From contig NZ_DS544873.1 in assembly GCF_000154725.1 (NCBI RefSeq), positions 4,313,085 through 4,377,084 on the forward strand: a stretch of DNA of 64,000 nt, written 5' to 3'. The notes beneath the pieces are model-generated. The model saw nothing but the letters and a program-made list of their open reading frames with translations. It made no database searches and had not been told where the DNA came from. Position 1 is the first letter of the stretch. Every line of letters begins with the position of its first letter. Of the stretch, positions 1 through 64,000 are shown one piece after another. Position numbers and translations under genes: made by a program. Origin of the DNA: Kordia algicida OT-1. GTDB lineage: Bacteria; Bacteroidota; Bacteroidia; Flavobacteriales; Flavobacteriaceae.

Positions 1-348
1 AGGAACGTTATATTTTTCCAGAATTGGAACTGCGTATTTGTAATTATTTAAATAACCATCATCAAACGTAAGCGCAATATTTAAAGTATCTTTTTTGAAT
101 TTCTTCTGATAAAAATCGTCTAAAGAAATCACGTTGTAATGTGTGGTAATATGCTTGATAAATTCCTCAAAGAAGACTTTTGAAATGAATCGGCTATTGT
201 ATTTCGTTTCGCCAACTTCATCGATTCCGTGATAGACTAGAATGCGTTCGCCATAACGATCTTTCAACAACAACTTTCCAAAACCAAGTTTGAACAAAAC
301 CGTTTTGTAGAGTAATCCAAGCCGATATTTGATACGCATCCAAAGCAT
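1..348 (-). CDS. Polysaccharide deacetylase (NodB-like), partial
   Basis: Partial gene, cut by the left edge of the window, so only about 116 N-terminal residues are visible. The reverse-strand translation contains LVYHGIDEVG followed by ITTHYNVISLDDFYQ and then LTFDDGYLNN. The TFDD pair is the first metal-binding motif of the NodB/carbohydrate esterase 4 fold, and the preceding YHGI block is common in deacetylases of surface-polysaccharide clusters. I chose the ATG at 348 (MLWMRIKYRLG); an ATG three codons later or an in-frame GTG eight codons upstream are alternatives. It lies downstream of and on the same strand as the membrane glycosyltransferase, so N- or O-deacetylation of a surface glycan is the likely role (inference). 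Confidence 0.8.
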   Translation of the reverse strand, partial: MLWMRIKYRLGLLYKTVLFKLGFGKLLLKDRYGERILVYHGIDEVGETKYNSRFISKVFFEEFIKHITTHYNVISLDDFYQKKFKKDTLNIALTFDDGYLNNYKYAVPILEKYNVP

Positions 349-400
349 ATATATTAGTATTAATTTTGTCACATCGATCTCTGTCGAGATGCCTTTGATA

Positions 401-1837
401 TTATTTTTTCTGTATTATCCGATACAATTTCCAACCTTCAGGATGAGTTTCCAATATTTTTAATTGATAATTCTGCTCAATAAATTCCCAGTTTTGCATC
501 GGAGTTTTGTCTTTCCATTGTGTTTGATAACGTTCAGAATCAAACAAAATTAAATCGTTTGGTTGAAACTTCTCGTAACGTTCTAAGAACATATTTTTAT
601 ATTCAAAATTCAAACCGCGACCTTGCATTGCCAAATCTACATCAAAACTATATAAAGTATTGTTTTCATACGGTTTTATCATTGTTTCGAGTTCTTTTTC
701 AATAATGGTTCGTTCAAAAATTAACTTGAATGTCATACTGAAAAAGAATAGTTGCAAGGCTACAAAAAATATTCCGAGGGCAATGACGAGTTGTTTTATG
801 TATTTGAGTTGCATCAACCGTACGAAAGCTGGAAATAGTACGATCAAAATTAACGGAAATACCAAACCGAGCACACGTGGATTTTGAAACGGAATTCCCG
901 CCAAAAAGAAAATATATAATGCGCTACAAATCAGTAATATTTTTTGATGAAAGCTGAAAAGTGATTTGTAATTTCTAAGCGTTATCACACTTAAAATACT
1001 TCCTAAAAAGATGAATCCAGGATGAAAAAACAGGTATAATGTGTAAATGAAATTTGGAAAGGTATAATCTGTCACACCATCTTGTGTGGTAAAACTTGAT
1101 TGGAAAAAGTTGCTTACAGACCACATTTTTAAAAATGGATTGGAAGACGCTTCAAATAGAGCATTCCATTGAAAAATAAGAAACGGAATTGATACGAAAA
1201 TACTCAACAATGCCGCAATTCCAAGTTGTATAAATTGCTTTCGTTTCCATATTAAATACAATGTATATACAATGATTGGAAAAGTGATGAATATTGAAGC
1301 ATAACGCGTCATCAACGCACAAGTAGCAAAGATGAAAATAGGCGCTAAACTGGTATTTTTGTAATATGATTTAAAGAAGAAATAGAACGCCAAGACCACA
1401 AAAACTAAGGTTAGTGCATCCGACATGACAATCAAGCCCATTTTTAGTAGAAACGGACAAAAAACACCAAAAATGAGCACATAATAAAAGCGAAAATCAG
1501 TTTTTGGATATAATAATCGAATCGTTTTGTAGATGTAAATACAAGCAATTGAAAAACTCAAACAACTTATCAATTGCAATGCAAAAGCGGTACTTCCAAA
1601 GAGAAAACCAAGCAAACTTCCCAACGTCGGATATAAAACTGGCCAAAAATAATTTCCAGGATGAATTCCATCAGTAATATATGTTTGAATGGCATTTGCA
1701 TACCGCAAATATTCATAAGAATCTTGACCGTATAAACCATCAAAACCAACAATTCTCAATGCCAACATGCAGAGCAATGGAATGCAAAAAAGCGTCAAGT
1801 TCTGGTAAAAAAAAGCGGTTAATTTAGAAGGTTTCAA
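401..1837 (-). CDS. GT39/ArnT-like multi-spanning membrane glycosyltransferase
   Basis: A 478-residue protein dominated by hydrophobic segments (about 10 to 12 membrane spans) with a soluble C-terminal tail of roughly 90 residues. The first extracytoplasmic loop has the acidic GQDSYEYLRY block (Asp39), where the catalytic acidic residue sits in the ArnT/PMT (GT-C fold) family. Such enzymes move a sugar from a polyprenyl-phosphate carrier to a lipid or protein on the periplasmic side of the inner membrane. The divergent neighbour at 1939 is a dolichyl-phosphate-mannose-synthase-like GT2 enzyme, which could make that lipid-linked sugar donor. The family call is firm; substrate and acceptor are unknown. 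Confidence 0.75.
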   Translation of the reverse strand: MKPSKLTAFFYQNLTLFCIPLLCMLALRIVGFDGLYGQDSYEYLRYANAIQTYITDGIHPGNYFWPVLYPTLGSLLGFLFGSTAFALQLISCLSFSIACIYIYKTIRLLYPKTDFRFYYVLIFGVFCPFLLKMGLIVMSDALTLVFVVLAFYFFFKSYYKNTSLAPIFIFATCALMTRYASIFITFPIIVYTLYLIWKRKQFIQLGIAALLSIFVSIPFLIFQWNALFEASSNPFLKMWSVSNFFQSSFTTQDGVTDYTFPNFIYTLYLFFHPGFIFLGSILSVITLRNYKSLFSFHQKILLICSALYIFFLAGIPFQNPRVLGLVFPLILIVLFPAFVRLMQLKYIKQLVIALGIFFVALQLFFFSMTFKLIFERTIIEKELETMIKPYENNTLYSFDVDLAMQGRGLNFEYKNMFLERYEKFQPNDLILFDSERYQTQWKDKTPMQNWEFIEQNYQLKILETHPEGWKLYRIIQKK

Positions 1838-1938
1838 TATAGTTTTTGTTTTGCGTATCTAAATATAGTTGTTAAATTGTCGATCGTAAAAAAATAGGAT
1901 TATTTTTTGCGTTTTTATACCAAATTAAGCCAAAATCC

Positions 1939-2679
1939 ATGATCGATTCAAAGAAAGTAATTATTGTACTTCCTGCTTATAATGCTTCGGAAACGTTGCA
2001 AAAAACATACAACGAAATTCCGTTTGATATTGTTGATGAAGTGGTTTTGGTAGACGATAATAGTACTGATGAAACATTGCGTGTTGCCAAAGAATTAGGT
2101 ATCAAACACATCATTAAACACGATCAGAATAAAGGATACGGGGCAAATCAGAAAAGCTGTTATAAAAAGGCATTATCGTTACATGGCGATATTGTGGTTA
2201 TGTTGCATCCAGATTACCAATACACACCAAAACTGATACATTCTATGGCGTATTTGATTGCCAATGATGTGTATCCTGTTGTCATGGGATCGCGTATTTT
2301 GGGAAAAGGTGCGTTGCGTGGTGGAATGCCCATGTATAAATACATCGCAAATCGTTTTTTAACCTTATTCCAAAACATTGTGATTGGTCAGAAATTATCC
2401 GAATACCACACAGGTTTCCGAGCGTTTTCTGCAGAAGTGTTAAATTCCTTGAATTTAGAACACAATTCAGACGATTTTATTTTTGACAATCAAATGTTGT
2501 GTCAAATTTTTAATAAAGGTTATGAAATTGCTGAAATTACCTGTCCAACAACGTATTCGGAAGAAAGTTCTTCAATCAATTTTCAAAGAAGCATGACGTA
2601 TGGTTTGGGCGTGTTAAAAGTATCCGTTCAATATTTTTTACATAAAAAGAAAATAAAGTCATTTCAAATATTTAAATAG
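1939..2679 (+). CDS. Family 2 glycosyltransferase (DPM1-like)
   Basis: A 246-residue GT-A fold enzyme. It opens with IIVLPAYNASETL and VDEVVLVDDNSTDET (Asp39-Asp40, the nucleotide-sugar site), followed by a DQNKGYGANQ block and VVMLHPDYQY, typical of polyprenol-phosphate sugar synthases and other GT2 enzymes. There are no transmembrane segments at the C terminus, so it resembles short DPM1-type synthases. It is divergently oriented from the membrane GT39-like gene (about 100 bp gap) and is followed after 23 bp by a B12-binding radical SAM gene on the same strand, probably co-transcribed. Donor and acceptor cannot be read from the sequence. Confidence 0.85.
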   Translation: MIDSKKVIIVLPAYNASETLQKTYNEIPFDIVDEVVLVDDNSTDETLRVAKELGIKHIIKHDQNKGYGANQKSCYKKALSLHGDIVVMLHPDYQYTPKLIHSMAYLIANDVYPVVMGSRILGKGALRGGMPMYKYIANRFLTLFQNIVIGQKLSEYHTGFRAFSAEVLNSLNLEHNSDDFIFDNQMLCQIFNKGYEIAEITCPTTYSEESSSINFQRSMTYGLGVLKVSVQYFLHKKKIKSFQIFK

Positions 2680-2702
2680 TCAGTATATTTATAAAAATTT
2701 AA

Positions 2703-4130
2703 TTGCTCGTTTTGAAAAAGCGTAAAATCTTACTATACAATCCGATAGCCGTATTTTTTGACATGCCACTAGCATTGTTGGCAATCGGTTCTGTGCTTGA
2801 TCCTGAGAAATATGAAGTCATCATTGTGGACGGTCGTATTGACGAAAATCCGTTGGAAACCATAGAAAAGCATGTTGATGAAGCGTTGTGTTTTGGAACC
2901 ACTGTGTTGACAGGAAGACCTATAAAAGATGCATTGGTTGTAACACAAGCCGTGAAAAAGATGCGTAAAGATATTCCTGTAATTTGGGGCGGATGGCATA
3001 CATCATTATTTCCAAAACAAACATTGAAAGATGAAATTTGTATTGATGTAACGGCGCAAGGACAAGGAGAAGATACGTTTAAGGAATTAGTGGAAGCGTA
3101 TGCAACTACAGGCGATATTTCTGAAATAAAAGGAATTTGCTATCGTAATGACGAAGGCGAAATTGTGAAAAATCCGCCACGTACAATTGTAGCGATGGAC
3201 ACTTTTGCTGATATCAATTATGAATTGATTGATGTTGAGAAATATTTTGAAAAGAAAGGAAGACGACAACTCGATTATATTTCTTCAACAGGTTGTTATT
3301 TTAGATGCACTTTTTGTGCAGATCCTTTTGTTTATAATAGAAAATGGACGGCAATCTCACCTGAAATTATGGTGAATAAATTAGCAGAACTTCATGAAAA
3401 ATATAAGTTTACCGATTTAAATCTTCAAGACGAAACCTATTTCACGTACCGAGATCGTGTGATTGAAATTTCTGAACGTATGATTGAAAAAGGCTTAAAT
3501 TTTACGTGGGCAGCAACCATGCGCGCCGATCAAGGTTCACGAATGTCGGTGGAAGATTTTAAAATTTGTGCGAAATCTGGATTGCGAAGATTGTTGATTG
3601 GTGTTGAATCTGGTTCGCAAGAAATGATGAATTGGCTAAAAAAAGACATCAAAGTTGAGCAAGTGTATATGTGTGCCGAACGTTGCAAAGATTTAGGCAT
3701 TGCAGTTCAGTTCCCGTTTATTGTTGGTTTCCCTGAAGAAACGGACAAAAGTATTGAAGAAACGGTAAAGGTTGCACTCGATTTGAATAGCATGCATCCA
3801 AATTTTCACACGCCAATTTTTTACTTCAAACCGTATCCTGGAACCACGATTACCGATAATGTGGTAAAAGAAGGTTATAAACTTCCAGAAACCGTTCATG
3901 AATGGTCAGATTTTGATTTTGTGGGTTCGTCTGGACCTTGGGTAAGCGAAGAAAAGTATGATTTCTTTGAGAAATTTAAATTCTATTTAAAATTTGCTTA
4001 TTCGAATCAAAAGTGGATTTACAAACCGTTGCAGTTGTTGGCAAGATGGCGTTGTAAGCATAAATATTTTAATGTTCCTGTAGAGAAGAAAATCGTGGAT
4101 AAGTTTTTTAAGAAACAGCAATTGGCGTAA
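2703..4130 (+). CDS. B12-binding domain radical SAM protein
   Basis: A protein of about 475 residues. Residues 1 to about 150 form a cobalamin-binding-like domain (PLALLAIGSVLDPEKYEV at the start, and a PVIWGGWHTSLFP block); the DxHxxG motif itself is not clear. The radical SAM core starts at STGCYFRCTFC (about residue 197), which is the CxxxCxxC cluster for the 4Fe-4S centre, followed by GVESGSQEMM and FIVGFPEET. This architecture is shared with B12-dependent methylases and ring-modifying enzymes of lipid, hopanoid and natural-product pathways. The start is a TTG (2703, or a second TTG at 2712); no ATG precedes the conserved region. It is one of three related proteins in this cluster (see 7535 and 33849). 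Confidence 0.85.
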   Translation: MLVLKKRKILLYNPIAVFFDMPLALLAIGSVLDPEKYEVIIVDGRIDENPLETIEKHVDEALCFGTTVLTGRPIKDALVVTQAVKKMRKDIPVIWGGWHTSLFPKQTLKDEICIDVTAQGQGEDTFKELVEAYATTGDISEIKGICYRNDEGEIVKNPPRTIVAMDTFADINYELIDVEKYFEKKGRRQLDYISSTGCYFRCTFCADPFVYNRKWTAISPEIMVNKLAELHEKYKFTDLNLQDETYFTYRDRVIEISERMIEKGLNFTWAATMRADQGSRMSVEDFKICAKSGLRRLLIGVESGSQEMMNWLKKDIKVEQVYMCAERCKDLGIAVQFPFIVGFPEETDKSIEETVKVALDLNSMHPNFHTPIFYFKPYPGTTITDNVVKEGYKLPETVHEWSDFDFVGSSGPWVSEEKYDFFEKFKFYLKFAYSNQKWIYKPLQLLARWRCKHKYFNVPVEKKIVDKFFKKQQLA

Positions 4131-4133
4131 TTT

Positions 4134-4325
4134 GGATCGCTTCGCTTTTGGATCGCTTTGCTTTTGGATCGCTTTGCTTTTGGATCGCTTTGCTTTTGGA
4201 TCGCTTTGCTTTTGGATCGCTTTGCTTTTGGATCGCTTTGCTTTTGGATCGCTTTGCTTTTGGATCGCTTTGCTTTTGGATCGCTTTGCTTTTGGATCGC
4301 TTTGCTTTTGGATCGCTTTGCTGAT
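4134..4325. repeat. 16-bp tandem repeat, 12 units
   Basis: Twelve head-to-tail copies of GGATCGCTTTGCTTTT start at 4134, 4150, 4166 and so on every 16 bp to 4310. The first copy has one substitution (TTCG for TTTG) and the last breaks down after GGATCGCTTTGCTGAT. The array begins 3 bp after the stop codon of the radical SAM gene and lies between two convergent genes. Because 16 is not a multiple of 3, the array is open in several frames on both strands and gives false ORFs with 16-residue repeats. The rest of the gap up to 4561 holds no gene that I can see. A single related unit occurs near 44870. Confidence 0.97.
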
Positions 4326-4561
4326 CTTCTTAAATTACTCAAAACAACGTTATTTCGAGTGAATTTGCTTTGCAAATTTGTATTTCGACTAGCGCTCAAC
4401 AGAGCTATCAAGAAGTGCTCGGAAAATCAAAGTATTTCGCGATACAATTTATTTTCATTTCATTACGAAATGACGCTCAAAGTTGTTAAAGTCAATTAAA
4501 GAGTCTAGTTTTCTACGAATGCAATTATCAAATTCACACATTTTTCAAATCATCAAATTAT

Positions 4562-5668
4562 TTACTCCAAAATAACCTTTAATTCTTTAGAAACCTGTTC
4601 CGCAGTCAACTCTGCACCAGATTCGTTGAAGTGAAAATCATCATAAAATGATTCCGTAGTTTTTGGTAATTTCAAATCAATACATGGAATATTTTCTTGT
4701 TTGCAGATATTAATCAAACGTTCATTAAAAATTTCCATACCAGCATACAACGCTTCTGTGCTGTAAAAAGCTTCATTGTTTTGAAAACCACTTGTCAACA
4801 TTAAGTCTTCATATTTTGGCTCCAAATTTGGTTTCCACATCGTGGCTTGCGTGATAAAAACCAAGTTGATATTTTTTGCTTTTGCTTGTTGAATTATGTT
4901 TTTTATGTTTGCTTCATAATGCGCTAAACCTGCTTGTAAATCTGGTAATTCTTCAATGATTTTCGATTGTTTTTTGAGTTCTTTAATGCTGACAACCGTT
5001 TTTGTCAAATGATCTTGATGTTTAAAGTAAAAAGCAAGATTTCTTTTCGCTTTGGAAGCTAATTTATACAAGGTAAGTCGTTTGTAAAAAGGCAAATGAT
5101 CGTCAGGAATGTGTTGAAAGGCAAATTTTTTCAGTTTTTGTTCAGGGGAATTTAAATATCGTTCAGAAGAAATCAAATAAGCTACAAAGTCATTGACACC
5201 TTGCATGATAAGCACCGTTTTGGTATCGCTCAATTCTGGTTTTTCTAGTACATGTTTAAATTGTAATGTATGATGATTACTACTGTTTCCTGGTCTTCCA
5301 AAATTTCCAACCCAATACGAATTGCCCATTTTTTTTTCTAATAAAGCGGACCACGTTTTTTGTTGCGTAAGGGCGAAACATGCAGTAGTGCTTCCGCCGA
5401 AAACGACAATTTTGTGATCTTTATTTTCATAATCTGAAATGGAACGTGCGCCCAATTCATCAAAAAAAACTTCTGAATCTTGATGAATTCCTGTAATTTC
5501 ATCATGGTTAATTTCCCAAACAAAACCAGAGTTCGGTGTGTTTACATAGTAATTGTCAGGCACAACTTCAAGAAGCGATAGTATCACTTCGGCAATGACC
5601 AAAATGATAATTGTGAAAATGCTGTAGTATTTTAATTTTTTAAAAATTTTTCTAGTTTTTTTACTCAT
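4562..5668 (-). CDS. SGNH/GDSL-type hydrolase with N-terminal membrane anchor (copy 1)
   Basis: A 368-residue protein with a basic N terminus and one membrane segment (about residues 15 to 33), so the catalytic domain is probably periplasmic. SGNH blocks are visible: KIVVFGGSTTACF (Ser93 nucleophile in GGST), a GNFGRPGNSS block, MQGVNDF with the conserved Asn, and near the C terminus DDFHFNESGAE, which supplies the Asp and His. These enzymes are esterases or acyltransferase-like hydrolases acting on acylated glycans or lipids. It is a tandem paralogue of the next gene upstream (5677) with a gap of 8 bp, and the pair follows a methyltransferase and radical SAM gene on the same strand. Confidence 0.8.
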   Translation of the reverse strand: MSKKTRKIFKKLKYYSIFTIIILVIAEVILSLLEVVPDNYYVNTPNSGFVWEINHDEITGIHQDSEVFFDELGARSISDYENKDHKIVVFGGSTTACFALTQQKTWSALLEKKMGNSYWVGNFGRPGNSSNHHTLQFKHVLEKPELSDTKTVLIMQGVNDFVAYLISSERYLNSPEQKLKKFAFQHIPDDHLPFYKRLTLYKLASKAKRNLAFYFKHQDHLTKTVVSIKELKKQSKIIEELPDLQAGLAHYEANIKNIIQQAKAKNINLVFITQATMWKPNLEPKYEDLMLTSGFQNNEAFYSTEALYAGMEIFNERLINICKQENIPCIDLKLPKTTESFYDDFHFNESGAELTAEQVSKELKVILE

Positions 5669-5676
5669 ACACTTTG

Positions 5677-6780
5677 CTATTCATCAATTGATATATGGTT
5701 GTTTTGTTTTAAAAAATCATACACTTTTTCTGCGACTACTTCTGCACCAGATTCGTTAAAATGCATATCATCGTAAAAGATCGTTTTATTTTTCGGCAAT
5801 TGTAAATCAATTACAGGAATGTTATGCGTTTTACAAACAGTTAATAAACGTTGATTAAAAATAGTCATAATTTCATTTAAAGCTTCGCCAGTATACAAAG
5901 GTGTTTTGTTGTAATGCGCTCTAGAAGCAAGTAACGTTTTGTATTCTTCAGGTAAGTTTTTTTGCCAAAGTGTAGGTTGTGTGATGAAAATTATTGAAAC
6001 ATTTCGTTTCTCTGCTTCTTTGATTAATTGTTTTAAATTTTTCTCATAATGATTTAAACCATCGGTTAAATCTGGAAGTTTAGTAATAGGTTCTGTAGTA
6101 CTTTCGTAAGTTTCTAAATAATCAAGCGGTCTTCTGGGCTGCGAGTAAAAAAGAATTCTTTGTTTTGCTTGTCTTGCTAGTTTTGCTAGCGTGAGTCTTC
6201 TTAAAAATGGTAATTCAGAATTTGGAAGATGTGCAAAAGCACTTTTTTTAATATTTAGTTCATACATGTTCATGTACATATCTTTCGATATTAAATATCC
6301 TCGGCAATCGTTTACACCAACCAACATCAATACTATTTTTGTGTCTTTTAATTCGGGTTTGTCAAGAATATGCTGAAATTGAAATAGATGATGATTGCTA
6401 CTGTTTCCGCTTCTGGCAAAATTTCCAACCCAATAGGAATCTCCTAATTTTTTATCGAGTATAGCTGTCCACGTTTTTTCTTGCGTCAACACAGCGCAGA
6501 TGGTTGTACTTCCGCCAATAGCAACAATCTTGTTTGAAGCTTTTGAGTACTCTGAAACGGACCGTGAACCTAACGCATCATATGCAATTTCGTAAAATCC
6601 TGAAATACCAGCTATTTTACTTGGGTTTTCGTCATATTTTTGACTTACATTTGGTGTGTTGGTATAATAATCATTTGGGTAAATATTCAGTAATGACAAT
6701 ACAATTTCGGCTATTATAAGTATTACGACAGTAGAAACAGTGTAATATTTTATTTTTTTGAAAAGTCCTTTGCCAGCCAT
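5677..6780 (-). CDS. SGNH/GDSL-type hydrolase with N-terminal membrane anchor (copy 2)
   Basis: A 367-residue paralogue of the downstream gene. It has the same layout: N-terminal anchor (about residues 14 to 32), IVAIGGSTTICA (Ser91 region), GNFARSGNSSNHH, LVGVNDCRGY and a C-terminal YDDMHFNESGAE that carries the Asp-His pair. The two copies are alignable end to end, which points to a local duplication followed by divergence. It sits 4 bp downstream of the methyltransferase gene at 6785, so the minus-strand genes 8920 to 4562 look like one transcription unit. Removal or transfer of an acyl group on a surface glycan or lipid is a reasonable inference, but the substrate is unknown. Confidence 0.8.
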   Translation of the reverse strand: MAGKGLFKKIKYYTVSTVVILIIAEIVLSLLNIYPNDYYTNTPNVSQKYDENPSKIAGISGFYEIAYDALGSRSVSEYSKASNKIVAIGGSTTICAVLTQEKTWTAILDKKLGDSYWVGNFARSGNSSNHHLFQFQHILDKPELKDTKIVLMLVGVNDCRGYLISKDMYMNMYELNIKKSAFAHLPNSELPFLRRLTLAKLARQAKQRILFYSQPRRPLDYLETYESTTEPITKLPDLTDGLNHYEKNLKQLIKEAEKRNVSIIFITQPTLWQKNLPEEYKTLLASRAHYNKTPLYTGEALNEIMTIFNQRLLTVCKTHNIPVIDLQLPKNKTIFYDDMHFNESGAEVVAEKVYDFLKQNNHISIDE

Positions 6781-6784
6781 TCGT

Positions 6785-7531
6785 TTATTGTTTTTTGAAT
6801 CGATACCAAGAAAAAGGCGAGTCTTTTTTACCTAAAATTTTATAAATGATATTGCGTTTGTAAGTGTATAAGGTATCGAAATTTTGCAATAAATTTTCAT
6901 CGTGTGCATAATAATGATTTGCCATTTCGGGAACGCCAAGTGTTGTGTAATATTCCTTTGTACGTTCTTGCGCAGCAGCAATTTCAGTACTTTTGTAAAA
7001 CGGGCTGTCTATGATATGAATTTCTCCTTTTGGTTTTAAGAATGATTTCAGAAGTTGCATCAATCCATCAAAATCTTCAAAATATTGAATCGCGCCATTT
7101 AAGGTAATAATGTCAAATTGTGCTTCAAACAGTTCCGAAGCTTTAAAAATATCAGCATACACAAAACGGATGTTTTTAGCACGAAATATTCTTGCGGCTT
7201 GTTCCAATTCTTCTCGATTCACATCTAAACCAATGACTTCATTTTTTGTAGAAACTTCGGCAATTTTATTGGCAAACCAACCATTTCCACAACCAAGCGT
7301 CAGAATTTGTAAACCATCATTTTTTGCAGCAATATAGTTGGTAAAACGTGCTGTAGATTTGATGCGATATGGCCATTCGTCACGATCTAAATTTGGAAGC
7401 TTTCGAACTTCGACATCCTTTAAAATACGTTCTTCTTTTTTGCGTACGGCAAGATAATACTTGGAAAAACCAGTATCTTCTGGCGTTAAATAATATACAT
7501 TTTGTTGTTGTATGACGCGACTGAAATCCAT
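6785..7531 (-). CDS. Class I SAM-dependent methyltransferase
   Basis: A 248-residue protein with a Rossmann methyltransferase core. Motif I is ILTLGCGNGWFANKI (LGCGNG at 79-84), followed by EVIGLDVNREELEQA (acidic end of strand 2), FVYADIFKA and FDIITLNGAIQYFEDFDGLMQLLKSFLKPKG. The pattern is of Methyltransf_11/25 small-molecule enzymes, not DNA or rRNA methylases. It lies 3 bp downstream of the radical SAM gene at 7535 and 4 bp upstream of an SGNH hydrolase, so it is translationally linked to the same pathway. The acceptor is unknown. Confidence 0.82.
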   Translation of the reverse strand: MDFSRVIQQQNVYYLTPEDTGFSKYYLAVRKKEERILKDVEVRKLPNLDRDEWPYRIKSTARFTNYIAAKNDGLQILTLGCGNGWFANKIAEVSTKNEVIGLDVNREELEQAARIFRAKNIRFVYADIFKASELFEAQFDIITLNGAIQYFEDFDGLMQLLKSFLKPKGEIHIIDSPFYKSTEIAAAQERTKEYYTTLGVPEMANHYYAHDENLLQNFDTLYTYKRNIIYKILGKKDSPFSWYRFKKQ

Positions 7532-7534
7532 TGT

Positions 7535-8920
7535 TTATTTATAAAATTTCATAGCAGTTTGTGCCAATATTGACTTGGTTTTTAGTTTCATGGAAGTAAG
7601 CAAACTTCTATCTTTTCCTTTGAGAATTTCTTTGTTGTAATTGACTTCATTGACAATTCTACGGACAGCAAAATCGTAAAATTTTCGCGAATACGTTCGA
7701 GTAAAATCGATTTCACGATCGGTAGAAGTATTCCATTCAGGCTGAATTGTAATTTTATCTTCAATTTCATTGTATAGCGAAGTTCCTTTAATTGGATACG
7801 CAACTGTAATGGTAAAATGTGTCGGATTTGCAGCTTTTAGATACTCAATCGTTTCTTCAATATCTTGTTCATCTTCGCCAGGATACCCCACCATGATAAA
7901 TGTTCCTGTTTCCATACCAAGCTCATTGGTTTTTTGAATGGCAGTTTTTACCACATCGACATCTACGCGACGATCCATTGCATCAATGATTTTTTGCGAA
8001 CCACTTTCGGCACCAATCCAAATTCGGAAACATCCAGCTTCTTTCAGTAGTTGTAAAATTTCATCGTTTAAGCGCTCTGCACGTGTGATGCATTCAAACG
8101 GAATAATGGCGTCTTGCTTGATGACTTCTTCATGGAATTTTTCAATCCATTTATGACTCACGCTAAATACATCATCTACAAACCAAATACTATCAGGATT
8201 GTAGGTTTCTTTTAACATTTTTAATTCGGCGGCAACCATTTCTGGCGGACGTCTGCGGTAACTTTGTCCGTAAACCGCCGTGCTACACCATTTGCACGTA
8301 TACGGACAACCGCGTTGCGTACTTACGGTCATCGAACTTTTACCGTGGTGTGTTTTCCAAGTTTCCAGATATTTTTCAACAGGAATGGCGGCTCTGTTTG
8401 GTAATGGCAATTCCTTGAGACTTTTCATGCGCATTCGGGCTGGTGTTTTTTTGACTTCACCATTTTCTAAATATGCAATTCCATGAATTTCACTATAATC
8501 AGCATCATTTATAATTGCCTGATACAATTCTAAAGTTGTTTGTTCGCCCTCGCCAATAATCAAAAAATCTGCGCCAGTTTTCAGATAATTTTCACAATTA
8601 TAAGTAATATCTGATCCGCCCAAAATCACTTTGGGAAAACCATAAATTTCATCACTTTTTAAAATTTGAATCAACTTAATTACATTAATCTTTGTCATTA
8701 AGTTGGTATAAATTGCAATAACTTTTGGTTGTTTCTTTTCAATAAATCGCAACTGTTCTTCTTTGGAATAAAATGTAGAATCATACACATGATTTTCTAC
8801 TTTATGTTCATTCAAATACGAAGAAATATACAACAATCCCAACGGCGCATACGGACGCATGATGCTTTGTTCTTTCTCATCTTCAAAAAGATAATATGTA
8901 TGTGTGAGAATGATGCTCAT
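7535..8920 (-). CDS. B12-binding domain radical SAM protein
   Basis: A 461-residue protein. The N-terminal cobalamin-binding-like domain starts after RPYAPLGLLYISSYLNEH and contains PKVILGGSDITYN. The radical SAM cluster is QRGCPYTCKWCST (about residues 200 to 210), followed by IWFVDDVFSV, FRIWIGAESGSQKIIDAMDRR and GTFIMVGYPGEDEQDIEETIEYL. It resembles the protein at 33849 closely in layout (PLG-LY-SSYL, GAESGSQ-I-DAMD), which suggests duplication within the cluster. It is first in the visible minus-strand run 8920 > 4562 and is separated from the four-helix-bundle gene by about 130 bp of T-rich DNA. The pathway is inferred to be B12-dependent modification of a lipid or glycan; the product is unknown. 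Confidence 0.87.
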   Translation of the reverse strand: MSIILTHTYYLFEDEKEQSIMRPYAPLGLLYISSYLNEHKVENHVYDSTFYSKEEQLRFIEKKQPKVIAIYTNLMTKINVIKLIQILKSDEIYGFPKVILGGSDITYNCENYLKTGADFLIIGEGEQTTLELYQAIINDADYSEIHGIAYLENGEVKKTPARMRMKSLKELPLPNRAAIPVEKYLETWKTHHGKSSMTVSTQRGCPYTCKWCSTAVYGQSYRRRPPEMVAAELKMLKETYNPDSIWFVDDVFSVSHKWIEKFHEEVIKQDAIIPFECITRAERLNDEILQLLKEAGCFRIWIGAESGSQKIIDAMDRRVDVDVVKTAIQKTNELGMETGTFIMVGYPGEDEQDIEETIEYLKAANPTHFTITVAYPIKGTSLYNEIEDKITIQPEWNTSTDREIDFTRTYSRKFYDFAVRRIVNEVNYNKEILKGKDRSLLTSMKLKTKSILAQTAMKFYK

Positions 8921-9052
8921 GTTTTGGGTTGCTGGGTTTTGCTAGTTTCTTGTTCTGTTTGCTTTGTTTCTTGCTGTCTGTAATTTATTATTTTCTTGTA
9001 ATTGATATTGTCTATGCTAAGTTATTTGTTTCTGGTTTAACTCATAACTAAA

Positions 9053-9433
9053 TCACATCGTTTTATAATTCCATTTTTCATCAACATAAGTAATAAACTT
9101 GTTGATTTGTCTCCCTAGAATATCATACTCTTTTAGGATTGAGTTAATTTCACTTTCTTTATTATGAATTTTTGCAATACAGTGTAAATGATTTATGGTT
9201 TCATCACATGAGGCTTGTGCATAAACTAGAAACTTTATAAAATCAGCTTTGTATCTCTTTCTTCCATAACCTTCAACAATATTTGCTGTAATAGATTTTG
9301 AAGATCTCCTTACCTGACTGCCTTGTTCGTACAATTCATATTTTGGTAAAGACAACGAAATTTCGTGTGTTTCTAAACTTAATTTAAAAGCTTTTTTATA
9401 AATATGTAAGTCTCTGTAACTTTTATTTTCCAT
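9053..9433 (-). CDS. Four-helix-bundle protein (TIGR02436/S23-IVP family)
   Basis: A 126-residue all-helical protein with the family's signature blocks: SYRDLHIYKKAFKLSLETHEIS at the N terminus (W/Y-x-K-A region), LPKYELYEQGSQVRRSSKSI in the middle, then ANIVEGYGRKRYKADFIKFL and a C-terminal long helix. Members occur as the 23S rRNA intervening-sequence protein and, as a relative, the Avd accessory protein of diversity-generating retroelements. Free-standing copies are common in Bacteroidota, usually next to short tandem repeats as here (9566). No reverse transcriptase or variable repeat is nearby, so a retroelement role is not supported. Function unknown. Confidence 0.85.
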   Translation of the reverse strand: MENKSYRDLHIYKKAFKLSLETHEISLSLPKYELYEQGSQVRRSSKSITANIVEGYGRKRYKADFIKFLVYAQASCDETINHLHCIAKIHNKESEINSILKEYDILGRQINKFITYVDEKWNYKTM

Positions 9434-9565
9434 AATAATTTACTTCTCAAATATACTAACGAATAAACAATATCTAGCAAATTAAAATAGGAAAAAAGCT
9501 TATTTAGAAAGTAAAAAGGATAAGTAAGATTTAAAATTATTTATATGTTGAAAAAAGATAGTTTT

Positions 9566-9629
9566 AACCAGCAACCAGCAACCAGCAACCAGCAACCAGC
9601 AACCAGCAACCAGCAACCAACAGTTGGTT
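9566..9629. repeat. 7-bp tandem repeat (AACCAGC) ending in a short hairpin
   Basis: Seven perfect AACCAGC units run from 9566 to 9614, then a variant unit AACCAAC (9615-9621) that pairs with GTTGGTT at 9623-9629 to give a 7-bp inverted repeat with one spacer base. A shorter array of the same unit, ending in the same AACCAAC variant, is at 33047-33074 on the other side of the island. Both arrays lie outside the proposed island ends. The rest of the gap 9434-9829 holds the left island end and no gene I can support. Confidence 0.95.
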
Positions 9630-9701
9630 AAGTTTTGCATGTCTGATTTTCAGTAATTTACAAAATAAGGAGTCCGAAAAAGTGTCTATTTCTATGCTTT
9701 T

Positions 9702-9725
9702 CGGTACTCGGAAACGGTACTCTTT
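9702..9725. other. Putative attL of the island
   Basis: Two direct CGGTACTC octamers at 9702-9709 and 9715-9722, 13 bp apart, the second inside AAACGGTACTCTTT (9712-9725). The same 14-mer recurs in the same orientation at 32915-32928, 10 bp after the integrase stop codon. Direct repeats bracketing a block with an integrase at one end are the mark of site-specific integration. That this is the crossover site is an inference. Confidence 0.65.
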
Positions 9726-9829
9726 TGTTACCTCAAAATTACTAAATTTTCGATTGATTTTTAGCTGTATATCTATCGCTGAAAAAGTATCAGTTTTCTC
9801 ATGTAATTACAATAAAAATACACGAAAAA

Positions 9830-10066
9830 ATGGTACGTAAAGAACAAAATAAAAGAAAGTCAATTTTAGACAAATTAGATTTGGATTCGATTCCTAAATC
9901 TACAAAGCCACTCGTTGATACGAAAAAAGTATTAAAGCATCCTGTGACTAAAGTAATTATTTGTGGTGTTGCAATTTATGGAATCCTTAAAGTTTCAAAA
10001 TACTTTGTAAATGCCTATGCAGAACTTATTAGAGCATCAAAGAATTTGAGCGATGCTCGTAGATAA
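9830..10066 (+). CDS. Small hypothetical membrane protein
   Basis: A 78-residue protein not recognised by family. It has a highly basic N terminus (MVRKEQNKRKSILDKL), a Pro-rich middle (SIPKSTKPLVDTKK) and one hydrophobic segment at about residues 40-55 (VTKVIICGVAIYGILKV), then a polar helix ending in ARR. It is the first gene inside the left end of the island and is convergent with the methyltransferase gene, separated by 18 bp. A single-pass inner membrane protein is likely; function is unknown. Confidence 0.55.
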   Translation: MVRKEQNKRKSILDKLDLDSIPKSTKPLVDTKKVLKHPVTKVIICGVAIYGILKVSKYFVNAYAELIRASKNLSDARR

Positions 10067-10084
10067 TAAACAGATCGAAAGCTT

Positions 10085-12727
10085 TTACTTTTCGTATTGC
10101 TTATTGGCAATTTTAAGCTGTTTTATAATAATATCTATCATTGGGATTTGATTTGTTTTAAAACGCTCCCAGAGTTTATCTAAAGAACCAACTACGTTAG
10201 CTAAATGTGGTTGGTTTTCTTTTGTTGGAGTATCATAGCGTGGATTCTCTTTTCTTCCTTCAATAAGGACTAGCATTTTTTTCTGTGTTTTAGTGGTATC
10301 TTTTGAGAGGATAAAACTGTCTAGGTTGATGATGTCACGAACACAATAATATTTATACAACCAATTTAAAAAACCTCGATAGTATTTAATCCGTCCTTCT
10401 TCATCAAAAATGATATGTCCATCTAATACGATGACAGCTTTCCCATCGTTTTTCAGATTTAATAACGCTAGTGCAATGATATATGCCTTTTGTCTAAGGT
10501 AATGATTTAGGAAATGTTTGTTTTCAATATACTTATCAATAATATCATCTTTTTGGTTTGTTGTTATGTTTGATATCATGTTTGGTGGATTGCATATAAC
10601 AGCATCAAACGATTTGTGCATTTCTTTTGGTGTCGGTTCTAATGGATTGTAACTAGTAATATTCTTAAAACGTAAAAAATCTAGTGAAGTTCTTTTGAGT
10701 TCTGATACTTCGTTGGCGTGAACTTTTTTCGTTTCTAGTCCAACCAATAAATGACCACTTCCTGCTGTTGGATCATAGATCGAAGTAATTTTACTAGATT
10801 GAATGTACTTACCAATCATCATAGCAATTGGCAAGGGCAGTATATGACTATGTTCATATTGCTCTTTATCACTGGCAAAGCTTCTTTCGTATTGTAAATT
10901 TCTCCAAAAATGGCTCATTGCGCCTACCAAAAATTCTTCTCTTAAATGATTATATCCATTTCTAAAAAACGCAATTGCGCTCAGTTCTATAGATTCTTGT
11001 AATACTTCGTCATTAAGCACATGAAACTTTTTACTAAAATCCTCTATTTGTGCTTCGGTTGGTTTTTTGTGTTTGCTATAAATCAAGGATATACCTGCTA
11101 CAAAACTATCTCGATTAAACTCAGGAACATCCAACTTAGCATACTCATTATCGGAATCTACAAAGTTATCTTCATGAAGTTGTTTTGTAAGTGATTGTTC
11201 AATGAAGCGTTCAATTACCTGTTTAGATGAAAATAGAGATGCTATGTCCTTTTCAATAGCTTTTCTTTCAGAAACGTTCTCCTGATAAGGCATATTAATT
11301 AGACTTTCTCCTTTTTTCAGTTCAGTAAGCTGTTCTGATAATTTATTTATCTTTTTGTTTATAATATCAATCCCAAAAGATAGATCAGCAATTGGACGAT
11401 AGTTTTGAAGTAGGTGCAACCAATTGCATAATTTGTTGTCTTTTACTAAAATTTCTTCGAGAGTATATACATGAATATATCCATGAGATAAACTAACGTA
11501 AGGATATTGTTTATCAATAGGATAGTCTATTTCTTTAAATATCTTACTACTATTGTCTTGCCAATAATTATTCAATCGGATTCTTGAGATGTTTATACCA
11601 TTTTCTATATGATCTTCCAACTGTGATAATTCAAAAAGTTGAAAGGCTGAAAGCTTATCAAATGTTAGATTATTGGTTTCAAATAAGTACGGAAACTTTG
11701 GTTTAAGTGTAGCTATTTGTTCTTTAGGAATCATTCCATTGTGAAATACTTCCTGCACATAGATCGGAACAAGAACGTTTTGTATTTTGTGTGTTTCAAA
11801 ATGTAGACTCACAGCACATGAATTGAAACTCAATTTCTCATTCATAATGTTTAATAAAGGTCGCATTGTAATTGCTACACTTGTTTTACAGCTACTATCA
11901 AGATCGTTAAACCAATCTTTGTATAAACGAATGATTTGGGATATTTTTTCACGACGAATTGAATCAATACCAATTGCTGAAGCTTCTTCTATTTCAGTTG
12001 TTAGGTTTTGAATAATATCTTTACAATTACCATTAGTATCTATTTCTATCGAAGCTAATTTGTCAATTACTTCCAAAAGTAACAGTTTTTGAAAATCAGT
12101 TTCATTTTCTAAAATTCCAGATGCAACAAATTTAGAAGCTTCATTATTAATAGAAACGTTTTCAAGATTAATAGACACTCTATTCTTGGAAACTTCTTCG
12201 GCTATTTCAGACAAAGAATCTGAAAGTTGAAAAGGAACAAAACTTCCCTTTTCATCGACTTCTATGACTTTATTTTTCCTCAATAACCTTTGCGCTCTCG
12301 TTTTATAATTTCTTGGTAAAATAACAATTGAATCAACATAATGACCAAAGGTTTCTTTGGCAAAGCGTTCGGCAATAATTGTGGCAACTCGCTTGTAATT
12401 CTCAAAAATGAGATATTCGCCCATAATGACAGTATCATCTTTTTTGACATTTATTTCTGTAATACAAAATTTCAAATTATCTGCATTGTCATAAGTTGGT
12501 TCAAAAGAAGTATGTAAAGGTATTGACTTCCAATCAGTATTACTTTCAAGGCTATTCGCAAACTTTACATACGGCGGATGAAAATCGGCATACCATTTCA
12601 GTTTATTATTAAAAGCGTGCTTGAAACCGAGCTTTTCAAGGAATAAAAGCAGTTCATTCTCTATTGGCTTTGAAAACAGCATTTCAATTCCATTTTTAGC
12701 TGTATTATGTGTTATCTGTACATTCAT
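10085..12727 (-). CDS. N6-adenine DNA methyltransferase with long N-terminal region
   Basis: About 880 residues from the chosen ATG at 12727 (MNVQITHN); an in-frame ATG at 12769 would add 14 hydrophobic residues that look spurious. The catalytic part is C-terminal: motif I IYDPTAGSGHLLVG (about residue 650) and motif IV FDAVICNPPN (about residue 710), the NPPN form of gamma-class N6-adenine methylases such as HsdM and type IIG/BREX-type enzymes. Roughly 600 residues precede it with no PD-(D/E)XK or helicase motif that I can see, and no separate specificity or restriction subunit is adjacent. It could be a solitary modifying enzyme or part of the island's defence set. Its promoter region carries the 39-bp element also found before the integrase. 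Confidence 0.8.
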   Translation of the reverse strand: MNVQITHNTAKNGIEMLFSKPIENELLLFLEKLGFKHAFNNKLKWYADFHPPYVKFANSLESNTDWKSIPLHTSFEPTYDNADNLKFCITEINVKKDDTVIMGEYLIFENYKRVATIIAERFAKETFGHYVDSIVILPRNYKTRAQRLLRKNKVIEVDEKGSFVPFQLSDSLSEIAEEVSKNRVSINLENVSINNEASKFVASGILENETDFQKLLLLEVIDKLASIEIDTNGNCKDIIQNLTTEIEEASAIGIDSIRREKISQIIRLYKDWFNDLDSSCKTSVAITMRPLLNIMNEKLSFNSCAVSLHFETHKIQNVLVPIYVQEVFHNGMIPKEQIATLKPKFPYLFETNNLTFDKLSAFQLFELSQLEDHIENGINISRIRLNNYWQDNSSKIFKEIDYPIDKQYPYVSLSHGYIHVYTLEEILVKDNKLCNWLHLLQNYRPIADLSFGIDIINKKINKLSEQLTELKKGESLINMPYQENVSERKAIEKDIASLFSSKQVIERFIEQSLTKQLHEDNFVDSDNEYAKLDVPEFNRDSFVAGISLIYSKHKKPTEAQIEDFSKKFHVLNDEVLQESIELSAIAFFRNGYNHLREEFLVGAMSHFWRNLQYERSFASDKEQYEHSHILPLPIAMMIGKYIQSSKITSIYDPTAGSGHLLVGLETKKVHANEVSELKRTSLDFLRFKNITSYNPLEPTPKEMHKSFDAVICNPPNMISNITTNQKDDIIDKYIENKHFLNHYLRQKAYIIALALLNLKNDGKAVIVLDGHIIFDEEGRIKYYRGFLNWLYKYYCVRDIINLDSFILSKDTTKTQKKMLVLIEGRKENPRYDTPTKENQPHLANVVGSLDKLWERFKTNQIPMIDIIIKQLKIANKQYEK

Positions 12728-12772
12728 AATAATATCAATTAATGTTGAAAACACTAAGCTAAAAAGCATATT

Positions 12773-12811
12773 TCAAAAATCATTTGTCAACTTTTGTCAC
12801 TCGGACAATTA
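12773..12811 (-). promoter_or_regulatory. 39-bp element shared with the integrase promoter region (copy 1)
   Basis: Read on the minus strand, this stretch matches 31359-31397 at 37 of 39 positions. It contains TTGTC-CGAGT-GACAA (a dyad) and a second TGACAAA 10 bp after the first, so three TGACAA half-sites in all. It lies 46 bp upstream of the methyltransferase start codon and points toward it, just as copy 2 points toward the integrase. An operator for a common regulator is the most economical reading. Confidence 0.6.
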
Positions 12812-12964
12812 GCATGTTTACACCTTTTGATTATGTACTAATAAACGTTTGTAAAGCACTCTAAACATTGAGTTTACATTTTTTTGATTGATGTAAATGT
12901 AATTATTTAATGCGACAAAAAAAGTTCTATTCGTTAGTTATCATGATCTTTTGATTTTTGTTTC

Positions 12965-12985
12965 CTTAGTGTTTCAAACACTAAG
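12965..12985. promoter_or_regulatory. Perfect 10-bp inverted repeat, putative operator
   Basis: CTTAGTGTTT and its exact complement AAACACTAAG flank a single central base. A lone half-site with three extra matching bases (AAACACTAAGCTA) recurs at 12749-12761, immediately upstream of the methyltransferase start. Both lie in the 366-bp gene-free gap 12728-13093. No T-run follows, so it is not an intrinsic terminator. Regulatory role is inferred. Confidence 0.5.
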
Positions 12986-13093
12986 CTACAAAGGGAAATT
13001 GGAAAAACATTTGTAAAAAATTGTGTAGTACACAAAATTTCATGTAAAATACTAAATAACAAAACTTTACAATGTTGTTTAATCATTTTTCAG

Positions 13094-14242
13094 CTATGAA
13101 TACCAAGAGTATTTCGGTTTTTCTTTTTCAAAATACTTGTCTTCAAATTCTCCAAGTAATTCGTCCTCATTGTAATCAGTTAGAGGGTCAACCCAATCGG
13201 CTTTCTTTGAAGCCCAATCAATCCATTCTGTTAATTGAACTGTAAGGTCATTTTTTTGAATAGCCTTTTCTTTTACCTTGTTGATATAGTTTCGCATTAC
13301 ATTTGCTTTATGATGTAATTCAGTTGCAAAATAAAGTTTTTTGAAACTTTCTAATTCATTATCTATCTTTTGTTTTAATAGTTCTTTTTTTTGTCTTTCA
13401 ATTTCATATTGCTTTTGTGCTTCCTCTCTTTCTATACGCTCCTTTTTTATTTTTTTACTTCTTAATTCTAGGCTAGTTAGTATATTTGGTAATTGATCTT
13501 CAAGCTTCCTCTTGTTACCATCTTTCCATTCTTTGTTTGGATAATTATTCTCAAGTCTTAAAGTCAGTCTACCAGAAGGAGTATAATCATAACTCTCCCA
13601 ACTATTCCTTTCAATTTTAACCCTTTTTATAGTTTCTCTGCATCTTAATTCTAATTCTTCATTATTTATAATGGCATAAGTTTTTCCATTGTCAATTTTG
13701 ATTTCATGACCTCGTTTTTTTAAAAGTTTAATTAGTGTATCTAAAAATTTCAGTGCTCTTTTTACATTAGATTTTGATACTTCTATGTTCAACACATCAC
13801 TCGAGGAAATTATCAATCCTTTAGAATTTCTCCAATTTGACGGTTCTTTATTTTGTAAATCTTTTCTAGCTAATGTAATAAGTGGATCATATTTCGAGAT
13901 TTTATCTGGAACAGTAGTCTTTAACGTTTTATCATTTTCTATTTCTTTTTTCAGTTTATGATAATCTGAAAGGTAGCTGTTACTATTTTCTTCTCCCTCT
14001 TTTCTAATTGATAACTCAATTAAAGAAGTATCATCTTTAATTTTAGGAAGAGCAATTATTACAACTTTTTTTCCATATTGAAGTTTTTGCCAATGACCTA
14101 GTTTTGGTAGTGGAATATTATGCTTTTTACAAATTTTACGTAAACCTGTATCAGAAATAGCATATTCTTTAGCAAGTTTAGTTAAAGGTTTAGACCATAC
14201 CAAATCATATAATTGCTTTCGAGTTAATTTTTCTTTGCTCAT
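13094..14242 (-). CDS. HTH-domain hypothetical protein
   Basis: A 382-residue protein. Residues 4 to about 55 (LTRKQLYDLVWSKPLTKLAK, then AISDTGLRKICKKHNIPLP and a GHWQKLQYGK turn) form a helix-turn-helix-like module found widely in bacterial proteins of unknown function. The middle is polar, and about residues 265-320 are a highly charged predicted coiled coil (KKIKKERIEREEAQKQYEIE). The C terminus is acidic (DYNEDELLGEFEDKYFEKE). It is divergent from the NACHT gene with a 123-bp gap, so the two could share a control region. It may be a DNA-binding partner of the defence genes; that is inference. Confidence 0.6.
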   Translation of the reverse strand: MSKEKLTRKQLYDLVWSKPLTKLAKEYAISDTGLRKICKKHNIPLPKLGHWQKLQYGKKVVIIALPKIKDDTSLIELSIRKEGEENSNSYLSDYHKLKKEIENDKTLKTTVPDKISKYDPLITLARKDLQNKEPSNWRNSKGLIISSSDVLNIEVSKSNVKRALKFLDTLIKLLKKRGHEIKIDNGKTYAIINNEELELRCRETIKRVKIERNSWESYDYTPSGRLTLRLENNYPNKEWKDGNKRKLEDQLPNILTSLELRSKKIKKERIEREEAQKQYEIERQKKELLKQKIDNELESFKKLYFATELHHKANVMRNYINKVKEKAIQKNDLTVQLTEWIDWASKKADWVDPLTDYNEDELLGEFEDKYFEKEKPKYSWYS

Positions 14243-14365
14243 ATAATTGGATTTTAGTTTTATTGCAATACGTTAATGACAGTTTGCTATATTAAATGTA
14301 TGTGTTTATATTATAATTTTGTAATTTTTCACTTTATTGAATGTAGTATTTAGTATATTGAATTT

Positions 14366-16186
14366 ATGATTAAAGAAACAATAATTAAAGAATCTGTTAG
14401 TTTAATTTCAGCAATTGTAAGTAACAGGTTTAAAAAAATAAAAATAAAATCTGATAAGAAGGAAATTGAAAAATCAATTAATAATCATATTAGATATGTT
14501 AAGAATTGGTCTAATGAAATAACATTTAAAGATTTAAAAAACTCTAAACAAACTTCAAGAATTTTTATACCTTTAGATCTGTATATCTATCCTAAAAGAG
14601 TAAGAATTGTAGAAGAAGAAAAAATTACTGTAATTCCCTTTTTGCAGGCTTTGGAAAGAGAAAAAAATCATTTGGCAATTCTAGGTCAGCCTGGAGCAGG
14701 AAAAACCACTTCAATGAAGCATTTATGCCAATCTATTTTTTTTGACGAGAACTTTTTTCCAAATAGGTTTAAATATCCAATTTTAGTAAAACTACGTGAA
14801 TTTAATAAGAATAGAAGTAAAGATTCTTCAGGTATAATAATAGAGTATTTGTTTGGTGTTTTAGGATTAAAAATCAGTGATGATGATAACAAAATCATAC
14901 AAACAGCAGAAGATTTAAACCGAGTTAAATCAAACTTAGTCATCGAAATATTAGAAAAACTGAATGTTTTGCTGATTATAGATGGTTTCGATGAGTTACA
15001 TTTTAAGAGTCATAAGGAGATTATTCTAGATGAAGTTACTAATATCGCATCAAAATTAGAGAATTCTAAATTAATACTTACTTCACGAACAGCAGATTTT
15101 AGCTACAGTAATGAAAGCATATCAGTTTATGAAATATGTCCATTAAATGAAATTCAGATTCAAAATTTTGCTAAAAAGTGGCTTGGAGTTATTAGTGCAA
15201 AAAAATTTCTCGAAGAGGTAAGAGAGTCTCCATACAATGATACATCAATAAGACCATTAACTATTGCACATTTATGTGCTATTTATGAAAGACTTGGTAA
15301 AATTCCTGACAAACCAAAAACTGTATATAAAAAAATAGTTAACTTACTACTTGAAGAATGGGATGAGCAAAGAAGAATAAAAAGAAGTTCAAAATATGCT
15401 ATGTTTGAAATTGATAGAAAATTTGAGTTTTTATCTAACTTATCTTATCATTTAACAACTAAAAATAACAAGGTAATATTTTCTAAAAAGGATTTAGAAA
15501 TTGTTTATAGAGTTATCTATCATGATTTTGACTTAGATTATAATGAAGCTAAAAGTGTCATCAATGATATTGAATCTCATACTGGTTTATTTGTTCAATC
15601 TGGTTTTGAATTTTATGAGTTTGCGCATAAATCTATTCAAGAGTTTTTGACAGCAGAATATCTAGTTAAATTACCAAATATAATAGGAAATAAAAGATTA
15701 ATAGAAATGCTACCTAATGAATTAGCAATAAGTATTACGATTTCCTCCAATCCAAGCCTATATTTCAGTGAATTAATTTCAATATTTATAAAAAAGAATG
15801 TCTCTTTTATTTTTATTCAAAAGTTTATTAACAGACTTATATTGGAAAAACCAGATTTTTATAAGAATTCAAAAGTCGGAATCAGTGCTTTACTTTTGTA
15901 CTCAAAATATGTTCAAAGTGAAATTCAAGATAAAAATCAATTAGCCTTGTTTACAACGGATATATTAGTTGATAGCTTTGAAAATTTGATTGATTCAATA
16001 TTTAAGCGAAATTCAAAAAGTATAATATTGGACATTTATAACATTGATAGTGAAATGCACACTGTCAATCAAACACAAATTTATCTCTTGTCAAAAAAGG
16101 GTAAAAAGAAAGGGGAGAGTATTGAATCAGATATATATCATAAAATGCCAAAATATCTTTATTGTCGTAAAACCTTTGTAGAGTAA
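14366..16186 (+). CDS. NACHT-domain NTPase (bacterial NLR-like)
   Basis: A 606-residue STAND-class NTPase. Walker A is LAILGQPGAGKTTSM (107-115), Walker B is LLIIDGFDEL (about 202-211) and a sensor-like LILTSRTADF follows, the NACHT arrangement. About 90 residues precede the NTPase (with HIRYVKNWSNEITF) and about 200 follow it; there are no obvious leucine-rich or TPR repeats. The N-terminal block and short C terminus recall the short bacterial NACHT proteins shown to give phage resistance, but I cannot confirm the clade. Its codon use is very AT-rich. It sits alone on the plus strand between an HTH gene and the Dnd operon, consistent with a defence island. Confidence 0.82.
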   Translation: MIKETIIKESVSLISAIVSNRFKKIKIKSDKKEIEKSINNHIRYVKNWSNEITFKDLKNSKQTSRIFIPLDLYIYPKRVRIVEEEKITVIPFLQALEREKNHLAILGQPGAGKTTSMKHLCQSIFFDENFFPNRFKYPILVKLREFNKNRSKDSSGIIIEYLFGVLGLKISDDDNKIIQTAEDLNRVKSNLVIEILEKLNVLLIIDGFDELHFKSHKEIILDEVTNIASKLENSKLILTSRTADFSYSNESISVYEICPLNEIQIQNFAKKWLGVISAKKFLEEVRESPYNDTSIRPLTIAHLCAIYERLGKIPDKPKTVYKKIVNLLLEEWDEQRRIKRSSKYAMFEIDRKFEFLSNLSYHLTTKNNKVIFSKKDLEIVYRVIYHDFDLDYNEAKSVINDIESHTGLFVQSGFEFYEFAHKSIQEFLTAEYLVKLPNIIGNKRLIEMLPNELAISITISSNPSLYFSELISIFIKKNVSFIFIQKFINRLILEKPDFYKNSKVGISALLLYSKYVQSEIQDKNQLALFTTDILVDSFENLIDSIFKRNSKSIILDIYNIDSEMHTVNQTQIYLLSKKGKKKGESIESDIYHKMPKYLYCRKTFVE

Positions 16187-16304
16187 TTCATTATAACCTT
16201 AGCTAAAAGACTTGACTATACTTATTAATACCATATTTTTAGAATATTAGCTATTTCCAAATTGGTGTTTCTCATTTATTCGTTAAAGTTTTAGGATACT
16301 AACT

Positions 16305-17549
16305 TTAATCTGTAACAGGAACTATATGATTGTAATAATCTTCATTATAATTCTCATAAATTTCCTTGATACGACCTTGAATATCATAGTTGTCAATATT
16401 CAAATCTCCCAAAAGGTGCAAAAATAGTCTCTCCTTTAATCTTAATTCTTTTGGTACCATTCTTCCATTATTCCAAAAAATATAATTTAATGTGTCTCCT
16501 GAAAGATTAAAATCTATTTTTCTAATATTCTCTTTTAAATAATCTAAATTATTAGAATCCATAAAGTGTTTATAGGTTTTTGCAATGAAATGTTGTCCGA
16601 CTGGTCTTAAAATAAGACTCCCACCACTATTAGGATTTCTATCAAATAAATCTTCATTCAAAAAAATATTTCTTTCACCATCAATGAATCTTGCTATTTC
16701 AGGGAAGACTTCAAATAAAAAATCCCAAAATGATTTAGATAATTGATAATATTCTTCTATATCTTCATCTGTTGGTCTAACTGTATAGAAGCTATTCCTT
16801 TTGTTATAAAGAACTTTATTTATCCTATACACAGTAACTAAGGTTGTGAAACTATCAAAATCATTTGCTGAAATATTACCAGTTTTGGTATCACTAAGAC
16901 TATTTTGTTTAGATAAATGCTGATGTTCTGTTATTAAACGTCTTGAATTTATAGCTGCTACATCATCCTCTTCTAAAATTATTAATTCAGCTTCTTTTGG
17001 TTTTTCAGCATATTTATTTAAGACAGTGAATAGTCTTCTGGTTTTTTCTATATAACTATCATCGTGTATAACATACACTAATGATATTTCTTCTTCTCCA
17101 ATTTCATTATTTTTTCTGAAAGCATCTCTTAAACCTTTTAATCTATGCTGTCCATCAAGCGCAAATATTTCTTCTTCTCCTGATAAAGTTAATATCCCAA
17201 ACTTATTTTCAATAAAACTTAAACTTTCATCATCTAATTTTTCTCCCTTTATTGAAAAAAGACTGTTTATTGATACATCAGACCATTCAGGATTTCCTTT
17301 ATGTATTCCAACAATAATACTACTAAAAAAGTGTTCATCATTTTCTAGTAAATATTTAGATATTTGAGAAATACGTTTTTTATTTATTTCTCTTTGTAAT
17401 ACCCGATTAATATTTTCTGTGTAAAGTTCAGACTCTGCAACAGTAATAATCCTATTACCTTCAACAATGTCTTTTATTTTCATTACTGTAGAAAAATAAG
17501 TCCATTCTCCAATACGACCTCTTAAACAAGGTAAATTAATTTTTGCCAT
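16305..17549 (-). CDS. dndB: DndB, DGQHR-domain regulator of DNA phosphorothioation
   Basis: A 414-residue protein with the diagnostic motif FALDGQHRLKGL (DGQHR at 132-136). In characterised Dnd systems DndB is a transcriptional repressor of the cluster that also affects modification level. Here it is last in the minus-strand operon, 3 bp after the GIY-YIG-like gene, which places a putative repressor at the distal end. Length and motif fit the family. The 118-bp gap to the convergent NACHT gene has a weak TTAAAGTT/AACTTTAA stem overlapping the stop codon. Confidence 0.85.
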   Translation of the reverse strand: MAKINLPCLRGRIGEWTYFSTVMKIKDIVEGNRIITVAESELYTENINRVLQREINKKRISQISKYLLENDEHFFSSIIVGIHKGNPEWSDVSINSLFSIKGEKLDDESLSFIENKFGILTLSGEEEIFALDGQHRLKGLRDAFRKNNEIGEEEISLVYVIHDDSYIEKTRRLFTVLNKYAEKPKEAELIILEEDDVAAINSRRLITEHQHLSKQNSLSDTKTGNISANDFDSFTTLVTVYRINKVLYNKRNSFYTVRPTDEDIEEYYQLSKSFWDFLFEVFPEIARFIDGERNIFLNEDLFDRNPNSGGSLILRPVGQHFIAKTYKHFMDSNNLDYLKENIRKIDFNLSGDTLNYIFWNNGRMVPKELRLKERLFLHLLGDLNIDNYDIQGRIKEIYENYNEDYYNHIVPVTD

Positions 17550-17552
17550 AAT

Positions 17553-18071
17553 CTAATTGTATAAACTTCTTGTATTCTGAGCCTCATCAATTCTGTATTG
17601 AACATTTAAAGGTGGGATAATATAATTAACTAATTGATTTTCTATATCTGCAATGTCATTATCACTTATCTCACTTAAATCATAAAAATAGACATTGGTT
17701 GAGCCATACCAAGCATTAGCCATTAGTTGTCTATTTCTTTTAATATTCATATTACCAATTGCCTTAACATACTCATAGAAACGCTTAAAAAAAGTATTAT
17801 TATTAATTACTCTACCAATATAGATTAAATAATTTATTTCTGGAGAAAAAGGGAAATTAGGCTCAACAACAAACATATAAATACCTTTTTTATTTTTAAT
17901 GTTCCGTGGTAGGTTTTCTCTGATGTTCTCATCAAATGCAATCTTGACTGGATTTGGTAATACTATTGGTAAATTAAATCTGTTCCATAGATCTATATTC
18001 ATTGTTAAAGGAAGATCATAGATTTTTTCTGGATTAACACTATTTAATTCATCTAAAGAAAGAGCTGGCAT
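17553..18071 (-). CDS. GIY-YIG-like nuclease-fold protein within the dnd operon
   Basis: A 172-residue protein. KKGIYMFVVE (about residue 70) and LIYIGRV (about residue 91) match the GIY and YIG strands; FFKRFYEYV supplies the Arg-containing helix, and ENQLVNYIIPPLN near the C terminus has the Glu and Asn usual in these nucleases. The first 60 residues are an extra N-terminal segment. It lies 6 bp downstream of the DndE-ATPase gene and 3 bp upstream of dndB, so it belongs to the Dnd operon. With no DndFGH nearby, it is a candidate nuclease partner of the modification, but catalytic activity is not proven by sequence. Confidence 0.72.
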   Translation of the reverse strand: MPALSLDELNSVNPEKIYDLPLTMNIDLWNRFNLPIVLPNPVKIAFDENIRENLPRNIKNKKGIYMFVVEPNFPFSPEINYLIYIGRVINNNTFFKRFYEYVKAIGNMNIKRNRQLMANAWYGSTNVYFYDLSEISDNDIADIENQLVNYIIPPLNVQYRIDEAQNTRSLYN

Positions 18072-18077
18072 AAATAA

Positions 18078-19631
18078 TTATTTAGTATTAAAAATCTCTC
18101 CAAAATTAAACTCCTTAATATTGGTAATAGCTTGTCGAGGGTTAATTGTTTCCATAGAACGATTTATTTTGGTTCGTTGTTTTTCCCCAGCGCCAAGAAA
18201 TTTACTTATTGATTTCCAGTTGTTACCATCTTTGATTGACATTAAGAATGCTGACTGGCACATAGAAGAAAAATCAAAGGTTGGCTGATTAAATTCTTCG
18301 ATTCCTTGTGAAACTAACATCACAGCTACACCTTGCGATCGTATTTCTCTTAGTAATTTTTCAAGTATTTCTTGCGATTTCTTTTCTTTGAATACATTAT
18401 GCGCTTCGTCAATTAAGAGAACGTAGCGTAATCCGCTATAATCATCTTCAATAGGAGCTTTATCCATATTCATAAATGTGTTATACAGATAGTAAATTAC
18501 TAGGAATGTCGCTGTAAAACGTACTTCTTTACTCAAATCTCCCGAAAGACTTAAATAATAATTTGAATTGATGAAGTCTCCATATTTTTCGTTATCAAAT
18601 AACTCGATCTCAGTTAATCCGATCAATATTTGTGTGAGTGATGTGGGCTTATCTCCTGCAATTTCATAAACATTTTCTAAAACATCTTTCAATGTTGGGT
18701 ATGAACCGTCATTTCTATCTTCAAAAGCATTTATTGTAGCATCTTTAAGATTTTGTTTTTGCACATTCCCAAGATTAGCGTATTTGGTAATTATATCTAC
18801 AAATCTACCAATACCCACAATTTTATTTTTTTCATTGACATTATCTATAAATGATAAAGGATTTACAGGGAAAGAATTTTGTGGCGTATCAACCAATTGA
18901 GCATTAGTAGTTTTGAAAAAGCTTTTAAAGTCAGTACTTGATTTATCACTTTCATTTAAGCCTTTAAAATCAAGATACAAAAAATTAACTCTGCCATTAG
19001 TTCCTTGCACTATGCGTTCTAAAATTTTTCTTGAGAAATATGACTTTCCTGTTCCAGAATTTCCAGCAACCGCAATATGACAATTGCCGTAAATTGATGT
19101 GTTATTGGGAGTGAAATAAATTTCATCTCCATTTTCAGTTTCTCCAACTAAAATTTTGATAGGCTTGGTAAAACTCTCTTTTTCATTCAATGAAGAGTTA
19201 TTGTTTTTAGTAAATTCAAATGAATTTTCATGCTCATTCATTGAATCAATACCTATTTCAATATTGTCTAGCAAGAATTCAATACCAGAAAAGTTTTGGT
19301 TATCTTCAAAAAACTTATTTATCAATTCCAATCCTTGATCTATGTGCATTTTGAGATACTTTCTAATATTGGAGTCGTCCTTGTGTATTTGATATCTTTG
19401 ACAGATTAATGCAACATAATACTCTTTGAAGCTTCCAAATAAAGTATGATCTTTATATTCTTTACCACCAAAGGGTTGTAAATCTCTTTCTAAATCCAAA
19501 CTATAACCTTTGCTTAAAGAATAAGCTAAAGCTATCCTAGATATGTGATTTTCTGAACCAAGACCTATTTTTTGGGTTAAGGATTTTACTAATGGCTCAT
19601 TTTCTGGCGATGTACTTATATTAAATTGCAT
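18078..19631 (-). CDS. dndE: DndE fused to a HerA/FtsK-like ATPase
   Basis: About 517 residues from the ATG at 19631 (MQFNISTSPENEP). The longer reading to 19688 adds 19 residues inside dndD and is less likely. Residues 1 to about 115 read as DndE: a small helical domain with NHISRIALAYSLSKG and FGSFKEYYVALICQRY, normally about 110-130 residues on its own. The rest is an additional P-loop ATPase with Walker A AVAGNSGTGKSYF (189-197) and Walker B RYVLLIDEAHNVF (about 400), plus an arginine-containing LLREIRSQGVAVMLVSQ strand, as in HerA/FtsK DNA pumps. The start codon overlaps the dndD stop by 11 bp. Free DndE binds nicked DNA; coupling to a motor suggests DNA translocation (inference). Confidence 0.82.
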   Translation of the reverse strand: MQFNISTSPENEPLVKSLTQKIGLGSENHISRIALAYSLSKGYSLDLERDLQPFGGKEYKDHTLFGSFKEYYVALICQRYQIHKDDSNIRKYLKMHIDQGLELINKFFEDNQNFSGIEFLLDNIEIGIDSMNEHENSFEFTKNNNSSLNEKESFTKPIKILVGETENGDEIYFTPNNTSIYGNCHIAVAGNSGTGKSYFSRKILERIVQGTNGRVNFLYLDFKGLNESDKSSTDFKSFFKTTNAQLVDTPQNSFPVNPLSFIDNVNEKNKIVGIGRFVDIITKYANLGNVQKQNLKDATINAFEDRNDGSYPTLKDVLENVYEIAGDKPTSLTQILIGLTEIELFDNEKYGDFINSNYYLSLSGDLSKEVRFTATFLVIYYLYNTFMNMDKAPIEDDYSGLRYVLLIDEAHNVFKEKKSQEILEKLLREIRSQGVAVMLVSQGIEEFNQPTFDFSSMCQSAFLMSIKDGNNWKSISKFLGAGEKQRTKINRSMETINPRQAITNIKEFNFGEIFNTK

Positions 19632-21732
19632 CTTGATAATCTTTTTCAAAAACGTCAAACAATTCTTCTTTATTCTCAACTTGTTCAAAAGTAGATCGCT
19701 CGTTATCCGTATTTTTAATTAGGTAAGTCTTACTTATACTAGGCAATAAGATATTAAATTCATCTTCGGTCATTTCTTTTTTCAATAAAGGGAAGATAAT
19801 TACTTGATTTGACACATGTGGATAAAAATGTTTCACTATACTATTGGAATGATCTATATCAAACTTCTGCATCGGAGAATCTATAAATACAGGGAAATCT
19901 ATATTAGATTCATCCACAAGTCCTTTCAATAAAGCGGTTGCATACATTTGTTGCTCTCCTTTGGAAAGCGAATCCTTATTTATTTCTTTTCCTCTTCCGT
20001 CAATTAGATTGATTTCTATATCATCGCCCAAAATTTCTACTTGAACGTCACTTATAAAACTTCTTTTATGAAGTAGAATATCTAAACCATCTTTTATTCT
20101 TTTGGATAGACTGTGCTTTTTCTCAATTTTAAAGTCTCCAATGAATTTCTTTAGATATTTTATTGATTTCTCTACTTCTTGGCTAATTTGTTGTTTACCT
20201 TTTGATACTTTTAGTTTATCAGATATTCTTTTAATCTCTTTTTTTGATTTTATCTTGACATCATTATTTGTTTCAATTTCCTGTTCAAGTACACCAATAT
20301 TCCTAAGAATTGCATCATATTCATTTTCTAATTGATGTTTTCTCTCCCTATCAGCTTTTACAAGTGGATTTTCTGATTTTTCTTCGGCTAATTTAATTTG
20401 TTTATTAATGTCGTTTAACTCATTTTTTGATCTAATATAATCAGAGTTAATTCGATTGAACGTTTCTTTAAAAGACAATTTTATGTTATTAATAAATTGA
20501 TTTAACTCTGATTTTTCTGATTCAGAAAAGCTATGTATGATTTCAATAGAGGCTTCCGATTTTGGTTGTTTTTCTGATTCCCCTCCAATATGCTTCTGTA
20601 TTAGTTGTTTTAGATTATCAATATAATATTCTTGTACTTTATAATTTATTACAAGGTCGTCAGGATGGGGTATTTTTATGAGGTCATTAATTATGTTATC
20701 TGTTATTTTTTCAACTTTATCTTCATTAAATTTTTGACTAATTAAATCCCTTTCAATTATAATTTGTTCCAAAACTTCAGTTAATAAATTGCCAGCGATT
20801 GCAAAAGGAATTATTTCATAATGCTTCTTCAACTCAGAATTTAAAATACCTACTTGTTTTTCTAAATCTTCTTTTCTCGCTTTTAATTCATTTAGTTGTT
20901 CAACAGTAATAACACTACCTTGCTTTATAAGCTTTTCCTGTAATTTATTGATCTCATATTTCATTCCAGAAGCTTCTTCTTCTAGGTTCTTGGTTTCATC
21001 TTGGATTTCCTTTATTCTGTCATCAGCAATTTCCACATCAGTTTTTAGCCTTTTCAACTCGGCTTTTTCTTTCGCATTAGCAGTTTCAGATTTCAATTTT
21101 TCCAAATATTGCTCTAAATCTTCTTTCAGACTTTGATATTGCTTAATTCCTAAAACCTCAGAAAAAGCATTACTTAATTTTTGTCTTTGTTCAGCAGTAT
21201 GAATTTCGGCTAATGAAACTATTTTTTCTGCATCAAAAAAGAAAAACTTTGCGATTTCCATAGGCATAATGAAATCACGTATAAAGTGTTCTGCACCTAT
21301 ATTTTTCACTAATTCACTTTCATAGCCATCAATTAGTATATCTAAGTTTTCATCTTTATTTCCTTCTGTAAAATAAGTTCTCGTTATCTTTAGTTCATTA
21401 CAGGTAACATCAGGTATTGTAGTAATGCCTGAAAATGTAACAGATACTGAGAATTTAGTTTTTCCTTCAAACTCAGCTTGTTTATTTAAGCTACTCTTTA
21501 TGTATTGACGATAATTACCATTATTTTGGATTTCGTTTTTATAGATGTCATCTACATCACTCATTTGACGCCCGTATAAACACCATACTAAAGACATCAG
21601 AAATGTGGTTTTTCCAAAACCATTCTTACCGCTAACAATAATAATATTTTCATCATCTGTTACTGACAAATCAATAATATTATTCCCTTTATAGATTCTG
21701 AAATTATCTAGTTCAATGGATTTTATTATCAT
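19621..21732 (-). CDS. dndD: DndD, SMC-like ATPase of DNA phosphorothioation
   Basis: A 703-residue ABC-type ATPase of the Rad50/SMC kind. Walker A is VSGKNGFGKTTF (35-42), the central about 400 residues are coiled coil (long Glu/Lys/Leu-rich heptads around 210-300 and 430-560), the signature is SLSKGEQQMYATAL and Walker B is FPVFIDSPMQKFD. In Dnd systems DndD supplies ATPase activity for sulfur incorporation, probably by opening or nicking DNA. It abuts dndC (stop and start adjacent at 21733/21732) and overlaps the DndE-ATPase start by 11 bp, so expression is translationally coupled. Confidence 0.9.
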   Translation of the reverse strand: MIIKSIELDNFRIYKGNNIIDLSVTDDENIIIVSGKNGFGKTTFLMSLVWCLYGRQMSDVDDIYKNEIQNNGNYRQYIKSSLNKQAEFEGKTKFSVSVTFSGITTIPDVTCNELKITRTYFTEGNKDENLDILIDGYESELVKNIGAEHFIRDFIMPMEIAKFFFFDAEKIVSLAEIHTAEQRQKLSNAFSEVLGIKQYQSLKEDLEQYLEKLKSETANAKEKAELKRLKTDVEIADDRIKEIQDETKNLEEEASGMKYEINKLQEKLIKQGSVITVEQLNELKARKEDLEKQVGILNSELKKHYEIIPFAIAGNLLTEVLEQIIIERDLISQKFNEDKVEKITDNIINDLIKIPHPDDLVINYKVQEYYIDNLKQLIQKHIGGESEKQPKSEASIEIIHSFSESEKSELNQFINNIKLSFKETFNRINSDYIRSKNELNDINKQIKLAEEKSENPLVKADRERKHQLENEYDAILRNIGVLEQEIETNNDVKIKSKKEIKRISDKLKVSKGKQQISQEVEKSIKYLKKFIGDFKIEKKHSLSKRIKDGLDILLHKRSFISDVQVEILGDDIEINLIDGRGKEINKDSLSKGEQQMYATALLKGLVDESNIDFPVFIDSPMQKFDIDHSNSIVKHFYPHVSNQVIIFPLLKKEMTEDEFNILLPSISKTYLIKNTDNERSTFEQVENKEELFDVFEKDYQDAI

Positions 21733-23070
21733 TTAATTAGTAATAAATTGTTTATATCTATTTTCAATATCTTCAATTAAACCTCGTCTTTTCATCATAA
21801 TAGTTTTTGATTTTTCAAGCTTTAATAAATCTTGAATAAGACTAAAATGTTTTTTGTCATTCTCACAAGCTGACAATAAAATTTCTTCTTCTTTTCTTAT
21901 TAGTTCGTTGTGTTGTTTCATATCAAGGTCTTTATTAAAAACTTTATTGTATATGTCAGATACTTTAAAATCAAAATATAAATCTCTGTACCATGTAACT
22001 TGAATTGCTATTAGTTCTTGATTATTTATCAACTCTATATCAATTCCCATATCATTGATTTTCTTCTGAGCCTCAAAAACTTTTTCTAATATTTCTACTC
22101 TATGTTTTTGTATTACATAACCACCATTGGGTACTGCGGCTAGAGTTCCATTCCTTCTATAATCTGACCTGTTTTCAGGGTTATTTCGTTGTTCTTGAAT
22201 CCAGTCTCTAACATCTCTTAAAGGAACTAGCCATTCTTGACCATTTTCTATTTGAGCCGAAATTGATTTATCTTTCCTTACAACAGTACAAGTCCAGCAT
22301 CCAAATCTACTTTGCCCACAAGATTTATGTTCTTTATTAGATACCATCGTTGGACATTCATAATCATCAGCACTTGCGTCAGAATAAATGTTAAACAATT
22401 GATTTTTTTCTGCTCCCCAGGGAGATTCAAATGTGTTAATAATATACCAAATCTCCTCTAAATAAAGCTCCTTAATGGGCGAATAAACGAATACATTTTT
22501 TTGAAGCGGATGTTTAGTCAAACGCTTCCCTTTAATTTCATGTTTCTTAATAGACTTTGCTCTGGAGGCACTTTCACTTTTTCTTGTTCCTACTAAAACA
22601 ATTGCTTCTTTGTGTTCATTATCTTCACTGTTAACAATATCATCAATGAATCTTGAAGTTGGTTTTATTTTTAATCTTTCGGTACACCATCTAAAAGCGT
22701 TATTAGGAGCAGGATATCCTTTGCCTATCAAATTTACCCAGAAAGAGTCTTCCAATCTTGGTATAGTCTTTTTCACTTTAATAGGTAAATTATGTCTAAC
22801 AGCGGCAGTTTTAATTTTTTCTAATATTCCGTTAACATAATTTGTTATTATAGGGTTTTCAACTAAAGTATCATTGCATACAACCCAGACTTCTCTTTTT
22901 AGAAACTTTTCATCAATATCATTTTTAATTTTCAATAAACTCAACCAAACCAAAGTTAACATTACAGTTGAATCTTTACCACCACTAAAACCAATTATCC
23001 AAGGTCGATTATTGTCATCTATGGTATATTGGTCGATTATTTCTTCAATAATATAATTTGTCTTTTTCAT
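21733..23070 (-). CDS. dndC: DndC, PAPS-reductase-like sulfurtransferase
   Basis: A 445-residue PP-loop protein. The ATP-pyrophosphatase motif is IIGFSGGKDSTVML (SGGKDS 29-34). A cysteine set for an Fe-S cluster follows at about 238-262 (CPTM, then SCGQSRFGCWTCTV). DndC activates the sulfur acceptor in DNA phosphorothioation, receiving sulfur from a cysteine desulfurase, DndA or a housekeeping IscS. No desulfurase gene is in the window, so a chromosomal IscS/SufS is presumably used. It is the first gene of the minus-strand dnd operon, which therefore begins in the gap at 23071. Confidence 0.92.
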   Translation of the reverse strand: MKKTNYIIEEIIDQYTIDDNNRPWIIGFSGGKDSTVMLTLVWLSLLKIKNDIDEKFLKREVWVVCNDTLVENPIITNYVNGILEKIKTAAVRHNLPIKVKKTIPRLEDSFWVNLIGKGYPAPNNAFRWCTERLKIKPTSRFIDDIVNSEDNEHKEAIVLVGTRKSESASRAKSIKKHEIKGKRLTKHPLQKNVFVYSPIKELYLEEIWYIINTFESPWGAEKNQLFNIYSDASADDYECPTMVSNKEHKSCGQSRFGCWTCTVVRKDKSISAQIENGQEWLVPLRDVRDWIQEQRNNPENRSDYRRNGTLAAVPNGGYVIQKHRVEILEKVFEAQKKINDMGIDIELINNQELIAIQVTWYRDLYFDFKVSDIYNKVFNKDLDMKQHNELIRKEEEILLSACENDKKHFSLIQDLLKLEKSKTIMMKRRGLIEDIENRYKQFITN

Positions 23071-23468
23071 CTAAATTATAGGAAATTTCATATTGTCACG
23101 AAATTTACAACATTAAAGTTTATTGAAAAAAATACTTTAATACTAATTTGTAAAATAGCATAATTAACAAATTTAATATGTTATTGAACTTATCTTTTAC
23201 GGGAAACCGTAAGAGGATATCTGTTTAACAAAATATATTGATATGAGAATCAATTTGACTTACGTTTTAAACGTAGCTAGACTACGGTTTAATAATAAAA
23301 AAGTAATTATGTGTAAAATAAATTACATATTTTTAATAAACATATTTTATATTTGTGTCAGAAAATTAGTTTAATATTACGCTTATACAATATTTCTAAC
23401 GCTTATGAAGTTTATTTGTATACTTGTAATCTATTTCTTTTATTTGAGGTAATCCTTTATGTTTTTTT
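23071..23468. promoter_or_regulatory. 398-bp divergent control region with hairpins
   Basis: Gene-free gap between dndC (minus) and the lipoprotein gene (plus). It contains a GAAA-capped hairpin TTACGG-GAAA-CCGTAA (23197-23212), a palindrome TACGTTT-T-AAACGTA (23261-23275), and a plus-strand TATATTTG at 23348-23355 that fits the Bacteroidota -7 consensus TAnnTTTG, although no well-spaced TTTG lies upstream of it. I see no gene here. Confidence 0.45.
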
Positions 23469-24374
23469 ATGAAAATAGAACACTCTATATTACTTAGCAT
23501 GGTAGCATTCTTTTTAACATCATGTTTCACAGATTCCAAAGTTGATTATTTGGCTGATGGTTATTATTCAAATATTTACAAAGCTGATAGTCTTTACATT
23601 GAAAAAGAGTACGAGAAAAGTTATGAGATTTTCGAGAAGGTATTTTCTAAGTTTGATCCTATTGATATGGATGTTTACAATGAGGTCTCTACGTATGTCA
23701 AATTGAAGATAATTCTTGACAAGGATTTAAAATATAAAGAATACACAGATTTGATGTCTATATATGGCTATCCTGATATTTTTTTGAAAAAGGATTCTGT
23801 TCTAAAGATATATTATAAACGCGTTAAGGATAAATTAGACGAAGAAATCCCTGTTTTAAAAGAAGCATACACTTCATCTTTGAATATGGACTTACGGAAT
23901 AAGATTTTAAGAATGAAAGTCGAAGATCAACGATTTCGAGGAAATGGTGGAGGTAATTGGGACAAGCAAAATAAAATTGACTCAATCAACACACAAGAAC
24001 TCATAAATATTTTTGATACGTATGGTTTTCCATCAAAAAAAATGATAGGAAGTTCTCTGGTTGATGGTCAACACGCGAGTATAAGTACATTGTTGTTACA
24101 TACAGACGATTCTATAAGAGAGCATTATTTTATTCCTAAAATATTAAGTTATGTTAGAGAGGGGAAAGCCAACCCTCGTCTTGTAGGATTCATGTACGAT
24201 CAACTTCTACTGTATAATGGAGATGAGCAGTACTATGGCACTTACAACTCTTCCAAACCAATGACAGCCACACCAAAAGAAATTAATCAAAGGAGAGATT
24301 CAATCGGATTATCCAAGTTAGGATATGAAGATTGGAGAAACAACATATTGTATCCAGACTTTGACGAATACTAG
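23469..24374 (+). CDS. Hypothetical lipoprotein upstream of the RiPP operon
   Basis: A 301-residue protein with a lipoprotein signal peptide: hydrophobic residues 7-16 and the lipobox FLTSC (Cys19). The mature part has an early helical stretch (YKADSLYIEKEYEKSYEIFEKVFSKF) that looks like a TPR-type helical pair, then no recognised domain. A C-terminal block with HASISTLLLHTDDSIREHYFIPK is unusual but unassigned. It is 79 bp upstream of the first precursor peptide on the same strand and could be an accessory or immunity factor for the peptide product, or simply a neighbour. Family unknown to me. Confidence 0.65.
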   Translation: MKIEHSILLSMVAFFLTSCFTDSKVDYLADGYYSNIYKADSLYIEKEYEKSYEIFEKVFSKFDPIDMDVYNEVSTYVKLKIILDKDLKYKEYTDLMSIYGYPDIFLKKDSVLKIYYKRVKDKLDEEIPVLKEAYTSSLNMDLRNKILRMKVEDQRFRGNGGGNWDKQNKIDSINTQELINIFDTYGFPSKKMIGSSLVDGQHASISTLLLHTDDSIREHYFIPKILSYVREGKANPRLVGFMYDQLLLYNGDEQYYGTYNSSKPMTATPKEINQRRDSIGLSKLGYEDWRNNILYPDFDEY

Positions 24375-24453
24375 TTGAGTTCAAAAAAGGTGCAGTACAC
24401 TCGCTATACATTTAATTATGTATGGTTATCTATTAATTTAAAATTTTCAAAAT

Positions 24454-24678
24454 ATGAAAAAACTTCAAAAGCTTAAGAATAAGCTTAGTACGCAAAACCT
24501 TGTTACTGAAAATCAAATGTATTACATAACAGGGATGCAAAATCGTTACAAGTCTTATAGTGTCTGTATTGACTCTACCGATGGTGAGAACGGCTGTGAT
24601 AATCAGCATACAAAAACTAAGGACTATGAGGACGGAACAACAACGACTACAGTTACAATTGTTGAGTTTGAGTGCTAA
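24454..24678 (+). CDS. GRASP-with-SPASM RiPP precursor peptide 1
   Basis: A 74-residue peptide. The leader MKKLQKLKNKLS with a YYITGM block (residues 23-28) is shared with the next gene, while the C-terminal core is rich in Thr, Asp, Glu and Lys (TKTKDYEDGTTTTTVT) and has three Cys. Paired hydroxyl or amine side chains with acidic residues are what ATP-grasp ligases link in graspetides. It is the first of two precursors immediately upstream of the ATP-grasp and SPASM genes. Crosslink positions cannot be told from sequence. Confidence 0.85.
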   Translation: MKKLQKLKNKLSTQNLVTENQMYYITGMQNRYKSYSVCIDSTDGENGCDNQHTKTKDYEDGTTTTTVTIVEFEC

Positions 24679-24709
24679 TTAATGTCTAATTATTAAAAAA
24701 ATATATAAC

Positions 24710-24937
24710 ATGAAAAAACTTCAAAAACTAAGCAAAAAGCTTAGCGAAACGAATGTATTAAATACAGGAGAAGCATTCTACATTACTGGTGGAGAAGAAA
24801 GAACAAGCTGGTGTTGGTCTAAAACCGATACTTGCCATGATGGTATTTCAGATGTTCATTTTACTCGTACCAAAGATGGTGTAGTCATTACTGATACTGT
24901 TACTGACTGCGATGAAACTTGTGGTCAAGGTCAATAA
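24710..24937 (+). CDS. GRASP-with-SPASM RiPP precursor peptide 2
   Basis: A 75-residue paralogue of the preceding peptide, 31 bp downstream. The leader is MKKLQKLSKKLSETN followed by FYITGGEE; the core differs but keeps a TRTKD-x-TDTVT stretch equivalent to TKTKD-x-TTTVT in copy 1. It has four Cys (WCW, DTCHD, DCDETCG) and many acidic residues near the C terminus. The conserved leader and divergent core are the standard RiPP pattern and suggest that both are substrates of the same enzymes. Confidence 0.85.
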   Translation: MKKLQKLSKKLSETNVLNTGEAFYITGGEERTSWCWSKTDTCHDGISDVHFTRTKDGVVITDTVTDCDETCGQGQ

Positions 24938-24958
24938 ATAAATCTACGGGAGATAAAT

Positions 24959-25903
24959 ATGCTACTAATTATCACATCAGAACAAGATCATTCTTCTCTT
25001 TTAGTAATTGATTGGTTAAATCATATAGGTCTTCCGTGGATTCGTATAAATGAGAAAGATGCGATAGAATTGTCATTTATTGAAAATGATATAAAATTTC
25101 AATTGGAATCTTTCTCATTTTTACTTTCTGAAATCAAAGTAGTTTGGTATCGACGAGGTTTTTTAAACTTTAAATTTTTTATCTCAAAACTTTTTGATGT
25201 TGATGAGTTTAGAAGAATTGAACTAAAAAAACTAAAAGAATACATTTATTACAAGTTATCTCAATTACCAAATATTAACCGATTTGAAAATGCTGATGTT
25301 AACAAACTAATTGTAACTGAAAAAGCAAGTGAAGTAGGATTGTTAACTCCAAAGGAATACTTAGTAAGTAATAAAGAAATTCTTCAAAAAATACTAACAA
25401 GTACAAATACAGAGCATGCAACAAAATCAATTTCAGGTTATGGTACAATTTCTTCCGATACTGTTAACTATAAGATTCTAACCAAAAAGCTTGATGATGC
25501 TAATAGCACACCAGAAAACTTCTTTCCTAGTTTAGTTCAGGAATATATCGAAAAAAGATATGAATTACGTATTTTCTATATGCACGGAAAATTCTGGTCA
25601 ATGGCAATATTTTCACAGAGTGATGATACTACGGAAGTCGACTTTAGAAACTACAATATAGTTAAACCCAATAGAAATATTCCTTTTAATGTTCCGCATC
25701 ACATCAAACAAAAAATAATAAAACTTATGGAAAAACTTGATTTGAATTGTGGCTCAATAGATATGATTGTAACACCACAGCTTGAGTTTGTTTTTCTTGA
25801 AGTAAATCCCGTTGGACAGTTTGGAATGGTTTCATACCCTTGCAATTATTATTTACATCGAGAAGTTGCTCAACATTTACATACCCTATCACATGGAAGC
25901 TAA
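24959..25903 (+). CDS. gwsG: ATP-grasp peptide maturase (GRASP-with-SPASM system)
   Basis: A 314-residue ATP-grasp ligase similar in length and layout to graspetide (microviridin-type) ligases. It has VVWYRRGF near residue 62, a central Lys-containing KSISGYGTIS strand, LVQEYIEKRYELRIFYMHGKFWSMAIFSQ, and the C-terminal metal/ATP block EFVFLEVNPVGQFGMV with the Glu and Asn that bind Mg-ATP. Family members join side chains of the precursor as ester or amide links. It is 21 bp downstream of precursor 2 and overlaps the next small gene by 11 bp, so the set is one operon. Confidence 0.9.
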   Translation: MLLIITSEQDHSSLLVIDWLNHIGLPWIRINEKDAIELSFIENDIKFQLESFSFLLSEIKVVWYRRGFLNFKFFISKLFDVDEFRRIELKKLKEYIYYKLSQLPNINRFENADVNKLIVTEKASEVGLLTPKEYLVSNKEILQKILTSTNTEHATKSISGYGTISSDTVNYKILTKKLDDANSTPENFFPSLVQEYIEKRYELRIFYMHGKFWSMAIFSQSDDTTEVDFRNYNIVKPNRNIPFNVPHHIKQKIIKLMEKLDLNCGSIDMIVTPQLEFVFLEVNPVGQFGMVSYPCNYYLHREVAQHLHTLSHGS

Positions 25904-26102
25904 AAAAACAAAAGAAGAAATAGTTGAACATCTTGAAAGAACAAAAGGTATTCTACCTTTAATTCTACATGATGTGAATGTCACTGTAATTGAGAAAAAT
26001 AACAAAGTAACGGGAAAACTCATTACTGTACCTAGTTACAAAACGTCTGGAATTTCAATTTCAAATTATTTGAAACACGTAACACGATTTCCACATGAAT
26101 AA
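25893..26102 (+). CDS. Small protein between the ATP-grasp and SPASM genes
   Basis: A 69-residue protein from the ATG at 25893 (MEAKKTKEEIVEHLERTKG); a longer reading from 25812 would lie inside gwsG and is rejected. The start overlaps the gwsG stop by 11 bp and the stop overlaps the gwsS start by 8 bp, which implies translational coupling and a real gene. An N-terminal helix is followed by ILPLILHDVNVTVIEKNNKVTGKLITVPSY, predicted beta strands. No family recognised. It may be a leader-binding or chaperone-like accessory of the maturation enzymes (inference). Confidence 0.7.
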   Translation: MEAKKTKEEIVEHLERTKGILPLILHDVNVTVIEKNNKVTGKLITVPSYKTSGISISNYLKHVTRFPHE

Positions 26103-27171
26103 AAAGTATTTCAACCTTTTTGCTAACTGTTTTATAGTCAAAGGATACAATCGTAGTTTGATTTTTGACTCACAAAGAATGAAGACTGTTTTTGTTCCTA
26201 ATGATATGTATGATATTGTTATTAAGGCAAAAAGTATAAGTATTCAACAAATTTATGAGGAATATGGAATTGATAATAAAGAAATCATTGATGAATATTT
26301 TGATTCATTAATTGAAAGTGAATTAGGTTTTTATATGTCAGAAAAAGAACGAGATTTTTTTCCAGAGATTAACACGGCATATCATTCTCCTTTTCAGATT
26401 ACTAATAGTGTACTTGAAGAAATGAGAGACATGAAGCTATATAAAAAGGTAATTTCACAACTAGAAGCATTAGATTGTCAATACGTAGAACTTGTATTCT
26501 ATAATAATACATCCAATGAGTTTTTGACAAATATTCTATCTCTTTTCAAATTGTCATCAATAAAATTTATAGGCTTGATTATTCCTTATGACAGCACAAA
26601 AACTCCTGAATTTATCAAAAAAATATGTTCACAAAACTTACGACTGAATAAAATATTAGTACATAATGTTCAAGTACAGGAAAAGCCTAAAAATATAACT
26701 TTAGGTCTTACAGAAATAATATATGTAAATAAAGAGTTTACCAACTTTTCATATTGTGGAAATATTAGTAAAAAATTCTTTTCTCCAAGTTTAGAGCATT
26801 ATGTGGAATCTCAGAATCACAATACATGTCTGAATCAGAAAATTTCCATTGACTCTCAAGGAAATATTAAAAACTGTCCTGCAATACCCAATAATTTTGG
26901 AAACATCAAAGACGTAACACTAACAGAAGCCATCAATACACAAGGTTATAAGCAATTATGGAGCATATCCAAAGATCATATTGAAGTCTGTAAAGATTGT
27001 GAGTTTAGGCATATATGTACAGATTGTCGTGCATTTACGGAAAATCCCAAAGATAACTACTCAAAACCCTTAAAATGTGGGTACAATCCATACACAAATG
27101 AATGGTCGGAATGGTCAACGAATCCTTTAAAACAAAAGACTATAGAATATTACAATATAGAGACGAGTTAG
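26095..27171 (+). CDS. gwsS: SPASM-domain peptide maturase (GRASP-with-SPASM system)
   Basis: A 358-residue protein. The C-terminal third is a SPASM domain with its cysteine pattern: CLNQKISIDSQGNIKNCPAI, a GNIKDVTL turn, then CKDCEFRHICTDCRAFTEN and a last Cys in LKCGYNP. The N-terminal 240 residues have the size of a radical SAM barrel, but I find no CxxxCxxC; the place where it would be expected reads AYHSPFQITNS. The protein therefore seems to keep auxiliary cluster ligands while lacking the canonical SAM-binding cluster. It follows the 69-residue gene with 8 bp overlap and ends the operon. Confidence 0.88.
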   Translation: MNKKYFNLFANCFIVKGYNRSLIFDSQRMKTVFVPNDMYDIVIKAKSISIQQIYEEYGIDNKEIIDEYFDSLIESELGFYMSEKERDFFPEINTAYHSPFQITNSVLEEMRDMKLYKKVISQLEALDCQYVELVFYNNTSNEFLTNILSLFKLSSIKFIGLIIPYDSTKTPEFIKKICSQNLRLNKILVHNVQVQEKPKNITLGLTEIIYVNKEFTNFSYCGNISKKFFSPSLEHYVESQNHNTCLNQKISIDSQGNIKNCPAIPNNFGNIKDVTLTEAINTQGYKQLWSISKDHIEVCKDCEFRHICTDCRAFTENPKDNYSKPLKCGYNPYTNEWSEWSTNPLKQKTIEYYNIETS

Positions 27172-27387
27172 GATTTTCTTACACTAATTATTATAATTAA
27201 AATCCTCAAACCGTAAAAATCAAAAGGTGAAACCGTAATTTCATTAATAGAGTCTTAAAGTTAATTATATAGCACTAACTTATTATTATATTATAAAACA
27301 TTTACTTCCTTAATCAGAATGAACTTTCTGACAGGTTCTTTTTTAGATACATTTGATTTGAAGTATTAATCTTTAAATCAAAATATT

Positions 27388-27558
27388 ATGAGAAAAGTAG
27401 CATTAGTTTGTTTGTTTTTGTTAGGGATGAATTTAACAAGTTGTGAACCAGAGAGTTTAGCAGATCAAGAATATGAGCAAATCCAAGCAACCGATAAAAA
27501 CAACAACGGAACCATCGGCAATAGTAGCGGACAAGATCCAGACGAAGATTACAATTAG
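27388..27558 (+). CDS. Small lipoprotein (56 residues)
   Basis: ATG at 27388, stop at 27556-27558. It has a clear lipoprotein signal, MRKVALVCLFLLGMNLTSC (Cys19), and a short acidic and polar mature region (EPESLADQEYEQIQATDKNNN, later GQDPDEDYN) with no fold evident. Small lipoproteins of this kind are frequent in Flavobacteriaceae. Its last 86 bp overlap, in another frame, the start of the membrane protein gene at 27473. Function unknown. Confidence 0.7.
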   Translation: MRKVALVCLFLLGMNLTSCEPESLADQEYEQIQATDKNNNGTIGNSSGQDPDEDYN

Positions 27559-28321
27559 AAAATATTTCTTAATCATTGCCGTAGCTATTGGTGTGGTTGC
27601 GGCAATGTCACAACTATTTTTTGATGTAAATAGTGAAGCTGTCATCGAAAAACGAAAAGAGCAGCAATCAGCACGAAAAGACCGAGATTCCAAAAGAGTT
27701 TTGGGAATGAACATATTAAGCGATATTCAGGCTATGAACGTATTGCCAGATTCACTTAATAAAAAAGTAGCTAAATTAGTTTCAGAACATCAAAAAATAG
27801 AAAAGAAATCAGAAGTTTTATATGCTGAACTACTAAACTTAAAAGATGCCCAAAGAGTTAGAAATTTTCCTAATTATAATTCTTTTGCAGATGCTATAGG
27901 GAATCCAGTTTTAATACTAATCACAGGAATATTATTTATTATTTTCTACATTCTTAGAAATAGTATTGATTGGAAAAAGCTTTCAAAAGCTTTTATCTAT
28001 TTAGGTTTAATGTATTTATTTGTTGCTTCTGTATATCTAATATGGGCGTTTTCAAATTCATTAGAGATTCACAAAGTGTATTATATAGTTGGCTTAATCT
28101 TTGCGAGTATTTTTGCAACTTTTGGATTAAATAAGCTTACGCGTTATCTATTCAATGTAGATTTTCTCGAAAAAGAAAAATATAAGAAAATCATTCGATT
28201 ATTATTTAGACAACTATTATTCACAATTCCCAAGAAAGGTTATGTGAAAGAAGATAAAATGATTGAATTTACAGATTCAAATAATGAAGTCATTAATAAA
28301 GTAGCCAAAGAAATAGATTGA
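27473..28321 (+). CDS. Hypothetical inner-membrane protein
   Basis: A 282-residue protein with about four hydrophobic segments: one near residues 29-47 (YFLIIAVAIGVVAAM), then VLILITGILFIIFYIL, a third with FIYLGLMYLFVASVYLIW, and YYIVGLIFASIFATFGL. Between spans 1 and 2 is a charged helical linker (EAVIEKRKEQQSARKDRDSKR). The start at 27473 overlaps the upstream lipoprotein gene by 86 bp; a later start would lose part of the first membrane segment. The next gene begins 1 bp after its stop. No family recognised. Confidence 0.65.
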   Translation: MSKSKQPIKTTTEPSAIVADKIQTKITIRKYFLIIAVAIGVVAAMSQLFFDVNSEAVIEKRKEQQSARKDRDSKRVLGMNILSDIQAMNVLPDSLNKKVAKLVSEHQKIEKKSEVLYAELLNLKDAQRVRNFPNYNSFADAIGNPVLILITGILFIIFYILRNSIDWKKLSKAFIYLGLMYLFVASVYLIWAFSNSLEIHKVYYIVGLIFASIFATFGLNKLTRYLFNVDFLEKEKYKKIIRLLFRQLLFTIPKKGYVKEDKMIEFTDSNNEVINKVAKEID

Positions 28322-28322
28322 T

Positions 28323-28544
28323 ATGAGTGATGAAATACATAAAAATTTAGACAAGCTTCTTAATGACGAATTAATTGATAAAGACGTTAAAAAAGCACAT
28401 CAAGATATTTCTGCTAAAGTAGAAAAGCAAAAAAGAAAGCTATCTCAAGAAATTAATAAAAGGAAAAGTTCCAACAACGATGAGTTTAGCAAATTACCAA
28501 AAGGTTTAATTATTCAACTGGGTAATTTTGAAATACAAACATGA
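28323..28544 (+). CDS. Small charged hypothetical protein
   Basis: A 73-residue protein that begins 1 bp after the membrane protein gene, so the two are probably co-translated. It is almost entirely helical and charged (DKLLNDELIDKDVKKAHQ, then KQKRKLSQEINKRKSS), likely a coiled coil, and ends in the hydrophobic GLIIQLGNFEIQT. No family recognised. It may be a cytoplasmic partner of the upstream membrane protein. Confidence 0.55.
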   Translation: MSDEIHKNLDKLLNDELIDKDVKKAHQDISAKVEKQKRKLSQEINKRKSSNNDEFSKLPKGLIIQLGNFEIQT

Positions 28545-28551
28545 CCTAAAG

Positions 28552-29055
28552 TTAAGTATTTTTATTAGCCTTTACGATTACACCTAAATCTTTCAACTCT
28601 TGTAAGCGCTTCTCAATTCGTTTCTCTACTAAGTCATCCACAAACAGTCTAAAATATTCAGAATTATTCAAGTAAAAATCCTTATTCCTGACAATATTAT
28701 CAATAATTAGTAAGCGAATCGTATCTGATTTTTCTAAATACATTTCCTGATTATCAATAAAATGTGTGGTTAGTTCATCAAGTTCAAATCGCACTCCTTG
28801 CTTTTCAATATAATAATCAGCTTCATCTTTCAAATACATATCTCCTGTACCATCATTAATCCATTGTCGCGAAACATTATATTCAGCACAAAGAAAATCC
28901 ACCAAAATATCAATAGTAGCACGTCTAGGTTTTGTAGTCTCACCAATCATTATTTTTCTGGCAGCTACACTTGAAATATGATGATCAGTCCCTTTTTCAA
29001 TTTTGTAGGACGTGATTTTTTGTTCTTTAATTATCTGAAGGATGCGATCAATCAT
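28552..29055 (-). CDS. XRE/C1-like HTH transcriptional regulator
   Basis: A 167-residue protein. Residues 1 to about 65 look like a phage-repressor-type HTH: RILQIIKEQKITSYKIEKGT, then ISSVAARKIMIGETTKPRRATIDILVDFL and the NVSRQWINDGTGDMY block that commonly ends such domains in Bacteroidota. The rest is helical with acidic patches (FELDELTTHFIDNQEMYLEK) and a C-terminal coiled coil (VEKRIEKRLQELKDLG). It is convergent with the two small genes to its left, and its promoter faces the gene-poor integrase side. It is a good candidate for the regulator of the shared 39-bp element, but that is only inference. Confidence 0.75.
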   Translation of the reverse strand: MIDRILQIIKEQKITSYKIEKGTDHHISSVAARKIMIGETTKPRRATIDILVDFLCAEYNVSRQWINDGTGDMYLKDEADYYIEKQGVRFELDELTTHFIDNQEMYLEKSDTIRLLIIDNIVRNKDFYLNNSEYFRLFVDDLVEKRIEKRLQELKDLGVIVKANKNT

Positions 29056-29263
29056 ATTTTTATAAAACTTATTTTATATTTATAATAAACTTTTTAGTTA
29101 TTTTAATTAACTTTTACTATATTAGCTAAGCCTTTAAACCAAATATATTAAAAGCTACGTAAACCCTGTTATACATTAGGTTTATAACTAAGTTTATTTA
29201 TCAAAATTCAACACAAATTGATAGAAATAGCCATTGATTTTATTTGAATTTTAAAGCAATATA

Positions 29264-29425
29264 ATGACTGAATTTTTAATACTAATCACTGCGTCAATAA
29301 ACGTTTTTTTGACGGTAATAGTTTTGATTTTCTTGTATAAATTTTTCAAAGTTTTTAGAAAACTTCGTGTACTGATAAATGATGAATATGATTTTAGTAA
29401 AAAAGGAAAAGACTTTTTTTCATAA
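29264..29425 (+). CDS. Small single-pass membrane protein
   Basis: A 53-residue reading frame from ATG 29264 to TAA 29425. It is hydrophobic over residues 4-24 (FLILITASINVFLTVIVLIF) and then basic and polar (KVFRKLRVLINDEYDFSKK), the look of a small membrane protein with a cytoplasmic tail. It is divergent from the XRE-like regulator by about 210 bp of AT-rich DNA. No homologue recognised; being short, it could be spurious. Confidence 0.4.
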   Translation: MTEFLILITASINVFLTVIVLIFLYKFFKVFRKLRVLINDEYDFSKKGKDFFS

Positions 29426-29458
29426 TAATTTTTTGGTTGATCTCTGATATGGAGGAAG

Positions 29459-29626
29459 AAATAACACGTCAAGAAAGTATCATTTTTTCAATTAAGCTAC
29501 TACTAGAAGCACTTTCCCTTTTTAAAGTGCTAATATTCAAGACGTGTTATTTGTGAAGTTTTCATTGACTTCGCTGTTTAGGGCAAGACGATTGATAGAT
29601 TCTATGCAGACAATCATCGTCTTGCT
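29459..29626. repeat. Nested inverted repeats (three stem-loops)
   Basis: An outer 12-bp perfect inverted repeat (AAATAACACGTC at 29459-29470 with GACGTGTTATTT at 29541-29552) encloses a second perfect stem (AGCACTTT at 29508-29515 with AAAGTGCT at 29524-29531). A third, separate 10-bp stem follows (GCAAGACGAT at 29583-29592 with ATCGTCTTGC at 29616-29625). A 35-residue reading frame (29449-29556) overlaps the first two but looks incidental. The block lies between two small membrane ORFs and may be a structured RNA or a degenerate non-autonomous element. Confidence 0.6.
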
Positions 29627-29650
29627 ACTTTAACAAAAGTATGATAAATA

Positions 29651-29764
29651 ATGATGAGTAAACAAAAATTAGAGCGCTTAAAATGGTTTATAGTTGGTTT
29701 TATATCAGCAATGATTGTAGAAGTTCTCTTTTTTATCGCTGTGTATTTTTTCTATTTAAAATAA
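29651..29764 (+). CDS. Very small single-pass membrane protein
   Basis: A 37-residue reading frame from ATG 29651 (or 29654) to TAA 29764. A basic N terminus (SKQKLERLKW) is followed by a continuous hydrophobic stretch (FIVGFISAMIVEVLFFIAVY), ending in FYLK. The shape fits a small membrane protein such as a type I toxin or a regulatory peptide, and a terminator-like hairpin lies 58 bp downstream. No family recognised; at this length it may be chance. Confidence 0.4.
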   Translation: MMSKQKLERLKWFIVGFISAMIVEVLFFIAVYFFYLK

Positions 29765-29821
29765 ACAGAATAATTTCCTAGAAACCCTAAATTATCGTAA
29801 AACTAGAATTATCTGTATGCT

Positions 29822-29853
29822 AAAAGCTTCAACTGTAATTGTTGGAGCTTTTT
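29822..29853 (+). terminator. Intrinsic terminator
   Basis: AAAAGCTTCAAC pairs with GTTGGAGCTTTT (one G-U pair) around a 7-nt loop, followed by T residues. It lies downstream of the 37-residue membrane ORF. Confidence 0.7.
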
Positions 29854-29945
29854 CAATTAAGTATTATTTAATAATTGTTGGGTAGTAAATTAATTTTTTT
29901 ATAAATCATTAAATAATAAGCGGAATTTTTGAAATCAATTATCAA

Positions 29946-30607
29946 CCTATCGCTAAGCGGTAAGTTAATTTTTTCTCATCATGTTCTATGAAAAAAGCAA
30001 ATATAAATCTATATTTTTTCTAGCTGATTGCTCAGTGATTAGCAAATATTTTCAGCTTACTGCTAAGCAATGAGTTGAGCAAAAGAAAATATTATCCTTA
30101 AACGAATCACTTAATGATTAGTTGTTTTTTTATATCAGATTTTTAGCTTACTGCTAAATGATAAATTTGATTTTCCAACTAATCGCTAAGTGATGAGCAG
30201 ATTTTTAATGATGGATTTTCAAATTTTCATGGAGTAAATAATTTGTTTCTTTTTCACTAGTCGCTAAACGATAAGTTCGATTTTTCAACTAATCGCTAAG
30301 TGATGAGCAGATTTTTAATGATGGATTTTCAAATTTTCAAGAAGTAAATAATTTGTTTCTTTTTCGCTAGTCGCTAAACGATAAGTTCGATTTTCCAACT
30401 AATCGCTAAGTGATGAGCAGATTATTAGAAGCAGATTTTCAAATTTTCATGAAGCAAATAATTTATTTCTTTTTCACTAGTTGCTAAACGATAAGTTCAA
30501 TTTTCCAGCTAATCGCTAAGTCATGAGCGAATTTTTAGTTGTAGATTTTCAAATTCCATGAAGCAAACAATTTTTTTCTTTTCCACAAATTGCTAAACGA
30601 TCAATTT
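29946..30607. repeat. Array of about 13 imperfect-dyad elements in non-coding DNA
   Basis: About thirteen copies of a roughly 20-bp element, consensus CTnnTCGCTAAnnGATnAG, occur between 29946 and 30607. Many are partly self-complementary (for example CTAATCGCTAAGTGATGAG). In the first part the copies are diverged and irregular (about 29946, 30023, 30054, 30103, 30146). From about 30178 two forms alternate: a CTAATCGCTAAGTGATGAG form (30178, 30288, 30398, 30508) and a CTAGTCGCTAAACGATAAG form (30256, 30366, 30476, 30585), inside a conserved unit of about 110 bp repeated four times. There is no ORF. It is not a CRISPR array, because the spacing sequence is itself repeated. Confidence 0.85.
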
Positions 30608-30716
30608 ATTTTTAGAAACCAATTGAGAAATCTTAATTTGAAATTCTGTAATAGTTTTTTGGTTTATAATAATTGACAAATAGCGATTTAAACTTTAAAG
30701 GAAATAATAGAATGGG

Positions 30717-30972
30717 ATGTTGGCATTCCAGATGCCTGTCATAGATGGTTGGAAATTTTTAGATGAGTTTGTCAAAATTCCAAACAAGAAAAAAATAAAG
30801 CTATTTATAGTCTCCTGATCCATTTATTCCGAATATCCATATAGCCAAAGAACATGAACAGGTGAGCAGTTATATTGTAAAACCTATTTCAAGAGAATTA
30901 CCTCGCTTAATCATTGTGAAAATTGCAAGCGAAAATTTAAAAAAACTTCACAAAAATTTTTCATCAAAATAA
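30717..30972 (+). pseudogene. Response-regulator receiver-domain remnant, frameshifted
   Basis: The frame from 30717 reads MLAFQMPVIDGWKFLDEFVKI and stops at the TGA at 30816; the adjacent frame from 30817 continues as KEHEQVSSYIVKPISRELPRL and ends at the TAA at 30972. Together they match the second half of a CheY-like receiver: the MPVxDGWxFL block after the phospho-acceptor Asp, an IVSS strand, and the conserved Lys-Pro of YIVKP. The first half, including the acceptor Asp, is missing, so this is a decayed fragment rather than a working gene. Confidence 0.75.
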
Positions 30973-31171
30973 TTAATTGCCTGTAATTTAGATTCTTGCA
31001 AAAAACAGGTGGAAAAAGTTGGAATCGTAAAATACTTGTTAAATCAACTTTTTTTTCATAATTAATTGAATAAAAGCCTATAAATACACTTCTTCTTATA
31101 AAGGAAAAATCTTTCTTTTCATTGATTCCTACAATTTATTCTTACTTTTTGTGTGTATTCCACAATTTTTT

Positions 31172-31444
31172 ACAAATGTTTATTCAAAAGTATTTCAAAA
31201 CTTTACTACTGTGATACTTTAGAGAGTATCTCCAATCATCGAATTGAAATAGTAACTAATTAAGAAAGGCTTTTTTATTAACCAAAGCGATACCGATTTG
31301 TTCTCAATTGTCGCACTTTAAAAATATAAATATTTAAAAATTAGAACATTATGATTTTTAATTGTCCGAGTGACAAAAGCTGACAAATGATATTTGACCA
31401 CTATTTCAAAACTTTGTTTTCGTGATGTTTTAGAGAGCATCAGC
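31172..31444. repeat. 62-bp imperfect direct repeat upstream of the integrase
   Basis: 31172-31233 and 31383-31444 align without gaps at 45 of 62 positions, with identical cores TATTTCAAAACTTT and TTTAGAGAG. The copies are 211 bp apart and both precede the integrase start at 31556. They may be arm-type integrase sites or operators. The rest of the gap 30973-31555 holds the shared 39-bp element and no gene. Confidence 0.7.
31359..31397 (+). promoter_or_regulatory. 39-bp element shared with the methyltransferase promoter region (copy 2)
   Basis: Matches the minus strand of 12773-12811 at 37 of 39 positions, including the TTGTC-CGAGT-GACAA dyad and the second TGACAAA. It lies 158 bp upstream of the integrase start and overlaps the beginning of the second 62-bp repeat unit (31383). 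Orientation relative to the downstream gene is the same as in copy 1. Confidence 0.6.
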
Positions 31445-31555
31445 GATGAGTGATTAGCACAGTAATTCAATATTTAGATAATACATGAATTACTTCCTAT
31501 TCCCAAAAAGAATTTAATAACGCAATTAAAATTTAAAAACAAAGGAGAAAACTAT

Positions 31556-32905
31556 ATGGCAAAACGAAAGCACATGCCTAACAACAAACACAAAGGACTC
31601 TTTATTTACTGTCATGTCTGTAAAAAGCATTTCTCATGGACTAGAAAAACAGTTTTACGAAACACCAAAAAAGTAAAGGAAGAACCTACTTGTGGAGAAT
31701 CGGGCAAAAATTATTCTACCTGCAAACATTTTGAAAAGCATCGTTACAAATCTCGATTGCACGTTCCAGGAAGTGAAGGACGTAAAGCGAGTAAAACACA
31801 CGATGCTACTAATTATGTCGATGCAGTAATTCAAGCAATTGATTTTGAAAAAGAATTCAAAGCCGAATTACAGGGATGGGGGCAACCGATTGAAATCAGA
31901 AATAGGCAATATTTATTTGATATACAATTACGGTACATTGATTTTTTAGATAATATAGATGTTCCTGAACATCAAAAAAACACGCTGTCTGAACAGCGTA
32001 AAAATGAAATTGTAAACTGTTTAAAAATATTTAATCAGGCATTAGCAAAATACAATATCAATAAAAAGCTATTTATTATTAATCGTCTTAACGATGCACA
32101 CGTAGGTTTATTCCATGATTACTTATTAGTTGATAAGAATTACAAGGGAAACACCTACAACGGTAAAATGAGCGTTTTAAAAACGTTTGTAAGCTGGGCA
32201 ATTGATCGGTATAATATAAACATGAAAAACCCTTTTGAAAAGGTTAGAATGATTCCTGTCATGGTCAAACGTGATACGATTACAAAAGAAGAATTTAAAA
32301 ACCTATTAAAAATCATAAAACCCGAAAATGGAATAGAAATTCAAGGAAAGTACAAACGAAACAGATACAAGCTGTATTTAAAAGATGCTTTAGAACTAGC
32401 GTTGCATACAGGCGGAAGACGTGAAGAAGTAGTAGGACTCAAATGGAATATGATTCGCGAAAAGAATGGCGAACCAGTCTACATAGAAGTTCCCAATCTC
32501 AAAGTAAAGAGAAAAAAAGGAGAATACTTCAATCAGAACGTTCCACCAAAGATAGTTCCTGTAACAAAAAGTCTAAAGAATATCTTATATCGCTTAGGAT
32601 ATGATATGAACAAAGGAAAGGATAGATATCTATTAAATCCAGACAAAAGAACGGCATCGTCCACCAAATCAATGAATGACGCTTTATCATTAGGATTTTC
32701 ACATTTCTACAAGCAATTAAACACAGGTAGAGAATTACAGTTTAAATGCCTTAGAAAAACATACTTGACCTATCTATCATCTACTTTGAAAGGAGATGCA
32801 AAACGTCTATCTTCGCACGCAACAGATACAGTCTTAAAAAAGCACTATATTGACGAGCGAATCGTAGACAAAGCTATCAAAGAATTAGATATATTTGAAG
32901 ATTAA
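31556..32905 (+). CDS. Tyrosine recombinase / integrase of the island
   Basis: A 449-residue protein. The N terminus has a zinc-finger-like Cys pattern (YCHVCKKHF, then CGESGKNYSTCKHFEKH). A SAM-like core-binding region follows (about 110-230). The catalytic domain shows HTGGRREEVVGLKW (Arg box I, about residue 286), LQFKCLRKTYLTYL (box II, with Lys-Cys in place of the usual His-x), SSHATDTVLKKHYID (box III His about 420 and nucleophile Tyr about 430). It ends 10 bp before the right direct repeat, the usual place for an integrase gene beside its att site. The CLRKT variant of box II is also known in other Bacteroidota integrases. Confidence 0.9.
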   Translation: MAKRKHMPNNKHKGLFIYCHVCKKHFSWTRKTVLRNTKKVKEEPTCGESGKNYSTCKHFEKHRYKSRLHVPGSEGRKASKTHDATNYVDAVIQAIDFEKEFKAELQGWGQPIEIRNRQYLFDIQLRYIDFLDNIDVPEHQKNTLSEQRKNEIVNCLKIFNQALAKYNINKKLFIINRLNDAHVGLFHDYLLVDKNYKGNTYNGKMSVLKTFVSWAIDRYNINMKNPFEKVRMIPVMVKRDTITKEEFKNLLKIIKPENGIEIQGKYKRNRYKLYLKDALELALHTGGRREEVVGLKWNMIREKNGEPVYIEVPNLKVKRKKGEYFNQNVPPKIVPVTKSLKNILYRLGYDMNKGKDRYLLNPDKRTASSTKSMNDALSLGFSHFYKQLNTGRELQFKCLRKTYLTYLSSTLKGDAKRLSSHATDTVLKKHYIDERIVDKAIKELDIFED

Positions 32906-32914
32906 AAAACTAGA

Positions 32915-32938
32915 AAACGGTACTCTTTGGCGGTACTC
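32915..32938. other. Putative attR of the island
   Basis: AAACGGTACTCTTT at 32915-32928 repeats 9712-9725 exactly. CGGTACTC occurs at 32918-32925 and again at 32931-32938, the same 13-bp register as at the left end. A crossover here would leave a chromosomal site with three CGGTACTC copies spaced by 13 bp. Confidence 0.65.
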
Positions 32939-33046
32939 TCATAAAAATCAAGAAAATACGATTTTAAGAAAATAAGTGTAAGTCCCTATAAATAGGGAGT
33001 TTGAAAATAAATTTACCGAAAATCAATAAACTAACTAGCAGTTAGC

Positions 33047-33074
33047 AACCAGCAACCAGCAACCAGCAACCAAC
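33047..33074. repeat. 7-bp tandem repeat (AACCAGC), short array
   Basis: Three AACCAGC units followed by the AACCAAC variant, directly abutting the stop codon of the methyltransferase gene at 33074. It is the same repeat as at 9566-9621 across the island. Confidence 0.9.
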
Positions 33075-33856
33075 TATTTCTTCTCCAAAGTAATCAAAAA
33101 ATGATCGGCGTATTTTGCTAGGGAAGAAGCGGTTAATAACGTGTCCAATCCTTTGAAAATATTCAAGATTGGAAATTTTGCCACAAACGAACTTTCTAAA
33201 TATGATGGCGGAATGGTTACTCCAATAGGTTTTACTTTTGTTGTGTTGAAAAATTTGTTCGCTGCCGCAGAAACGTCTTGCGGATTGTAATACCAAGTTG
33301 CTACACCAACACCATCTACATTGGCGACAACACTTTCTGTCGTATTTCTTCGATTGGCTTTTGCTTTGTCACCTTTTAACGTAAAATAGAAACGTTCCCA
33401 CAAACAGTTTTTTGGCATTAATACAATGGTCATTTTTCCGTTAGGAAGCAACAAATCAGAAGCATTTTGAAAGAACTTTTCTAGTTGTTCTGTTGATAAA
33501 CAATTGATGCCGCCAAAATCTGAAAATATATAGTCAAACTTCTTATTGAACGTATCTTTCGTAAGCTTGTTAATATCTTGCACTTTAAATTGAAGATTTT
33601 CAGGATGCGATTTTGCGTTGGCAACTTCAATCATTCCTTCGGAAATATCTGTTGCAATCACATCGTGACCTTGTTTTGCAAATTCGATGGCATCTGCGCC
33701 AGTTCCGCAATTTAACTCTAAAATAGAAAGTTTTTTTCCTTGTTTTATGATTGGATTTATATACTTAAAAACGAATTTTCGTTGCGCTTTTCCAATGTTA
33801 GAATACGTAAAAATATCATCGTATTGTGGCGCGGCTACATCAAAATCACTATGCAT
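33074..33856 (-). CDS. Class I SAM-dependent methyltransferase
   Basis: A 260-residue enzyme. Motif I is LSILELNCGTGADAIEFA (47-55 core), then GHDVIATDISEGMIEVA, LQFKVQDINKL and FDYIFSDFGGINCLSTEQLEKFF, a pattern of small-molecule methylases. The start overlaps the stop of the radical SAM gene upstream by 8 bp, so the two are translationally coupled. It is the last gene of the cluster before the island; the cluster resumes on the other side at 9433. Its substrate is unknown but probably the same pathway as the radical SAM enzyme. Confidence 0.85.
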   Translation of the reverse strand: MHSDFDVAAPQYDDIFTYSNIGKAQRKFVFKYINPIIKQGKKLSILELNCGTGADAIEFAKQGHDVIATDISEGMIEVANAKSHPENLQFKVQDINKLTKDTFNKKFDYIFSDFGGINCLSTEQLEKFFQNASDLLLPNGKMTIVLMPKNCLWERFYFTLKGDKAKANRRNTTESVVANVDGVGVATWYYNPQDVSAAANKFFNTTKVKPIGVTIPPSYLESSFVAKFPILNIFKGLDTLLTASSLAKYADHFLITLEKK

Positions 33857-35312
33857 TAGTATTCTCCATATTTTTAAGTTGCATTTTATCTAAAAAAGCC
33901 GCAGGAACATAATAACCCAATAAAATCATGGAACGCAATTCTGCTTTTGAAATTGAAAACGGACTTTTAAAGAATTTTTTAAAATTCTGAGTCGCTTGAC
34001 TTTTTCGAAATTCCTTATGAACGTAACGTTGTAATTTTCTGTAGAATTGTGTGTTGTACGTTCCTTTAAACATCATTGCCAAATCGTCAGAATCTGTCCA
34101 ATTTGCTTTCAATTTCAAATCATCTTTTACTTTGTCATAAAATTTCGTCCCCGGGAGCGGATAGGATACCGAAACACCAATATTATCAGGAACTAATTCC
34201 TTAATCATATCAATTGTTTTTTGAATATCTTCTTTGGTTTCTTCCAAATAACCAAACTGAATAAAGAACGCCACACGTACGTTTTTTTCTTTCAATAAAC
34301 GTGTTGCTTCATAAATTTGTTCTACTTTGGTTTCTTTATCCATCGCGTCCAAAATAGCTTGCGAGCCACTTTCTGCACCAACCCAAACTTCTTCCAATCC
34401 GCTTTCCGCTAGTGCTTCAATCGTGTCTTCTTTTAATAATAAATCAACACGACTTTGTATGTAATACGAAATAGTAAGGTTTTCTTTTTTGAGTTCTTTA
34501 TTAAAATTTTGAACCCAATTCGGTTTTAAGCCAAAAATATCATCACACATCCAAAAACGATGTACACCATAGGTTTCGCTTAAATATTTAATGTGTTTTG
34601 TAATGTATGCTGGAGAATGCGAGTTGTAACGATTTCCATAAATTGGTTTGGCGCACCAATTGCATTTAAACGGACAACCACGTGTGGTTGCCATATTCAG
34701 CGTGAATTCGTTGCCGCCAGCTTCCCAAATTTTTCGGTATGGTTCAATGTCAATCAAATCCCACGCAGGCATTGGCAATTCGTCTAAATTGCGTAATACA
34801 GGATGTTTTGGGTTTTTGACAAACTCACCATCTTTTTCAAAAACGAGTCCTTTTATTTGTGAAGTATCTTCATTATTGGATAATGCATCTACGAGTTCTT
34901 TCAACGAAATTTCGCCTTCACCTTGAATGACAAAATCTGCGCCTGCCGCCAAATATTTTTCATAATGATCGGTAGAATCTGAACTACAAACAATTACTTG
35001 ACAGTCTAGGTTTTTGGCAATTTTAATCATTTCAAAAGCAGCTTCACGCATGGTAGTTAGGCACATTTTTGTCAAATAATTAAAACCGTCGTCATATAAC
35101 ACAAATATGGAAGGTTTTTGCGTTTCTAAATATGGTTGAATGGTTTTTGGATCGTCCAATAAATTCGCATCAAACACACCAACTTTATAACCGTTTTCAC
35201 GTAAATAAGAAGCAGCATACAGTGTTCCTAATGGCGGATAAGGTGTTTGATTTTTCCATTGTTTGGCATCAAACTTATAATAATACGAATGTGAAAAAAC
35301 AACATCAAGCAT
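33849..35312 (-). CDS. B12-binding domain radical SAM protein
   Basis: A 487-residue protein. N-terminal B12-binding-like domain (TPYPPLGTLYAASYLRENGYKVGVFD), a linker with GAEADFVIQGEGE-type residues (GADFVIQGEGEISL), then the radical SAM cluster TTRGCPFKCNWCAKP at about 211-218, followed by FWMCDDIFGL, EVWVGAESGSQAILDAMDKE and FFIQFGYLEETKEDI. It is close in layout to the protein at 7535 on the far side of the island. It overlaps the methyltransferase downstream and the nucleotidyltransferase-like gene upstream by 8 bp each, a tightly coupled three-gene unit. Confidence 0.87.
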   Translation of the reverse strand: MLDVVFSHSYYYKFDAKQWKNQTPYPPLGTLYAASYLRENGYKVGVFDANLLDDPKTIQPYLETQKPSIFVLYDDGFNYLTKMCLTTMREAAFEMIKIAKNLDCQVIVCSSDSTDHYEKYLAAGADFVIQGEGEISLKELVDALSNNEDTSQIKGLVFEKDGEFVKNPKHPVLRNLDELPMPAWDLIDIEPYRKIWEAGGNEFTLNMATTRGCPFKCNWCAKPIYGNRYNSHSPAYITKHIKYLSETYGVHRFWMCDDIFGLKPNWVQNFNKELKKENLTISYYIQSRVDLLLKEDTIEALAESGLEEVWVGAESGSQAILDAMDKETKVEQIYEATRLLKEKNVRVAFFIQFGYLEETKEDIQKTIDMIKELVPDNIGVSVSYPLPGTKFYDKVKDDLKLKANWTDSDDLAMMFKGTYNTQFYRKLQRYVHKEFRKSQATQNFKKFFKSPFSISKAELRSMILLGYYVPAAFLDKMQLKNMENTNA

Positions 35313-36273
35313 TTGTTTCTGGATATTTCAAATTGTACTGCGCTACAACTTCACTGTAACGTTCGCCAAGTCGTTTTATAACTTTATTTTGGTAGTTTTG
35401 CGGATGATGTTTAGAAACATGTCTGGTAGATTTCATCGCAATATCAAAATCTTCTTTTGCCAAATGTGTAAACTTTCTACGCCACTTTTTTATCGTTAGC
35501 TTTTGTAAAAAATGATCTAACTTTAATCCCAATGAACCATTGCATAATTTTTGAATCAACTTCGATAGACCACTTTTTTCTGTTTCTCTGATGGTACTTA
35601 ACTTATGAGAAGGTTTGTTAGGGAAATACGGATGCGCCCATGGGTTTGATTCCAAAAATGCTTTAAAAGTATCTTTACCGTACAACGGAATTAAGGTGGC
35701 AATTTCTGTTGCCGTAAAAAGATTTTGTTCTGAAATCTCCAATTGATCTGTGCTAATAAAGTAATTGACACAAAAATATTTTTTAGAATTCAGCAGAAAT
35801 ATCTTTTTGTACAACACAAGTAGCGTTCTTGCAACCCACAAACGATTGGGTTTGGTAATGATAAAAAAGTCAAAATCACCATCGTCATCATAAAAACCTT
35901 TAGAAAGTGCGCCAGACAAACAAACACCTTCTACATACGGAAACTTGGCTATTTTTTTAGAGACTTTTACTGCTTTTGGCATAATGTTTCTCGCCATTTC
36001 ATTTCCTTTCAATCTGCGCTCTATACGATCAGGATCATTGACATCAATATAAAAACCATCAAAATTAAAAATGACACCTTTGTCGAGTAGCATATCAATT
36101 TCGCTATTAATCACCTTCTGATCTGTTGTATCAGTGAATTGAAAAATTTCAGTTCTCGTCAACGGATATTTAAAAAGGGAAAAATATAATATGGTTTTTA
36201 AGGCACTCACGTAGTTTTGGTGTTTAGCTTCAAAAATACTTAAAATAATACTTTTGAAGGTATGTATTTTCAA
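35305..36273 (-). CDS. Nucleotidyltransferase-fold protein
   Basis: A 322-residue protein. SGALSKGFYDDDGDFDFFII (about 120-138) has the GS-type glycine turn followed by an Asp-x-Asp pair (D133, D135) that binds metal in the pol-beta nucleotidyltransferase superfamily. An N-terminal winged-helix-like part (residues 20-75) precedes it and a helical C terminus with basic residues follows. It starts a coupled minus-strand operon with the radical SAM and methyltransferase genes. Whether it transfers a nucleotide to a sugar, lipid or protein cannot be told. Confidence 0.72.
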   Translation of the reverse strand: MKIHTFKSIILSIFEAKHQNYVSALKTILYFSLFKYPLTRTEIFQFTDTTDQKVINSEIDMLLDKGVIFNFDGFYIDVNDPDRIERRLKGNEMARNIMPKAVKVSKKIAKFPYVEGVCLSGALSKGFYDDDGDFDFFIITKPNRLWVARTLLVLYKKIFLLNSKKYFCVNYFISTDQLEISEQNLFTATEIATLIPLYGKDTFKAFLESNPWAHPYFPNKPSHKLSTIRETEKSGLSKLIQKLCNGSLGLKLDHFLQKLTIKKWRRKFTHLAKEDFDIAMKSTRHVSKHHPQNYQNKVIKRLGERYSEVVAQYNLKYPETNA

Positions 36274-36395
36274 TAAAAAATGGCGTATTTTCTATTTATC
36301 TTACTTCTTAATAAATGTTAATTTTGATATAAATGTAAACATGATTTTACTAGGTTTCTTACATTTATAACAATCAATCAATCAAAAAACGACTA

Positions 36396-39023
36396 ATGAA
36401 ATCAATCTTATGGCCAATTATTGGTCTTTTGTGTATTCCCATTGTGGGGTTTTCACAAGAATCTTCAACAACTATTCCTAAGAGAATTTACACCACAAAC
36501 TTAGTAAAAGGCGAATCTCCTAAAATTGATGGTATTCTCGATGATGCCAGTTGGGATTCTGTTATGTGGGCGAGCGACTTTATAGAAAATCGTCCTGATG
36601 AAAATACACCACCAAGCGAACAAACGCAGTTTAAAATTATGTACGATGCCAAGTTTTTATATGTGGCAATTCGTGCCTTTGACAAAGATCCTGATAAAAT
36701 TGTACGACGTTTATCGCGCCGTGATGGTTTTGATGGCGATTGGGTCGAAATTAATATTGATAGTTATCACGATAAACGAACTGGTTTTTCATTCACAGTA
36801 ACTGCTGCTGGTGTAAAAGGAGACGAATTTATCTCGAGTAATGGTAACAATTGGGATGGAAGCTGGAATCCAATTTGGTATACTAAAACAAATGTAGATA
36901 GTGAAGGTTGGACAGCCGAAATGAAAATTCCGTTCAGTCAATTACGCTTTGGAAAAAGTGCCGAACAAATTTGGGGATTGCAAGTACAACGTCGTTTTTT
37001 TAGAAAAGAAGAACGATCTACATGGCAACGAATTCCACTAGATGCGCCAGGTTGGGTAAGTGAATTTGGAGAATTACACGGATTAAAAAATATAGAACCG
37101 CAACGACAATTGGAAATTCAACCGTATGTGGTCACACAATATGATACGTATCCTGAAGAAAACGGAAATCCGTTTCGCGATGGTGACGATTTTACTCTAA
37201 ATGGCGGAATTGATGGGAAAATTGGAGTCACAAACGACTTAACTTTAGATTTTACCATCAATCCAGATTTTGGACAAGTTGAAGCTGATCCTGCGGCAAT
37301 TGCGTTGGATGGTTTTCAGATTTTCTTCCGAGAACAACGACCGTTTTTTGTGGAAAATAAGAATATTTTCGATTACGAATTTGCCAACGGACAAGACAAT
37401 GTGTTCTATTCGCGCCGTATTGGAAGAAATCCGCAAGGTTTTCCAAACTTAGCTTCGGGCGAATTTGTAGATCAGCCACAAAATTCTACCATTTTAGGTG
37501 CCGCAAAGTTTAGTGGAAAAACCAAAAATGGTTGGTCAATTGGTGTGTTGGAAAGTGTGACAGGAAAAGAATTTGCTGAAATTGATGCCAATGGAGCGCG
37601 TCGAAAAGAATTGGTAGAACCGTTGACGAATTATTTTGTGGGTCGTTTGCAAAAAGATTTCAACGAACGAAATACGTTTATTGGCGGAATTTTTACAGCT
37701 ACCAATCGCCGTTTGGAAGACAACTTAAATTTCTTGCATCGCGCTGCGTATACTGGCGGATTGGACTTTAGACACAATTGGAAAGACAGAACGTATTATG
37801 TGGAGGGAAATATCGTGGCAAGTCATATAGAAGGAAGCAAAGAAGCGATTACAGCTACACAAAATTCGTTAACACATTTGTTTCAACGTGTAGATGCAGG
37901 ACATGTAAATGTTGATCCGAATAGAACGTCGCTGACAGGAACTGGAGGACGAATGGAGTTTGGAAAAGCTGGAAGCGGAACGTGGCGTTATGATGCAGGA
38001 ATGATTTGGCGTTCGCCAGAATTGGAATTGAATGATATTGGATTTCTGCGTCAGGCGGATGAAGTTCGTCAGTATGCCAATATACGGTATCAAACGACAA
38101 AATCAGTTGGAAACTTTAGACGAATCTCAGGTCGATTTTCACAATTTTCAACGTATGATTTTGAAGGAAACTTTAATCGCATTCAATATGAAATCAACGG
38201 AAATTTACGCTTTCTAAACAATTGGTGGATTGATTTTGGTGCCGCGCACAAACCTCGAATTTTTATCAATACCTTTTTACGTGGCGGACCGCGTTGGCGT
38301 TATTCGCAAGAAAATTTTGGCTATGCTTTTTTTGGAACAGACGAACGTAAAAAACTCCGTACAAGTTGGGGAATGGTGTATTCAAAAGCAAAACAAGACA
38401 ACTTTACATTTATTGAAGTTAGTGGCGATGTAACGTATCAACCAACGGATGCGATGCGAATTTCTATCAGTCCGCAATACAATTACAATCCGAATAAAAC
38501 GCAGTATGTTACGCAGGCAGATAACAACGGAACTACGCGTTATATTTTGGGAGATATTGACAATCAGACGTTAAGTGCGTCCATTCGTTTCAATTATACG
38601 ATCAATCCAAATTTGTCGATTCAGTATTACGGGCAACCTTTTGTGTCTATCGGACGTTATAAAGATTTTAAATATGTGACCAATTCGATTGCAGACGATT
38701 TAAATGATCGTTTTTATCAATACCAACCTAATGAAATTTCCTATGATGCTGCTTCAGATTCATACATGATTGAAGAAAATGCAGATGGAAATGTAAACTA
38801 TTCTATTGGAAATCCTGATTTTGCTTTTGTGCAATTTCGTTCAAATTTAGTCTTGCGTTGGGAATACATTCCTGGTTCAGAATTATTCTTAGTTTGGTCG
38901 CAAGGAACGACAGGTTTTGGAAACACGAGAGATCATTTATTACGAAGTTTAGACAATCAGATATTAGGGCAACAACCTGAAAATATCTTCTTGATGAAGT
39001 TTACGTATCGCTTTGTACTTTGA
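36396..39023 (+). CDS. DUF5916 / CBM9-like outer membrane protein
   Basis: An 875-residue secreted protein with a signal peptide (MKSILWPIIGLLCIPIVGFS). Residues about 35-220 are a CBM9-like domain with KIDGILDDASWDSV, KFLYVAIRAFDKDP and GWTAEMKIPFSQLRFG. The rest is the DUF5916 domain, full of alternating aromatic and polar strands ending in a C-terminal Phe-containing strand (NIFLMKFTYRFVL), consistent with an outer-membrane beta-barrel. Such proteins are common in Bacteroidota and often called hydrolase-like, though function is not settled. It is monocistronic, with a 122-bp AT-rich upstream gap. Confidence 0.85.
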   Translation: MKSILWPIIGLLCIPIVGFSQESSTTIPKRIYTTNLVKGESPKIDGILDDASWDSVMWASDFIENRPDENTPPSEQTQFKIMYDAKFLYVAIRAFDKDPDKIVRRLSRRDGFDGDWVEINIDSYHDKRTGFSFTVTAAGVKGDEFISSNGNNWDGSWNPIWYTKTNVDSEGWTAEMKIPFSQLRFGKSAEQIWGLQVQRRFFRKEERSTWQRIPLDAPGWVSEFGELHGLKNIEPQRQLEIQPYVVTQYDTYPEENGNPFRDGDDFTLNGGIDGKIGVTNDLTLDFTINPDFGQVEADPAAIALDGFQIFFREQRPFFVENKNIFDYEFANGQDNVFYSRRIGRNPQGFPNLASGEFVDQPQNSTILGAAKFSGKTKNGWSIGVLESVTGKEFAEIDANGARRKELVEPLTNYFVGRLQKDFNERNTFIGGIFTATNRRLEDNLNFLHRAAYTGGLDFRHNWKDRTYYVEGNIVASHIEGSKEAITATQNSLTHLFQRVDAGHVNVDPNRTSLTGTGGRMEFGKAGSGTWRYDAGMIWRSPELELNDIGFLRQADEVRQYANIRYQTTKSVGNFRRISGRFSQFSTYDFEGNFNRIQYEINGNLRFLNNWWIDFGAAHKPRIFINTFLRGGPRWRYSQENFGYAFFGTDERKKLRTSWGMVYSKAKQDNFTFIEVSGDVTYQPTDAMRISISPQYNYNPNKTQYVTQADNNGTTRYILGDIDNQTLSASIRFNYTINPNLSIQYYGQPFVSIGRYKDFKYVTNSIADDLNDRFYQYQPNEISYDAASDSYMIEENADGNVNYSIGNPDFAFVQFRSNLVLRWEYIPGSELFLVWSQGTTGFGNTRDHLLRSLDNQILGQQPENIFLMKFTYRFVL

Positions 39024-39032
39024 TGTTTATTG

Positions 39033-39105
39033 GTTTATGAGGTTATAAGTTTACTCGTTATGCTCATTGTTTATGAGTTTATAAGTTTACTCGTTTTCGC
39101 TCGGT
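39033..39105. repeat. 36/37-bp tandem duplication
   Basis: GTTTATGAGGTTATAAGTTT with its continuation (39033-39068) is repeated as GTTTATGAGTTTATAAGTTT with its continuation (39069-39105), followed by a decayed third start (GTTTATGGTTCTATGATTT). Non-coding, immediately after the DUF5916 stop. The gap 39024-39266 has no other gene. Confidence 0.85.
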
Positions 39106-39266
39106 GTTTATGGTTCTATGATTTACTTTGTCATTTAACATCATGTGTCACTACTTACTTATTATGATGATAGAAATCTACTGTCTTACTGTTAAGTATG
39201 GTAAAACCGTATTTGATTTATAATTTGTTGTGTTATCTTATGTTTTTAACCAAAAATTTATAATTT

Positions 39267-39419
39267 ATGTTAAACAACATTTTAAAACTTGAAGGAGTTC
39301 AATTATTGAATAAAAAAAAGCAATCTACCATAAGAGGCGGATTCGAATGTCAGTGTGATGGTCCTGAGCAACAGTATCCACACGAGACTCCATGTTACGA
39401 CACTTTAATTGGATGTTAA
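39267..39419 (+). CDS. Orphan double-glycine leader peptide (bacteriocin/RiPP-like)
   Basis: A 50-residue peptide, ATG 39267 to TAA 39419. The leader MLNNILKLEGVQLLNKKKQS then TIRGG matches the Bacteroidota double-Gly pattern (L-G-x-x-L-x-K-x-x-x-x-I-x-GG). The putative core after the GG has four Cys, FECQCDGPEQQYPHETPCY and then a last GC. A UUCG-loop terminator follows at 39426. No modifying enzyme or dedicated C39 exporter is adjacent, so processing would depend on another locus. Confidence 0.75.
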   Translation: MLNNILKLEGVQLLNKKKQSTIRGGFECQCDGPEQQYPHETPCYDTLIGC

Positions 39420-39425
39420 CATTAT

Positions 39426-39450
39426 AGCGAACTTCGGTTCGCTTTCTTTT
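39426..39450 (+). terminator. Intrinsic terminator with TTCG loop
   Basis: AGCGAAC-TTCG-GTTCGCT followed by TTCTTTTT, immediately after the double-glycine peptide gene. The same loop and inner stem follow the lanthipeptide-like gene at 42731. Confidence 0.85.
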
Positions 39451-39532
39451 TACCCTTCTTTATTGTTATAATAATTCAACAATCGTCAACCAAACAAAAA
39501 GATTCCGCATCTGGTGCGGAATGACACTTCGT

Positions 39533-42364
39533 TTAATGCGCTTCTAGCCAATTTTGCCCAACACCAATTTCAACATCTAAAGGAACTTCCATTTTAAAGG
39601 CATTTTCCATTTCTTCTTTGATGATTGGTTTTATAATTTCCAATTCGTCTTTGTGTGCATCAAACACCAATTCATCATGTACTTGCAACAGCATTTTCGA
39701 TTTGAAACCTTCTTCCTCAAAACGATTGTAAATGTTTATCATGGCAAGTTTTATAATATCTGCTGCACTTCCTTGAATTGGAGCATTTACTGCATTTCGT
39801 TCTGCGGCACCACGCACAATCGCGTTTCTTGAATTGATATCTTTTAAATAACGACGTCTTCCTAAAACTGTTTCCACATAACCGTTTTCACGAGCAAACG
39901 CAACTTGATTGGACATATATGCTTTTAGTTTTGGATAAGTTTCATAATACGTGTCAATCAATTCTTTAGATTCACTTCGAGTCAAATCGGTTTGATTGCT
40001 CAATCCAAAAGCAGAAACACCATAAATAATTCCGAAGTTTACCGTTTTTGCATTGCTACGTTGTTCGCGCGTTACTTCTTCCAATGGAACATTGAATACT
40101 CTAGAAGCTGTAGAAGCGTGAATATCTGCGCCATCTTTAAAGGCTTGCATCATGGTGTCTTCTTTACTTAAAGCTGCAATAATTCGGAGTTCAATCTGAG
40201 AATAATCGGCAGCGAGCAACACATAATTTTCATCTCTTGGCACAAAGGCTTTTCGAACTTGTCGTCCGCGTTCTGTACGAATTGGAATGTTCTGTAAATT
40301 AGGATTGTTAGAGCTCAATCTTCCCGTTGCTGCAACCGCTTGCGCGTATACCGTGTGAATACGATTTGTTTTCGGATTGATTTCATTTGGTAAGGCATCA
40401 ACATACGTACTTTGTAGTTTTCGATATTGACGCCATTCTAAAATATCAGCAACAATTTGATGATCTTTTGCAAGATATGATAATACATCTTCTGCGGTAG
40501 AATATTGCCCAGTTTTCGTTTTCTTTGGCTTGTCGACCAACTTTAATTTATCAAATAAAATTGGACCTAATTGTTTTGGCGAACCAATATTAAATTCTTC
40601 GCCAGCTTGTTCGTAAATATCTTTTTCCAAACGATCAATGTCTACTGCCAATGCTTTTGACAATTCGCCTAAAAAGTCTGGATCTAAGTTGATTCCTTCA
40701 ATTTCCATTGCCGAAAGTACACTGACCAACGGAACTTCTACATCCGAAAATAATTTAGTCAAATGACCACTTTCCAATTCTTTGATAAAATGTTCCTTCA
40801 ACTGATACGTAATGTCTGCATCTTCCACCGCATATTCTGTTTGTTGTTCCAACGGAACTTGTCGCATAGAAAGCTGGTTTTTTCCTTTTTTACCAATCAA
40901 TTCCACAATAGAAACGGGTTGATAGTTTAAATACGTTTCTGATAAAACGTCCATATTATGACGCATATCTGGATTTATCAAATAATGTGCTATCATGGTG
41001 TCAAATAGTTGCCCTTTTACAGGCATGTCGTAATTTGACAATACTTTAATATCATATTTTAAATTCTGTCCAACTTTTTCAATCGTAGTACTTTCAAAAA
41101 ATGGGCGGAATTCTTCTAAAATTGCTGTTGTTTCTGACTGATCTTCTGGAAAAGCAACATAATATCCTTTGCCTTTTTCCCATGAAAATGCAATTCCGAC
41201 CAACTCAACTTCGAGTGCTTTTAAACCTGTAGTTTCGGTATCAAAACACACACTTTGCTGTTTCAATAATTTTTGAAGCAACATTTTTCGTGACAACGGC
41301 GTATTTGCCAATTGGTAAAAATGATCGGTTGTTTTTATTGTTTGGTAGCCTGAAATGTTGGTTGCTTCTGTAGCATTTCCTCCTCCTGGCGTGGCAAATA
41401 AGTCAAATTGTCCTGTGGTAGATGCTTTTTGATTTGCTTTTGATGTAGTTTTTGTGTTCGCTTCCGCGGAATTTTCATCGGATTTCGCAAACGTTTTGGT
41501 TAAATTGTCAAGCAATCTACGGAACTCCAATTCGTTAAAAATTTCTGTGACAGCTTCCAAATCAGGATCGCACATTTCAAAATCTTCTTCGTTGAATTCT
41601 ACAGGAACATCGAGCATAATTGTTGCCAATTGTTTGGAAAGCATGCCCAATTCGCCATTGGCTTCTACTTTTTCCTTCATCTTTCCTTTCAGTTCGTGTG
41701 TATGGGCAAGCAAGCCTTCCATACTTCCGTAAGCGGCTAAAAACTTCTTAGCTGTTTTTTCTCCTACACCAGGCAATCCAGGAATATTATCGACAGAATC
41801 GCCCATCATTCCTAAGAAATCAATGACTTGTTCTGGGCGTTCTACGCCAAATTTTTCTTGTACTTCGGTAATTCCCCACGTTTCATAACCACCACCAAAT
41901 TTTGGTCGATACATAAAGATATTTTCAGAAACCAATTGAGCAAAATCTTTATCGGGCGTTACCATAAAGGTTTGGTATCCTTCTTTTTCTGCTTTTTTAG
42001 AAAGTGTTCCAATAATATCGTCGGCTTCATAACCTTCTTTTACGATTACAGGAATTTTCATGGCTTTTAAAATACTTTCTATATATGGAATTGCCAGCGT
42101 AATTGGCTCTGGTGTTTCTTGCCTATTTGCTTTATATTCAGGAAATACTTCTACACGATCTACACTACCGCCTCTATCAAAACAAACCGCCAAATGATCT
42201 GGACGTTCACGTTTTATGACATCTAGTAATGAGTTTGTAAAACCTAAAATTGCTGAGGTATCAAATCCTTTCGAGTTGATTCTAGGGTTTTTAATAAAAG
42301 CGTAGTATCCTCTAAAAATAAGTGCATACGCATCGAGTAGAAAAAGTCGTTTTTGAGCTGCCAT
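39533..42364 (-). CDS. polA: DNA polymerase I
   Basis: A 943-residue enzyme with all three domains. Residues 1 to about 290 are the 5' nuclease (LLDAYALIFRGYYAF, YEADDIIGTL, VTPDKDFAQLV, MGDSVDNIPGLPGVGEKTA). The 3'-5' exonuclease is intact: VCFDTETTG at about 372 keeps the Asp-x-Glu. The polymerase has motif A LLAADYSQIELR (about 717), motif B RSNAKTVNFGIIYG (about 775) and motif C LLQVHDELVFD (about 893). Length is usual for Bacteroidota PolA. It is transcribed alone, flanked on each side by an orphan RiPP-type peptide gene on the opposite strand. Confidence 0.97.
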   Translation of the reverse strand: MAAQKRLFLLDAYALIFRGYYAFIKNPRINSKGFDTSAILGFTNSLLDVIKRERPDHLAVCFDRGGSVDRVEVFPEYKANRQETPEPITLAIPYIESILKAMKIPVIVKEGYEADDIIGTLSKKAEKEGYQTFMVTPDKDFAQLVSENIFMYRPKFGGGYETWGITEVQEKFGVERPEQVIDFLGMMGDSVDNIPGLPGVGEKTAKKFLAAYGSMEGLLAHTHELKGKMKEKVEANGELGMLSKQLATIMLDVPVEFNEEDFEMCDPDLEAVTEIFNELEFRRLLDNLTKTFAKSDENSAEANTKTTSKANQKASTTGQFDLFATPGGGNATEATNISGYQTIKTTDHFYQLANTPLSRKMLLQKLLKQQSVCFDTETTGLKALEVELVGIAFSWEKGKGYYVAFPEDQSETTAILEEFRPFFESTTIEKVGQNLKYDIKVLSNYDMPVKGQLFDTMIAHYLINPDMRHNMDVLSETYLNYQPVSIVELIGKKGKNQLSMRQVPLEQQTEYAVEDADITYQLKEHFIKELESGHLTKLFSDVEVPLVSVLSAMEIEGINLDPDFLGELSKALAVDIDRLEKDIYEQAGEEFNIGSPKQLGPILFDKLKLVDKPKKTKTGQYSTAEDVLSYLAKDHQIVADILEWRQYRKLQSTYVDALPNEINPKTNRIHTVYAQAVAATGRLSSNNPNLQNIPIRTERGRQVRKAFVPRDENYVLLAADYSQIELRIIAALSKEDTMMQAFKDGADIHASTASRVFNVPLEEVTREQRSNAKTVNFGIIYGVSAFGLSNQTDLTRSESKELIDTYYETYPKLKAYMSNQVAFARENGYVETVLGRRRYLKDINSRNAIVRGAAERNAVNAPIQGSAADIIKLAMINIYNRFEEEGFKSKMLLQVHDELVFDAHKDELEIIKPIIKEEMENAFKMEVPLDVEIGVGQNWLEAH

Positions 42365-42532
42365 GTATCGTAAATTTGATGGAAATCCAAATTTAAGAAT
42401 ATTAGCTAAATTCTATCATAAATAGACTAATTATTCACAAGGAGAATGCTTTTTCATAAAATTCAGAAAATATTCTGGGTAACAAAGTTTGCTGTTTTGA
42501 ACTTTCTCACATAAACTTAAAATTCTATAATT

Positions 42533-42703
42533 ATGAAAAAAAAGATTTCAAAACTGTCTTTACAAAAATCAAAAGTATCTAGGTTAAATGAAAAGTTTAA
42601 AAACGACATTAACGGAGGAGCACGTCCGTCGCATTTCTTTTGCTCAATTGGGAAGAATTGCGGATCAGAATCATGTAAGTTTTCCGTTTGTATTCCTTTC
42701 TAA
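42533..42703 (+). CDS. Orphan class I lanthipeptide-type precursor
   Basis: A 56-residue peptide, ATG 42533 to TAA 42703. The leader KKKISKLSLQKSKVSRLNEK is the Bacteroidota class I lanthipeptide pattern (L-x-L-x-K-x-x-h-x-x-L-N), ending in INGG. The core begins ARPSHFFCSIGKNCG and continues SESCKFSVCIPF: four Cys and five Ser, suitable for lanthionine rings. No LanB dehydratase or LanC cyclase gene is in the window. A TTCG-loop terminator follows. Confidence 0.78.
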   Translation: MKKKISKLSLQKSKVSRLNEKFKNDINGGARPSHFFCSIGKNCGSESCKFSVCIPF

Positions 42704-42730
42704 GTTTTCCCGAAGAAAAATTAGTATATA

Positions 42731-42760
42731 AAACGAACTTCGGTTCGTTTTTTCTTTTTA
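42731..42760 (+). terminator. Intrinsic terminator with TTCG loop
   Basis: AAACGAAC-TTCG-GTTCGTTT followed by a T-rich tail, 27 bp after the lanthipeptide-like gene. Confidence 0.85.
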
Positions 42761-42811
42761 CAAAAGCTCCACAAGTTTTCTATATTTGGATTATAATTTA
42801 TTTTCAGAGTT

Positions 42812-43198
42812 ATGGATTATTTGCATAAAGAAAAATTTGTTGAAACATTTGAAATGTACATTTGTGATTGTTATGGTCCTGAAGGTTGGTATCATGATAA
42901 ACAAACCAGTACAGCATGTTTTAGAATTCGAGCTACTTTTGAAGATTTAATTTCTAAGGGTTTTACTAAATACGATGCAATCTTTGTGCTGTGTAAACAG
43001 GTAAATATTACATTTGAGATACTCTTGAAATTAGATTATGAAATTACCATCAAGACATTTATGAATGGTAAAGAATGGAAAGCCAGTACTTTTAATGGAA
43101 ATAGGTTTGATGCCTCAGAAATTTTAGCTAGTAGATTAAGTGAATTATTATATGTTAGGTTTCAGAATATAATTTTTATTGAAGACGCTTCAAAATAA
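42812..43198 (+). CDS. Hypothetical protein
   Basis: A 128-residue soluble protein, no family recognised. It begins MDYLHKEKFVETFEMYICDCYGPEGWYHD and alternates helical and strand-like segments (FTKYDAIFVLCKQVNITFEILLKL, then a GKEWKASTFNGNRFDASEIL helix). Length and amino-acid composition look like a genuine gene. It is separate from the preceding peptide gene, which has its own terminator. Confidence 0.6.
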   Translation: MDYLHKEKFVETFEMYICDCYGPEGWYHDKQTSTACFRIRATFEDLISKGFTKYDAIFVLCKQVNITFEILLKLDYEITIKTFMNGKEWKASTFNGNRFDASEILASRLSELLYVRFQNIIFIEDASK

Positions 43199-43441
43199 AC
43201 AGCAATTACTATTCTTTTAGAAGGAACATACTTCTTTTATAACTTCTTCATTCAGAACTTTTATAACCTTTTAGGCGATTACTCATTCGTGTTTAAATAC
43301 GCTTGATAGTCAATTTAACAAAAATGTTAAAATGCAACTTACAATCGTTAAAGTATGCTAAATCTTGGGCTATCTTTTTAAAAGCCATGCTATTATTCAT
43401 AACTTTAAGTAAAATCAATAATAATCAAAAAAATAGCTATT

Positions 43442-43627
43442 ATGAATCAAGATCAATTTGAAGGTAAATGGAAACAAATTAAAGGAGACTTTAAGAAGAA
43501 ATACGGAAAAATAACAGACGACGAGTATAATGAAGCAGAAGGAAGTTTGGAAAAACTTGCTGGTAAAGTGCAAGAGAAATATGGAAAAACGAAAGAAGAA
43601 TTAAAGAAAGAATTAGAAAACTGGTAA
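43442..43627 (+). CDS. CsbD-family stress-response protein
   Basis: A 61-residue protein matching the CsbD family: MNQDQFEGKWKQIKGDFKKK at the start (the F-x-G-x-W-K-Q-x-K-G block), a central LEKLAGKVQEKYGKT repeat and a charged C terminus. CsbD proteins are small, hydrophilic and induced in stationary phase or general stress in many bacteria; biochemical function is not settled. It is followed within 15 bp by a perfect 40-bp palindromic terminator, so it is monocistronic. Confidence 0.92.
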   Translation: MNQDQFEGKWKQIKGDFKKKYGKITDDEYNEAEGSLEKLAGKVQEKYGKTKEELKKELENW

Positions 43628-43641
43628 TCGTTATTTACTTC

Positions 43642-43681
43642 AAAAAAAGCGCTTTTGTTACGTAACAAAAGCGCTTTTTTT
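43642..43681 (+). terminator. Perfect 40-bp palindromic terminator
   Basis: Twenty bases from 43642 (seven A then GCGCTTTTGTTAC) pair exactly with 43662-43681, giving a stem followed by a T-run. It lies 15 bp after the CsbD stop. Confidence 0.92.
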
Positions 43682-43803
43682 ATGATCTTTTCTCTACTAA
43701 ATCTAAGTAAAATGAATTCTAAAATTAAAACTGTGAAACTTACAGCTCGAATTAAAATTAATTGAATTACAATTTGTAATTTCGTGCTTTAAATTCAACA
43801 AAA

Positions 43804-44733
43804 ATGCAAACCATTTCACTTGCCATTCACGGTGGCGCAGGAACATTAGTAAAAGGAATGATGACGCCGCAACTAGAAGCGGAATATAAAGCAGCTTTAC
43901 AAAAAGCCTTGGATGCAGGTTACCAACTATTGGAAGAAGGAAAATCTTCGGTAGAAGCCGTAGAAGAAGCTGTACGTTTGTTAGAAGATTCGCATTTGTT
44001 CAACGCTGGAAAAGGAAGTGTGTTTACCGCGCAAGGAACACACGAAATGGATGCGGCTATTATGGAAGGAAAAACTTTGAATGCAGGTGCGGTTTCACTT
44101 ATTACAGGAATCAAAAATCCAGTGTTATTGGCACGCGATGTCATGGAAAAAAGTGAACACGTGTTTATGGCGGGCGAAGGCGCGATGTATTTTGCAAAAA
44201 TGCACAACTACAAAATAGAAGATTCATCGTATTTTTACGATGAATTACGATACAATCAGTGGCAAGAAATAAAAGATAGTGATACTTTTCAATTAGATCA
44301 TTCGCTTAAAAAAGATTCAAAATTCGGAACTGTGGGCGCAGTTGCTTGCGATAAAAACGGAAACATTGCGGCAGCAACTTCTACAGGCGGAATGACCAAC
44401 AAACGTTTTGGTCGTGTGGGCGATTCTCCAATGATTGGAGCAGGAAACTACGCAAACAACGAAACTTGTGCTGTGTCTTGTACAGGAAGTGGCGAATATT
44501 TCATTCGTGGAGTTGTGGCGTATGATGTATCTGCTTTAATAGAACACAAAGCCTATTCACTTGAAAAAGCAGCTGATGAGGTTATCAATAAGCGTATTCT
44601 AAAAATTGGTGGTGATGGCGGATTGATCGCGGTTGATGCCAAAGGAAACATTGCGATGCCATTTAATACCGAAGGCATGTACCGAGCGTGTAAATCTTCA
44701 AATGGAATGGAAGAAGTGGCTATTTATAAATAG
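43804..44733 (+). CDS. Isoaspartyl peptidase / L-asparaginase (Ntn-hydrolase type)
   Basis: A 309-residue plant-type asparaginase. SLAIHGGAGT at residue 5, FNAGKGSVFT around 66, and the autocleavage site FGTVGAVACDKNGN with catalytic Thr176 are diagnostic, followed by TSTGGMTNKRFGRVGDSP. Family members cleave themselves to alpha and beta chains and hydrolyse beta-Asp dipeptides. It is near a cyanophycinase and a cyanophycin synthetase, so the natural substrate is likely beta-Asp-Arg, the dipeptide released by cyanophycinase, giving Asp and Arg. Confidence 0.93.
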   Translation: MQTISLAIHGGAGTLVKGMMTPQLEAEYKAALQKALDAGYQLLEEGKSSVEAVEEAVRLLEDSHLFNAGKGSVFTAQGTHEMDAAIMEGKTLNAGAVSLITGIKNPVLLARDVMEKSEHVFMAGEGAMYFAKMHNYKIEDSSYFYDELRYNQWQEIKDSDTFQLDHSLKKDSKFGTVGAVACDKNGNIAAATSTGGMTNKRFGRVGDSPMIGAGNYANNETCAVSCTGSGEYFIRGVVAYDVSALIEHKAYSLEKAADEVINKRILKIGGDGGLIAVDAKGNIAMPFNTEGMYRACKSSNGMEEVAIYK

Positions 44734-44810
44734 GAGTTCTTCTAATTTGATAATTTGAAAATGTGTTAATAAATTTTTAAACAAAACCTCTGATAATTTT
44801 AGAATCGGTC

Positions 44811-44880
44811 TAATATCTAATAAGCGTTAGCGATCTAATATCCAATAGCGCAGCGGTCTAGCAGCAAAGCGATCTAAAAA
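44811..44880. repeat. Degenerate GCGATCT-type intergenic repeats
   Basis: Within the 265-bp gap 44734-44998 are several loosely repeated units (CTAATAAGCGTTAGCGATCT, ATCCAATAGCGCAGCGGTCT, AGCAGCAAAGCGATCT). The last is the reverse complement of the AGATCGCTTTGCTG-like unit that ends the 16-bp array at 4310. The gap also holds an ATTGAGCGAAGTCGAAATG string. No gene seen. Confidence 0.6.
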
Positions 44881-44998
44881 AAGAATCAGGATTTTTAGAA
44901 TCAAGAATCAAGACGTTTCTTATAAGAGTAAAAACAATTTTAAAGTATGAGTAAGCATCTAAAAGCGTTCACATTGAGCGAAGTCGAAATGAAGCGGC

Positions 44999-45862
44999 CT
45001 AAATAAAAGGTGCTTCAATCGGTAATACAGAAACTTTACGATTTTTAATATCAAACTGATCTCCATTAGACAATACATGAATCGTCATATTTGCCATCGT
45101 CATTGGCGTTCCTTCTTTCAATACTTTTTCATTATTGTGCGTTAAGGTTGCACCATCAAAAATAATCACCATTCCAGAACCAATCACGGTACAATCGTTT
45201 CCATTTTTGATAATCATTCCAGTATCTTCTGCCAATCCGATTCCGATCAAATTTGGAAATTTTGCCACAGCTTCCGATTGACGCCCAAAACGTCCACGGC
45301 GAATAAAATGTGTGTCAATAACCAACTCAGGAATCAGGCTTAATCCTTTATACATCGTTACTGCACCTTTAATAAATGCTTCCGAAGCACTTCCGCCAGC
45401 TATCATTTCATTTGCCATTGCCATTGCGCCAGCACTTGTGCCTGCAATTACAAAACCTTCTTCATTTTTGTAACGATCAGCTAAAATATTATGAATCGTT
45501 GTTCCGCCAATTTTATTTGTAATCTTTGACTGATCGCCACCAGAAAACATAATACAGTTTGCGGTCTTAACCAATCCAATAGCAGTCTCTTTCTCAGAAT
45601 CTTCTTTGCTTCTTATGTCCAATACGGTAACATCTGTACAACCCAATTTATCAAAAGCATTCAAATAATTTTCTCCAACTTCTACAGGAATGCTTGAAGC
45701 TGTCGGAATTACCACAATTTTTGCATCAATACCTCCGGCTTCTTTTACAACATGAAATAAAATTCCATCATCAATAAACTCTAGTGTATATTGTTCATTT
45801 TCTTCAATACCTTTATCTTCATTTCCTCCAATTGGAATCAAAGTACCTTTAATCTGCTGCAT
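44999..45862 (-). CDS. cphB: Cyanophycinase
   Basis: A 287-residue serine hydrolase of the peptidase S51 family. LIPIGGNEDKG near the start, MFSGGDQSKI around residue 106 and IAGTSAGAMAMA (catalytic Ser143) are the family motifs, with VIDTHFIRRGRFGR downstream. It breaks cyanophycin, the Arg-grafted polyaspartate polymer, into beta-Asp-Arg dipeptides. It is divergent from cphA with a 184-bp gap and convergent with the isoaspartyl peptidase, forming a complete make-and-break set. Confidence 0.93.
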   Translation of the reverse strand: MQQIKGTLIPIGGNEDKGIEENEQYTLEFIDDGILFHVVKEAGGIDAKIVVIPTASSIPVEVGENYLNAFDKLGCTDVTVLDIRSKEDSEKETAIGLVKTANCIMFSGGDQSKITNKIGGTTIHNILADRYKNEEGFVIAGTSAGAMAMANEMIAGGSASEAFIKGAVTMYKGLSLIPELVIDTHFIRRGRFGRQSEAVAKFPNLIGIGLAEDTGMIIKNGNDCTVIGSGMVIIFDGATLTHNNEKVLKEGTPMTMANMTIHVLSNGDQFDIKNRKVSVLPIEAPFI

Positions 45863-46046
45863 GTTCTTATGATTTTTTGTGATTGCAAAAGTAAAATAAT
45901 TTTCTGTCTGTGTATCTTTTTTTAATGTAATCTTAAATGATGTATATAGAATATTGAAAAGAAGACATAAGTCTGTGAAATTTTTCTATATTTATGATCG
46001 GACTTGTTATAAAAACAAATCTTTCAATTAACCAAACCAACAACAC

Positions 46047-48701
46047 ATGGAAATAAGAAGTATAAACGCAATGCGCGGACCAAACTATTGGTCTGTAAGA
46101 AGACATAAGTTAATCGTAATGGTATTGGATCTTCAAGAAATGGAAGAATATCCTACCAATAAAGTCGATGGCTTCGGAGATCGGTTAAAAGCCATGTTTC
46201 CTTCCATGTATTCACATCGTTGTTCGGAAGGTTGTGAAGGTGGTTTTTTTATGCGTGTGGATGATGGTACTTGGATGGGACACGTAATTGAGCACATTGC
46301 ACTAGAAATACAAACCTTGGCGGGAATGGACACAGGTTTTGGTAGAACACGCGGTTATGGAGAAGAAGGTGTGTACAATGTGGTATTCTCTTATATGGAA
46401 GAAAAAGTAGGTCGTTATGCAGCAAAATCAGCGGTGCGAATTTGTGAAGCCTTAATTGCTGGGGAAGAATACGATTTAGCTAGTGACATTCAGGATATGC
46501 GCGAAATTCGTGAAGAAGAACGTCTTGGACCAAGTACAGGTTCTATCGTAGAAGAAGCAGCAAGCAGAGGAATTCCATGGATTCGCCTGAACAGATATTC
46601 ACTTTGTCAATTAGGTTACGGCGCCAATCAAAAACGCATTCAGGCAACTGTAACCAGCGAAACCAGTAATATTGGTGTTGAAATTGCCTGCGATAAAGAA
46701 GACACAAAATACTTATTAGAACAAGCTGAGGTTGAAGTGCCACGTGGCGATATTATCCGTAGAGAAAGAAGCCTGCAAGGTGCGTGTGATTATGTTGGTT
46801 TTCCTTTGGTGATAAAACCGATCAACGGAAATCACGGACGTGGAATTACAGTTGATATCAATACATACGATGAAGCTTTGGTTGCTTTTAAAGCGGCACA
46901 AGAAGTATCTCGATCAGTGATTGTAGAAAAATACATTACAGGAGACGATTACCGTTTGCTTGTCATTAATAATAAATTGGTCGCTGCGGCAAAACGTACA
47001 CCTGCTCATGTTGTTGGAGATGGAACATCCACCATTCAAGAGTTGATCGATGAAGTAAACAAAGATGAACGCAGAGGTTACGGACACGAAAAGGTCTTAA
47101 CCATGATTAAGGTAAACGATTTAACACAAACCTTAATTGCTGCCAAAGGATATACCTTAGAAACTGTCTTAGAAAAAGACGAAGTAATGGTGTTAAAAGA
47201 CACGGCAAACCTAAGTACTGGTGGAACTGCCGAGGATGTTACAGATATCGTGCATCCTGCCAATGTATTTATGGCAGAACGTATCTCCAAAATCATTGAT
47301 TTAGATATTTGTGGAATTGATGTAATGACGTCTGACATAAGCAAGCCGCTTGCAGAAACTGGCGGCGCTGTTTTAGAAGTAAATGCAGGTCCAGGATTCC
47401 GTATGCACTTGGCGCCAACAGAAGGATTGCCAAGAAACGTAGCTTCTCCTGTAATAGACAAATTATTTCCTCCAGGATCAACGTCACGAATTCCAATCAT
47501 TGCCGTAACAGGAACGAATGGAAAAACAACAACAACGCGTCTAATTGCGCACATGGCGAAAATGAAAGGCTACCGAGTTGGTTACACGACAAGTGATGGT
47601 GTGTACATTCAAAATAGATTGTTAATGACAGGCGATTGTACAGGTCCAGCAAGTGCAGAGTTCGTACTGAGAGATCCAACTGTAAATTATGCTGTGTTAG
47701 AATGTGCTCGTGGCGGATTATTACGTGCAGGTTTAGGATTTAAAAATTGTGATATTGGAATCGTAACCAATGTAGCTGCCGATCATTTAGGACTCAAAGG
47801 AATTCACACCATAGAACAATTAGCCAAAGTAAAAGGTGTCATTCCAGAAACGGTATTGCCAGATGGCACCGCAATTTTAAATGCAGATGACGAATTGGTG
47901 TATGCAATGCGTAAAAATGTTGAATGTAATGTGGCGTTATTTTCACTCGATGAAAACAATCCGCACATCAAAGCCATGCAAAAACGTGGTGGAATTTGTG
48001 CCATCTACGAAAATGGATATATAACTTTATGTAGAGGCGAATGGAAAATGCGTGTCATCAAAGCCGTAAATGTACCGTTAACTTTTGGTGGAAAAGCTAC
48101 ATTTATGATTCAAAATGTATTGCCAGCCGTTATTACTGCATACTTAAAAGGATTTACCTTAGAAGATATGCGTGCTGCGTTAGAAACCTTTATTCCATCT
48201 GCTTCACAAACACCAGGACGTTTAAATCTGTTTAAGTTTAAAAATTTCCAAATATTAGTCGATTACGCGCACAATCCAGCAGGAATGCGTGCTTTAAAAC
48301 AATTTGTAGACAATTTAAACGCGACTGAAAAAATTGGAATCATTGCAGGAATTGGCGATAGGCGAGTGGAAGATAACAACGAAATGGGCGCATTGGCAGC
48401 AGAAATGTTTGATGAAGTAATCATTCGTCAAGACAAACGCTTGCGCGGAAAAACGGAAGAAGAATTGATTAAAATGTTGGATGATGGAATAAAAATGCAC
48501 GATCCAAACAAGAAAACAACCATTATTCCATCAGAAAAAAAAGCCATTCTACACGCAGTAAAAAATGCAAAAAAAGGCACTCTAATTGTGCTATGTAGTG
48601 ATGTAGTACCAGATGCGCTAGATTTAGTCAAAAAACTAAAAGAAGAAGAATCGAATGAGTTGTATGATTTTACACCTGACGACATTCCGAACTTACCATA
48701 A
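46047..48701 (+). CDS. cphA: Cyanophycin synthetase
   Basis: An 884-residue two-domain ligase. After an N-terminal domain (HVIEHIALEIQTLAGMDTGFGRTRG) comes an ATP-grasp region (about 220-470; FPLVIKPINGNHGRGITVDI, VLEVNAGPGFRMHL) that adds Asp. The C-terminal Mur-ligase part starts with IIAVTGTNGKTTTTRL (about 489-497), then ECARGGLLRAGLGF, NVAADHLGLKG and LVDYAHNPAGMRAL, and adds Arg. Length matches characterised CphA proteins (about 870-900). A terminator follows at 48712. Confidence 0.96.
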   Translation: MEIRSINAMRGPNYWSVRRHKLIVMVLDLQEMEEYPTNKVDGFGDRLKAMFPSMYSHRCSEGCEGGFFMRVDDGTWMGHVIEHIALEIQTLAGMDTGFGRTRGYGEEGVYNVVFSYMEEKVGRYAAKSAVRICEALIAGEEYDLASDIQDMREIREEERLGPSTGSIVEEAASRGIPWIRLNRYSLCQLGYGANQKRIQATVTSETSNIGVEIACDKEDTKYLLEQAEVEVPRGDIIRRERSLQGACDYVGFPLVIKPINGNHGRGITVDINTYDEALVAFKAAQEVSRSVIVEKYITGDDYRLLVINNKLVAAAKRTPAHVVGDGTSTIQELIDEVNKDERRGYGHEKVLTMIKVNDLTQTLIAAKGYTLETVLEKDEVMVLKDTANLSTGGTAEDVTDIVHPANVFMAERISKIIDLDICGIDVMTSDISKPLAETGGAVLEVNAGPGFRMHLAPTEGLPRNVASPVIDKLFPPGSTSRIPIIAVTGTNGKTTTTRLIAHMAKMKGYRVGYTTSDGVYIQNRLLMTGDCTGPASAEFVLRDPTVNYAVLECARGGLLRAGLGFKNCDIGIVTNVAADHLGLKGIHTIEQLAKVKGVIPETVLPDGTAILNADDELVYAMRKNVECNVALFSLDENNPHIKAMQKRGGICAIYENGYITLCRGEWKMRVIKAVNVPLTFGGKATFMIQNVLPAVITAYLKGFTLEDMRAALETFIPSASQTPGRLNLFKFKNFQILVDYAHNPAGMRALKQFVDNLNATEKIGIIAGIGDRRVEDNNEMGALAAEMFDEVIIRQDKRLRGKTEEELIKMLDDGIKMHDPNKKTTIIPSEKKAILHAVKNAKKGTLIVLCSDVVPDALDLVKKLKEEESNELYDFTPDDIPNLP

Positions 48702-48711
48702 CAACAAATTT

Positions 48712-48744
48712 AAAAACTCTCGAAAACCTTCGGGAGTTTTTTTT
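48712..48744 (+). terminator. Intrinsic terminator after cphA
   Basis: AAAACTCTCG pairs with CGGGAGTTTT (one T-G) across an AAAACCTT loop and is followed by four more T. It begins 11 bp after the cphA stop. Confidence 0.85.
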
Positions 48745-48980
48745 AGGAATGAAGTGGTTTAAACTTTTTCTTCTGGCTGTAAATTCATCTTGTTTTGCGC
48801 TGATTTTGACTTTTTTTCCTGTCGTAGCTACAGCTATGCCACTCAAAAAAGACTTCATCTCCCCAAAAAATCTTAAATTTTCGCTTCAAAACTAAAAGTT
48901 TAAATCACTTCAATGTTAAAATTCCCGTAAAACGCCAAATCAATACGTAAATAACAAGTATTTTTGTTAAAATTATATCA

Positions 48981-50279
48981 ATGCTACGATTTTTAATTCC
49001 AATTGTGATATTGCTCATTTTAGAGTTGTATACCTTCTTTTCTGTACGCGCCTTAACAACAAACAAGTTCATCCTCATAGGTTTTTGGCTAGTTACGATT
49101 ATTGTGTACGGAATCTTTTTTTACCAAATGAGTCTCACACAGCGCGAAGGTCGTTTTAGTTTGTCTACAGGATATGCGATTGCATTAGCGCTCACGTTTG
49201 TAGTGCCTAAACTATTCATTTTTGCGATCTTATTTATAGAAGATATTTTACGCTTTTTTGCGTCGTTATTCAACTATTTTCAACATAATGGAATGACCGT
49301 TGGAGAAGCCATTCCGTCAAGACGAAAATTTATAAGTCAATTAGCATTAGGAATAGCCGCTGTGCCATTTGCTGGATTTTTATATGGAATTTTTAAAGGA
49401 AGATACGACTACAGAGTTATAAAGCACACCATGTATTTTGATGACCTTCCTAAAGCTTTTGATGGCTACACGCTCACGCAAATTTCAGACATTCATTCAG
49501 GAAGTTTTGACAATAAAGAAAAGATTGAATATGCTGTAGATTTGATTAACGAGCAAAAAAGTGATGTGGTGCTTTTTACGGGAGATATAGTCAATGCTGT
49601 AGCAGAAGAAATGAATCCATGGATTGATACATTTAAACGAATTGAAGCCAGAGATGGAGCATATTCTGTGTTGGGAAATCACGATTATGGTTATTATGCA
49701 TATAATAGTCAAGAAGAAATTGATGAAAATCATCGAAAAATGGAAGAAGTTCACAAAGCCATTGGATTTGATTTATTGTTGAACGAAAAGCGTACGCTTG
49801 AACGAAATGGTGAAAAACTACATATTTTGGGTGTTGAAAATTGGGGAGCTTCACGTCATTTTCCAAAGCGAGGAAGTTTACGAAAAGCGACGGAAGGTGT
49901 TGTAGATGGAGAATTCAATATTTTATTATCGCATGATCCTTCTCACTTTGATTACAAGGAAATGGAAATTAGAGAACACGAAAAGAAAGATCCTGAGGTA
50001 GTTACGGATGAACCAAATATTCTCAATTTTGAAAAAAAGATTCAGCTTACCTTGTCTGGACATACGCACGGAATGCAGTTTGGGATTGAAATTCCGTTTT
50101 TAAATTTTAAATGGAGCCCTGTAAAATATAGATATCCGCGTTGGGCAGGATTGTATGAAGAAGCTGGAAAATACTTGCATGTAAACCGCGGATTTGGTGT
50201 TTTGGCGTTTCCAGGACGTGTCGGAATTTGGCCAGAAATTACAGTGATAACATTGAAAAAACGTCAGAAAGTAGCATAA
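48981..50279 (+). CDS. Membrane-anchored metallophosphoesterase
   Basis: A 432-residue protein with three N-terminal membrane spans (about 1-95) and a fourth near 118-140, then a calcineurin-like phosphoesterase domain. Its metal motifs are intact: TQISDIHSGSFD (about 167), LFTGDIVNAV (about 198), SVLGNHDYGYY (about 232), LLSHDPSHF and LTLSGHTHGMQFG (about 358). The topology resembles YkuE/YaeI-type enzymes that act on lipid or nucleotide phosphates at the membrane. It is preceded by a gene-free stretch and followed 88 bp later by the thioredoxin-like gene. Substrate unknown. Confidence 0.9.
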   Translation: MLRFLIPIVILLILELYTFFSVRALTTNKFILIGFWLVTIIVYGIFFYQMSLTQREGRFSLSTGYAIALALTFVVPKLFIFAILFIEDILRFFASLFNYFQHNGMTVGEAIPSRRKFISQLALGIAAVPFAGFLYGIFKGRYDYRVIKHTMYFDDLPKAFDGYTLTQISDIHSGSFDNKEKIEYAVDLINEQKSDVVLFTGDIVNAVAEEMNPWIDTFKRIEARDGAYSVLGNHDYGYYAYNSQEEIDENHRKMEEVHKAIGFDLLLNEKRTLERNGEKLHILGVENWGASRHFPKRGSLRKATEGVVDGEFNILLSHDPSHFDYKEMEIREHEKKDPEVVTDEPNILNFEKKIQLTLSGHTHGMQFGIEIPFLNFKWSPVKYRYPRWAGLYEEAGKYLHVNRGFGVLAFPGRVGIWPEITVITLKKRQKVA

Positions 50280-50367
50280 TCGCAAGAAAATAGTACATTT
50301 GTAGTAGAGAATTAAAGATTTTTTAGTTAAAAAAATAGTAATTCAGTAAAAATTAAAACATTCGCTT

Positions 50368-50664
50368 ATGTCAAAATTTGGTGAATTAATTAGTGCAAAT
50401 ATTCCAATCTTGTTAGATTTTTATACAGAATGGAACGAGCAATCTAAAGCAATGCACGCGGTGTTACGCGATGTTGCTGCTGCGGTTGGCGACAGAGCCA
50501 AAGTAATTAAGATTGACGTAGATAAAAATAAAGAATTAGCAGAAGCTTTACGTGTAAAAGGACTTCCTACTTTAATGATTTATAAAGGTGGAGAAATGGT
50601 GTGGAGACAAAGTGGAGAACAAGATGCTAATACATTGATCGGATTGATTTCTGAACACGCTTAA
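50368..50664 (+). CDS. Thioredoxin-fold protein lacking the active-site cysteines
   Basis: A 98-residue protein with the whole thioredoxin fold: PILLDFYTEWNEQSKAM, KVIKIDVDKNKELAEAL, and VKGLPTLMIYKGGEMVWRQSG with the cis-Pro. Where thioredoxin has W-C-G-P-C-K, it has W22-N-E-Q-S-K27, so both catalytic Cys are gone and no other Cys is present. It cannot do disulfide exchange. The fold is complete, so it is likely a binding or scaffolding protein. Its last 4 bp overlap the convergent deacetylase gene. Confidence 0.85.
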   Translation: MSKFGELISANIPILLDFYTEWNEQSKAMHAVLRDVAAAVGDRAKVIKIDVDKNKELAEALRVKGLPTLMIYKGGEMVWRQSGEQDANTLIGLISEHA

Positions 50665-51314
50665 AACGTAATACGCTCAAACGTATATCCTAAATCGCTA
50701 AAATGCTTCAATACTTTTGGAAGCACATAGTGTAGTTTGTCATATGCTTTCAAACTATCGTGAAATACCACAATACTTCCTGCTTTCGTAGCATTCAATA
50801 CATTATCAAGACATTCTTCTGGAGTTAATTTAGTGTCAAAATCGCCACTCAATACATTCCACATGACAATTTTATAGCCTAGTTTTCTAAGTTTTCTAGA
50901 AAGTTGAGGTGTTAATTTCCCGTATGGCGGACGAAATAGTTTTGTCACTGCTGTTGAAGAAACTTCCGCAGTCTTTTCAAGGGTTTTTGTAGCTTCAATT
51001 GTATTGGAAATGTACTTTGGTGCAGCAACTTTCCAGCCGTTTACATGATGTTGTGTGTGGTTTCCAATCGTGTGTCCTTCCACAATCAACCTGTTGTAAA
51101 TATCTGGATGTTTTCGCACATTATTTCCAATACAAAAAAACGTTGCTTTTGCGTTGTAATTTGCGAGTTGCTCTAAAACCCAAGGTGTGACTTCGGGAAT
51201 TGGTCCATCATCAAAGGTTAAAAAAATTTTCTTTTCAGAAACTGAAAACTCCCAAAGTAGCTTTGGAAATAACCAAGTGACTATTTTGGGAGTTTTTACA
51301 GTATAAAACTTCAT
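50661..51314 (-). CDS. Polysaccharide deacetylase (NodB domain)
   Basis: About 217 residues from the ATG at 51314 (MKFYTVKTPKIVTWL); the longer reading to 51419 would extend into the upstream gene. NodB motifs are all present: FLTFDDGPIPEVTPWVLEQL, GHTIGNHTQHH (His-metal motif), LFRPPYGKLTP and VMWNVLSGDFD, then IVVFHDS near the C terminus. It removes N- or O-acetyl groups from a polysaccharide such as peptidoglycan or chitin-like oligomers. It lies 4 bp after the DUF2723 gene and is probably co-transcribed with it. No signal peptide was seen. Confidence 0.9.
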   Translation of the reverse strand: MKFYTVKTPKIVTWLFPKLLWEFSVSEKKIFLTFDDGPIPEVTPWVLEQLANYNAKATFFCIGNNVRKHPDIYNRLIVEGHTIGNHTQHHVNGWKVAAPKYISNTIEATKTLEKTAEVSSTAVTKLFRPPYGKLTPQLSRKLRKLGYKIVMWNVLSGDFDTKLTPEECLDNVLNATKAGSIVVFHDSLKAYDKLHYVLPKVLKHFSDLGYTFERITF

Positions 51315-51318
51315 TTGT

Positions 51319-54300
51319 TTATTCTTCAAGTCCTGCAAAAAGATGCTGGAATTGCTCAACATATCCTTGAAAAACGGTAACTTCTTTTTCAAAAAGTTCC
51401 TTTTGTCCGTTGGCATCAAGTAATTCGGTAAGACTCTTGTATTTTTCTAAATACCCGTAAATTTCTTCAAGTGCATTACTCTGTTCACTAAGTGGAACGC
51501 CTTTATAATAATCGAGATATTCTAAATATTTCTCTTTTACTTGATTGTAGGTTGCGAGTGCTTTTTCCGTTTTTCCAATTTTAAAATATCCATCAATAAA
51601 AGGCTCTGTAAAGATGTAATATCCAAAATGTTTGATTGGCATTTTTTCCAAAGCAAGATCGATGATGTCTTCTGCTTTATCATTTTTACCTTCTTTTACC
51701 AATTGTTCCACCAATTTTGCAAGGTTGGTACGATATGAAATACTCTGACGACGTGTTTGCGGATCGTGGTAAATATCATCACTTCCAGAATTTCCCCAAT
51801 CCCATTTCATCACGTTGTCATACATAAGGTCTGTATTTACACGTCCCATATCGTAATTGCTAGGCAATTTTGTTTCTATAGGAATCAGTTTATACACCAA
51901 ACCATCTAGTTGAAGGTAATCTTTCATCCAAATGTATTCTGCTTTGTCAAAACTTCCACCTGTAAAGTAAATTGGGCGTTCCCAGTCGTTTTGGTTTAAA
52001 ATATCAAGCATCATTAGGTTGTTCTTATAAATCGCTGTCTTTGGAAGTTCTATGTCAATATAATCGACCATTTTATCGTGGTCTTCTGGACTTACATATT
52101 TCTTAGCATTTTCCTTGTTGACAGGAACTCGGATTTTGGTCACAGGATAATACACAATATTTCGTTGGCTATCAGGAATATTGGTATCATCTACTTCGTA
52201 TACTTCATCAATTAAATACCCGTATTTAGTTTCTTTTTTATCACTTAAAACCCACTTCATAAAACGATCTAATTCCCAAACAGTACTATCTGCAATGGCA
52301 GGATGGCGTTCGTAACGTAGGTAATTTCGGGTTCCGTGTTTGTATTGATCGTGCGTCATTTCTGAAGGAACGGCTTCACTGTCAAACGCTTTCTTTTTCA
52401 TTTGATCGATATACCAATCTGTTCCAAGCAAACTTGTATTTATCGTTCGTACGTCAGTTCTATAATTTTCGATAGTTTGCGCATACCAAAGAGCAAAAGA
52501 ATCGTTGTCACCAATAGTAAATATGATAGAACCAACATCTTCCTGAATGGAGTTTAAGTAAGCTTTTGCAGTAGATTGTGCTGTATATCGATTTGATCTG
52601 TCGTGATCGTCCCAGTTTTGACTTGCCATTAACAATGGAACTGCTAATAGTGTGACTAAAGTAACTGCTCCTGCGGCAATTTTTCCATCAAGATATGATT
52701 TTAAAGAATCAAAAAGTGCGTAGACTCCATAACCTATCCAGATAGCAAATACGTAAAACGAACCTACTAAGGCATAGTCACGTTCTCTTGGTTCAAAAGG
52801 TCGTTCGCTTAAGAATATTTTTAAGGCAAGTCCAGTAAACAGGAAGAATACTAGCAATACCCAAAATTGTTTTGGCGCGCGCAGCAGTAAAAATACAAAC
52901 CCAATAATCCCTAAAATTAAAGGCAAAAAGTAATAGGTGTTTCTTGCTTTGTTTTCTAAAACGTCAGATGGAAGATTGTCTTGAGAAGCGCCCAAATGAA
53001 TTTCATCAATAAATTTAATTCCGCTTATCCAGTTTCCGTGATTGTCAAGTTTTCCTTGAATATCGTCTTGTCGTCCAACAAAATTCCACATAAAATAGCG
53101 CCAATACATATAGCCCATTTGATAGTTGAGTAGGTAATGTAGATTTTGTCCAAACGTAGGTGGTTTTACATTGATGTATTCTCGAATCTTTTTTAGATAC
53201 TTTTCAAAATCTTCTGCATAAATTTCACCGTTGGCAGCTCGTTTTTTGAAATCATTGATAATTTCTACGATTTGTGGCTCACTACGATATTCGGGTTTAA
53301 TCTCAAAATCCAACAAACCACTATATTCCATGTAGTTTACAGCGTGTTCGGAACTCCACATGCGTGGTAAAAAGCCTCTGTGTCGGCTATCGGAGTTTTG
53401 TTTTGCTCCTTTCCATTGGTTTACAATAACATATTTATCTAATGCTTCACTTTTCTCGTATCTAGGTTTGTCATCAATATATGGTTGCTTTTCGTCCAAT
53501 CCGCCATATATATCGGTATACATAGGTCCGTATAATACATGTGTTTCAGGATATTGCTCTAAATTGTAATATGCTAATAATAAATGAGCGTTTGAAGGTT
53601 GATTTTCATTTACAACAATATCAGAGTTGGCACGAATTGGAATCATAAACCAAGTAGAAAATCCGACCAATATAAACGCCAAACAAAGTGTAATGGTATT
53701 AAGTAAGCGGTAATTTTTTTTCCTTGTATAATTGATCGCAAAGTAAAATACTGCAATAAAGGTTAAGCCTGCAATGATATATCCTGAATTAAATGGCAAT
53801 CCAAACGTATTTACAAAAAACACTTCCATTTCCCAGAAGATACTCAGTGTAGTTGGCGGAATAAATTTAAACACAAACATGAGTACTGCAACAGAAATAA
53901 CGTTTGCTAAGATGAAGCCTGGAATGGTGGTTTTCTCGTAATTTTTAAAATAATAAATCATTCCCAACGCAGGTATTGTCAATAATCCCATCAAGTGAAC
54001 TCCAAAAGCAAGTCCAATAACTAACGAAATTAAAACAAGCCATTTGTCTCCTCTTGGTTTGTGCATCTCGTCTGCCCAACGCAATACCAACCAGAATAAT
54101 ACTGCCATCAAGCAAATTGCCATAGCGTATACTTCAGCTTCTACGGCGCTAAACCAAAAACTATCTGAAAACGTAAAAGCTAATGAACCTACAAGTCCAC
54201 TTCCTAAAACAGCAATCTTTTTTCCTTGTGTGAATTTTACATCTTCGTTGTTAGGATCTGAAGTATTTATTTTTTTCAGAGCAACCTTACGAACCAAATT

Positions 54301-54600
54301 GGTAATCGACCAAAACATGAATAATATGGTAAAAGCGCTCGAAAAAACAGACAAGTAATTTACCATCAATGCAACTTGTTCAGGTCCGGAAGCAAATGTG
54401 CCAAAAATGGCGCCCATCATTTGATAAAAAGGCGCTCCCGGCGGATGCCCAACTTGAAGGTTTGCAGAAGTTGCAATATATTCAGCACAATCCCAATAAC
54501 TTGCTGTTGGTTCAACAGTTAAGCTAAAAGTGATTAATGCGATTAAAAAAACTACCCATCCTAAAATGGTGTTCCATTTTTTAAAGTTCAAAGAAGTCAT
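51319..54600 (-). CDS. DUF2723 (TMEM260-like) membrane protein, probable glycosyltransferase
   Basis: A 1093-residue protein. The N-terminal DUF2723 domain is recognisable from LTVEPTASYWDCAEYIATSANLQ split over VGHPPGAPFYQMMGA, with Asp/Glu in the first loop as in GT-C enzymes. About 12 membrane spans fill residues 10-660, and a soluble C-terminal part (about 680-1093) has TPR-like helices at the end (AEDIIDLALEKMP, FKIGKTEKALATYNQV). The related eukaryotic TMEM260 is an O-mannosyltransferase; bacterial members are common in Bacteroidota and are probably protein glycosyltransferases. That activity is inferred. Confidence 0.88.
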   Translation of the reverse strand: MTSLNFKKWNTILGWVVFLIALITFSLTVEPTASYWDCAEYIATSANLQVGHPPGAPFYQMMGAIFGTFASGPEQVALMVNYLSVFSSAFTILFMFWSITNLVRKVALKKINTSDPNNEDVKFTQGKKIAVLGSGLVGSLAFTFSDSFWFSAVEAEVYAMAICLMAVLFWLVLRWADEMHKPRGDKWLVLISLVIGLAFGVHLMGLLTIPALGMIYYFKNYEKTTIPGFILANVISVAVLMFVFKFIPPTTLSIFWEMEVFFVNTFGLPFNSGYIIAGLTFIAVFYFAINYTRKKNYRLLNTITLCLAFILVGFSTWFMIPIRANSDIVVNENQPSNAHLLLAYYNLEQYPETHVLYGPMYTDIYGGLDEKQPYIDDKPRYEKSEALDKYVIVNQWKGAKQNSDSRHRGFLPRMWSSEHAVNYMEYSGLLDFEIKPEYRSEPQIVEIINDFKKRAANGEIYAEDFEKYLKKIREYINVKPPTFGQNLHYLLNYQMGYMYWRYFMWNFVGRQDDIQGKLDNHGNWISGIKFIDEIHLGASQDNLPSDVLENKARNTYYFLPLILGIIGFVFLLLRAPKQFWVLLVFFLFTGLALKIFLSERPFEPRERDYALVGSFYVFAIWIGYGVYALFDSLKSYLDGKIAAGAVTLVTLLAVPLLMASQNWDDHDRSNRYTAQSTAKAYLNSIQEDVGSIIFTIGDNDSFALWYAQTIENYRTDVRTINTSLLGTDWYIDQMKKKAFDSEAVPSEMTHDQYKHGTRNYLRYERHPAIADSTVWELDRFMKWVLSDKKETKYGYLIDEVYEVDDTNIPDSQRNIVYYPVTKIRVPVNKENAKKYVSPEDHDKMVDYIDIELPKTAIYKNNLMMLDILNQNDWERPIYFTGGSFDKAEYIWMKDYLQLDGLVYKLIPIETKLPSNYDMGRVNTDLMYDNVMKWDWGNSGSDDIYHDPQTRRQSISYRTNLAKLVEQLVKEGKNDKAEDIIDLALEKMPIKHFGYYIFTEPFIDGYFKIGKTEKALATYNQVKEKYLEYLDYYKGVPLSEQSNALEEIYGYLEKYKSLTELLDANGQKELFEKEVTVFQGYVEQFQHLFAGLEE

Positions 54601-54710
54601 GTAATACCTTTTAATTAAGACTAACGGCGAATTTAAGAATTTATCACATAAGAAGTGTATTTTTTTGGAAAACGTTAAGAATCATTTTGTGAAAATAAAT
54701 GAAAAAAATA

Positions 54711-54741
54711 TTTGGACTTCTCAAACTTTGTTTTAAATTTG
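54711..54741 (+). promoter_or_regulatory. Bacteroidota sigma-A promoter for tRNA-Gln
   Basis: TTTG (54711-54714), 19-bp spacer, then TAAATTTG (54734-54741), matching the TTTG-N17-20-TAnnTTTG consensus of Bacteroidota primary sigma factor promoters. The tRNA starts 19 bp downstream. Confidence 0.75.
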
Positions 54742-54759
54742 CAACCGCATTACAGCAAT

Positions 54760-54832
54760 TGGCCTATGGTGTAACTGGCAACACGTCTGGTTTTGGTCCA
54801 GAAGAGTCTAGGTTCGAGCCCTAGTAGGCCAA
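54760..54832 (+). tRNA. tRNA-Gln (anticodon TTG)
   Basis: A 73-nt cloverleaf: acceptor TGGCCTA pairs with TAGGCCA, D arm GTGT/ACAC, anticodon stem TCTGG/CCAGA with loop TTTTGGT (anticodon TTG), T arm CTAGG-TTCGAGC-CCTAG, and discriminator A. The genome does not encode the CCA end here. A terminator follows within 7 bp. Confidence 0.96.
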
Positions 54833-54838
54833 CAAAGC

Positions 54839-54868
54839 AAAATCCCGATCATTTAATCGGGATTTTTT
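54839..54868 (+). terminator. Intrinsic terminator after tRNA-Gln
   Basis: AATCCCGAT pairs with ATCGGGATT and is followed by a run of T. The gap from 54869 to 55346 has no gene; it contains only AT-rich DNA and a TATCTTTG (-7-like) at 55253. Confidence 0.9.
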
Positions 54869-55346
54869 GTTTGTAATAATTTACATTGTTAACGCTGAGA
54901 TAAGTTCTTATAGTATATATCGTCATATACTTCTATAGGTAAAGTGAAAAGCTTCTCTAAAAAGCAGAAAAAACTTTTTTATCCAATATCTTCATCAATA
55001 AATTACGTTTAAAATATTTTTCTTTAAGTGGTTAAAGCCGTAATTCTTCTGGAAAACATAAATTTTTTTAAGTTTTATATATTTTTTTTAAAACTAAAAT
55101 CATGGAAATTATTGTCATTCAAGGTATTGTGCTTTATAAAAATGTTAAAATTTCTAAAATTCTTTAACAAATAAGTAATTGTATATCAATATTATAAATT
55201 AATTTAATGTTAATATTAATACGTTTATATGCAATGTTGATAGTAATACTATTATCTTTGCGTTCGTAAATATTGAAATAGTGAATTCTTAAATGTTTCG
55301 CAGTATATTTACAAATATAAAAAGGAACGTTTTTAATGTAAAAAAA

Positions 55347-57017
55347 ATGGCAAATACTCAATTATCACCTTGGCAACGTTTTGTTGGCTTACTTCAATTA
55401 GAGAAAAAAGATATTTTGCAGATTCTATATTATGCCATATTTGCAGGAATCGTGGCATTGTCGCTTCCGTTGGGAATTCAGTCTATTATCAACCTTATAC
55501 AAGGCGCGCAGGTGTCTACTTCATGGGTTGTATTGGTCGTTTTGGTAACACTTGGTGTAATTTTTTCTGGAGCTTTACAGCTAATGCAATTGCGAATTAT
55601 AGAAACGGTTCAGCAGCGTATTTTTATGCGAGCTTCTTTTGAATTGAGTTATCGTTTTCCAAAAATTAGAATGGACGAATTACACAATTACTATCCGCCA
55701 GAATTGGCAAACCGCTTCTTTGATACATTAACCATTCAAAAAGGACTTTCTAAAATTTTGATAGACGTGCCATCAGCATTGCTACAAATTTTATTTGCTT
55801 TAATTCTACTATCATTTTATCATCCGTTTTTTATCATATTTGGTGTATTGCTAGTTGCGTTGATTTTTATCGTATTCAAATACACCGCAAGGAGAGGTTT
55901 GCAAACCAGCTTAGACGAGTCGAAAAATAAATATAAAGTAGCTCATTGGATTCAGGAAGTTGCCAGAACCATGGTAAGTTTCAAACTTTCAGGAAATACC
56001 AATCTCGCACTCAAAAAAAATGATGTATTGGTAGAAGGATATCTCAAAGCTCGTGAAAGTCATTTCCGTGTTCTGGTAATGCAATTCATTCAAATGATTT
56101 CATTTAAAGTATTAGTAACTGCTTCTTTGCTACTAATTGGTGGTGCTTTGGTGCTAAATCAAGAAATGAACATTGGACAGTTTGTTGCTGCCGAAATCAT
56201 TATCTTATTAGTCATTGGTTCGGTTGAAAAATTAATTGTAGGTTTAGAATCGTTCTACGACGTTTTAACTTCTATAGAAAAATTAGGGCAAGTAGTAGAC
56301 AAAGGTTTGGAACCGCAAGAAGGCGAAACGCCAAATTTTGAAGAAGAAATGGAAATTGAGTTAGACAATGTTTCGTATGAAGTTTCTAACAGAGAAAAAC
56401 CAATCTTAAAAGATATTTCATTTACAATCACGCCCAAAAGCAGAATTTTAATTCAAGGTGAAAGCGGTTCTGGAAAATCGAGTTTGTTACGATTGATCGC
56501 AGGAGTAAATGCGCCAACTTCAGGAAGTGTGTATGTCAATAAATTTTCAATAGAAAGTTTACATTTAAATTATTACCGAACACACTTAGGATTATCACTT
56601 TCAGAAGAAACACCATTTGAAGGAACAATCAGGGAAAATCTCGCATTTGGAAACGAAAATATCTCTGATGAAACAATTTTTTGGGCACTTGAAAAAGTAG
56701 GCTTAACACAATTCATTAAAGAACAACCACAAGGTTTGCGAACCATTTTAAATCCTGAAGGAAAACAAATTTCATACAATATTTCCAAGAAAATAGTATT
56801 GGCAAGAGCCATCATCAAAAAACCAAAGGTGTTGATTCTAGAAGATCCACTCGATCAATTTAATGAAGATGAAAGTAATAGAATTATTGACTTTATAACA
56901 GACAAATCAAATCCGTGGGCACTAATTGTTGTGAGTAGCAACGAACGTTGGAAAACAAATTGTGGCGGAATAATTACACTAGATAAAGGAGAAATTAAAG
57001 ATAGAAAGGCATGCTAA
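55347..57017 (+). CDS. ABC-type exporter subunit with degraded ATPase motifs
   Basis: About 556 residues from the ATG at 55347 (MANTQLSPWQRFVGLL); the reading from 55293 adds an unlikely 18 residues. Five or six membrane spans (about 20-300) are followed by an ABC nucleotide-binding domain. Walker A is intact (QGESGSGKSSLL, about 371), but the signature LSGGQ is replaced by YNISKK, Walker B reads VLILEDPLDQF (E-D order instead of D-E), and the switch His is missing (VVSSNERW). It overlaps the HlyD gene by 7 bp. It looks like a type I secretion exporter whose ATP hydrolysis is impaired or changed. Confidence 0.85.
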   Translation: MANTQLSPWQRFVGLLQLEKKDILQILYYAIFAGIVALSLPLGIQSIINLIQGAQVSTSWVVLVVLVTLGVIFSGALQLMQLRIIETVQQRIFMRASFELSYRFPKIRMDELHNYYPPELANRFFDTLTIQKGLSKILIDVPSALLQILFALILLSFYHPFFIIFGVLLVALIFIVFKYTARRGLQTSLDESKNKYKVAHWIQEVARTMVSFKLSGNTNLALKKNDVLVEGYLKARESHFRVLVMQFIQMISFKVLVTASLLLIGGALVLNQEMNIGQFVAAEIIILLVIGSVEKLIVGLESFYDVLTSIEKLGQVVDKGLEPQEGETPNFEEEMEIELDNVSYEVSNREKPILKDISFTITPKSRILIQGESGSGKSSLLRLIAGVNAPTSGSVYVNKFSIESLHLNYYRTHLGLSLSEETPFEGTIRENLAFGNENISDETIFWALEKVGLTQFIKEQPQGLRTILNPEGKQISYNISKKIVLARAIIKKPKVLILEDPLDQFNEDESNRIIDFITDKSNPWALIVVSSNERWKTNCGGIITLDKGEIKDRKAC

Positions 57018-58372
57018 ATATTTCAAATAATCAGCTTAATAAAAAAGTAAAACTTACGCAGTTTGCATCTGGTAAGCTTGTCTTTAATAAACAATATTAC
57101 AAGCAACTCAATAAGTTTTTGTTAACCTTTGCCATTGTGGGAATTATTGTGCTATTCCTTCCTTGGACACAAAATATTTCTGGACAAGGACAAGTCACAA
57201 CCTTGCGACCAGATCAGCGTCCGCAAACAATTCAATCACAAATTCCTGGGCGAATTGAGCAATGGTATGTTCGTGAAGGTGATTCAGTACGCAAAGGAGA
57301 CACTATTTTAAAAATATCTGAAGTAAAAAGTGAATACTTTGACGATAAATTGGTTGAAAGAACAGGCGATCAAATCAAAGCGAAATCTTCTTCGGTAGTT
57401 GCTTACAAAGGAAAAATTAGTGCTTTGGAGAGACAAGTTTCCGCTTTGTTACGTGAGCGTGATTTAAAACTAGAACAAACGCAAAACAAACTCTTGCAAG
57501 CAAAGCTGAAAATTAAAGGCGATAGTATCGATGTAGAAGCTGCTCGCATCAATAAAAACATTGCGCAACGTCAGTATGACCGAACGTTAACGTTGCAAAA
57601 AGAAGGTTTAAAAGCGGTAAAAGATGTAGAGGAAAAGCGTTTAAAATTGCAAGAAACGGAGGCAAAATTAATTTCACTTGAAAATAAATTTTTGGCGAAC
57701 AAAAACGACCTTATCAACGCAAAAATCGAATTATCTAAAACAAAAGCGGCATACGCAGACAAAATTTCAAAAGCGCAGAGTGATATGTTTACAGCGCAGT
57801 CAAGTCAGTTTGATACAGAAGCGCAAGTGACAAAATTAGAAAATCAATATACCAATTACAAAATCCGAAATGGTTTGCAGTACATTCTAGCGCCGCAAGA
57901 TGGTTTTATCAACAAAGCCTTAAAAGGTGGAATTGGAGAAACCTTTAAAGAAGGGGAAGAATTGGTAGGAATCATGCCTGCAAGTTATGAATTGGCAGTA
58001 GAAAGTTATGTGCGTCCAATTGATTTGCCATTAATTCACATTGGCGAAAAAGTCCGTATACAATTTGATGGTTGGCCTGCAATCATTTTCAGTGGTTGGC
58101 CAAATGTATCTTACGGAACTTATGGAGCCAAAGTAGTTGCAATTGAAAACTTTATCAGTGAAAACGGAAAATACAGAATATTACTTGCCCCAGACGAAAA
58201 CGATCACGATTGGCCAACGGCAATTCGAGTGGGTTCAGGAGCAAAAACAATCGCGCTATTAGACGATGTGCCAATTTGGTTTGAATTGTGGAGACAACTC
58301 AACAGTTTTCCACCAAACTACTATCAGCCAGAAGGAACAAGCGCAAAAAACAAAACAGCTAAGAAGAAATAA
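57011..58372 (+). CDS. HlyD-family membrane fusion protein
   Basis: A 453-residue adaptor with one N-terminal membrane span (about 34-53), a lipoyl/barrel-sandwich half (IPGRIEQWYVREGDSVRKGDTIL), a long coiled coil (about 120-270, KAKSSSVVAYKGKISALERQ onwards) and the second half (LQYILAPQDGFINKAL), then a beta-barrel domain (AVESYVRPIDLPLIHIGEKV). It bridges the inner-membrane exporter and the TolC-type channel. It overlaps the ABC gene by 7 bp and is 2 bp before the TolC-like gene, an uninterrupted export operon. Confidence 0.92.
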   Translation: MLNISNNQLNKKVKLTQFASGKLVFNKQYYKQLNKFLLTFAIVGIIVLFLPWTQNISGQGQVTTLRPDQRPQTIQSQIPGRIEQWYVREGDSVRKGDTILKISEVKSEYFDDKLVERTGDQIKAKSSSVVAYKGKISALERQVSALLRERDLKLEQTQNKLLQAKLKIKGDSIDVEAARINKNIAQRQYDRTLTLQKEGLKAVKDVEEKRLKLQETEAKLISLENKFLANKNDLINAKIELSKTKAAYADKISKAQSDMFTAQSSQFDTEAQVTKLENQYTNYKIRNGLQYILAPQDGFINKALKGGIGETFKEGEELVGIMPASYELAVESYVRPIDLPLIHIGEKVRIQFDGWPAIIFSGWPNVSYGTYGAKVVAIENFISENGKYRILLAPDENDHDWPTAIRVGSGAKTIALLDDVPIWFELWRQLNSFPPNYYQPEGTSAKNKTAKKK

Positions 58373-58374
58373 CT

Positions 58375-59775
58375 ATGAGATACATCTTTCTTTTACTTGT
58401 ATTTCTTTTCAGTGGAAATGTTACGGCTCAAATAGAAAATCCGTTGGACTCTATATTGTCTTTAGATGAATATCTTGGGTATGTAAAAACGTATCATCCT
58501 ATCGTGAAACAGGCAAATTTGATTATCAACGAAAGTGAAGCCAAATTGCTAAAAGCTCGTGGTGCGTTTGACCCGAAATTGGAAGTCGATTACAATCGTA
58601 AAAAATTCAAAAACACAGAATATTACGACAAACTTAATGCGACATTTAAAATTCCAACGTGGTATGGTGTCGAATTCAAAGCAAATTTTGAAGAAAATAC
58701 AGGTGAGTTCTTAAATCCTGAGTTAACCGTGCCAACCGATGGCTTATACAGCGCAGGAGTTTCGGTTTCGCTCGCAAGAGGTTTACTAATTAATGAACGA
58801 ATGGCAATGCTCAAACAAGCCAAACTATTCACACAACAAGCGCAAGTAGATCAGCAACTATTGGTCAATGAAATACTGTACGAAGCCGCAATAACCTATT
58901 TTAAATGGTTAAAATCTTATAGAAACAAAGAAGTATACGAATCCTTTTTGTCGAATGCGGCATTGCGTTTTGACGGAATCAAAAGAAGTTTTCGCGAAGG
59001 TGAAAAAGCCGCAATTGATACGCTTGAAGCGCGATTGACCTTAAACACCAGAAAATTAGACTTAGAAAAAGCGCGGATCAACTATGTAAAATCGTCATTG
59101 GAACTCTCTAATTTTTTATGGCTAAATAACAACACGCCTGTTGAACTCAGAGAAAATATTCAGCCAGATACAACTACGTTTGAACGTATTGACGAAATTT
59201 TGAATGTAACTGCGTTTGATAGTGAAGATTTTGATGTAGAAGCGCATCCAAAAATTCAGTCGCTCAACCTCAAATATGAAAGTTTACAACTCAACAGGCG
59301 ATTAAAACAAAATATGTTATTGCCAAAAATTGACTTGCAATACAACTTTCTGTCGCAAACACCAGACGAAGTAGGAACCTTTAATACGCAAAACTATAAA
59401 GCAGGATTAAACATCAGTTTTCCGTTATTCTTACGAAAAGAACGCGGAGATTTGCGCTTGGCGAAACTCAAACTACAAGACTTAGAATTTGAACGAACCA
59501 CCACACGCGTCACGCTCAAAAACAAAATTGACGCTGTAACACAGGAAATAAATTCATACATATTGCAAAATCAACTTACGGAACAATTGGTAAATGACTA
59601 TGAAGTCATGTTGCAAGCGGAAGAACGTAAATTTTTCTTAGGAGAAAGCTCGTTGTTTCTAGTAAATTCGCGAGAAGCAAAGCTAATAGAAAACAAAATA
59701 AAAGCCATTGATTTGGAAAACAAATATTTCAAAACCAAAGCAAGTTTATTCAATATTATGGCGAATTTGTTGTAG
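58375..59775 (+). CDS. TolC-family outer membrane efflux protein
   Basis: A 466-residue secreted protein with a signal peptide (MRYIFLLLVFLFSGNVTAQ). It has the two TolC repeats with long helices (LNESEAKLLKARGAFDPKLE-type start, KRSFREGEKAAIDTLEARLTL, and a late LGESSLFLVNSREAKLIENK). It is the outer-membrane channel of the preceding exporter and adaptor. A bidirectional terminator follows at 59796 before the convergent stress gene. Confidence 0.92.
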   Translation: MRYIFLLLVFLFSGNVTAQIENPLDSILSLDEYLGYVKTYHPIVKQANLIINESEAKLLKARGAFDPKLEVDYNRKKFKNTEYYDKLNATFKIPTWYGVEFKANFEENTGEFLNPELTVPTDGLYSAGVSVSLARGLLINERMAMLKQAKLFTQQAQVDQQLLVNEILYEAAITYFKWLKSYRNKEVYESFLSNAALRFDGIKRSFREGEKAAIDTLEARLTLNTRKLDLEKARINYVKSSLELSNFLWLNNNTPVELRENIQPDTTTFERIDEILNVTAFDSEDFDVEAHPKIQSLNLKYESLQLNRRLKQNMLLPKIDLQYNFLSQTPDEVGTFNTQNYKAGLNISFPLFLRKERGDLRLAKLKLQDLEFERTTTRVTLKNKIDAVTQEINSYILQNQLTEQLVNDYEVMLQAEERKFFLGESSLFLVNSREAKLIENKIKAIDLENKYFKTKASLFNIMANLL

Positions 59776-59795
59776 TAAAATGAAAAAGAAAAAGT

Positions 59796-59827
59796 AAAAA
59801 TCCCAATCGTCACAGATTGGGATTTTT
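59796..59827. terminator. Bidirectional intrinsic terminator
   Basis: AAAAATCCCAATC pairs with GATTGGGATTTTT around a 6-nt loop, with A-tract before and T-tract after, so it can stop both the TolC gene and the convergent Usp gene. Confidence 0.9.
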
Positions 59828-59861
59828 TAATAATATTTTTAGTTATTCAATCATTCAATCT

Positions 59862-60686
59862 TTAAATCTTAAAAGTAATCACAGGGCGCAACGCATGATT
59901 TACCAAATCTTCACTAATGCTTCCATTAAAAAAATGCGCCAAACCTTGTCGTCCATGTGTGCTCATTCCAATTAAATCGGCATCAATGGCGCGCGAAAAA
60001 TTCAAAATTCCGTGTTCAATAGTATCATCGTTGTAAATATGTGTTTCATGTTCGCCAAGTTCATCATAACTCGCAATAAAATCATTCATTTTCTTTTCTG
60101 CAGCAGCAGTAGTCACAAAACGATTTGGTGTATTTACAAACAACAAATGAAGCTTTGCGTTAAAGCTATTTGCAAAATCTACGGCTTGTTCGAATACCAA
60201 TTTTTGATCGTCGGTAAAATCAGAAGCAAACACAAAATTGCTCACATTAAAATTTTCAATATCATTCTTAATTACCAAAACAGGCGCATCTGCAGTACGA
60301 ACAACCTTCTCAGTATTTGAACCGATAAACATTTCTTTAATGCCAGAAACACCACTAGAACCCATCACAACCAAATCAATGTCATACTGTCTAATTGCCA
60401 TCGTGATGCCATCAAAAGCTTTGTGAGATTCCACAGTAACTTCTACATTAATTCCTTGCATAAAATCTTGCTGCATTGTTTTCTCAAAACGCTCATTGGC
60501 AATTTTCATAAAAAGTAATTGTTCGGGCACATCTAAATTTGTGTCTCCCGACAAAAGATGCGAAGGCATTTCGAGCATGTGCATCAAATAAATGGTTGCA
60601 TTATTTTGTCTGGCTAATGAAGCGGCAACTTTCAGTGCATAATCAGCTTGCTCTGAAAAATCGGTTGGAAGTAGAATTTTTTTCAT
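59862..60686 (-). CDS. Universal stress protein, tandem two-domain
   Basis: A 274-residue protein made of two UspA domains. The first opens KKILLPTDFSEQADYALKVA and ends VVMGSSGVSGIKEMFIGSNTEKV; the second opens NFVFASDFTDDQKLVFEQAVDF and ends IGMSTHGRQGLAHFFNGSISEDLV. Both G-x2-G-x9-G-(S/T) ATP-binding stretches are visible. Tandem Usps of this size are typical in Bacteroidota. It is monocistronic, converging on the TolC gene and diverging from the rimP operon. Confidence 0.94.
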   Translation of the reverse strand: MKKILLPTDFSEQADYALKVAASLARQNNATIYLMHMLEMPSHLLSGDTNLDVPEQLLFMKIANERFEKTMQQDFMQGINVEVTVESHKAFDGITMAIRQYDIDLVVMGSSGVSGIKEMFIGSNTEKVVRTADAPVLVIKNDIENFNVSNFVFASDFTDDQKLVFEQAVDFANSFNAKLHLLFVNTPNRFVTTAAAEKKMNDFIASYDELGEHETHIYNDDTIEHGILNFSRAIDADLIGMSTHGRQGLAHFFNGSISEDLVNHALRPVITFKI

Positions 60687-60770
60687 CTAACTATTAAGTT
60701 TTTAGTATAATAACTAAAGTTACAAATAAAATCCTTTGGTTGAATAGTTTTTAAGATTAGAAAAAATGTG

Positions 60771-60831
60771 TATATTTGCACCGTTATAAGACGAAAAGAA
60801 TACAAATGAGGGGACAGAAGTCCCCTCTTTT
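60771..60831 (+). promoter_or_regulatory. rimP-nusA-infB leader: -7 box and terminator-like hairpin
   Basis: TATATTTG (60771-60778) fits the Bacteroidota -7 box; the upstream element is weak. About 30 bp further, GAGGGGAC (60808-60815) pairs perfectly with GTCCCCTC (60820-60827) around an AGAA loop and is followed by TTTT. This intrinsic-terminator shape lies before rimP, so premature termination could limit the operon. A feedback role for NusA is an inference. Confidence 0.65.
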
Positions 60832-60841
60832 CATACTAAAA

Positions 60842-61309
60842 ATGTTTAAAGAAAAAGTTACAAAATTATTGCAGGAAGTACTAGAAGAAGAATCTTCATT
60901 GTTCCTGATTTCTAAAGAGATACAAGCTGGAAACAAGATTGTAATTGTGATTGATGGCGATAATGGTGTAACGTTAAATGACTGTATGAAAGTGAGTCGT
61001 CATATAGAACATAACCTTGATCGAGAAGAAGAAGATTTTTCGTTAGAAGTATTATCTTCGGGAATCTCTGAAGGAATTACACACATTCGTCAGTACAAGA
61101 AAAATGTGGGTAGAAAATTAGAAATCATCATGGCAGATAACCAAAAAGTAACAGGTACTTTGGTAGAAGCTGACGATGAAAAAGTAAAACTGCAATGGAA
61201 AGCGCGCGAGCCAAAACCCATTGGAAAAGGTAAAATAACGGTTCAAAAAGAACAAGAAATACCTTATAAAGATATTGTAAAAGCAAAAGTTATGGTAACA
61301 TTTAATTAA
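60842..61309 (+). CDS. rimP: Ribosome maturation factor RimP
   Basis: A 155-residue protein from the ATG at 60842 (MFKEKVTKLLQEVLEEESSL). The reading from 60776 would add 22 residues that include the hairpin DNA and is not favoured. Family blocks: KIVIVIDGDNGVTLNDCMKVSRHIEHNLD and FSLEVLSSGISEGITHIRQYKKNVGRKLEI. RimP is needed for assembly of the 30S subunit. It is the first gene of the conserved rimP-nusA-infB operon, 9 bp before nusA. Confidence 0.93.
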   Translation: MFKEKVTKLLQEVLEEESSLFLISKEIQAGNKIVIVIDGDNGVTLNDCMKVSRHIEHNLDREEEDFSLEVLSSGISEGITHIRQYKKNVGRKLEIIMADNQKVTGTLVEADDEKVKLQWKAREPKPIGKGKITVQKEQEIPYKDIVKAKVMVTFN

Positions 61310-61318
61310 AGACATGTC

Positions 61319-62551
61319 ATGGAGAATCTAGCATTGATTGAGTCGTTTTCAGAATTTAAGGACGACAAGCTAATAGATCGTGTAACGCTAATGGCGATAT
61401 TAGAAGATGTTTTTAGAAATGCATTAAAAAAGAAATTTGGATCAGATGATAATTTTGACATCATTATAAATCCCGACAAAGGAGATTTGGAAATTTGGAG
61501 AAATAGAATCGTAGTAGCTGATGGAGAAGTAGAAGACCCAAATCAAGAAATTGAGTTAACAGACGCTCGAAAAATTGAGCCAGATTTTGAAGTTGGAGAA
61601 GATGTATCTGAAGAAGTAAAATTAATCGACCTAGGAAGGAGAGCAATCTTAGCCTTGCGTCAAAACTTAATTTCAAAAATACACGAACACGATAATACAA
61701 CCATCTACAAACAATTTAAAGATTTAGTAGGTGACATTTACACGGCAGAAGTTCATCATATCAGACACAGAGCAGTAATACTCTTAGATGATGAAGGAAA
61801 TGAAATCGTGTTGCCAAAAGAAAACCAAATTCCATCAGATTTTTTCCGCAAAGGTGAAAATGTAAGAGGAATTATTGACAGAGTAGATTTAAAAGGAAAT
61901 AAACCTATGATCGTCATGTCGAGAACGGCACCAGAATTCTTGGAAAAACTATTTGAACAAGAAATTCCAGAAGTTTTTGACGGACTTATCACGGTTAAAA
62001 AAGTAGTAAGAATTCCAGGTGAAAAAGCAAAAGTAGCAGTTGATTCTTACGATGATAGAATTGACCCTGTGGGTGCATGTGTGGGAATGAAAGGTTCTCG
62101 TATTCACGGAATTGTAAGAGAATTAGGGAACGAAAATATAGATGTAATTAATTACACAACAAACTTACAACTATACATTACACGTGCCTTAAGTCCTGCA
62201 AGAGTAAGTTCGCTTAAAATTGATGAAGAAGCGAAACGTGTAGAAGTATTCTTAAAACCAGAAGAAGTATCAAAAGCAATCGGTAAAGGTGGATTCAACA
62301 TTCGATTAGCAGGACAACTTACAGGATATGAAATTGATGTATATCGTGAAGGTGTTGAAGAAGATGTTGAATTAACAGAATTCTCTGATGAAATTGAAGC
62401 TTGGGTAATAGAAGAATTTAAGAAAATTGGTTTAGATACCGCAAAAAGTGTGCTAGATCAAGAATTGGACTTCCTCGTAAAACAAACGGATTTAGAGGAA
62501 GAAACTGTTGGGGAAGTAATACGAATTCTAAAAGAAGAATTCGAAGATTAA
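61319..62551 (+). CDS. nusA: Transcription termination/antitermination factor NusA
   Basis: A 410-residue protein. It has an N-terminal RNA-polymerase-binding domain (residues 1-125), an S1 domain (YKQFKDLVGDIYTAEVHHIRHRA), and KH domains with DPVGACVGMKGSRIHGIVRELG and PEEVSKAIGKGGFNIRLAGQLTG. It ends after a short acidic tail, without the acidic repeats of E. coli NusA, as usual for Bacteroidota. It lies between rimP and infB; NusA controls pausing, termination and antitermination, and may regulate its own operon through the leader hairpin. Confidence 0.96.
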   Translation: MENLALIESFSEFKDDKLIDRVTLMAILEDVFRNALKKKFGSDDNFDIIINPDKGDLEIWRNRIVVADGEVEDPNQEIELTDARKIEPDFEVGEDVSEEVKLIDLGRRAILALRQNLISKIHEHDNTTIYKQFKDLVGDIYTAEVHHIRHRAVILLDDEGNEIVLPKENQIPSDFFRKGENVRGIIDRVDLKGNKPMIVMSRTAPEFLEKLFEQEIPEVFDGLITVKKVVRIPGEKAKVAVDSYDDRIDPVGACVGMKGSRIHGIVRELGNENIDVINYTTNLQLYITRALSPARVSSLKIDEEAKRVEVFLKPEEVSKAIGKGGFNIRLAGQLTGYEIDVYREGVEEDVELTEFSDEIEAWVIEEFKKIGLDTAKSVLDQELDFLVKQTDLEEETVGEVIRILKEEFED

Positions 62552-62598
62552 CAAAAGCAGTTTTTTATTTAAAAAGAGGGTAAAATTTAAAATAGCTT

Positions 62599-64000
62599 AT
62601 GGCTGAACAAAACAAAATAAGGCTTAGTAAAGTACTACGCGAACTAAACATTTCGATCGATAGAGCTGTCGACTTCTTAACGCAGAAAGGTTTTTCTGTG
62701 GAAAAAAGACCTACGACCAAAATATCGAAAGAAATATACAATGTGCTACTTGATGGTTTTCAAACCGACAAGAGTAAAAAAGTAGCTTCCAAAGAACTTG
62801 GAGAGGAGAAAAGGAAGGAGAAAGAAGCACTAAGAGAACAACTTGCAAAAGAGCAAGAAGAAGCACAGCGTTTACGTGAAGAACGTGAAAAAGTAGTGCG
62901 CGCAAAAGCAAACCTTTCTAAACCGAAAACGATTGGAAAAATAGATCTAAACCCTCAAAAAGATACATCGTCTTCAGAAAAGAAAGAAGCTGAAACAGCG
63001 CCAAAAGCTCCTGTTCAAAAAGAGTCTAAGCAAGAAGCTAAAAAAGAAGAAGCAAAACAATCTGCTCCTAAAAAAGAAGCAAAACCGCAAAAAACGCAGA
63101 CAATTTCAAACAGACCAACTTTCTCAAAACCAAAACAGGTTCAGAAAGTTGAACAAAAAGAAAAGCCTGCAAAAAAAGCTCCTGCAAAAGAGGAAGCTAA
63201 AACGGAAACGCCATCTGAGCCAGAGAAAAAAGTAATTGAAACAAAATATCAAAAACTTTCTGGTCCTAAAATGACAGGTCAAAAAATTGACTTGACAAAA
63301 TTTAACAAGGCAAAAAAGAAAAAAGAAGATTCCAAAAAAGAATCGGAAGCAGATAAAAGAAAGAAACGTAAACGTATTTCAAAAACCGGATCAGGAAACA
63401 ATAACCGTTCTGGTGGAAACAATAGATTTGGAGGAAACAAAGGCGGAGGAAATCGTGGTGGAAACCGTAGAGGTGGACAGCGAAAAGCACCTGTTGCTAA
63501 AGTAGAGCCAACAGACGAAGAAGTACAAAAACAAGTACGTGAAACGCTTGAAAAACTTCAAGGGAAAAGCAACAAATCTAAAGGAGCTAAATACCGTAGA
63601 GACAAGCGTGACATCCGTAGGCAGAAAACGGAAGAAGATTTAGAACAACAAGCAGCAGAAAGCAAAGTATTAAAAGCAACAGAATTCGTAACTGTTGGTG
63701 AACTTGCTACAATGATGGATGTTGGAATCAATGACATTATCTCAAAATGTATGATGTTGGGAATCATGGTAACCATGAACCAGCGTTTGGATGCAGATAC
63801 ACTATCAATAGTAGCAGAAGAATTTGGCTTTACAGTTGATTTCGTCGCTGCTGATATTGAAGAAGCAATCCAAGAAGAAGAAGATGCGCCAGAAGATCTA
63901 TCTCCAAGAGCACCAATTGTGACGGTAATGGGACACGTAGATCACGGTAAAACATCATTGCTTGATTACATTCGAAAAGAAAATGTAATTGCAGGTGAAT
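62599..64000 (+). CDS. infB: Translation initiation factor IF-2, partial
   Basis: Starts at ATG 62599 ([20 protein letters not shown]) and runs off the right edge after about 467 residues. The N terminus has the IF-2N fold ([20 protein letters not shown]), then a long Lys/Ala/Glu-rich low-complexity linker (about 55-330) and Gly-rich [12 protein letters not shown]-type stretches. The second IF-2N block is near 355-410, and the GTPase begins at [18 protein letters not shown] (G1 motif). The gene lies 47 bp after nusA and is the third gene of the operon. Confidence 0.97.

What the first reader, a model, noticed from the sequence alone, without database searches (positions are those of the whole stretch)
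16305..23070. Dnd phosphorothioation operon with DndE fused to a DNA-pump-like ATPase and no DndA/DndFGH
The operon reads dndC-dndD-dndE-ATPase-GIY-YIG-dndB. In the standard layout DndE is a stand-alone protein of about 110-130 residues. Here it continues into a HerA/FtsK-type domain with Walker A AGNSGTGKS and Walker B LLIDEAH. The window has no DndFGH restriction genes and no cysteine desulfurase. A modification set carrying its own motor may be a distinct Dnd subtype. Seen: motifs, overlaps and gene order. Known: roles of DndB, C, D and E. Inferred: motor function.
Basis: partly seen in the sequence, partly recalled or inferred. Interest (0 to 1): 0.78.

Follow-up and report, generated by a model that had tools for sequence, protein, structure and literature searches.

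The report
DNA-sulfur defence operon with swappable effector
A Bacteroidota genome carries, on a 23-kb mobile island, a known variant of the machinery that puts sulfur into the DNA backbone; the fused motor that caught attention is already described, but next to it sits an exchangeable two-gene cassette (a predicted nuclease plus a DGQHR protein) that other bacteria replace with a membrane-protein version or other genes, which suggests how these systems change weapons while keeping the same DNA mark.

Summary
In detail: dndC-dndD-dndE::HerA-GIY-YIG-dndB lies on the minus strand at 16305-23070. The fusion passes Pfam's DndE cut-off, and its ATPase half best matches the C-terminal motor of DndH. 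DndF, DndG and DndH are absent from the whole genome; desulfurases lie only elsewhere. But this subtype is already published as DndEi (2016; cited in PMC7464106; fusion also noted in PMC10853773).

What I found unreported is the pair after it. The GIY-YIG protein keeps every catalytic residue. In 66 other DndEi loci the dndCDEi core is steady while the slot behind it is exchanged as a block: GIY-YIG+DGQHR protein, 3-4-helix membrane protein+DGQHR protein, a ParB-like pair, or GHKL-ATPase+methyltransferase. The DGQHR tree separates GIY- from membrane-linked forms with one change (100/100); the DndEi tree rejects this grouping (AU p 8e-11). The rule predicted the partner in 9 of 9 proteobacterial plasmid loci, some next to ordinary dndB or ssp genes. 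So this 'DndB' is a satellite with a dedicated partner.

Best reading: a split SspE/DndI-like module, DGQHR sensor plus separate effector. The cassette is well supported; the mechanism is inferred. New variant of a known kind.

The parts
21733..23070 (-). dndC, phosphorothioation sulfurtransferase (PP-loop SGGKDS and cysteine motifs seen)
   Evidence: TIGR03183 403.7 bits, above its cut-off
19621..21732 (-). dndD, DndD-type coiled-coil ATPase without a CxC zinc hook
   Evidence: TIGR03185 274.1 bits, above its cut-off; PADLOC scores PbeC model PDLC02742 higher
18078..19628 (-). dndEi: DndE domain (about 19619-19308) fused to a DndH-type HerA/FtsK ATPase domain (about 19241-18192); the open ORF starts at TTG 19688
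   Evidence: Pfam DndE 71.8 bits; PADLOC DndH 102 bits over residues 150-499; 23% identity over 190-524 to a DndH in G311
17553..18071 (-). GIY-YIG nuclease, 172 aa, dedicated partner of the downstream DGQHR gene
   Evidence: invariant G63, Y65, Y84, G86, R97, Y101, E144 in 11 homologues; fold best to T4 EndoII, UvrC, Hpy188I, Eco29kI
16305..17549 (-). DndB-like DGQHR protein, 414 aa, ParB/Srx fold; satellite form, not the canonical DndB equivalog
   Evidence: PF14072 126 bits, TIGR03187 112.6, TIGR03233 only 87 of 328; fold
16194..18073 (.). exchanged segment: replaced by membrane protein + TIGR04172-type DGQHR gene in Kordia L007, with homologous DNA on both sides
   Evidence: blastn WIN/L007: 87.4% over 5,057 bp on one side, 93.5% over 3,114 bp on the other, no match between
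14366..16186 (+). NACHT-domain protein convergent to the operon; shared with L007 at 98% protein identity
13094..14242 (-). 382-aa protein of unknown function, shared with L007 at 87%
31556..32905 (+). tyrosine recombinase (integrase) at one edge of the island
   Evidence: Pfam Phage_integrase and Phage_int_SAM_5, weak
9702..9725 (.). putative left end of the island, CGGTACTC twice, 13 bases apart
   Evidence: direct repeat with 32909-32928; CGGTACTC occurs only 4 times in the window, two at each end
32909..32938 (.). putative right end of the island, CGGTACTC twice, 13 bases apart
   Evidence: flanks nearly adjacent in G179 and G300

Best explanation
The operon is a DndEi-type phosphorothioation system on a 23-kb integrative island. 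DndC, DndD and DndEi, with sulfur from a housekeeping NifS/IscS-like desulfurase, mark host DNA; DndEi's DndH-type motor serves the modification complex (as published for DndEi). The next two genes are one exchangeable defence cassette: a ParB/Srx-fold DGQHR protein that senses whether DNA carries the sulfur mark (inferred), and a GIY-YIG nuclease that it licenses or restrains (inferred), so that unmarked invader DNA is cut. It is a two-gene counterpart of SspE and DndI, where a DGQQR NTPase domain is fused to an HNH nuclease. Other hosts keep the same modification core but plug in a membrane protein with its own DGQHR partner, which would act by damaging the infected cell's membrane (inferred). 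Shown: gene content, catalytic residues, folds, pairing, block exchange. Inferred: sensing, control of the nuclease, membrane action.
For: Pairing: GIY-YIG next to a DGQHR gene in 11 of 11 DndEi loci, membrane protein next to a DGQHR gene in 20 of 21 (the other at a contig end), and no DGQHR gene in the 17 loci of the other two cassette types. Profile search of 395 Bacteroidota genomes: all 3 strong GIY hits sit beside the DGQHR gene, one in a permuted dndC-D-GIY-B-Ei operon and one in an ssp + CxC-ATPase neighbourhood. Out of sample, 9 of 9 plasmid loci had the predicted partner. DGQHR tree: GIY vs membrane = 1 change, 100/100. DndEi tree: 7 GIY/membrane changes, 20 over four states (shuffle mean 24.2), GIY clade rejected p 8e-11. 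Four pairs with both flanks shared and a different cassette. Active-site residues invariant. GIY-YIG folds lead the structure list. DGQHR motif invariant in 28 and ParB/Srx fold with SspE (Z 4.9) and DndI (Z 3.6) in the list. No DndFGH in the genome. The satellite occurs beside canonical dndB in Rhizobium NXC14 and Aliivibrio, so it is not merely that repressor.
Against: No activity has been measured. The fold matches to SspE and DndI are weak (Z under 5) and reflect the whole ParB/Srx superfamily, so PT sensing is an analogy. The GIY model is of moderate confidence (pLDDT 63). Canonical DndB is a reported repressor of dnd genes (PMC4507180), and this homologue could regulate too. Some loci carry a further HARE-Mrr nuclease after the cassette, so GIY-YIG need not be the only effector. 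The conserved motor in every cassette type could also serve restriction.
Confidence: 0.55

Rival explanations
1. The DGQHR protein is an ordinary DndB repressor tuning phosphorothioation, and the GIY-YIG gene is a standalone backup suicide nuclease without direct link to it, as proposed for URI/GIY-YIG genes at the edges of Dnd systems (PMC10853773).
For: Canonical DndB is a reported repressor (PMC4507180); the 2024 survey lists URI nucleases near Dnd genes as likely suicide effectors.
Against: The protein misses the DndB equivalog cut-off by far (87 of 328). It is a satellite found in addition to canonical dndB in two plasmids. The partner is fixed: the DGQHR type predicts GIY or membrane protein in 9 of 9 new loci and by a single split in the tree. 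Canonical DndB at the head of dndBCDE has no such partner.
Confidence: 0.2
2. The DndH-type motor fused to DndE drives restriction: DndEi pumps DNA for the GIY-YIG nuclease, a stripped-down DndH replacement, and the DGQHR protein only regulates.
For: The motor half is closer to DndH's C-terminal domain than to other HerA families; DndH carries nuclease and motor in one chain (PMC10853773).
Against: The motor is equally present where the cassette encodes a membrane protein or no nuclease, and DndEi is reported essential for modification itself (title cited). GIY-YIG + DGQHR also occur with ssp-type cores lacking DndEi.
Confidence: 0.12
3. The GIY-YIG protein is a homing-type enzyme that moves the cassette, or a nickase that helps sulfur incorporation, rather than an effector.
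For: GIY-YIG domains are common in homing enzymes (general knowledge); the cassette is clearly exchanged as a block.
Against: Membrane-protein and other cassettes exchange in the same slot without any GIY-YIG gene, and the same modification cores occur without it. Flanking homology on both sides suffices for exchange by recombination.
Confidence: 0.08

Closest known systems
DndEi phosphorothioation systems (Riemerella and other Bacteroidota; Zheng et al. 2016; PMC7464106; 'clade-3' DndE-HerA fusions in PMC10853773)
   Same: dndC-dndD-dndE fused to a helicase/HerA-type ATPase, in Bacteroidota
   Different: Nothing in the core. The adjoining GIY-YIG + DGQHR cassette and its exchange were not found described in the papers searched.
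SspE (SspABCD-SspE) and DndI (IscS-DndBCDE-DndI), PMC11662687 and PMC9646914
   Same: ParB/Srx-type NTPase domain with DGQxR motif and a nuclease activity, coupled to a phosphorothioation module
   Different: Here the DGQHR protein and the effector are separate genes; the nuclease is GIY-YIG, not HNH; membrane versions have no nuclease; sensing not tested
TIGR04172, DNA phosphorothioation-associated DGQHR protein 1 (PMC3226654, 2011)
   Same: A DGQHR satellite always next to phosphorothioation genes; the membrane-linked relative in L007 scores 437.9 of 450
   Different: The window's protein is the other, GIY-linked class (31.9 of 450). The partner gene was not named in the 2011 paper's passages read; partners in the plasmid records are annotated 'hypothetical protein'
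DndFGH / DndH
   Same: DndH-type HerA/FtsK motor domain
   Different: Fused to DndE; no DndF, DndG, DndH in the genome
Canonical DndB
   Same: PF14072 and DGQHR motif
   Different: About 50 residues longer, misses the equivalog cut-off, has a dedicated partner, and occurs alongside canonical dndB elsewhere

Membership tests
DndEi-type phosphorothioation system | DndE domain fused N-terminally to a HerA/FtsK-type ATPase | tested here: met
   Pfam DndE above cut-off, DndH-type motor behind it
DndEi-type phosphorothioation system | adjacent dndC and dndD | tested here: met
   both above NCBIfam cut-offs
DndEi-type phosphorothioation system | phosphorothioate in genomic DNA (GAAC/GTTC context) | not testable with these tools
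   needs LC-MS or iodine cleavage
Canonical DndABCDE-FGH | stand-alone DndE of about 110-130 aa | tested here: not met
   only DndE hit in the genome is the fusion
Canonical DndABCDE-FGH | DndF, DndG, DndH in the genome | tested here: not met
   with positive control G311
Canonical DndB equivalog (TIGR03233) | score above the curated cut-off | tested here: not met
   87.1 of 328 bits
DGQHR / DndB superfamily (PF14072, TIGR03187) | score above cut-off, DGQHR motif | tested here: met
   126.1/29.1 and 112.6/58.85 bits; DGQHR invariant
GIY-YIG nuclease superfamily | GIY, YIG, Arg, Tyr/His, Glu catalytic set | tested here: met
   invariant in 11 homologues; UvrC-like cross-hits of the profile
GIY-YIG nuclease superfamily | fold | tested here: met
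   T4 EndoII Z 8.6, UvrC 6.9, Hpy188I 5.7, Eco29kI 5.6; model confidence moderate
GIY-YIG nuclease superfamily | Pfam cut-off of GIY_YIG_2 | tested here: not met
   16.4 of 22.4 bits: a divergent member at most by this test
SspE/DndI family | DGQxR NTPase domain fused to an HNH nuclease in one chain | tested here: not met
   separate genes, no HNH domain found; 'works like', not 'is'
SspE/DndI family | PT-responsive NTPase activity | not testable with these tools
   needs biochemistry
PbeABCD / CxC-ATPase system | CxC zinc hook in the ABC ATPase and HKD-SF2 restriction gene | tested here: not met
   no CxC in the DndD sequence; TIGR04095 gives only sub-cut-off helicase hits

The most novel reading that the evidence does not exclude
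Phosphorothioation systems carry a general, two-gene plug-in defence cassette: a long DGQHR sensor with a matched effector, either a GIY-YIG nuclease or a small multi-helix membrane protein. It is exchanged as a unit between otherwise near-identical modification cores and shared between Dnd and Ssp systems, so that hosts change the killing mechanism without changing the DNA mark.
Probability: 0.55. Interest if true: 0.75.

Novelty: new variant of a known kind. Interest (0 to 1): 0.56.

Why it matters
Many phosphorothioation loci lack DndFGH, and what restricts phage there is an open question. This gives named, testable candidates: small genes annotated 'hypothetical' beside the DGQHR gene, with a rule that predicts which kind each will be. 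It also separates the satellite DGQHR proteins from the repressor DndB, with which they share a name, and would extend DNA-sulfur defence from DNA cutting to membrane effectors.

Tried and rejected
Novelty of the DndE-motor fusion: rejected, published as DndEi. The 2016 JBC paper itself is not held, so its results are cited from its title only. DndFGH elsewhere in the genome: rejected; the first DndH search had no positive control, hence the repeat with G311. HKD-SF2 phosphorothioation restriction enzyme: only generic helicase cross-hits. The window's DndEi or GIY protein on sequenced plasmids: no match, although DNA-translocase FtsK genes are annotated next to dndD on Rhizobium and Aureimonas plasmids. 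Two family searches failed on wrong coordinates. Foldseek alone gave no significant match for either model; the second-look aligner was clearer. att core in the empty sites of relatives: not found, so the exact recombination core is unproven. Literature on a GIY-YIG or membrane partner of DndB: none found beyond the general remark in PMC10853773, but subscription papers and supplements are not covered.

Full report
WHAT IS THERE. The five genes lie head to tail on the minus strand at 16305-23070. DndC and DndD pass their NCBIfam equivalog cut-offs. The third protein has a DndE domain (Pfam 71.8 bits, cut-off 25) followed by an ATPase domain with Walker A AGNSGTGKS and Walker B LLIDEAH (sequence). 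PADLOC's best match to the ATPase half is the C-terminal part of DndH (102 bits), and a DndH from a genome that has both gives a direct alignment. The likely start is ATG 19628, not the TTG at 19688 (516 aa). The whole genome, one closed contig of 5.03 Mb, has no second DndE and no DndF, DndG or DndH; each of those models rings in the control genome G311. A NifS/IscS-like desulfurase is encoded far away, and housekeeping IscS is known to replace DndA (PMC3519819, abstract).

THE FUSION IS KNOWN. A DndE with an added helicase domain was named DndEi in 2016; the paper is not held, but its title states helicase activity essential for phosphorothioation and ATPase activity stimulated by GAAC/GTTC DNA (cited in PMC7464106; PMC7692671; that it was studied in Riemerella is from my own knowledge). 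PMC7464106 reports it from Prevotella and Bacteroides. PMC10853773 describes HerA/FtsK domains fused to DndE and related to one clade of DndH motors. Taken alone, the fusion would deserve a low score.

THE SLOT BEHIND IT. A scan of species genomes gave 66 further DndEi loci, nearly all Bacteroidota. dndC-dndD-dndEi is constant wherever the contig reaches, apart from a few broken or partly matched dndD genes. What follows dndEi is not constant: 11 loci, the window included, have a GIY-YIG gene then a DGQHR (DndB-like) gene; 21 have a small protein with mostly three to four hydrophobic segments (simple hydropathy), of which 20 are followed by a DGQHR gene; 10 have a ParB-like pair; 7 have a GHKL ATPase with a putative methyltransferase, often with a HARE-Mrr nuclease. 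Eighteen loci were not assigned, several because the contig ends. In 17 loci a desulfurase gene (dndA-like) lies convergently beyond the slot, so the slot is framed by modification genes on both sides; the window's own subclade lacks it.

BLOCK EXCHANGE. In four pairs both flanks are homologous while the cassette differs. For the window and L007 (Kordia sp.), 5,057 bp at 87.4% end four bases past the dndEi stop, and 3,114 bp at 93.5% resume beyond the cassette; the 1.9 kb between shares no DNA match. The others are two Pontibacter species (GIY versus membrane), two Flavobacterium species (GHKL versus membrane), and L048/L049, whose core DNA is 99.4% identical (GHKL versus membrane). On a tree of DndEi the four cassette types need 20 changes (shuffled mean 24.2), GIY versus membrane needs 7, and one clade of GIY loci is rejected (p 8e-11). 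On a tree of the DGQHR proteins, GIY-linked and membrane-linked forms are separated by one branch with full support. The partner and the DGQHR protein thus travel together, and the core does not travel with them.

TEST ON NEW LOCI. The rule was derived from Bacteroidota. Plasmid records of other phyla were then searched with the two DGQHR types. Six records with the L007 type had a small gene directly upstream, all six matching the membrane-protein profile (E 6e-10 to 7e-22 for four, 7e-9 and 4e-13 for two); three with the window type had a small gene directly upstream, all three matching the GIY profile (E 1e-24 to 4e-27), with GIY and YIG motifs visible. All nine partners are annotated 'hypothetical protein'. 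Short canonical DndB proteins at the head of dndBCDE have no such partner. Rhizobium sp. NXC14 and Aliivibrio wodanis carry the satellite in addition to canonical dndB. Roseobacter litoralis and G578 carry GIY + DGQHR beside SspB, SspC and SspD genes, and G596 has the order dndC-dndD-GIY-dndB-dndEi. In 395 Bacteroidota genomes the only strong GIY-profile hits are three, all next to the DGQHR gene; the weak hits are mostly long ORFs of UvrC length (about 600-650 aa), which also supports the GIY-YIG assignment.

WHAT THE TWO PROTEINS ARE. Eleven GIY proteins, as little as 16% identical to the window's, keep G63, Y65, Y84, G86, R97, Y101 and E144, the catalytic set of GIY-YIG nucleases (established knowledge). 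The model is of moderate confidence (pLDDT 63), yet GIY-YIG nucleases take 9 of the first 10 places: T4 EndoII Z 8.6, UvrC 6.9, Hpy188I 5.7, Eco29kI 5.6; unrelated folds follow from 4.0 down. The tenth entry is the N-terminal domain of a plant glutaredoxin at Z 6.7. The DGQHR protein (pLDDT 83) has a ParB/sulfiredoxin fold: Noc/ParB Z 7-7.7, Srx 5.9, SspE 4.9, BrxU 4.4, DndI 3.6. These Z values show the superfamily, not a special tie to SspE.

HOW IT MOST LIKELY WORKS. Inference: DndCDEi marks host DNA; the DGQHR protein reads the mark and controls its partner. With GIY-YIG the outcome is cutting of unmarked DNA; with the membrane protein it is membrane damage in the infected cell. SspE and DndI provide the precedent of a DGQQR NTPase domain joined to a nuclease in PT-sensing defence (PMC11662687, PMC9646914). 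The pairing, exchange and active site are shown; sensing and control are not. DndEi's motor is constant across cassette types and therefore probably serves modification.

MOBILITY. The operon lies in a low-GC stretch with a tyrosine recombinase at 31556-32905. The motif CGGTACTC occurs four times in the window, two at each end (9702, 9715; 32918, 32931), within a direct repeat 23.2 kb apart. In a same-genus genome and in the Kordia genome of L007 the matches to the two flanks are 135-336 bp apart, so the island is absent there; the Kordia copy of the operon sits elsewhere. The relatives' empty sites do not contain the motif, so the exact core is not proven.

LIMITS. Loci were found with patterns from the window's DndEi, so distant DndEi systems are under-sampled. 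Membrane segments come from a simple hydropathy window. The ParB-like and GHKL cassettes occupy the same slot but their function was not studied. Absence of prior description rests on an open-access library only.

Noticed in passing
window 9702-32938: About 23.2-kb integrative island with tyrosine recombinase and repeated CGGTACTC at both ends; empty in G179 and G300. It carries the Dnd operon, a NACHT protein, a 382-aa protein, an 894-aa N6-methylase-like protein and a RiPP cluster.
   Followed up: partly
window 24959-27171: Grasp-with-spasm peptide maturation pair: ATP-grasp (TIGR04192, 457.8 bits) and SPASM protein (TIGR04193, 542 bits), with short repeated ORF starts (ATGAAAAAACTTCAAAA) at 24429-24488 and 24685-24744 that may be precursor peptides.
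   Followed up: partly
window 10085-12769: 894-aa protein with an N6-methylase domain at its C-terminal part only and nearly 700 residues of unassigned sequence; no PADLOC match and only a negligible NCBIfam one. Candidate further defence or modification gene.
   Followed up: no
window 30153-30601: Four copies of a 110-bp tandem repeat in a gene-poor stretch inside the island.
   Followed up: no
G000:C1:4168314-4169415 (L002, L004): SufS-like cysteine desulfurase split over two reading frames in a closed genome: frameshift, pseudogene or assembly error.
   Followed up: no
L018:11580-14650, L022, L048, L054, L056, L059, L070: In the same slot: GHKL/MORC-like ATPase + Methyltransf_35 (putative O-methyltransferase), often with a HARE-Mrr nuclease; apparently another exchangeable cassette of phosphorothioation systems.
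   Followed up: partly
L026, L033, L036, L038, L039, L042, L044, L066, L067 (slot after dndEi): Pair of about 360 and 320 aa in the slot; the first looks ParB-like by sequence but has no significant Pfam match (weak hits only).
   Followed up: no
L104:4723-11512: Permuted operon dndC-dndD-GIY-dndB-dndEi in a distant Bacteroidota genome, with the cassette inside the core.
   Followed up: partly
window 14366-16186: NACHT protein (606 aa) with partial similarity to the antiphage NACHT family EruA (73.7 bits, far below cut-off), 98% identical in Kordia L007 although the cassette next to it differs.
   Followed up: no

Follow-up and report, generated by a model that had tools for sequence, protein, structure and literature searches.

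A tandem array of 13 palindromic elements, here called dyads, lies within an integrative island of Kordia algicida OT-1, and clusters of the same dyad are restricted to the genus Kordia. The array is real and is linked to recombinase genes. The window analysed here is a 64,000-nt stretch of this genome (G000), which consists of one contig of 5.03 Mb, and the other Kordia genomes are labelled G003, G004, G007 and G010. We tentatively suggest, with a rough probability of 40%, that the array binds a dimeric factor acting in trans and controlling the recombinase side of the island, which is the likeliest mechanism.

Structure of the array and its island

The consensus of the dyad is a 25-bp palindrome, cAaCTtATCgCTaAGcGATaAGtTg, obtained from a symmetrised model of 46 distinct dyads, and the site is best given as CARCTNATYR-YTWAR-YGATNAGYTG. 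The motif is symmetric, including its centre YTWAR, and the conserved positions are identical across the two halves. An independent motif model was built from 36 dyads of other loci, excluding the window array and its near-identical copy in G010. This model retrieves the same 13 dyads with scores of 14.6–33.2 bits, with a sole extra match above 10 bits in the window (position 29902, 11.3 bits), while dinucleotide shuffles of the array region (n = 200) contain 0.03 matches on average and one at most. The array of about 13 elements reported in a preliminary description of this DNA is thus recovered by a model built without it. The same description had presented the array as non-coding, palindromic, adjacent to an integrase and unlike a CRISPR, all of which is supported by the present analysis. 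The repeats are degenerate and palindromic, their spacing is irregular (32/44/78), the spacers are themselves repeated, and no cas family was recognised among the scanned island ORFs; a CRISPR array was rejected on these grounds.

The array is built from a basic unit of two dyads with a spacing of 32 bp. Successive dyads in the window are spaced by 78, 32, 47, 44 and 32 bp, then by alternating 78 and 32 bp, and finally by 77 bp. Over 22 clusters, 26 of the 87 spacings between neighbours are exactly 32 bp, and the other groups fall at 41–47 and 76–78 bp. The distinct spacings show no helical period, and the 32-bp pairs fit three turns.

The 110-bp higher-order repeat noted earlier is also genuine (spacing 78+32, copies 85–89% alike over 196 bp, TRF period 110 with 4.1 copies). 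Its units begin at 30147, 30257, 30367 and 30477; the final one measures 109 bp. They are shared with the G010 copy only, and two G004 arrays carry similar tandem units of their own. Besides this near-identical G010 copy, the head of the array has counterparts, some of them partial, at seven loci, namely 709k, 4266k, 1073k and 426k in the same genome and one each in G003, G004 and G010 (contig 13). The five-dyad layout of the head (32-46/47-43/44-32) is present in the window and at 426k, and partially at 1073k and in G003. From this comparison of sequences, the right-hand units appear to be a local tandem expansion and the left dyads an older, shared head, in line with the earlier view that the left copies are older and more varied.

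Table 1. Features of the array and of the island that contains it, in window coordinates.
Feature	Position	Strand	Basis
Integrative island, ~23.5 kb, heptanucleotide tracts at its ends	9566..33073	.	tracts, GGTACTC pairs, GC, G010 comparison
Left heptanucleotide tract (AACCAGC)n, proposed attL	9566..9622	+	
GGTACTC pair 13 bp apart, possible integrase arm sites, left end	9703..9722	+	
Cargo: Dnd-type DNA modification genes (DndB, DndE-HerA-like, DndD/PbeC-like, DndC)	16305..23070	-	
Small protein, HTH-like by eye, without strong family match; 0.9 kb left of the array	28552..29055	-	
Array of 13 dyads	29946..30604	+	repeat analyses and motif models
Dyad starts	29946, 30024, 30056, 30103, 30147, 30179, 30257, 30289, 30367, 30399, 30477, 30509, 30586		
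Conserved head: CTCATCRTRTTCTATGA block and five dyads spaced 32-47-44-32	about 29972..30197	+	counterparts elsewhere
Four tandem ~110-bp units (dyad, 13 bp, dyad, 59 bp) and terminal dyad	30147..30604	+	
Second repeat TTTCAAAACTTTnnnnnnGTGATnnTTTAgAGAGnATC, copy 1, upstream of integrase	31193..31230	+	0 expected
Second repeat TTTCAAAACTTTnnnnnnGTGATnnTTTAgAGAGnATC, copy 2, upstream of integrase	31404..31441	+	
Tyrosine recombinase Tyr-1 (island integrase), 449 aa	31556..32905	+	phrog_1 integrase, E 1.2e-24
GGTACTC pair 13 bp apart, possible integrase arm sites, right end	32919..32938	+	
Right heptanucleotide tract (AACCAGC)n, proposed attR	33044..33073	+	

The integrase gene starts 0.95 kb to the right (downstream) of the array. 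A GGTACTC pair of the right-end type follows the integrase gene in all seven close islands examined. GC content is low across about 13 to 32 kb of the window. G010 contains the same integrase (99%), the array and part of the cargo, but has different flanks, and its homology to the window ends at the tract that closes at 33073. No empty target site for the island was found in the genomes searched. The second repeat (TTTCAAAACTTT...GTGATnnTTTAgAGAGnATC) also adjoins the other close Tyr-1 genes of G000, at 424k and 1074k. The island cargo further includes a NACHT protein. An ATP-grasp-like gene (by eye) is paired with a SPASM gene at 24959–27171; the pair resembles grasp-with-spasm peptide clusters and is found near dyads in four loci.

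Islands of the Tyr-1 family mostly end in heptanucleotide tandem tracts directly after the integrase, of the AACCAGC, AACAAAC and AACTCAC types. The loci compared, besides the window island, were L055, L056, L060, L063, L064, L067, L030 and L083. Judged from these ends, the Tyr-1 enzyme behaves as if it targeted heptamer microsatellites. One Tyr-1 relative (L057) adjoins tRNA-His. A literature search at overview level, drawing on parts of the sources, returned nothing on such Kordia repeats or on integrases targeting heptanucleotide tracts.

Distribution of the dyad and its recombinase neighbours

Within the genus, the dyad is matched in 9 of 11 genomes at E ≤ 1e-5; a threshold of E ≤ 0.01 raises this to 10 of 11. 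A family search of 199 genomes under stricter filters gave matches in two Kordia genomes only, and no dyad clusters were found in the 197 genomes from other genera of the family. Two stretches of the genome_contigs collection (84,980 species according to its description), both from Kordia, carry the strict pair pattern, and none of the viral contigs does. Dyad arrays had no match in the phage and plasmid collections.

Dyad clusters adjoin recombinases of three families, two of tyrosine recombinases (Tyr-1 and Tyr-2) and one of large serine recombinases. In the three single-contig genomes, a recombinase is found within about 5 kb of 12 of the 16 clusters (5/7 in G000, 6/8 in G004 and 1/1 in G003); 20,000 draws of random placement gave 0.54 such clusters on average and never more than 5. 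The link is partly circular, since two of the families were noticed through their dyad neighbours. The null included all PF00589 matches of the three genomes and fragments, and, for the serine type, only homologues of the one found. The consensus search of other genomes proposed in the preliminary description thus places the clusters in Kordia and beside recombinases, far above random placement, which is not the picture of a generic genome-wide repeat without a link to islands. Recombinases are the most recurrent genes within 6.5 kb of 23 clusters (Tyr-2 in 8, Tyr-1 in 7 and serine in 3), and besides them no gene recurs beside most arrays. Four clusters (32k and 709k in G000, 4668k and 4709k in G004) are without such a recombinase within 5 kb, and three of them adjoin a gene related to the MTase-like one at 10085.

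Among Tyr-2 genes with 74–100% identity, all eight are followed by at least one dyad 18–585 bp past the gene. Seven Tyr-1 genes with at least 88% identity have upstream arrays; the remaining ones at this level are a G010 fragment without an array within its 1.5 kb and a G007 fragment at a contig edge. For the serine family (at least 75% identity), dyads occur at three of four genes, the fourth (3922k) having been viewed with 1.5 kb flanks only. Arrays are found at none of seven Tyr-1 homologues of 45–58% identity (one single weak match) and at 1 of 11 Tyr-2 homologues of about 45–52%. Dyads are mostly absent from the more distant members of each recombinase family, so the array is not needed for recombination.

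The position of the dyads relative to the island end was also compared. In the Tyr-1 islands, the integrase stop is followed by the heptamer end, with the array on the opposite side of the gene (7/7). In the serine type, the end of the shared block is close to the recombinase stop or slightly beyond it, with the dyads opposite (3/3). In the Tyr-2 clade (93–100%), the block ends ~100 bp ahead of the gene, which is itself followed by the dyads. These homology breaks suggest a common order of island end, recombinase, dyads and remainder.

Several features of individual elements were recorded. Tyr-2 elements carry a winged-helix protein of 400–450 aa (weak match) near period-11/12 repeats (L118 8743–10083, L123 3624–4916 and L029 11985–13178), which together look like a rep/iteron unit. 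A single dyad is present 3–6 kb beyond the dyad pair in L118, L122 and L123. The near-identical Tyr-2 element copies in G004 (L122 and L123) adjoin rRNA operons, with the 16S gene at L123 8228–9751. The cargo of the G004 2876k array includes genes that read, by eye, like Cas2, Cas1 and Cas9 of type II (L063 10577–13983).

Possible functions of the array

The array may represent cis-acting sites for a dimeric DNA-binding protein supplied in trans. One dimer would sit on each 25-bp palindrome, and a 32-bp pair, spanning three helical turns, would seat two dimers on one face. The arrayed copies would raise occupancy and, on the side of the recombinase gene that faces the island interior, lead to a nucleoprotein complex, which could control expression of the recombinase region or excision of the island. 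Protein binding is suggested by the form of the sites, and control of the island is its presumed effect. The binder is probably not encoded in each island, because no non-recombinase gene recurs beside most arrays. Three candidates for the binder or a constant partner, an HTH gene at 28552, a TM gene at 27473 and a small ORF at 9830, were rejected, each being beside only some arrays. Several observations speak against the binding of a controlling factor: the distances from dyads to gene starts (0.5–2 kb) are long for an operator, 4 of the 16 clusters are without a recombinase within 5 kb, most distant homologues of the recombinases have no dyads, and in close comparisons the dyads are no better conserved than the spacers. 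A more specific proposal, which we regard as rather unlikely, is that islands of three unrelated recombinases share, by convergence or by exchange, one cis-acting code in the form of the dyads, and that a single Kordia factor, from the host or a helper element, reads it and times expression or exit. Such a shared docking signal would resemble satellites that answer to the regulator of their helper. Bacteroidetes LexA-like operators are also palindromic (CTAA-N5-TTAG, and GGA-N5-TCC in Flavobacteriaceae), and their half-site CTAA/TTAG resembles CTNA/TNAG of the dyad; compared by eye with these motifs (PMC8565304), the spacer is 5 there vs CTNA-N11-TNAG in the dyad, and a LexA operator was rejected.

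The main rival, ranked second and somewhat doubtful, is that the dyads are a repeat family without island function, REP/MITE-like or a relic, which grows by slippage or unequal exchange and travels with Kordia islands. Single dyad units have been cleanly gained or lost between near relatives (32k vs 1073k, G004 2876k vs 4765k), and the dyads bear no sign of purifying selection, as would fit such a repeat. Changes in dyads and spacers amount to 5/225 vs 3/478 between the window and G010 (p 0.12), to 9/57 vs 16/301 between 32k and 1073k, where the dyads change faster (p 0.009), and to 11/132 vs 58/411 between G004 2876k and 4765k (p 0.10). Five close pairs were compared in all, with no consistent constraint and one pair reversed. 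Pieces of relic dyads without a recombinase also exist, for example beside tmRNA in G010, and a duplicated block with 97% identity (32k and 1073k) ends right after the dyads. The tmRNA gene is a classic integration site; the G010 relic (L061 5249–5346) lies ~75 bp from its 3' end. The duplicated block of G000 contains pilus-like genes and is at least 4.4 kb long (L027 407–4755 and L030 1337–5718), both copies ending just past dyads. A hitch-hiking repeat is harder to reconcile with clusters that adjoin recombinases and are not scattered among host genes, with a five-dyad layout that is kept across islands with differing cargo, and with the absence of any recurrent neighbouring transposase belonging to the array. 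REP/BIME repeats are likewise paired, intergenic palindromes; unlike them, the dyads form few clusters per genome, are tied to recombinases and lack a recurrent transposase of their own. The many-copy scatter of REP/BIME repeats between host genes is not seen: G000 has seven clusters, five of them within 5 kb of a recombinase. If the dyads are only passengers of this kind, they still serve well as a genus-specific marker by which recombinase-linked islands, and relics of these, can be found.

The other readings are less probable. The dyads could be transcription terminators or insulators between recombinase and cargo, which we consider unlikely. Dyad pairs on the Tyr-2 side fold strongly (L140, -31.6 kcal/mol, z -7.8, with flanking A and T runs; L129, z -6.2; L126, z -4.2), and the scanned window stretch contains three terminator-like sites vs 0.7 expected. 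The window dyads, however, are mostly weak hairpins (-3.5 kcal/mol and z 0 for a single dyad, z -1.9 for a pair), thirteen copies are more than a terminator needs, and at Tyr-2 loci L125 and L126 another terminator-like hairpin comes first (by eye). The stems also show no pair covariation, for which reason a double-stranded palindrome is favoured over an RNA hairpin. Given the strong folding of the pairs at the Tyr-2 loci, the dyads may act as terminators there. A structured RNA was rejected for the window array: stem cells are paired in 81.6% vs 81.2% after shuffling, and Rfam gave no match at the array.

Use of the dyads as res-, attC- or att-like sites of one recombinase, with the array as a docking site for cargo, is very unlikely. 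The inverted half-sites around a short centre, the pairing of dyads, the tight recombinase link and the differing cargo beyond the array would all suit it, and resolvase res and integron attC sites are likewise clustered dyads by a recombinase gene. The Kordia islands, however, end elsewhere, at heptamer tracts, whereas a recombinase core site (res, att or attC) would lie at the element boundaries; the dyads are also many more in number, and a site of one enzyme is hard to reconcile with unrelated neighbours of both the serine and tyrosine type. The GGTACTC pairs offer alternative candidate integrase sites.

The preliminary description had likened the array to an iteron-like protein-binding array or a partition/control locus; a role in replication or partition found no support. 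That the array is an iteron-type replication origin or the partition centromere of an excised circle is the most improbable of the readings considered. It shares with plasmid iteron and centromere arrays several short sites in AT-rich, non-coding DNA and growth by tandem units, and the Tyr-2 elements have their rep/iteron-like winged-helix protein near period-11/12 repeats (by eye). Those repeats are distinct from the dyads, however, and Pfam recognised no replication initiator and no ParA/ParB-like protein among the scanned island ORFs. DnaA-box-like sites are at chance level in the window. Of the spacings, those of the 32-bp pairs fit helical phasing and the others show no period. The array further differs from plasmid iterons and centromeres in lying in an island without a recognised rep or par gene, in its palindromic sites and in being shared across three recombinase types.

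To our knowledge, little is known about the control of islands in Flavobacteriaceae. If the dyads form a control array bound by a dimeric factor, several classes of mobile elements in a marine genus would be governed by one trans factor, whose target sites are listed here. The array would then offer a direct route to a switch common to defence and peptide-cluster islands of Flavobacteriaceae.
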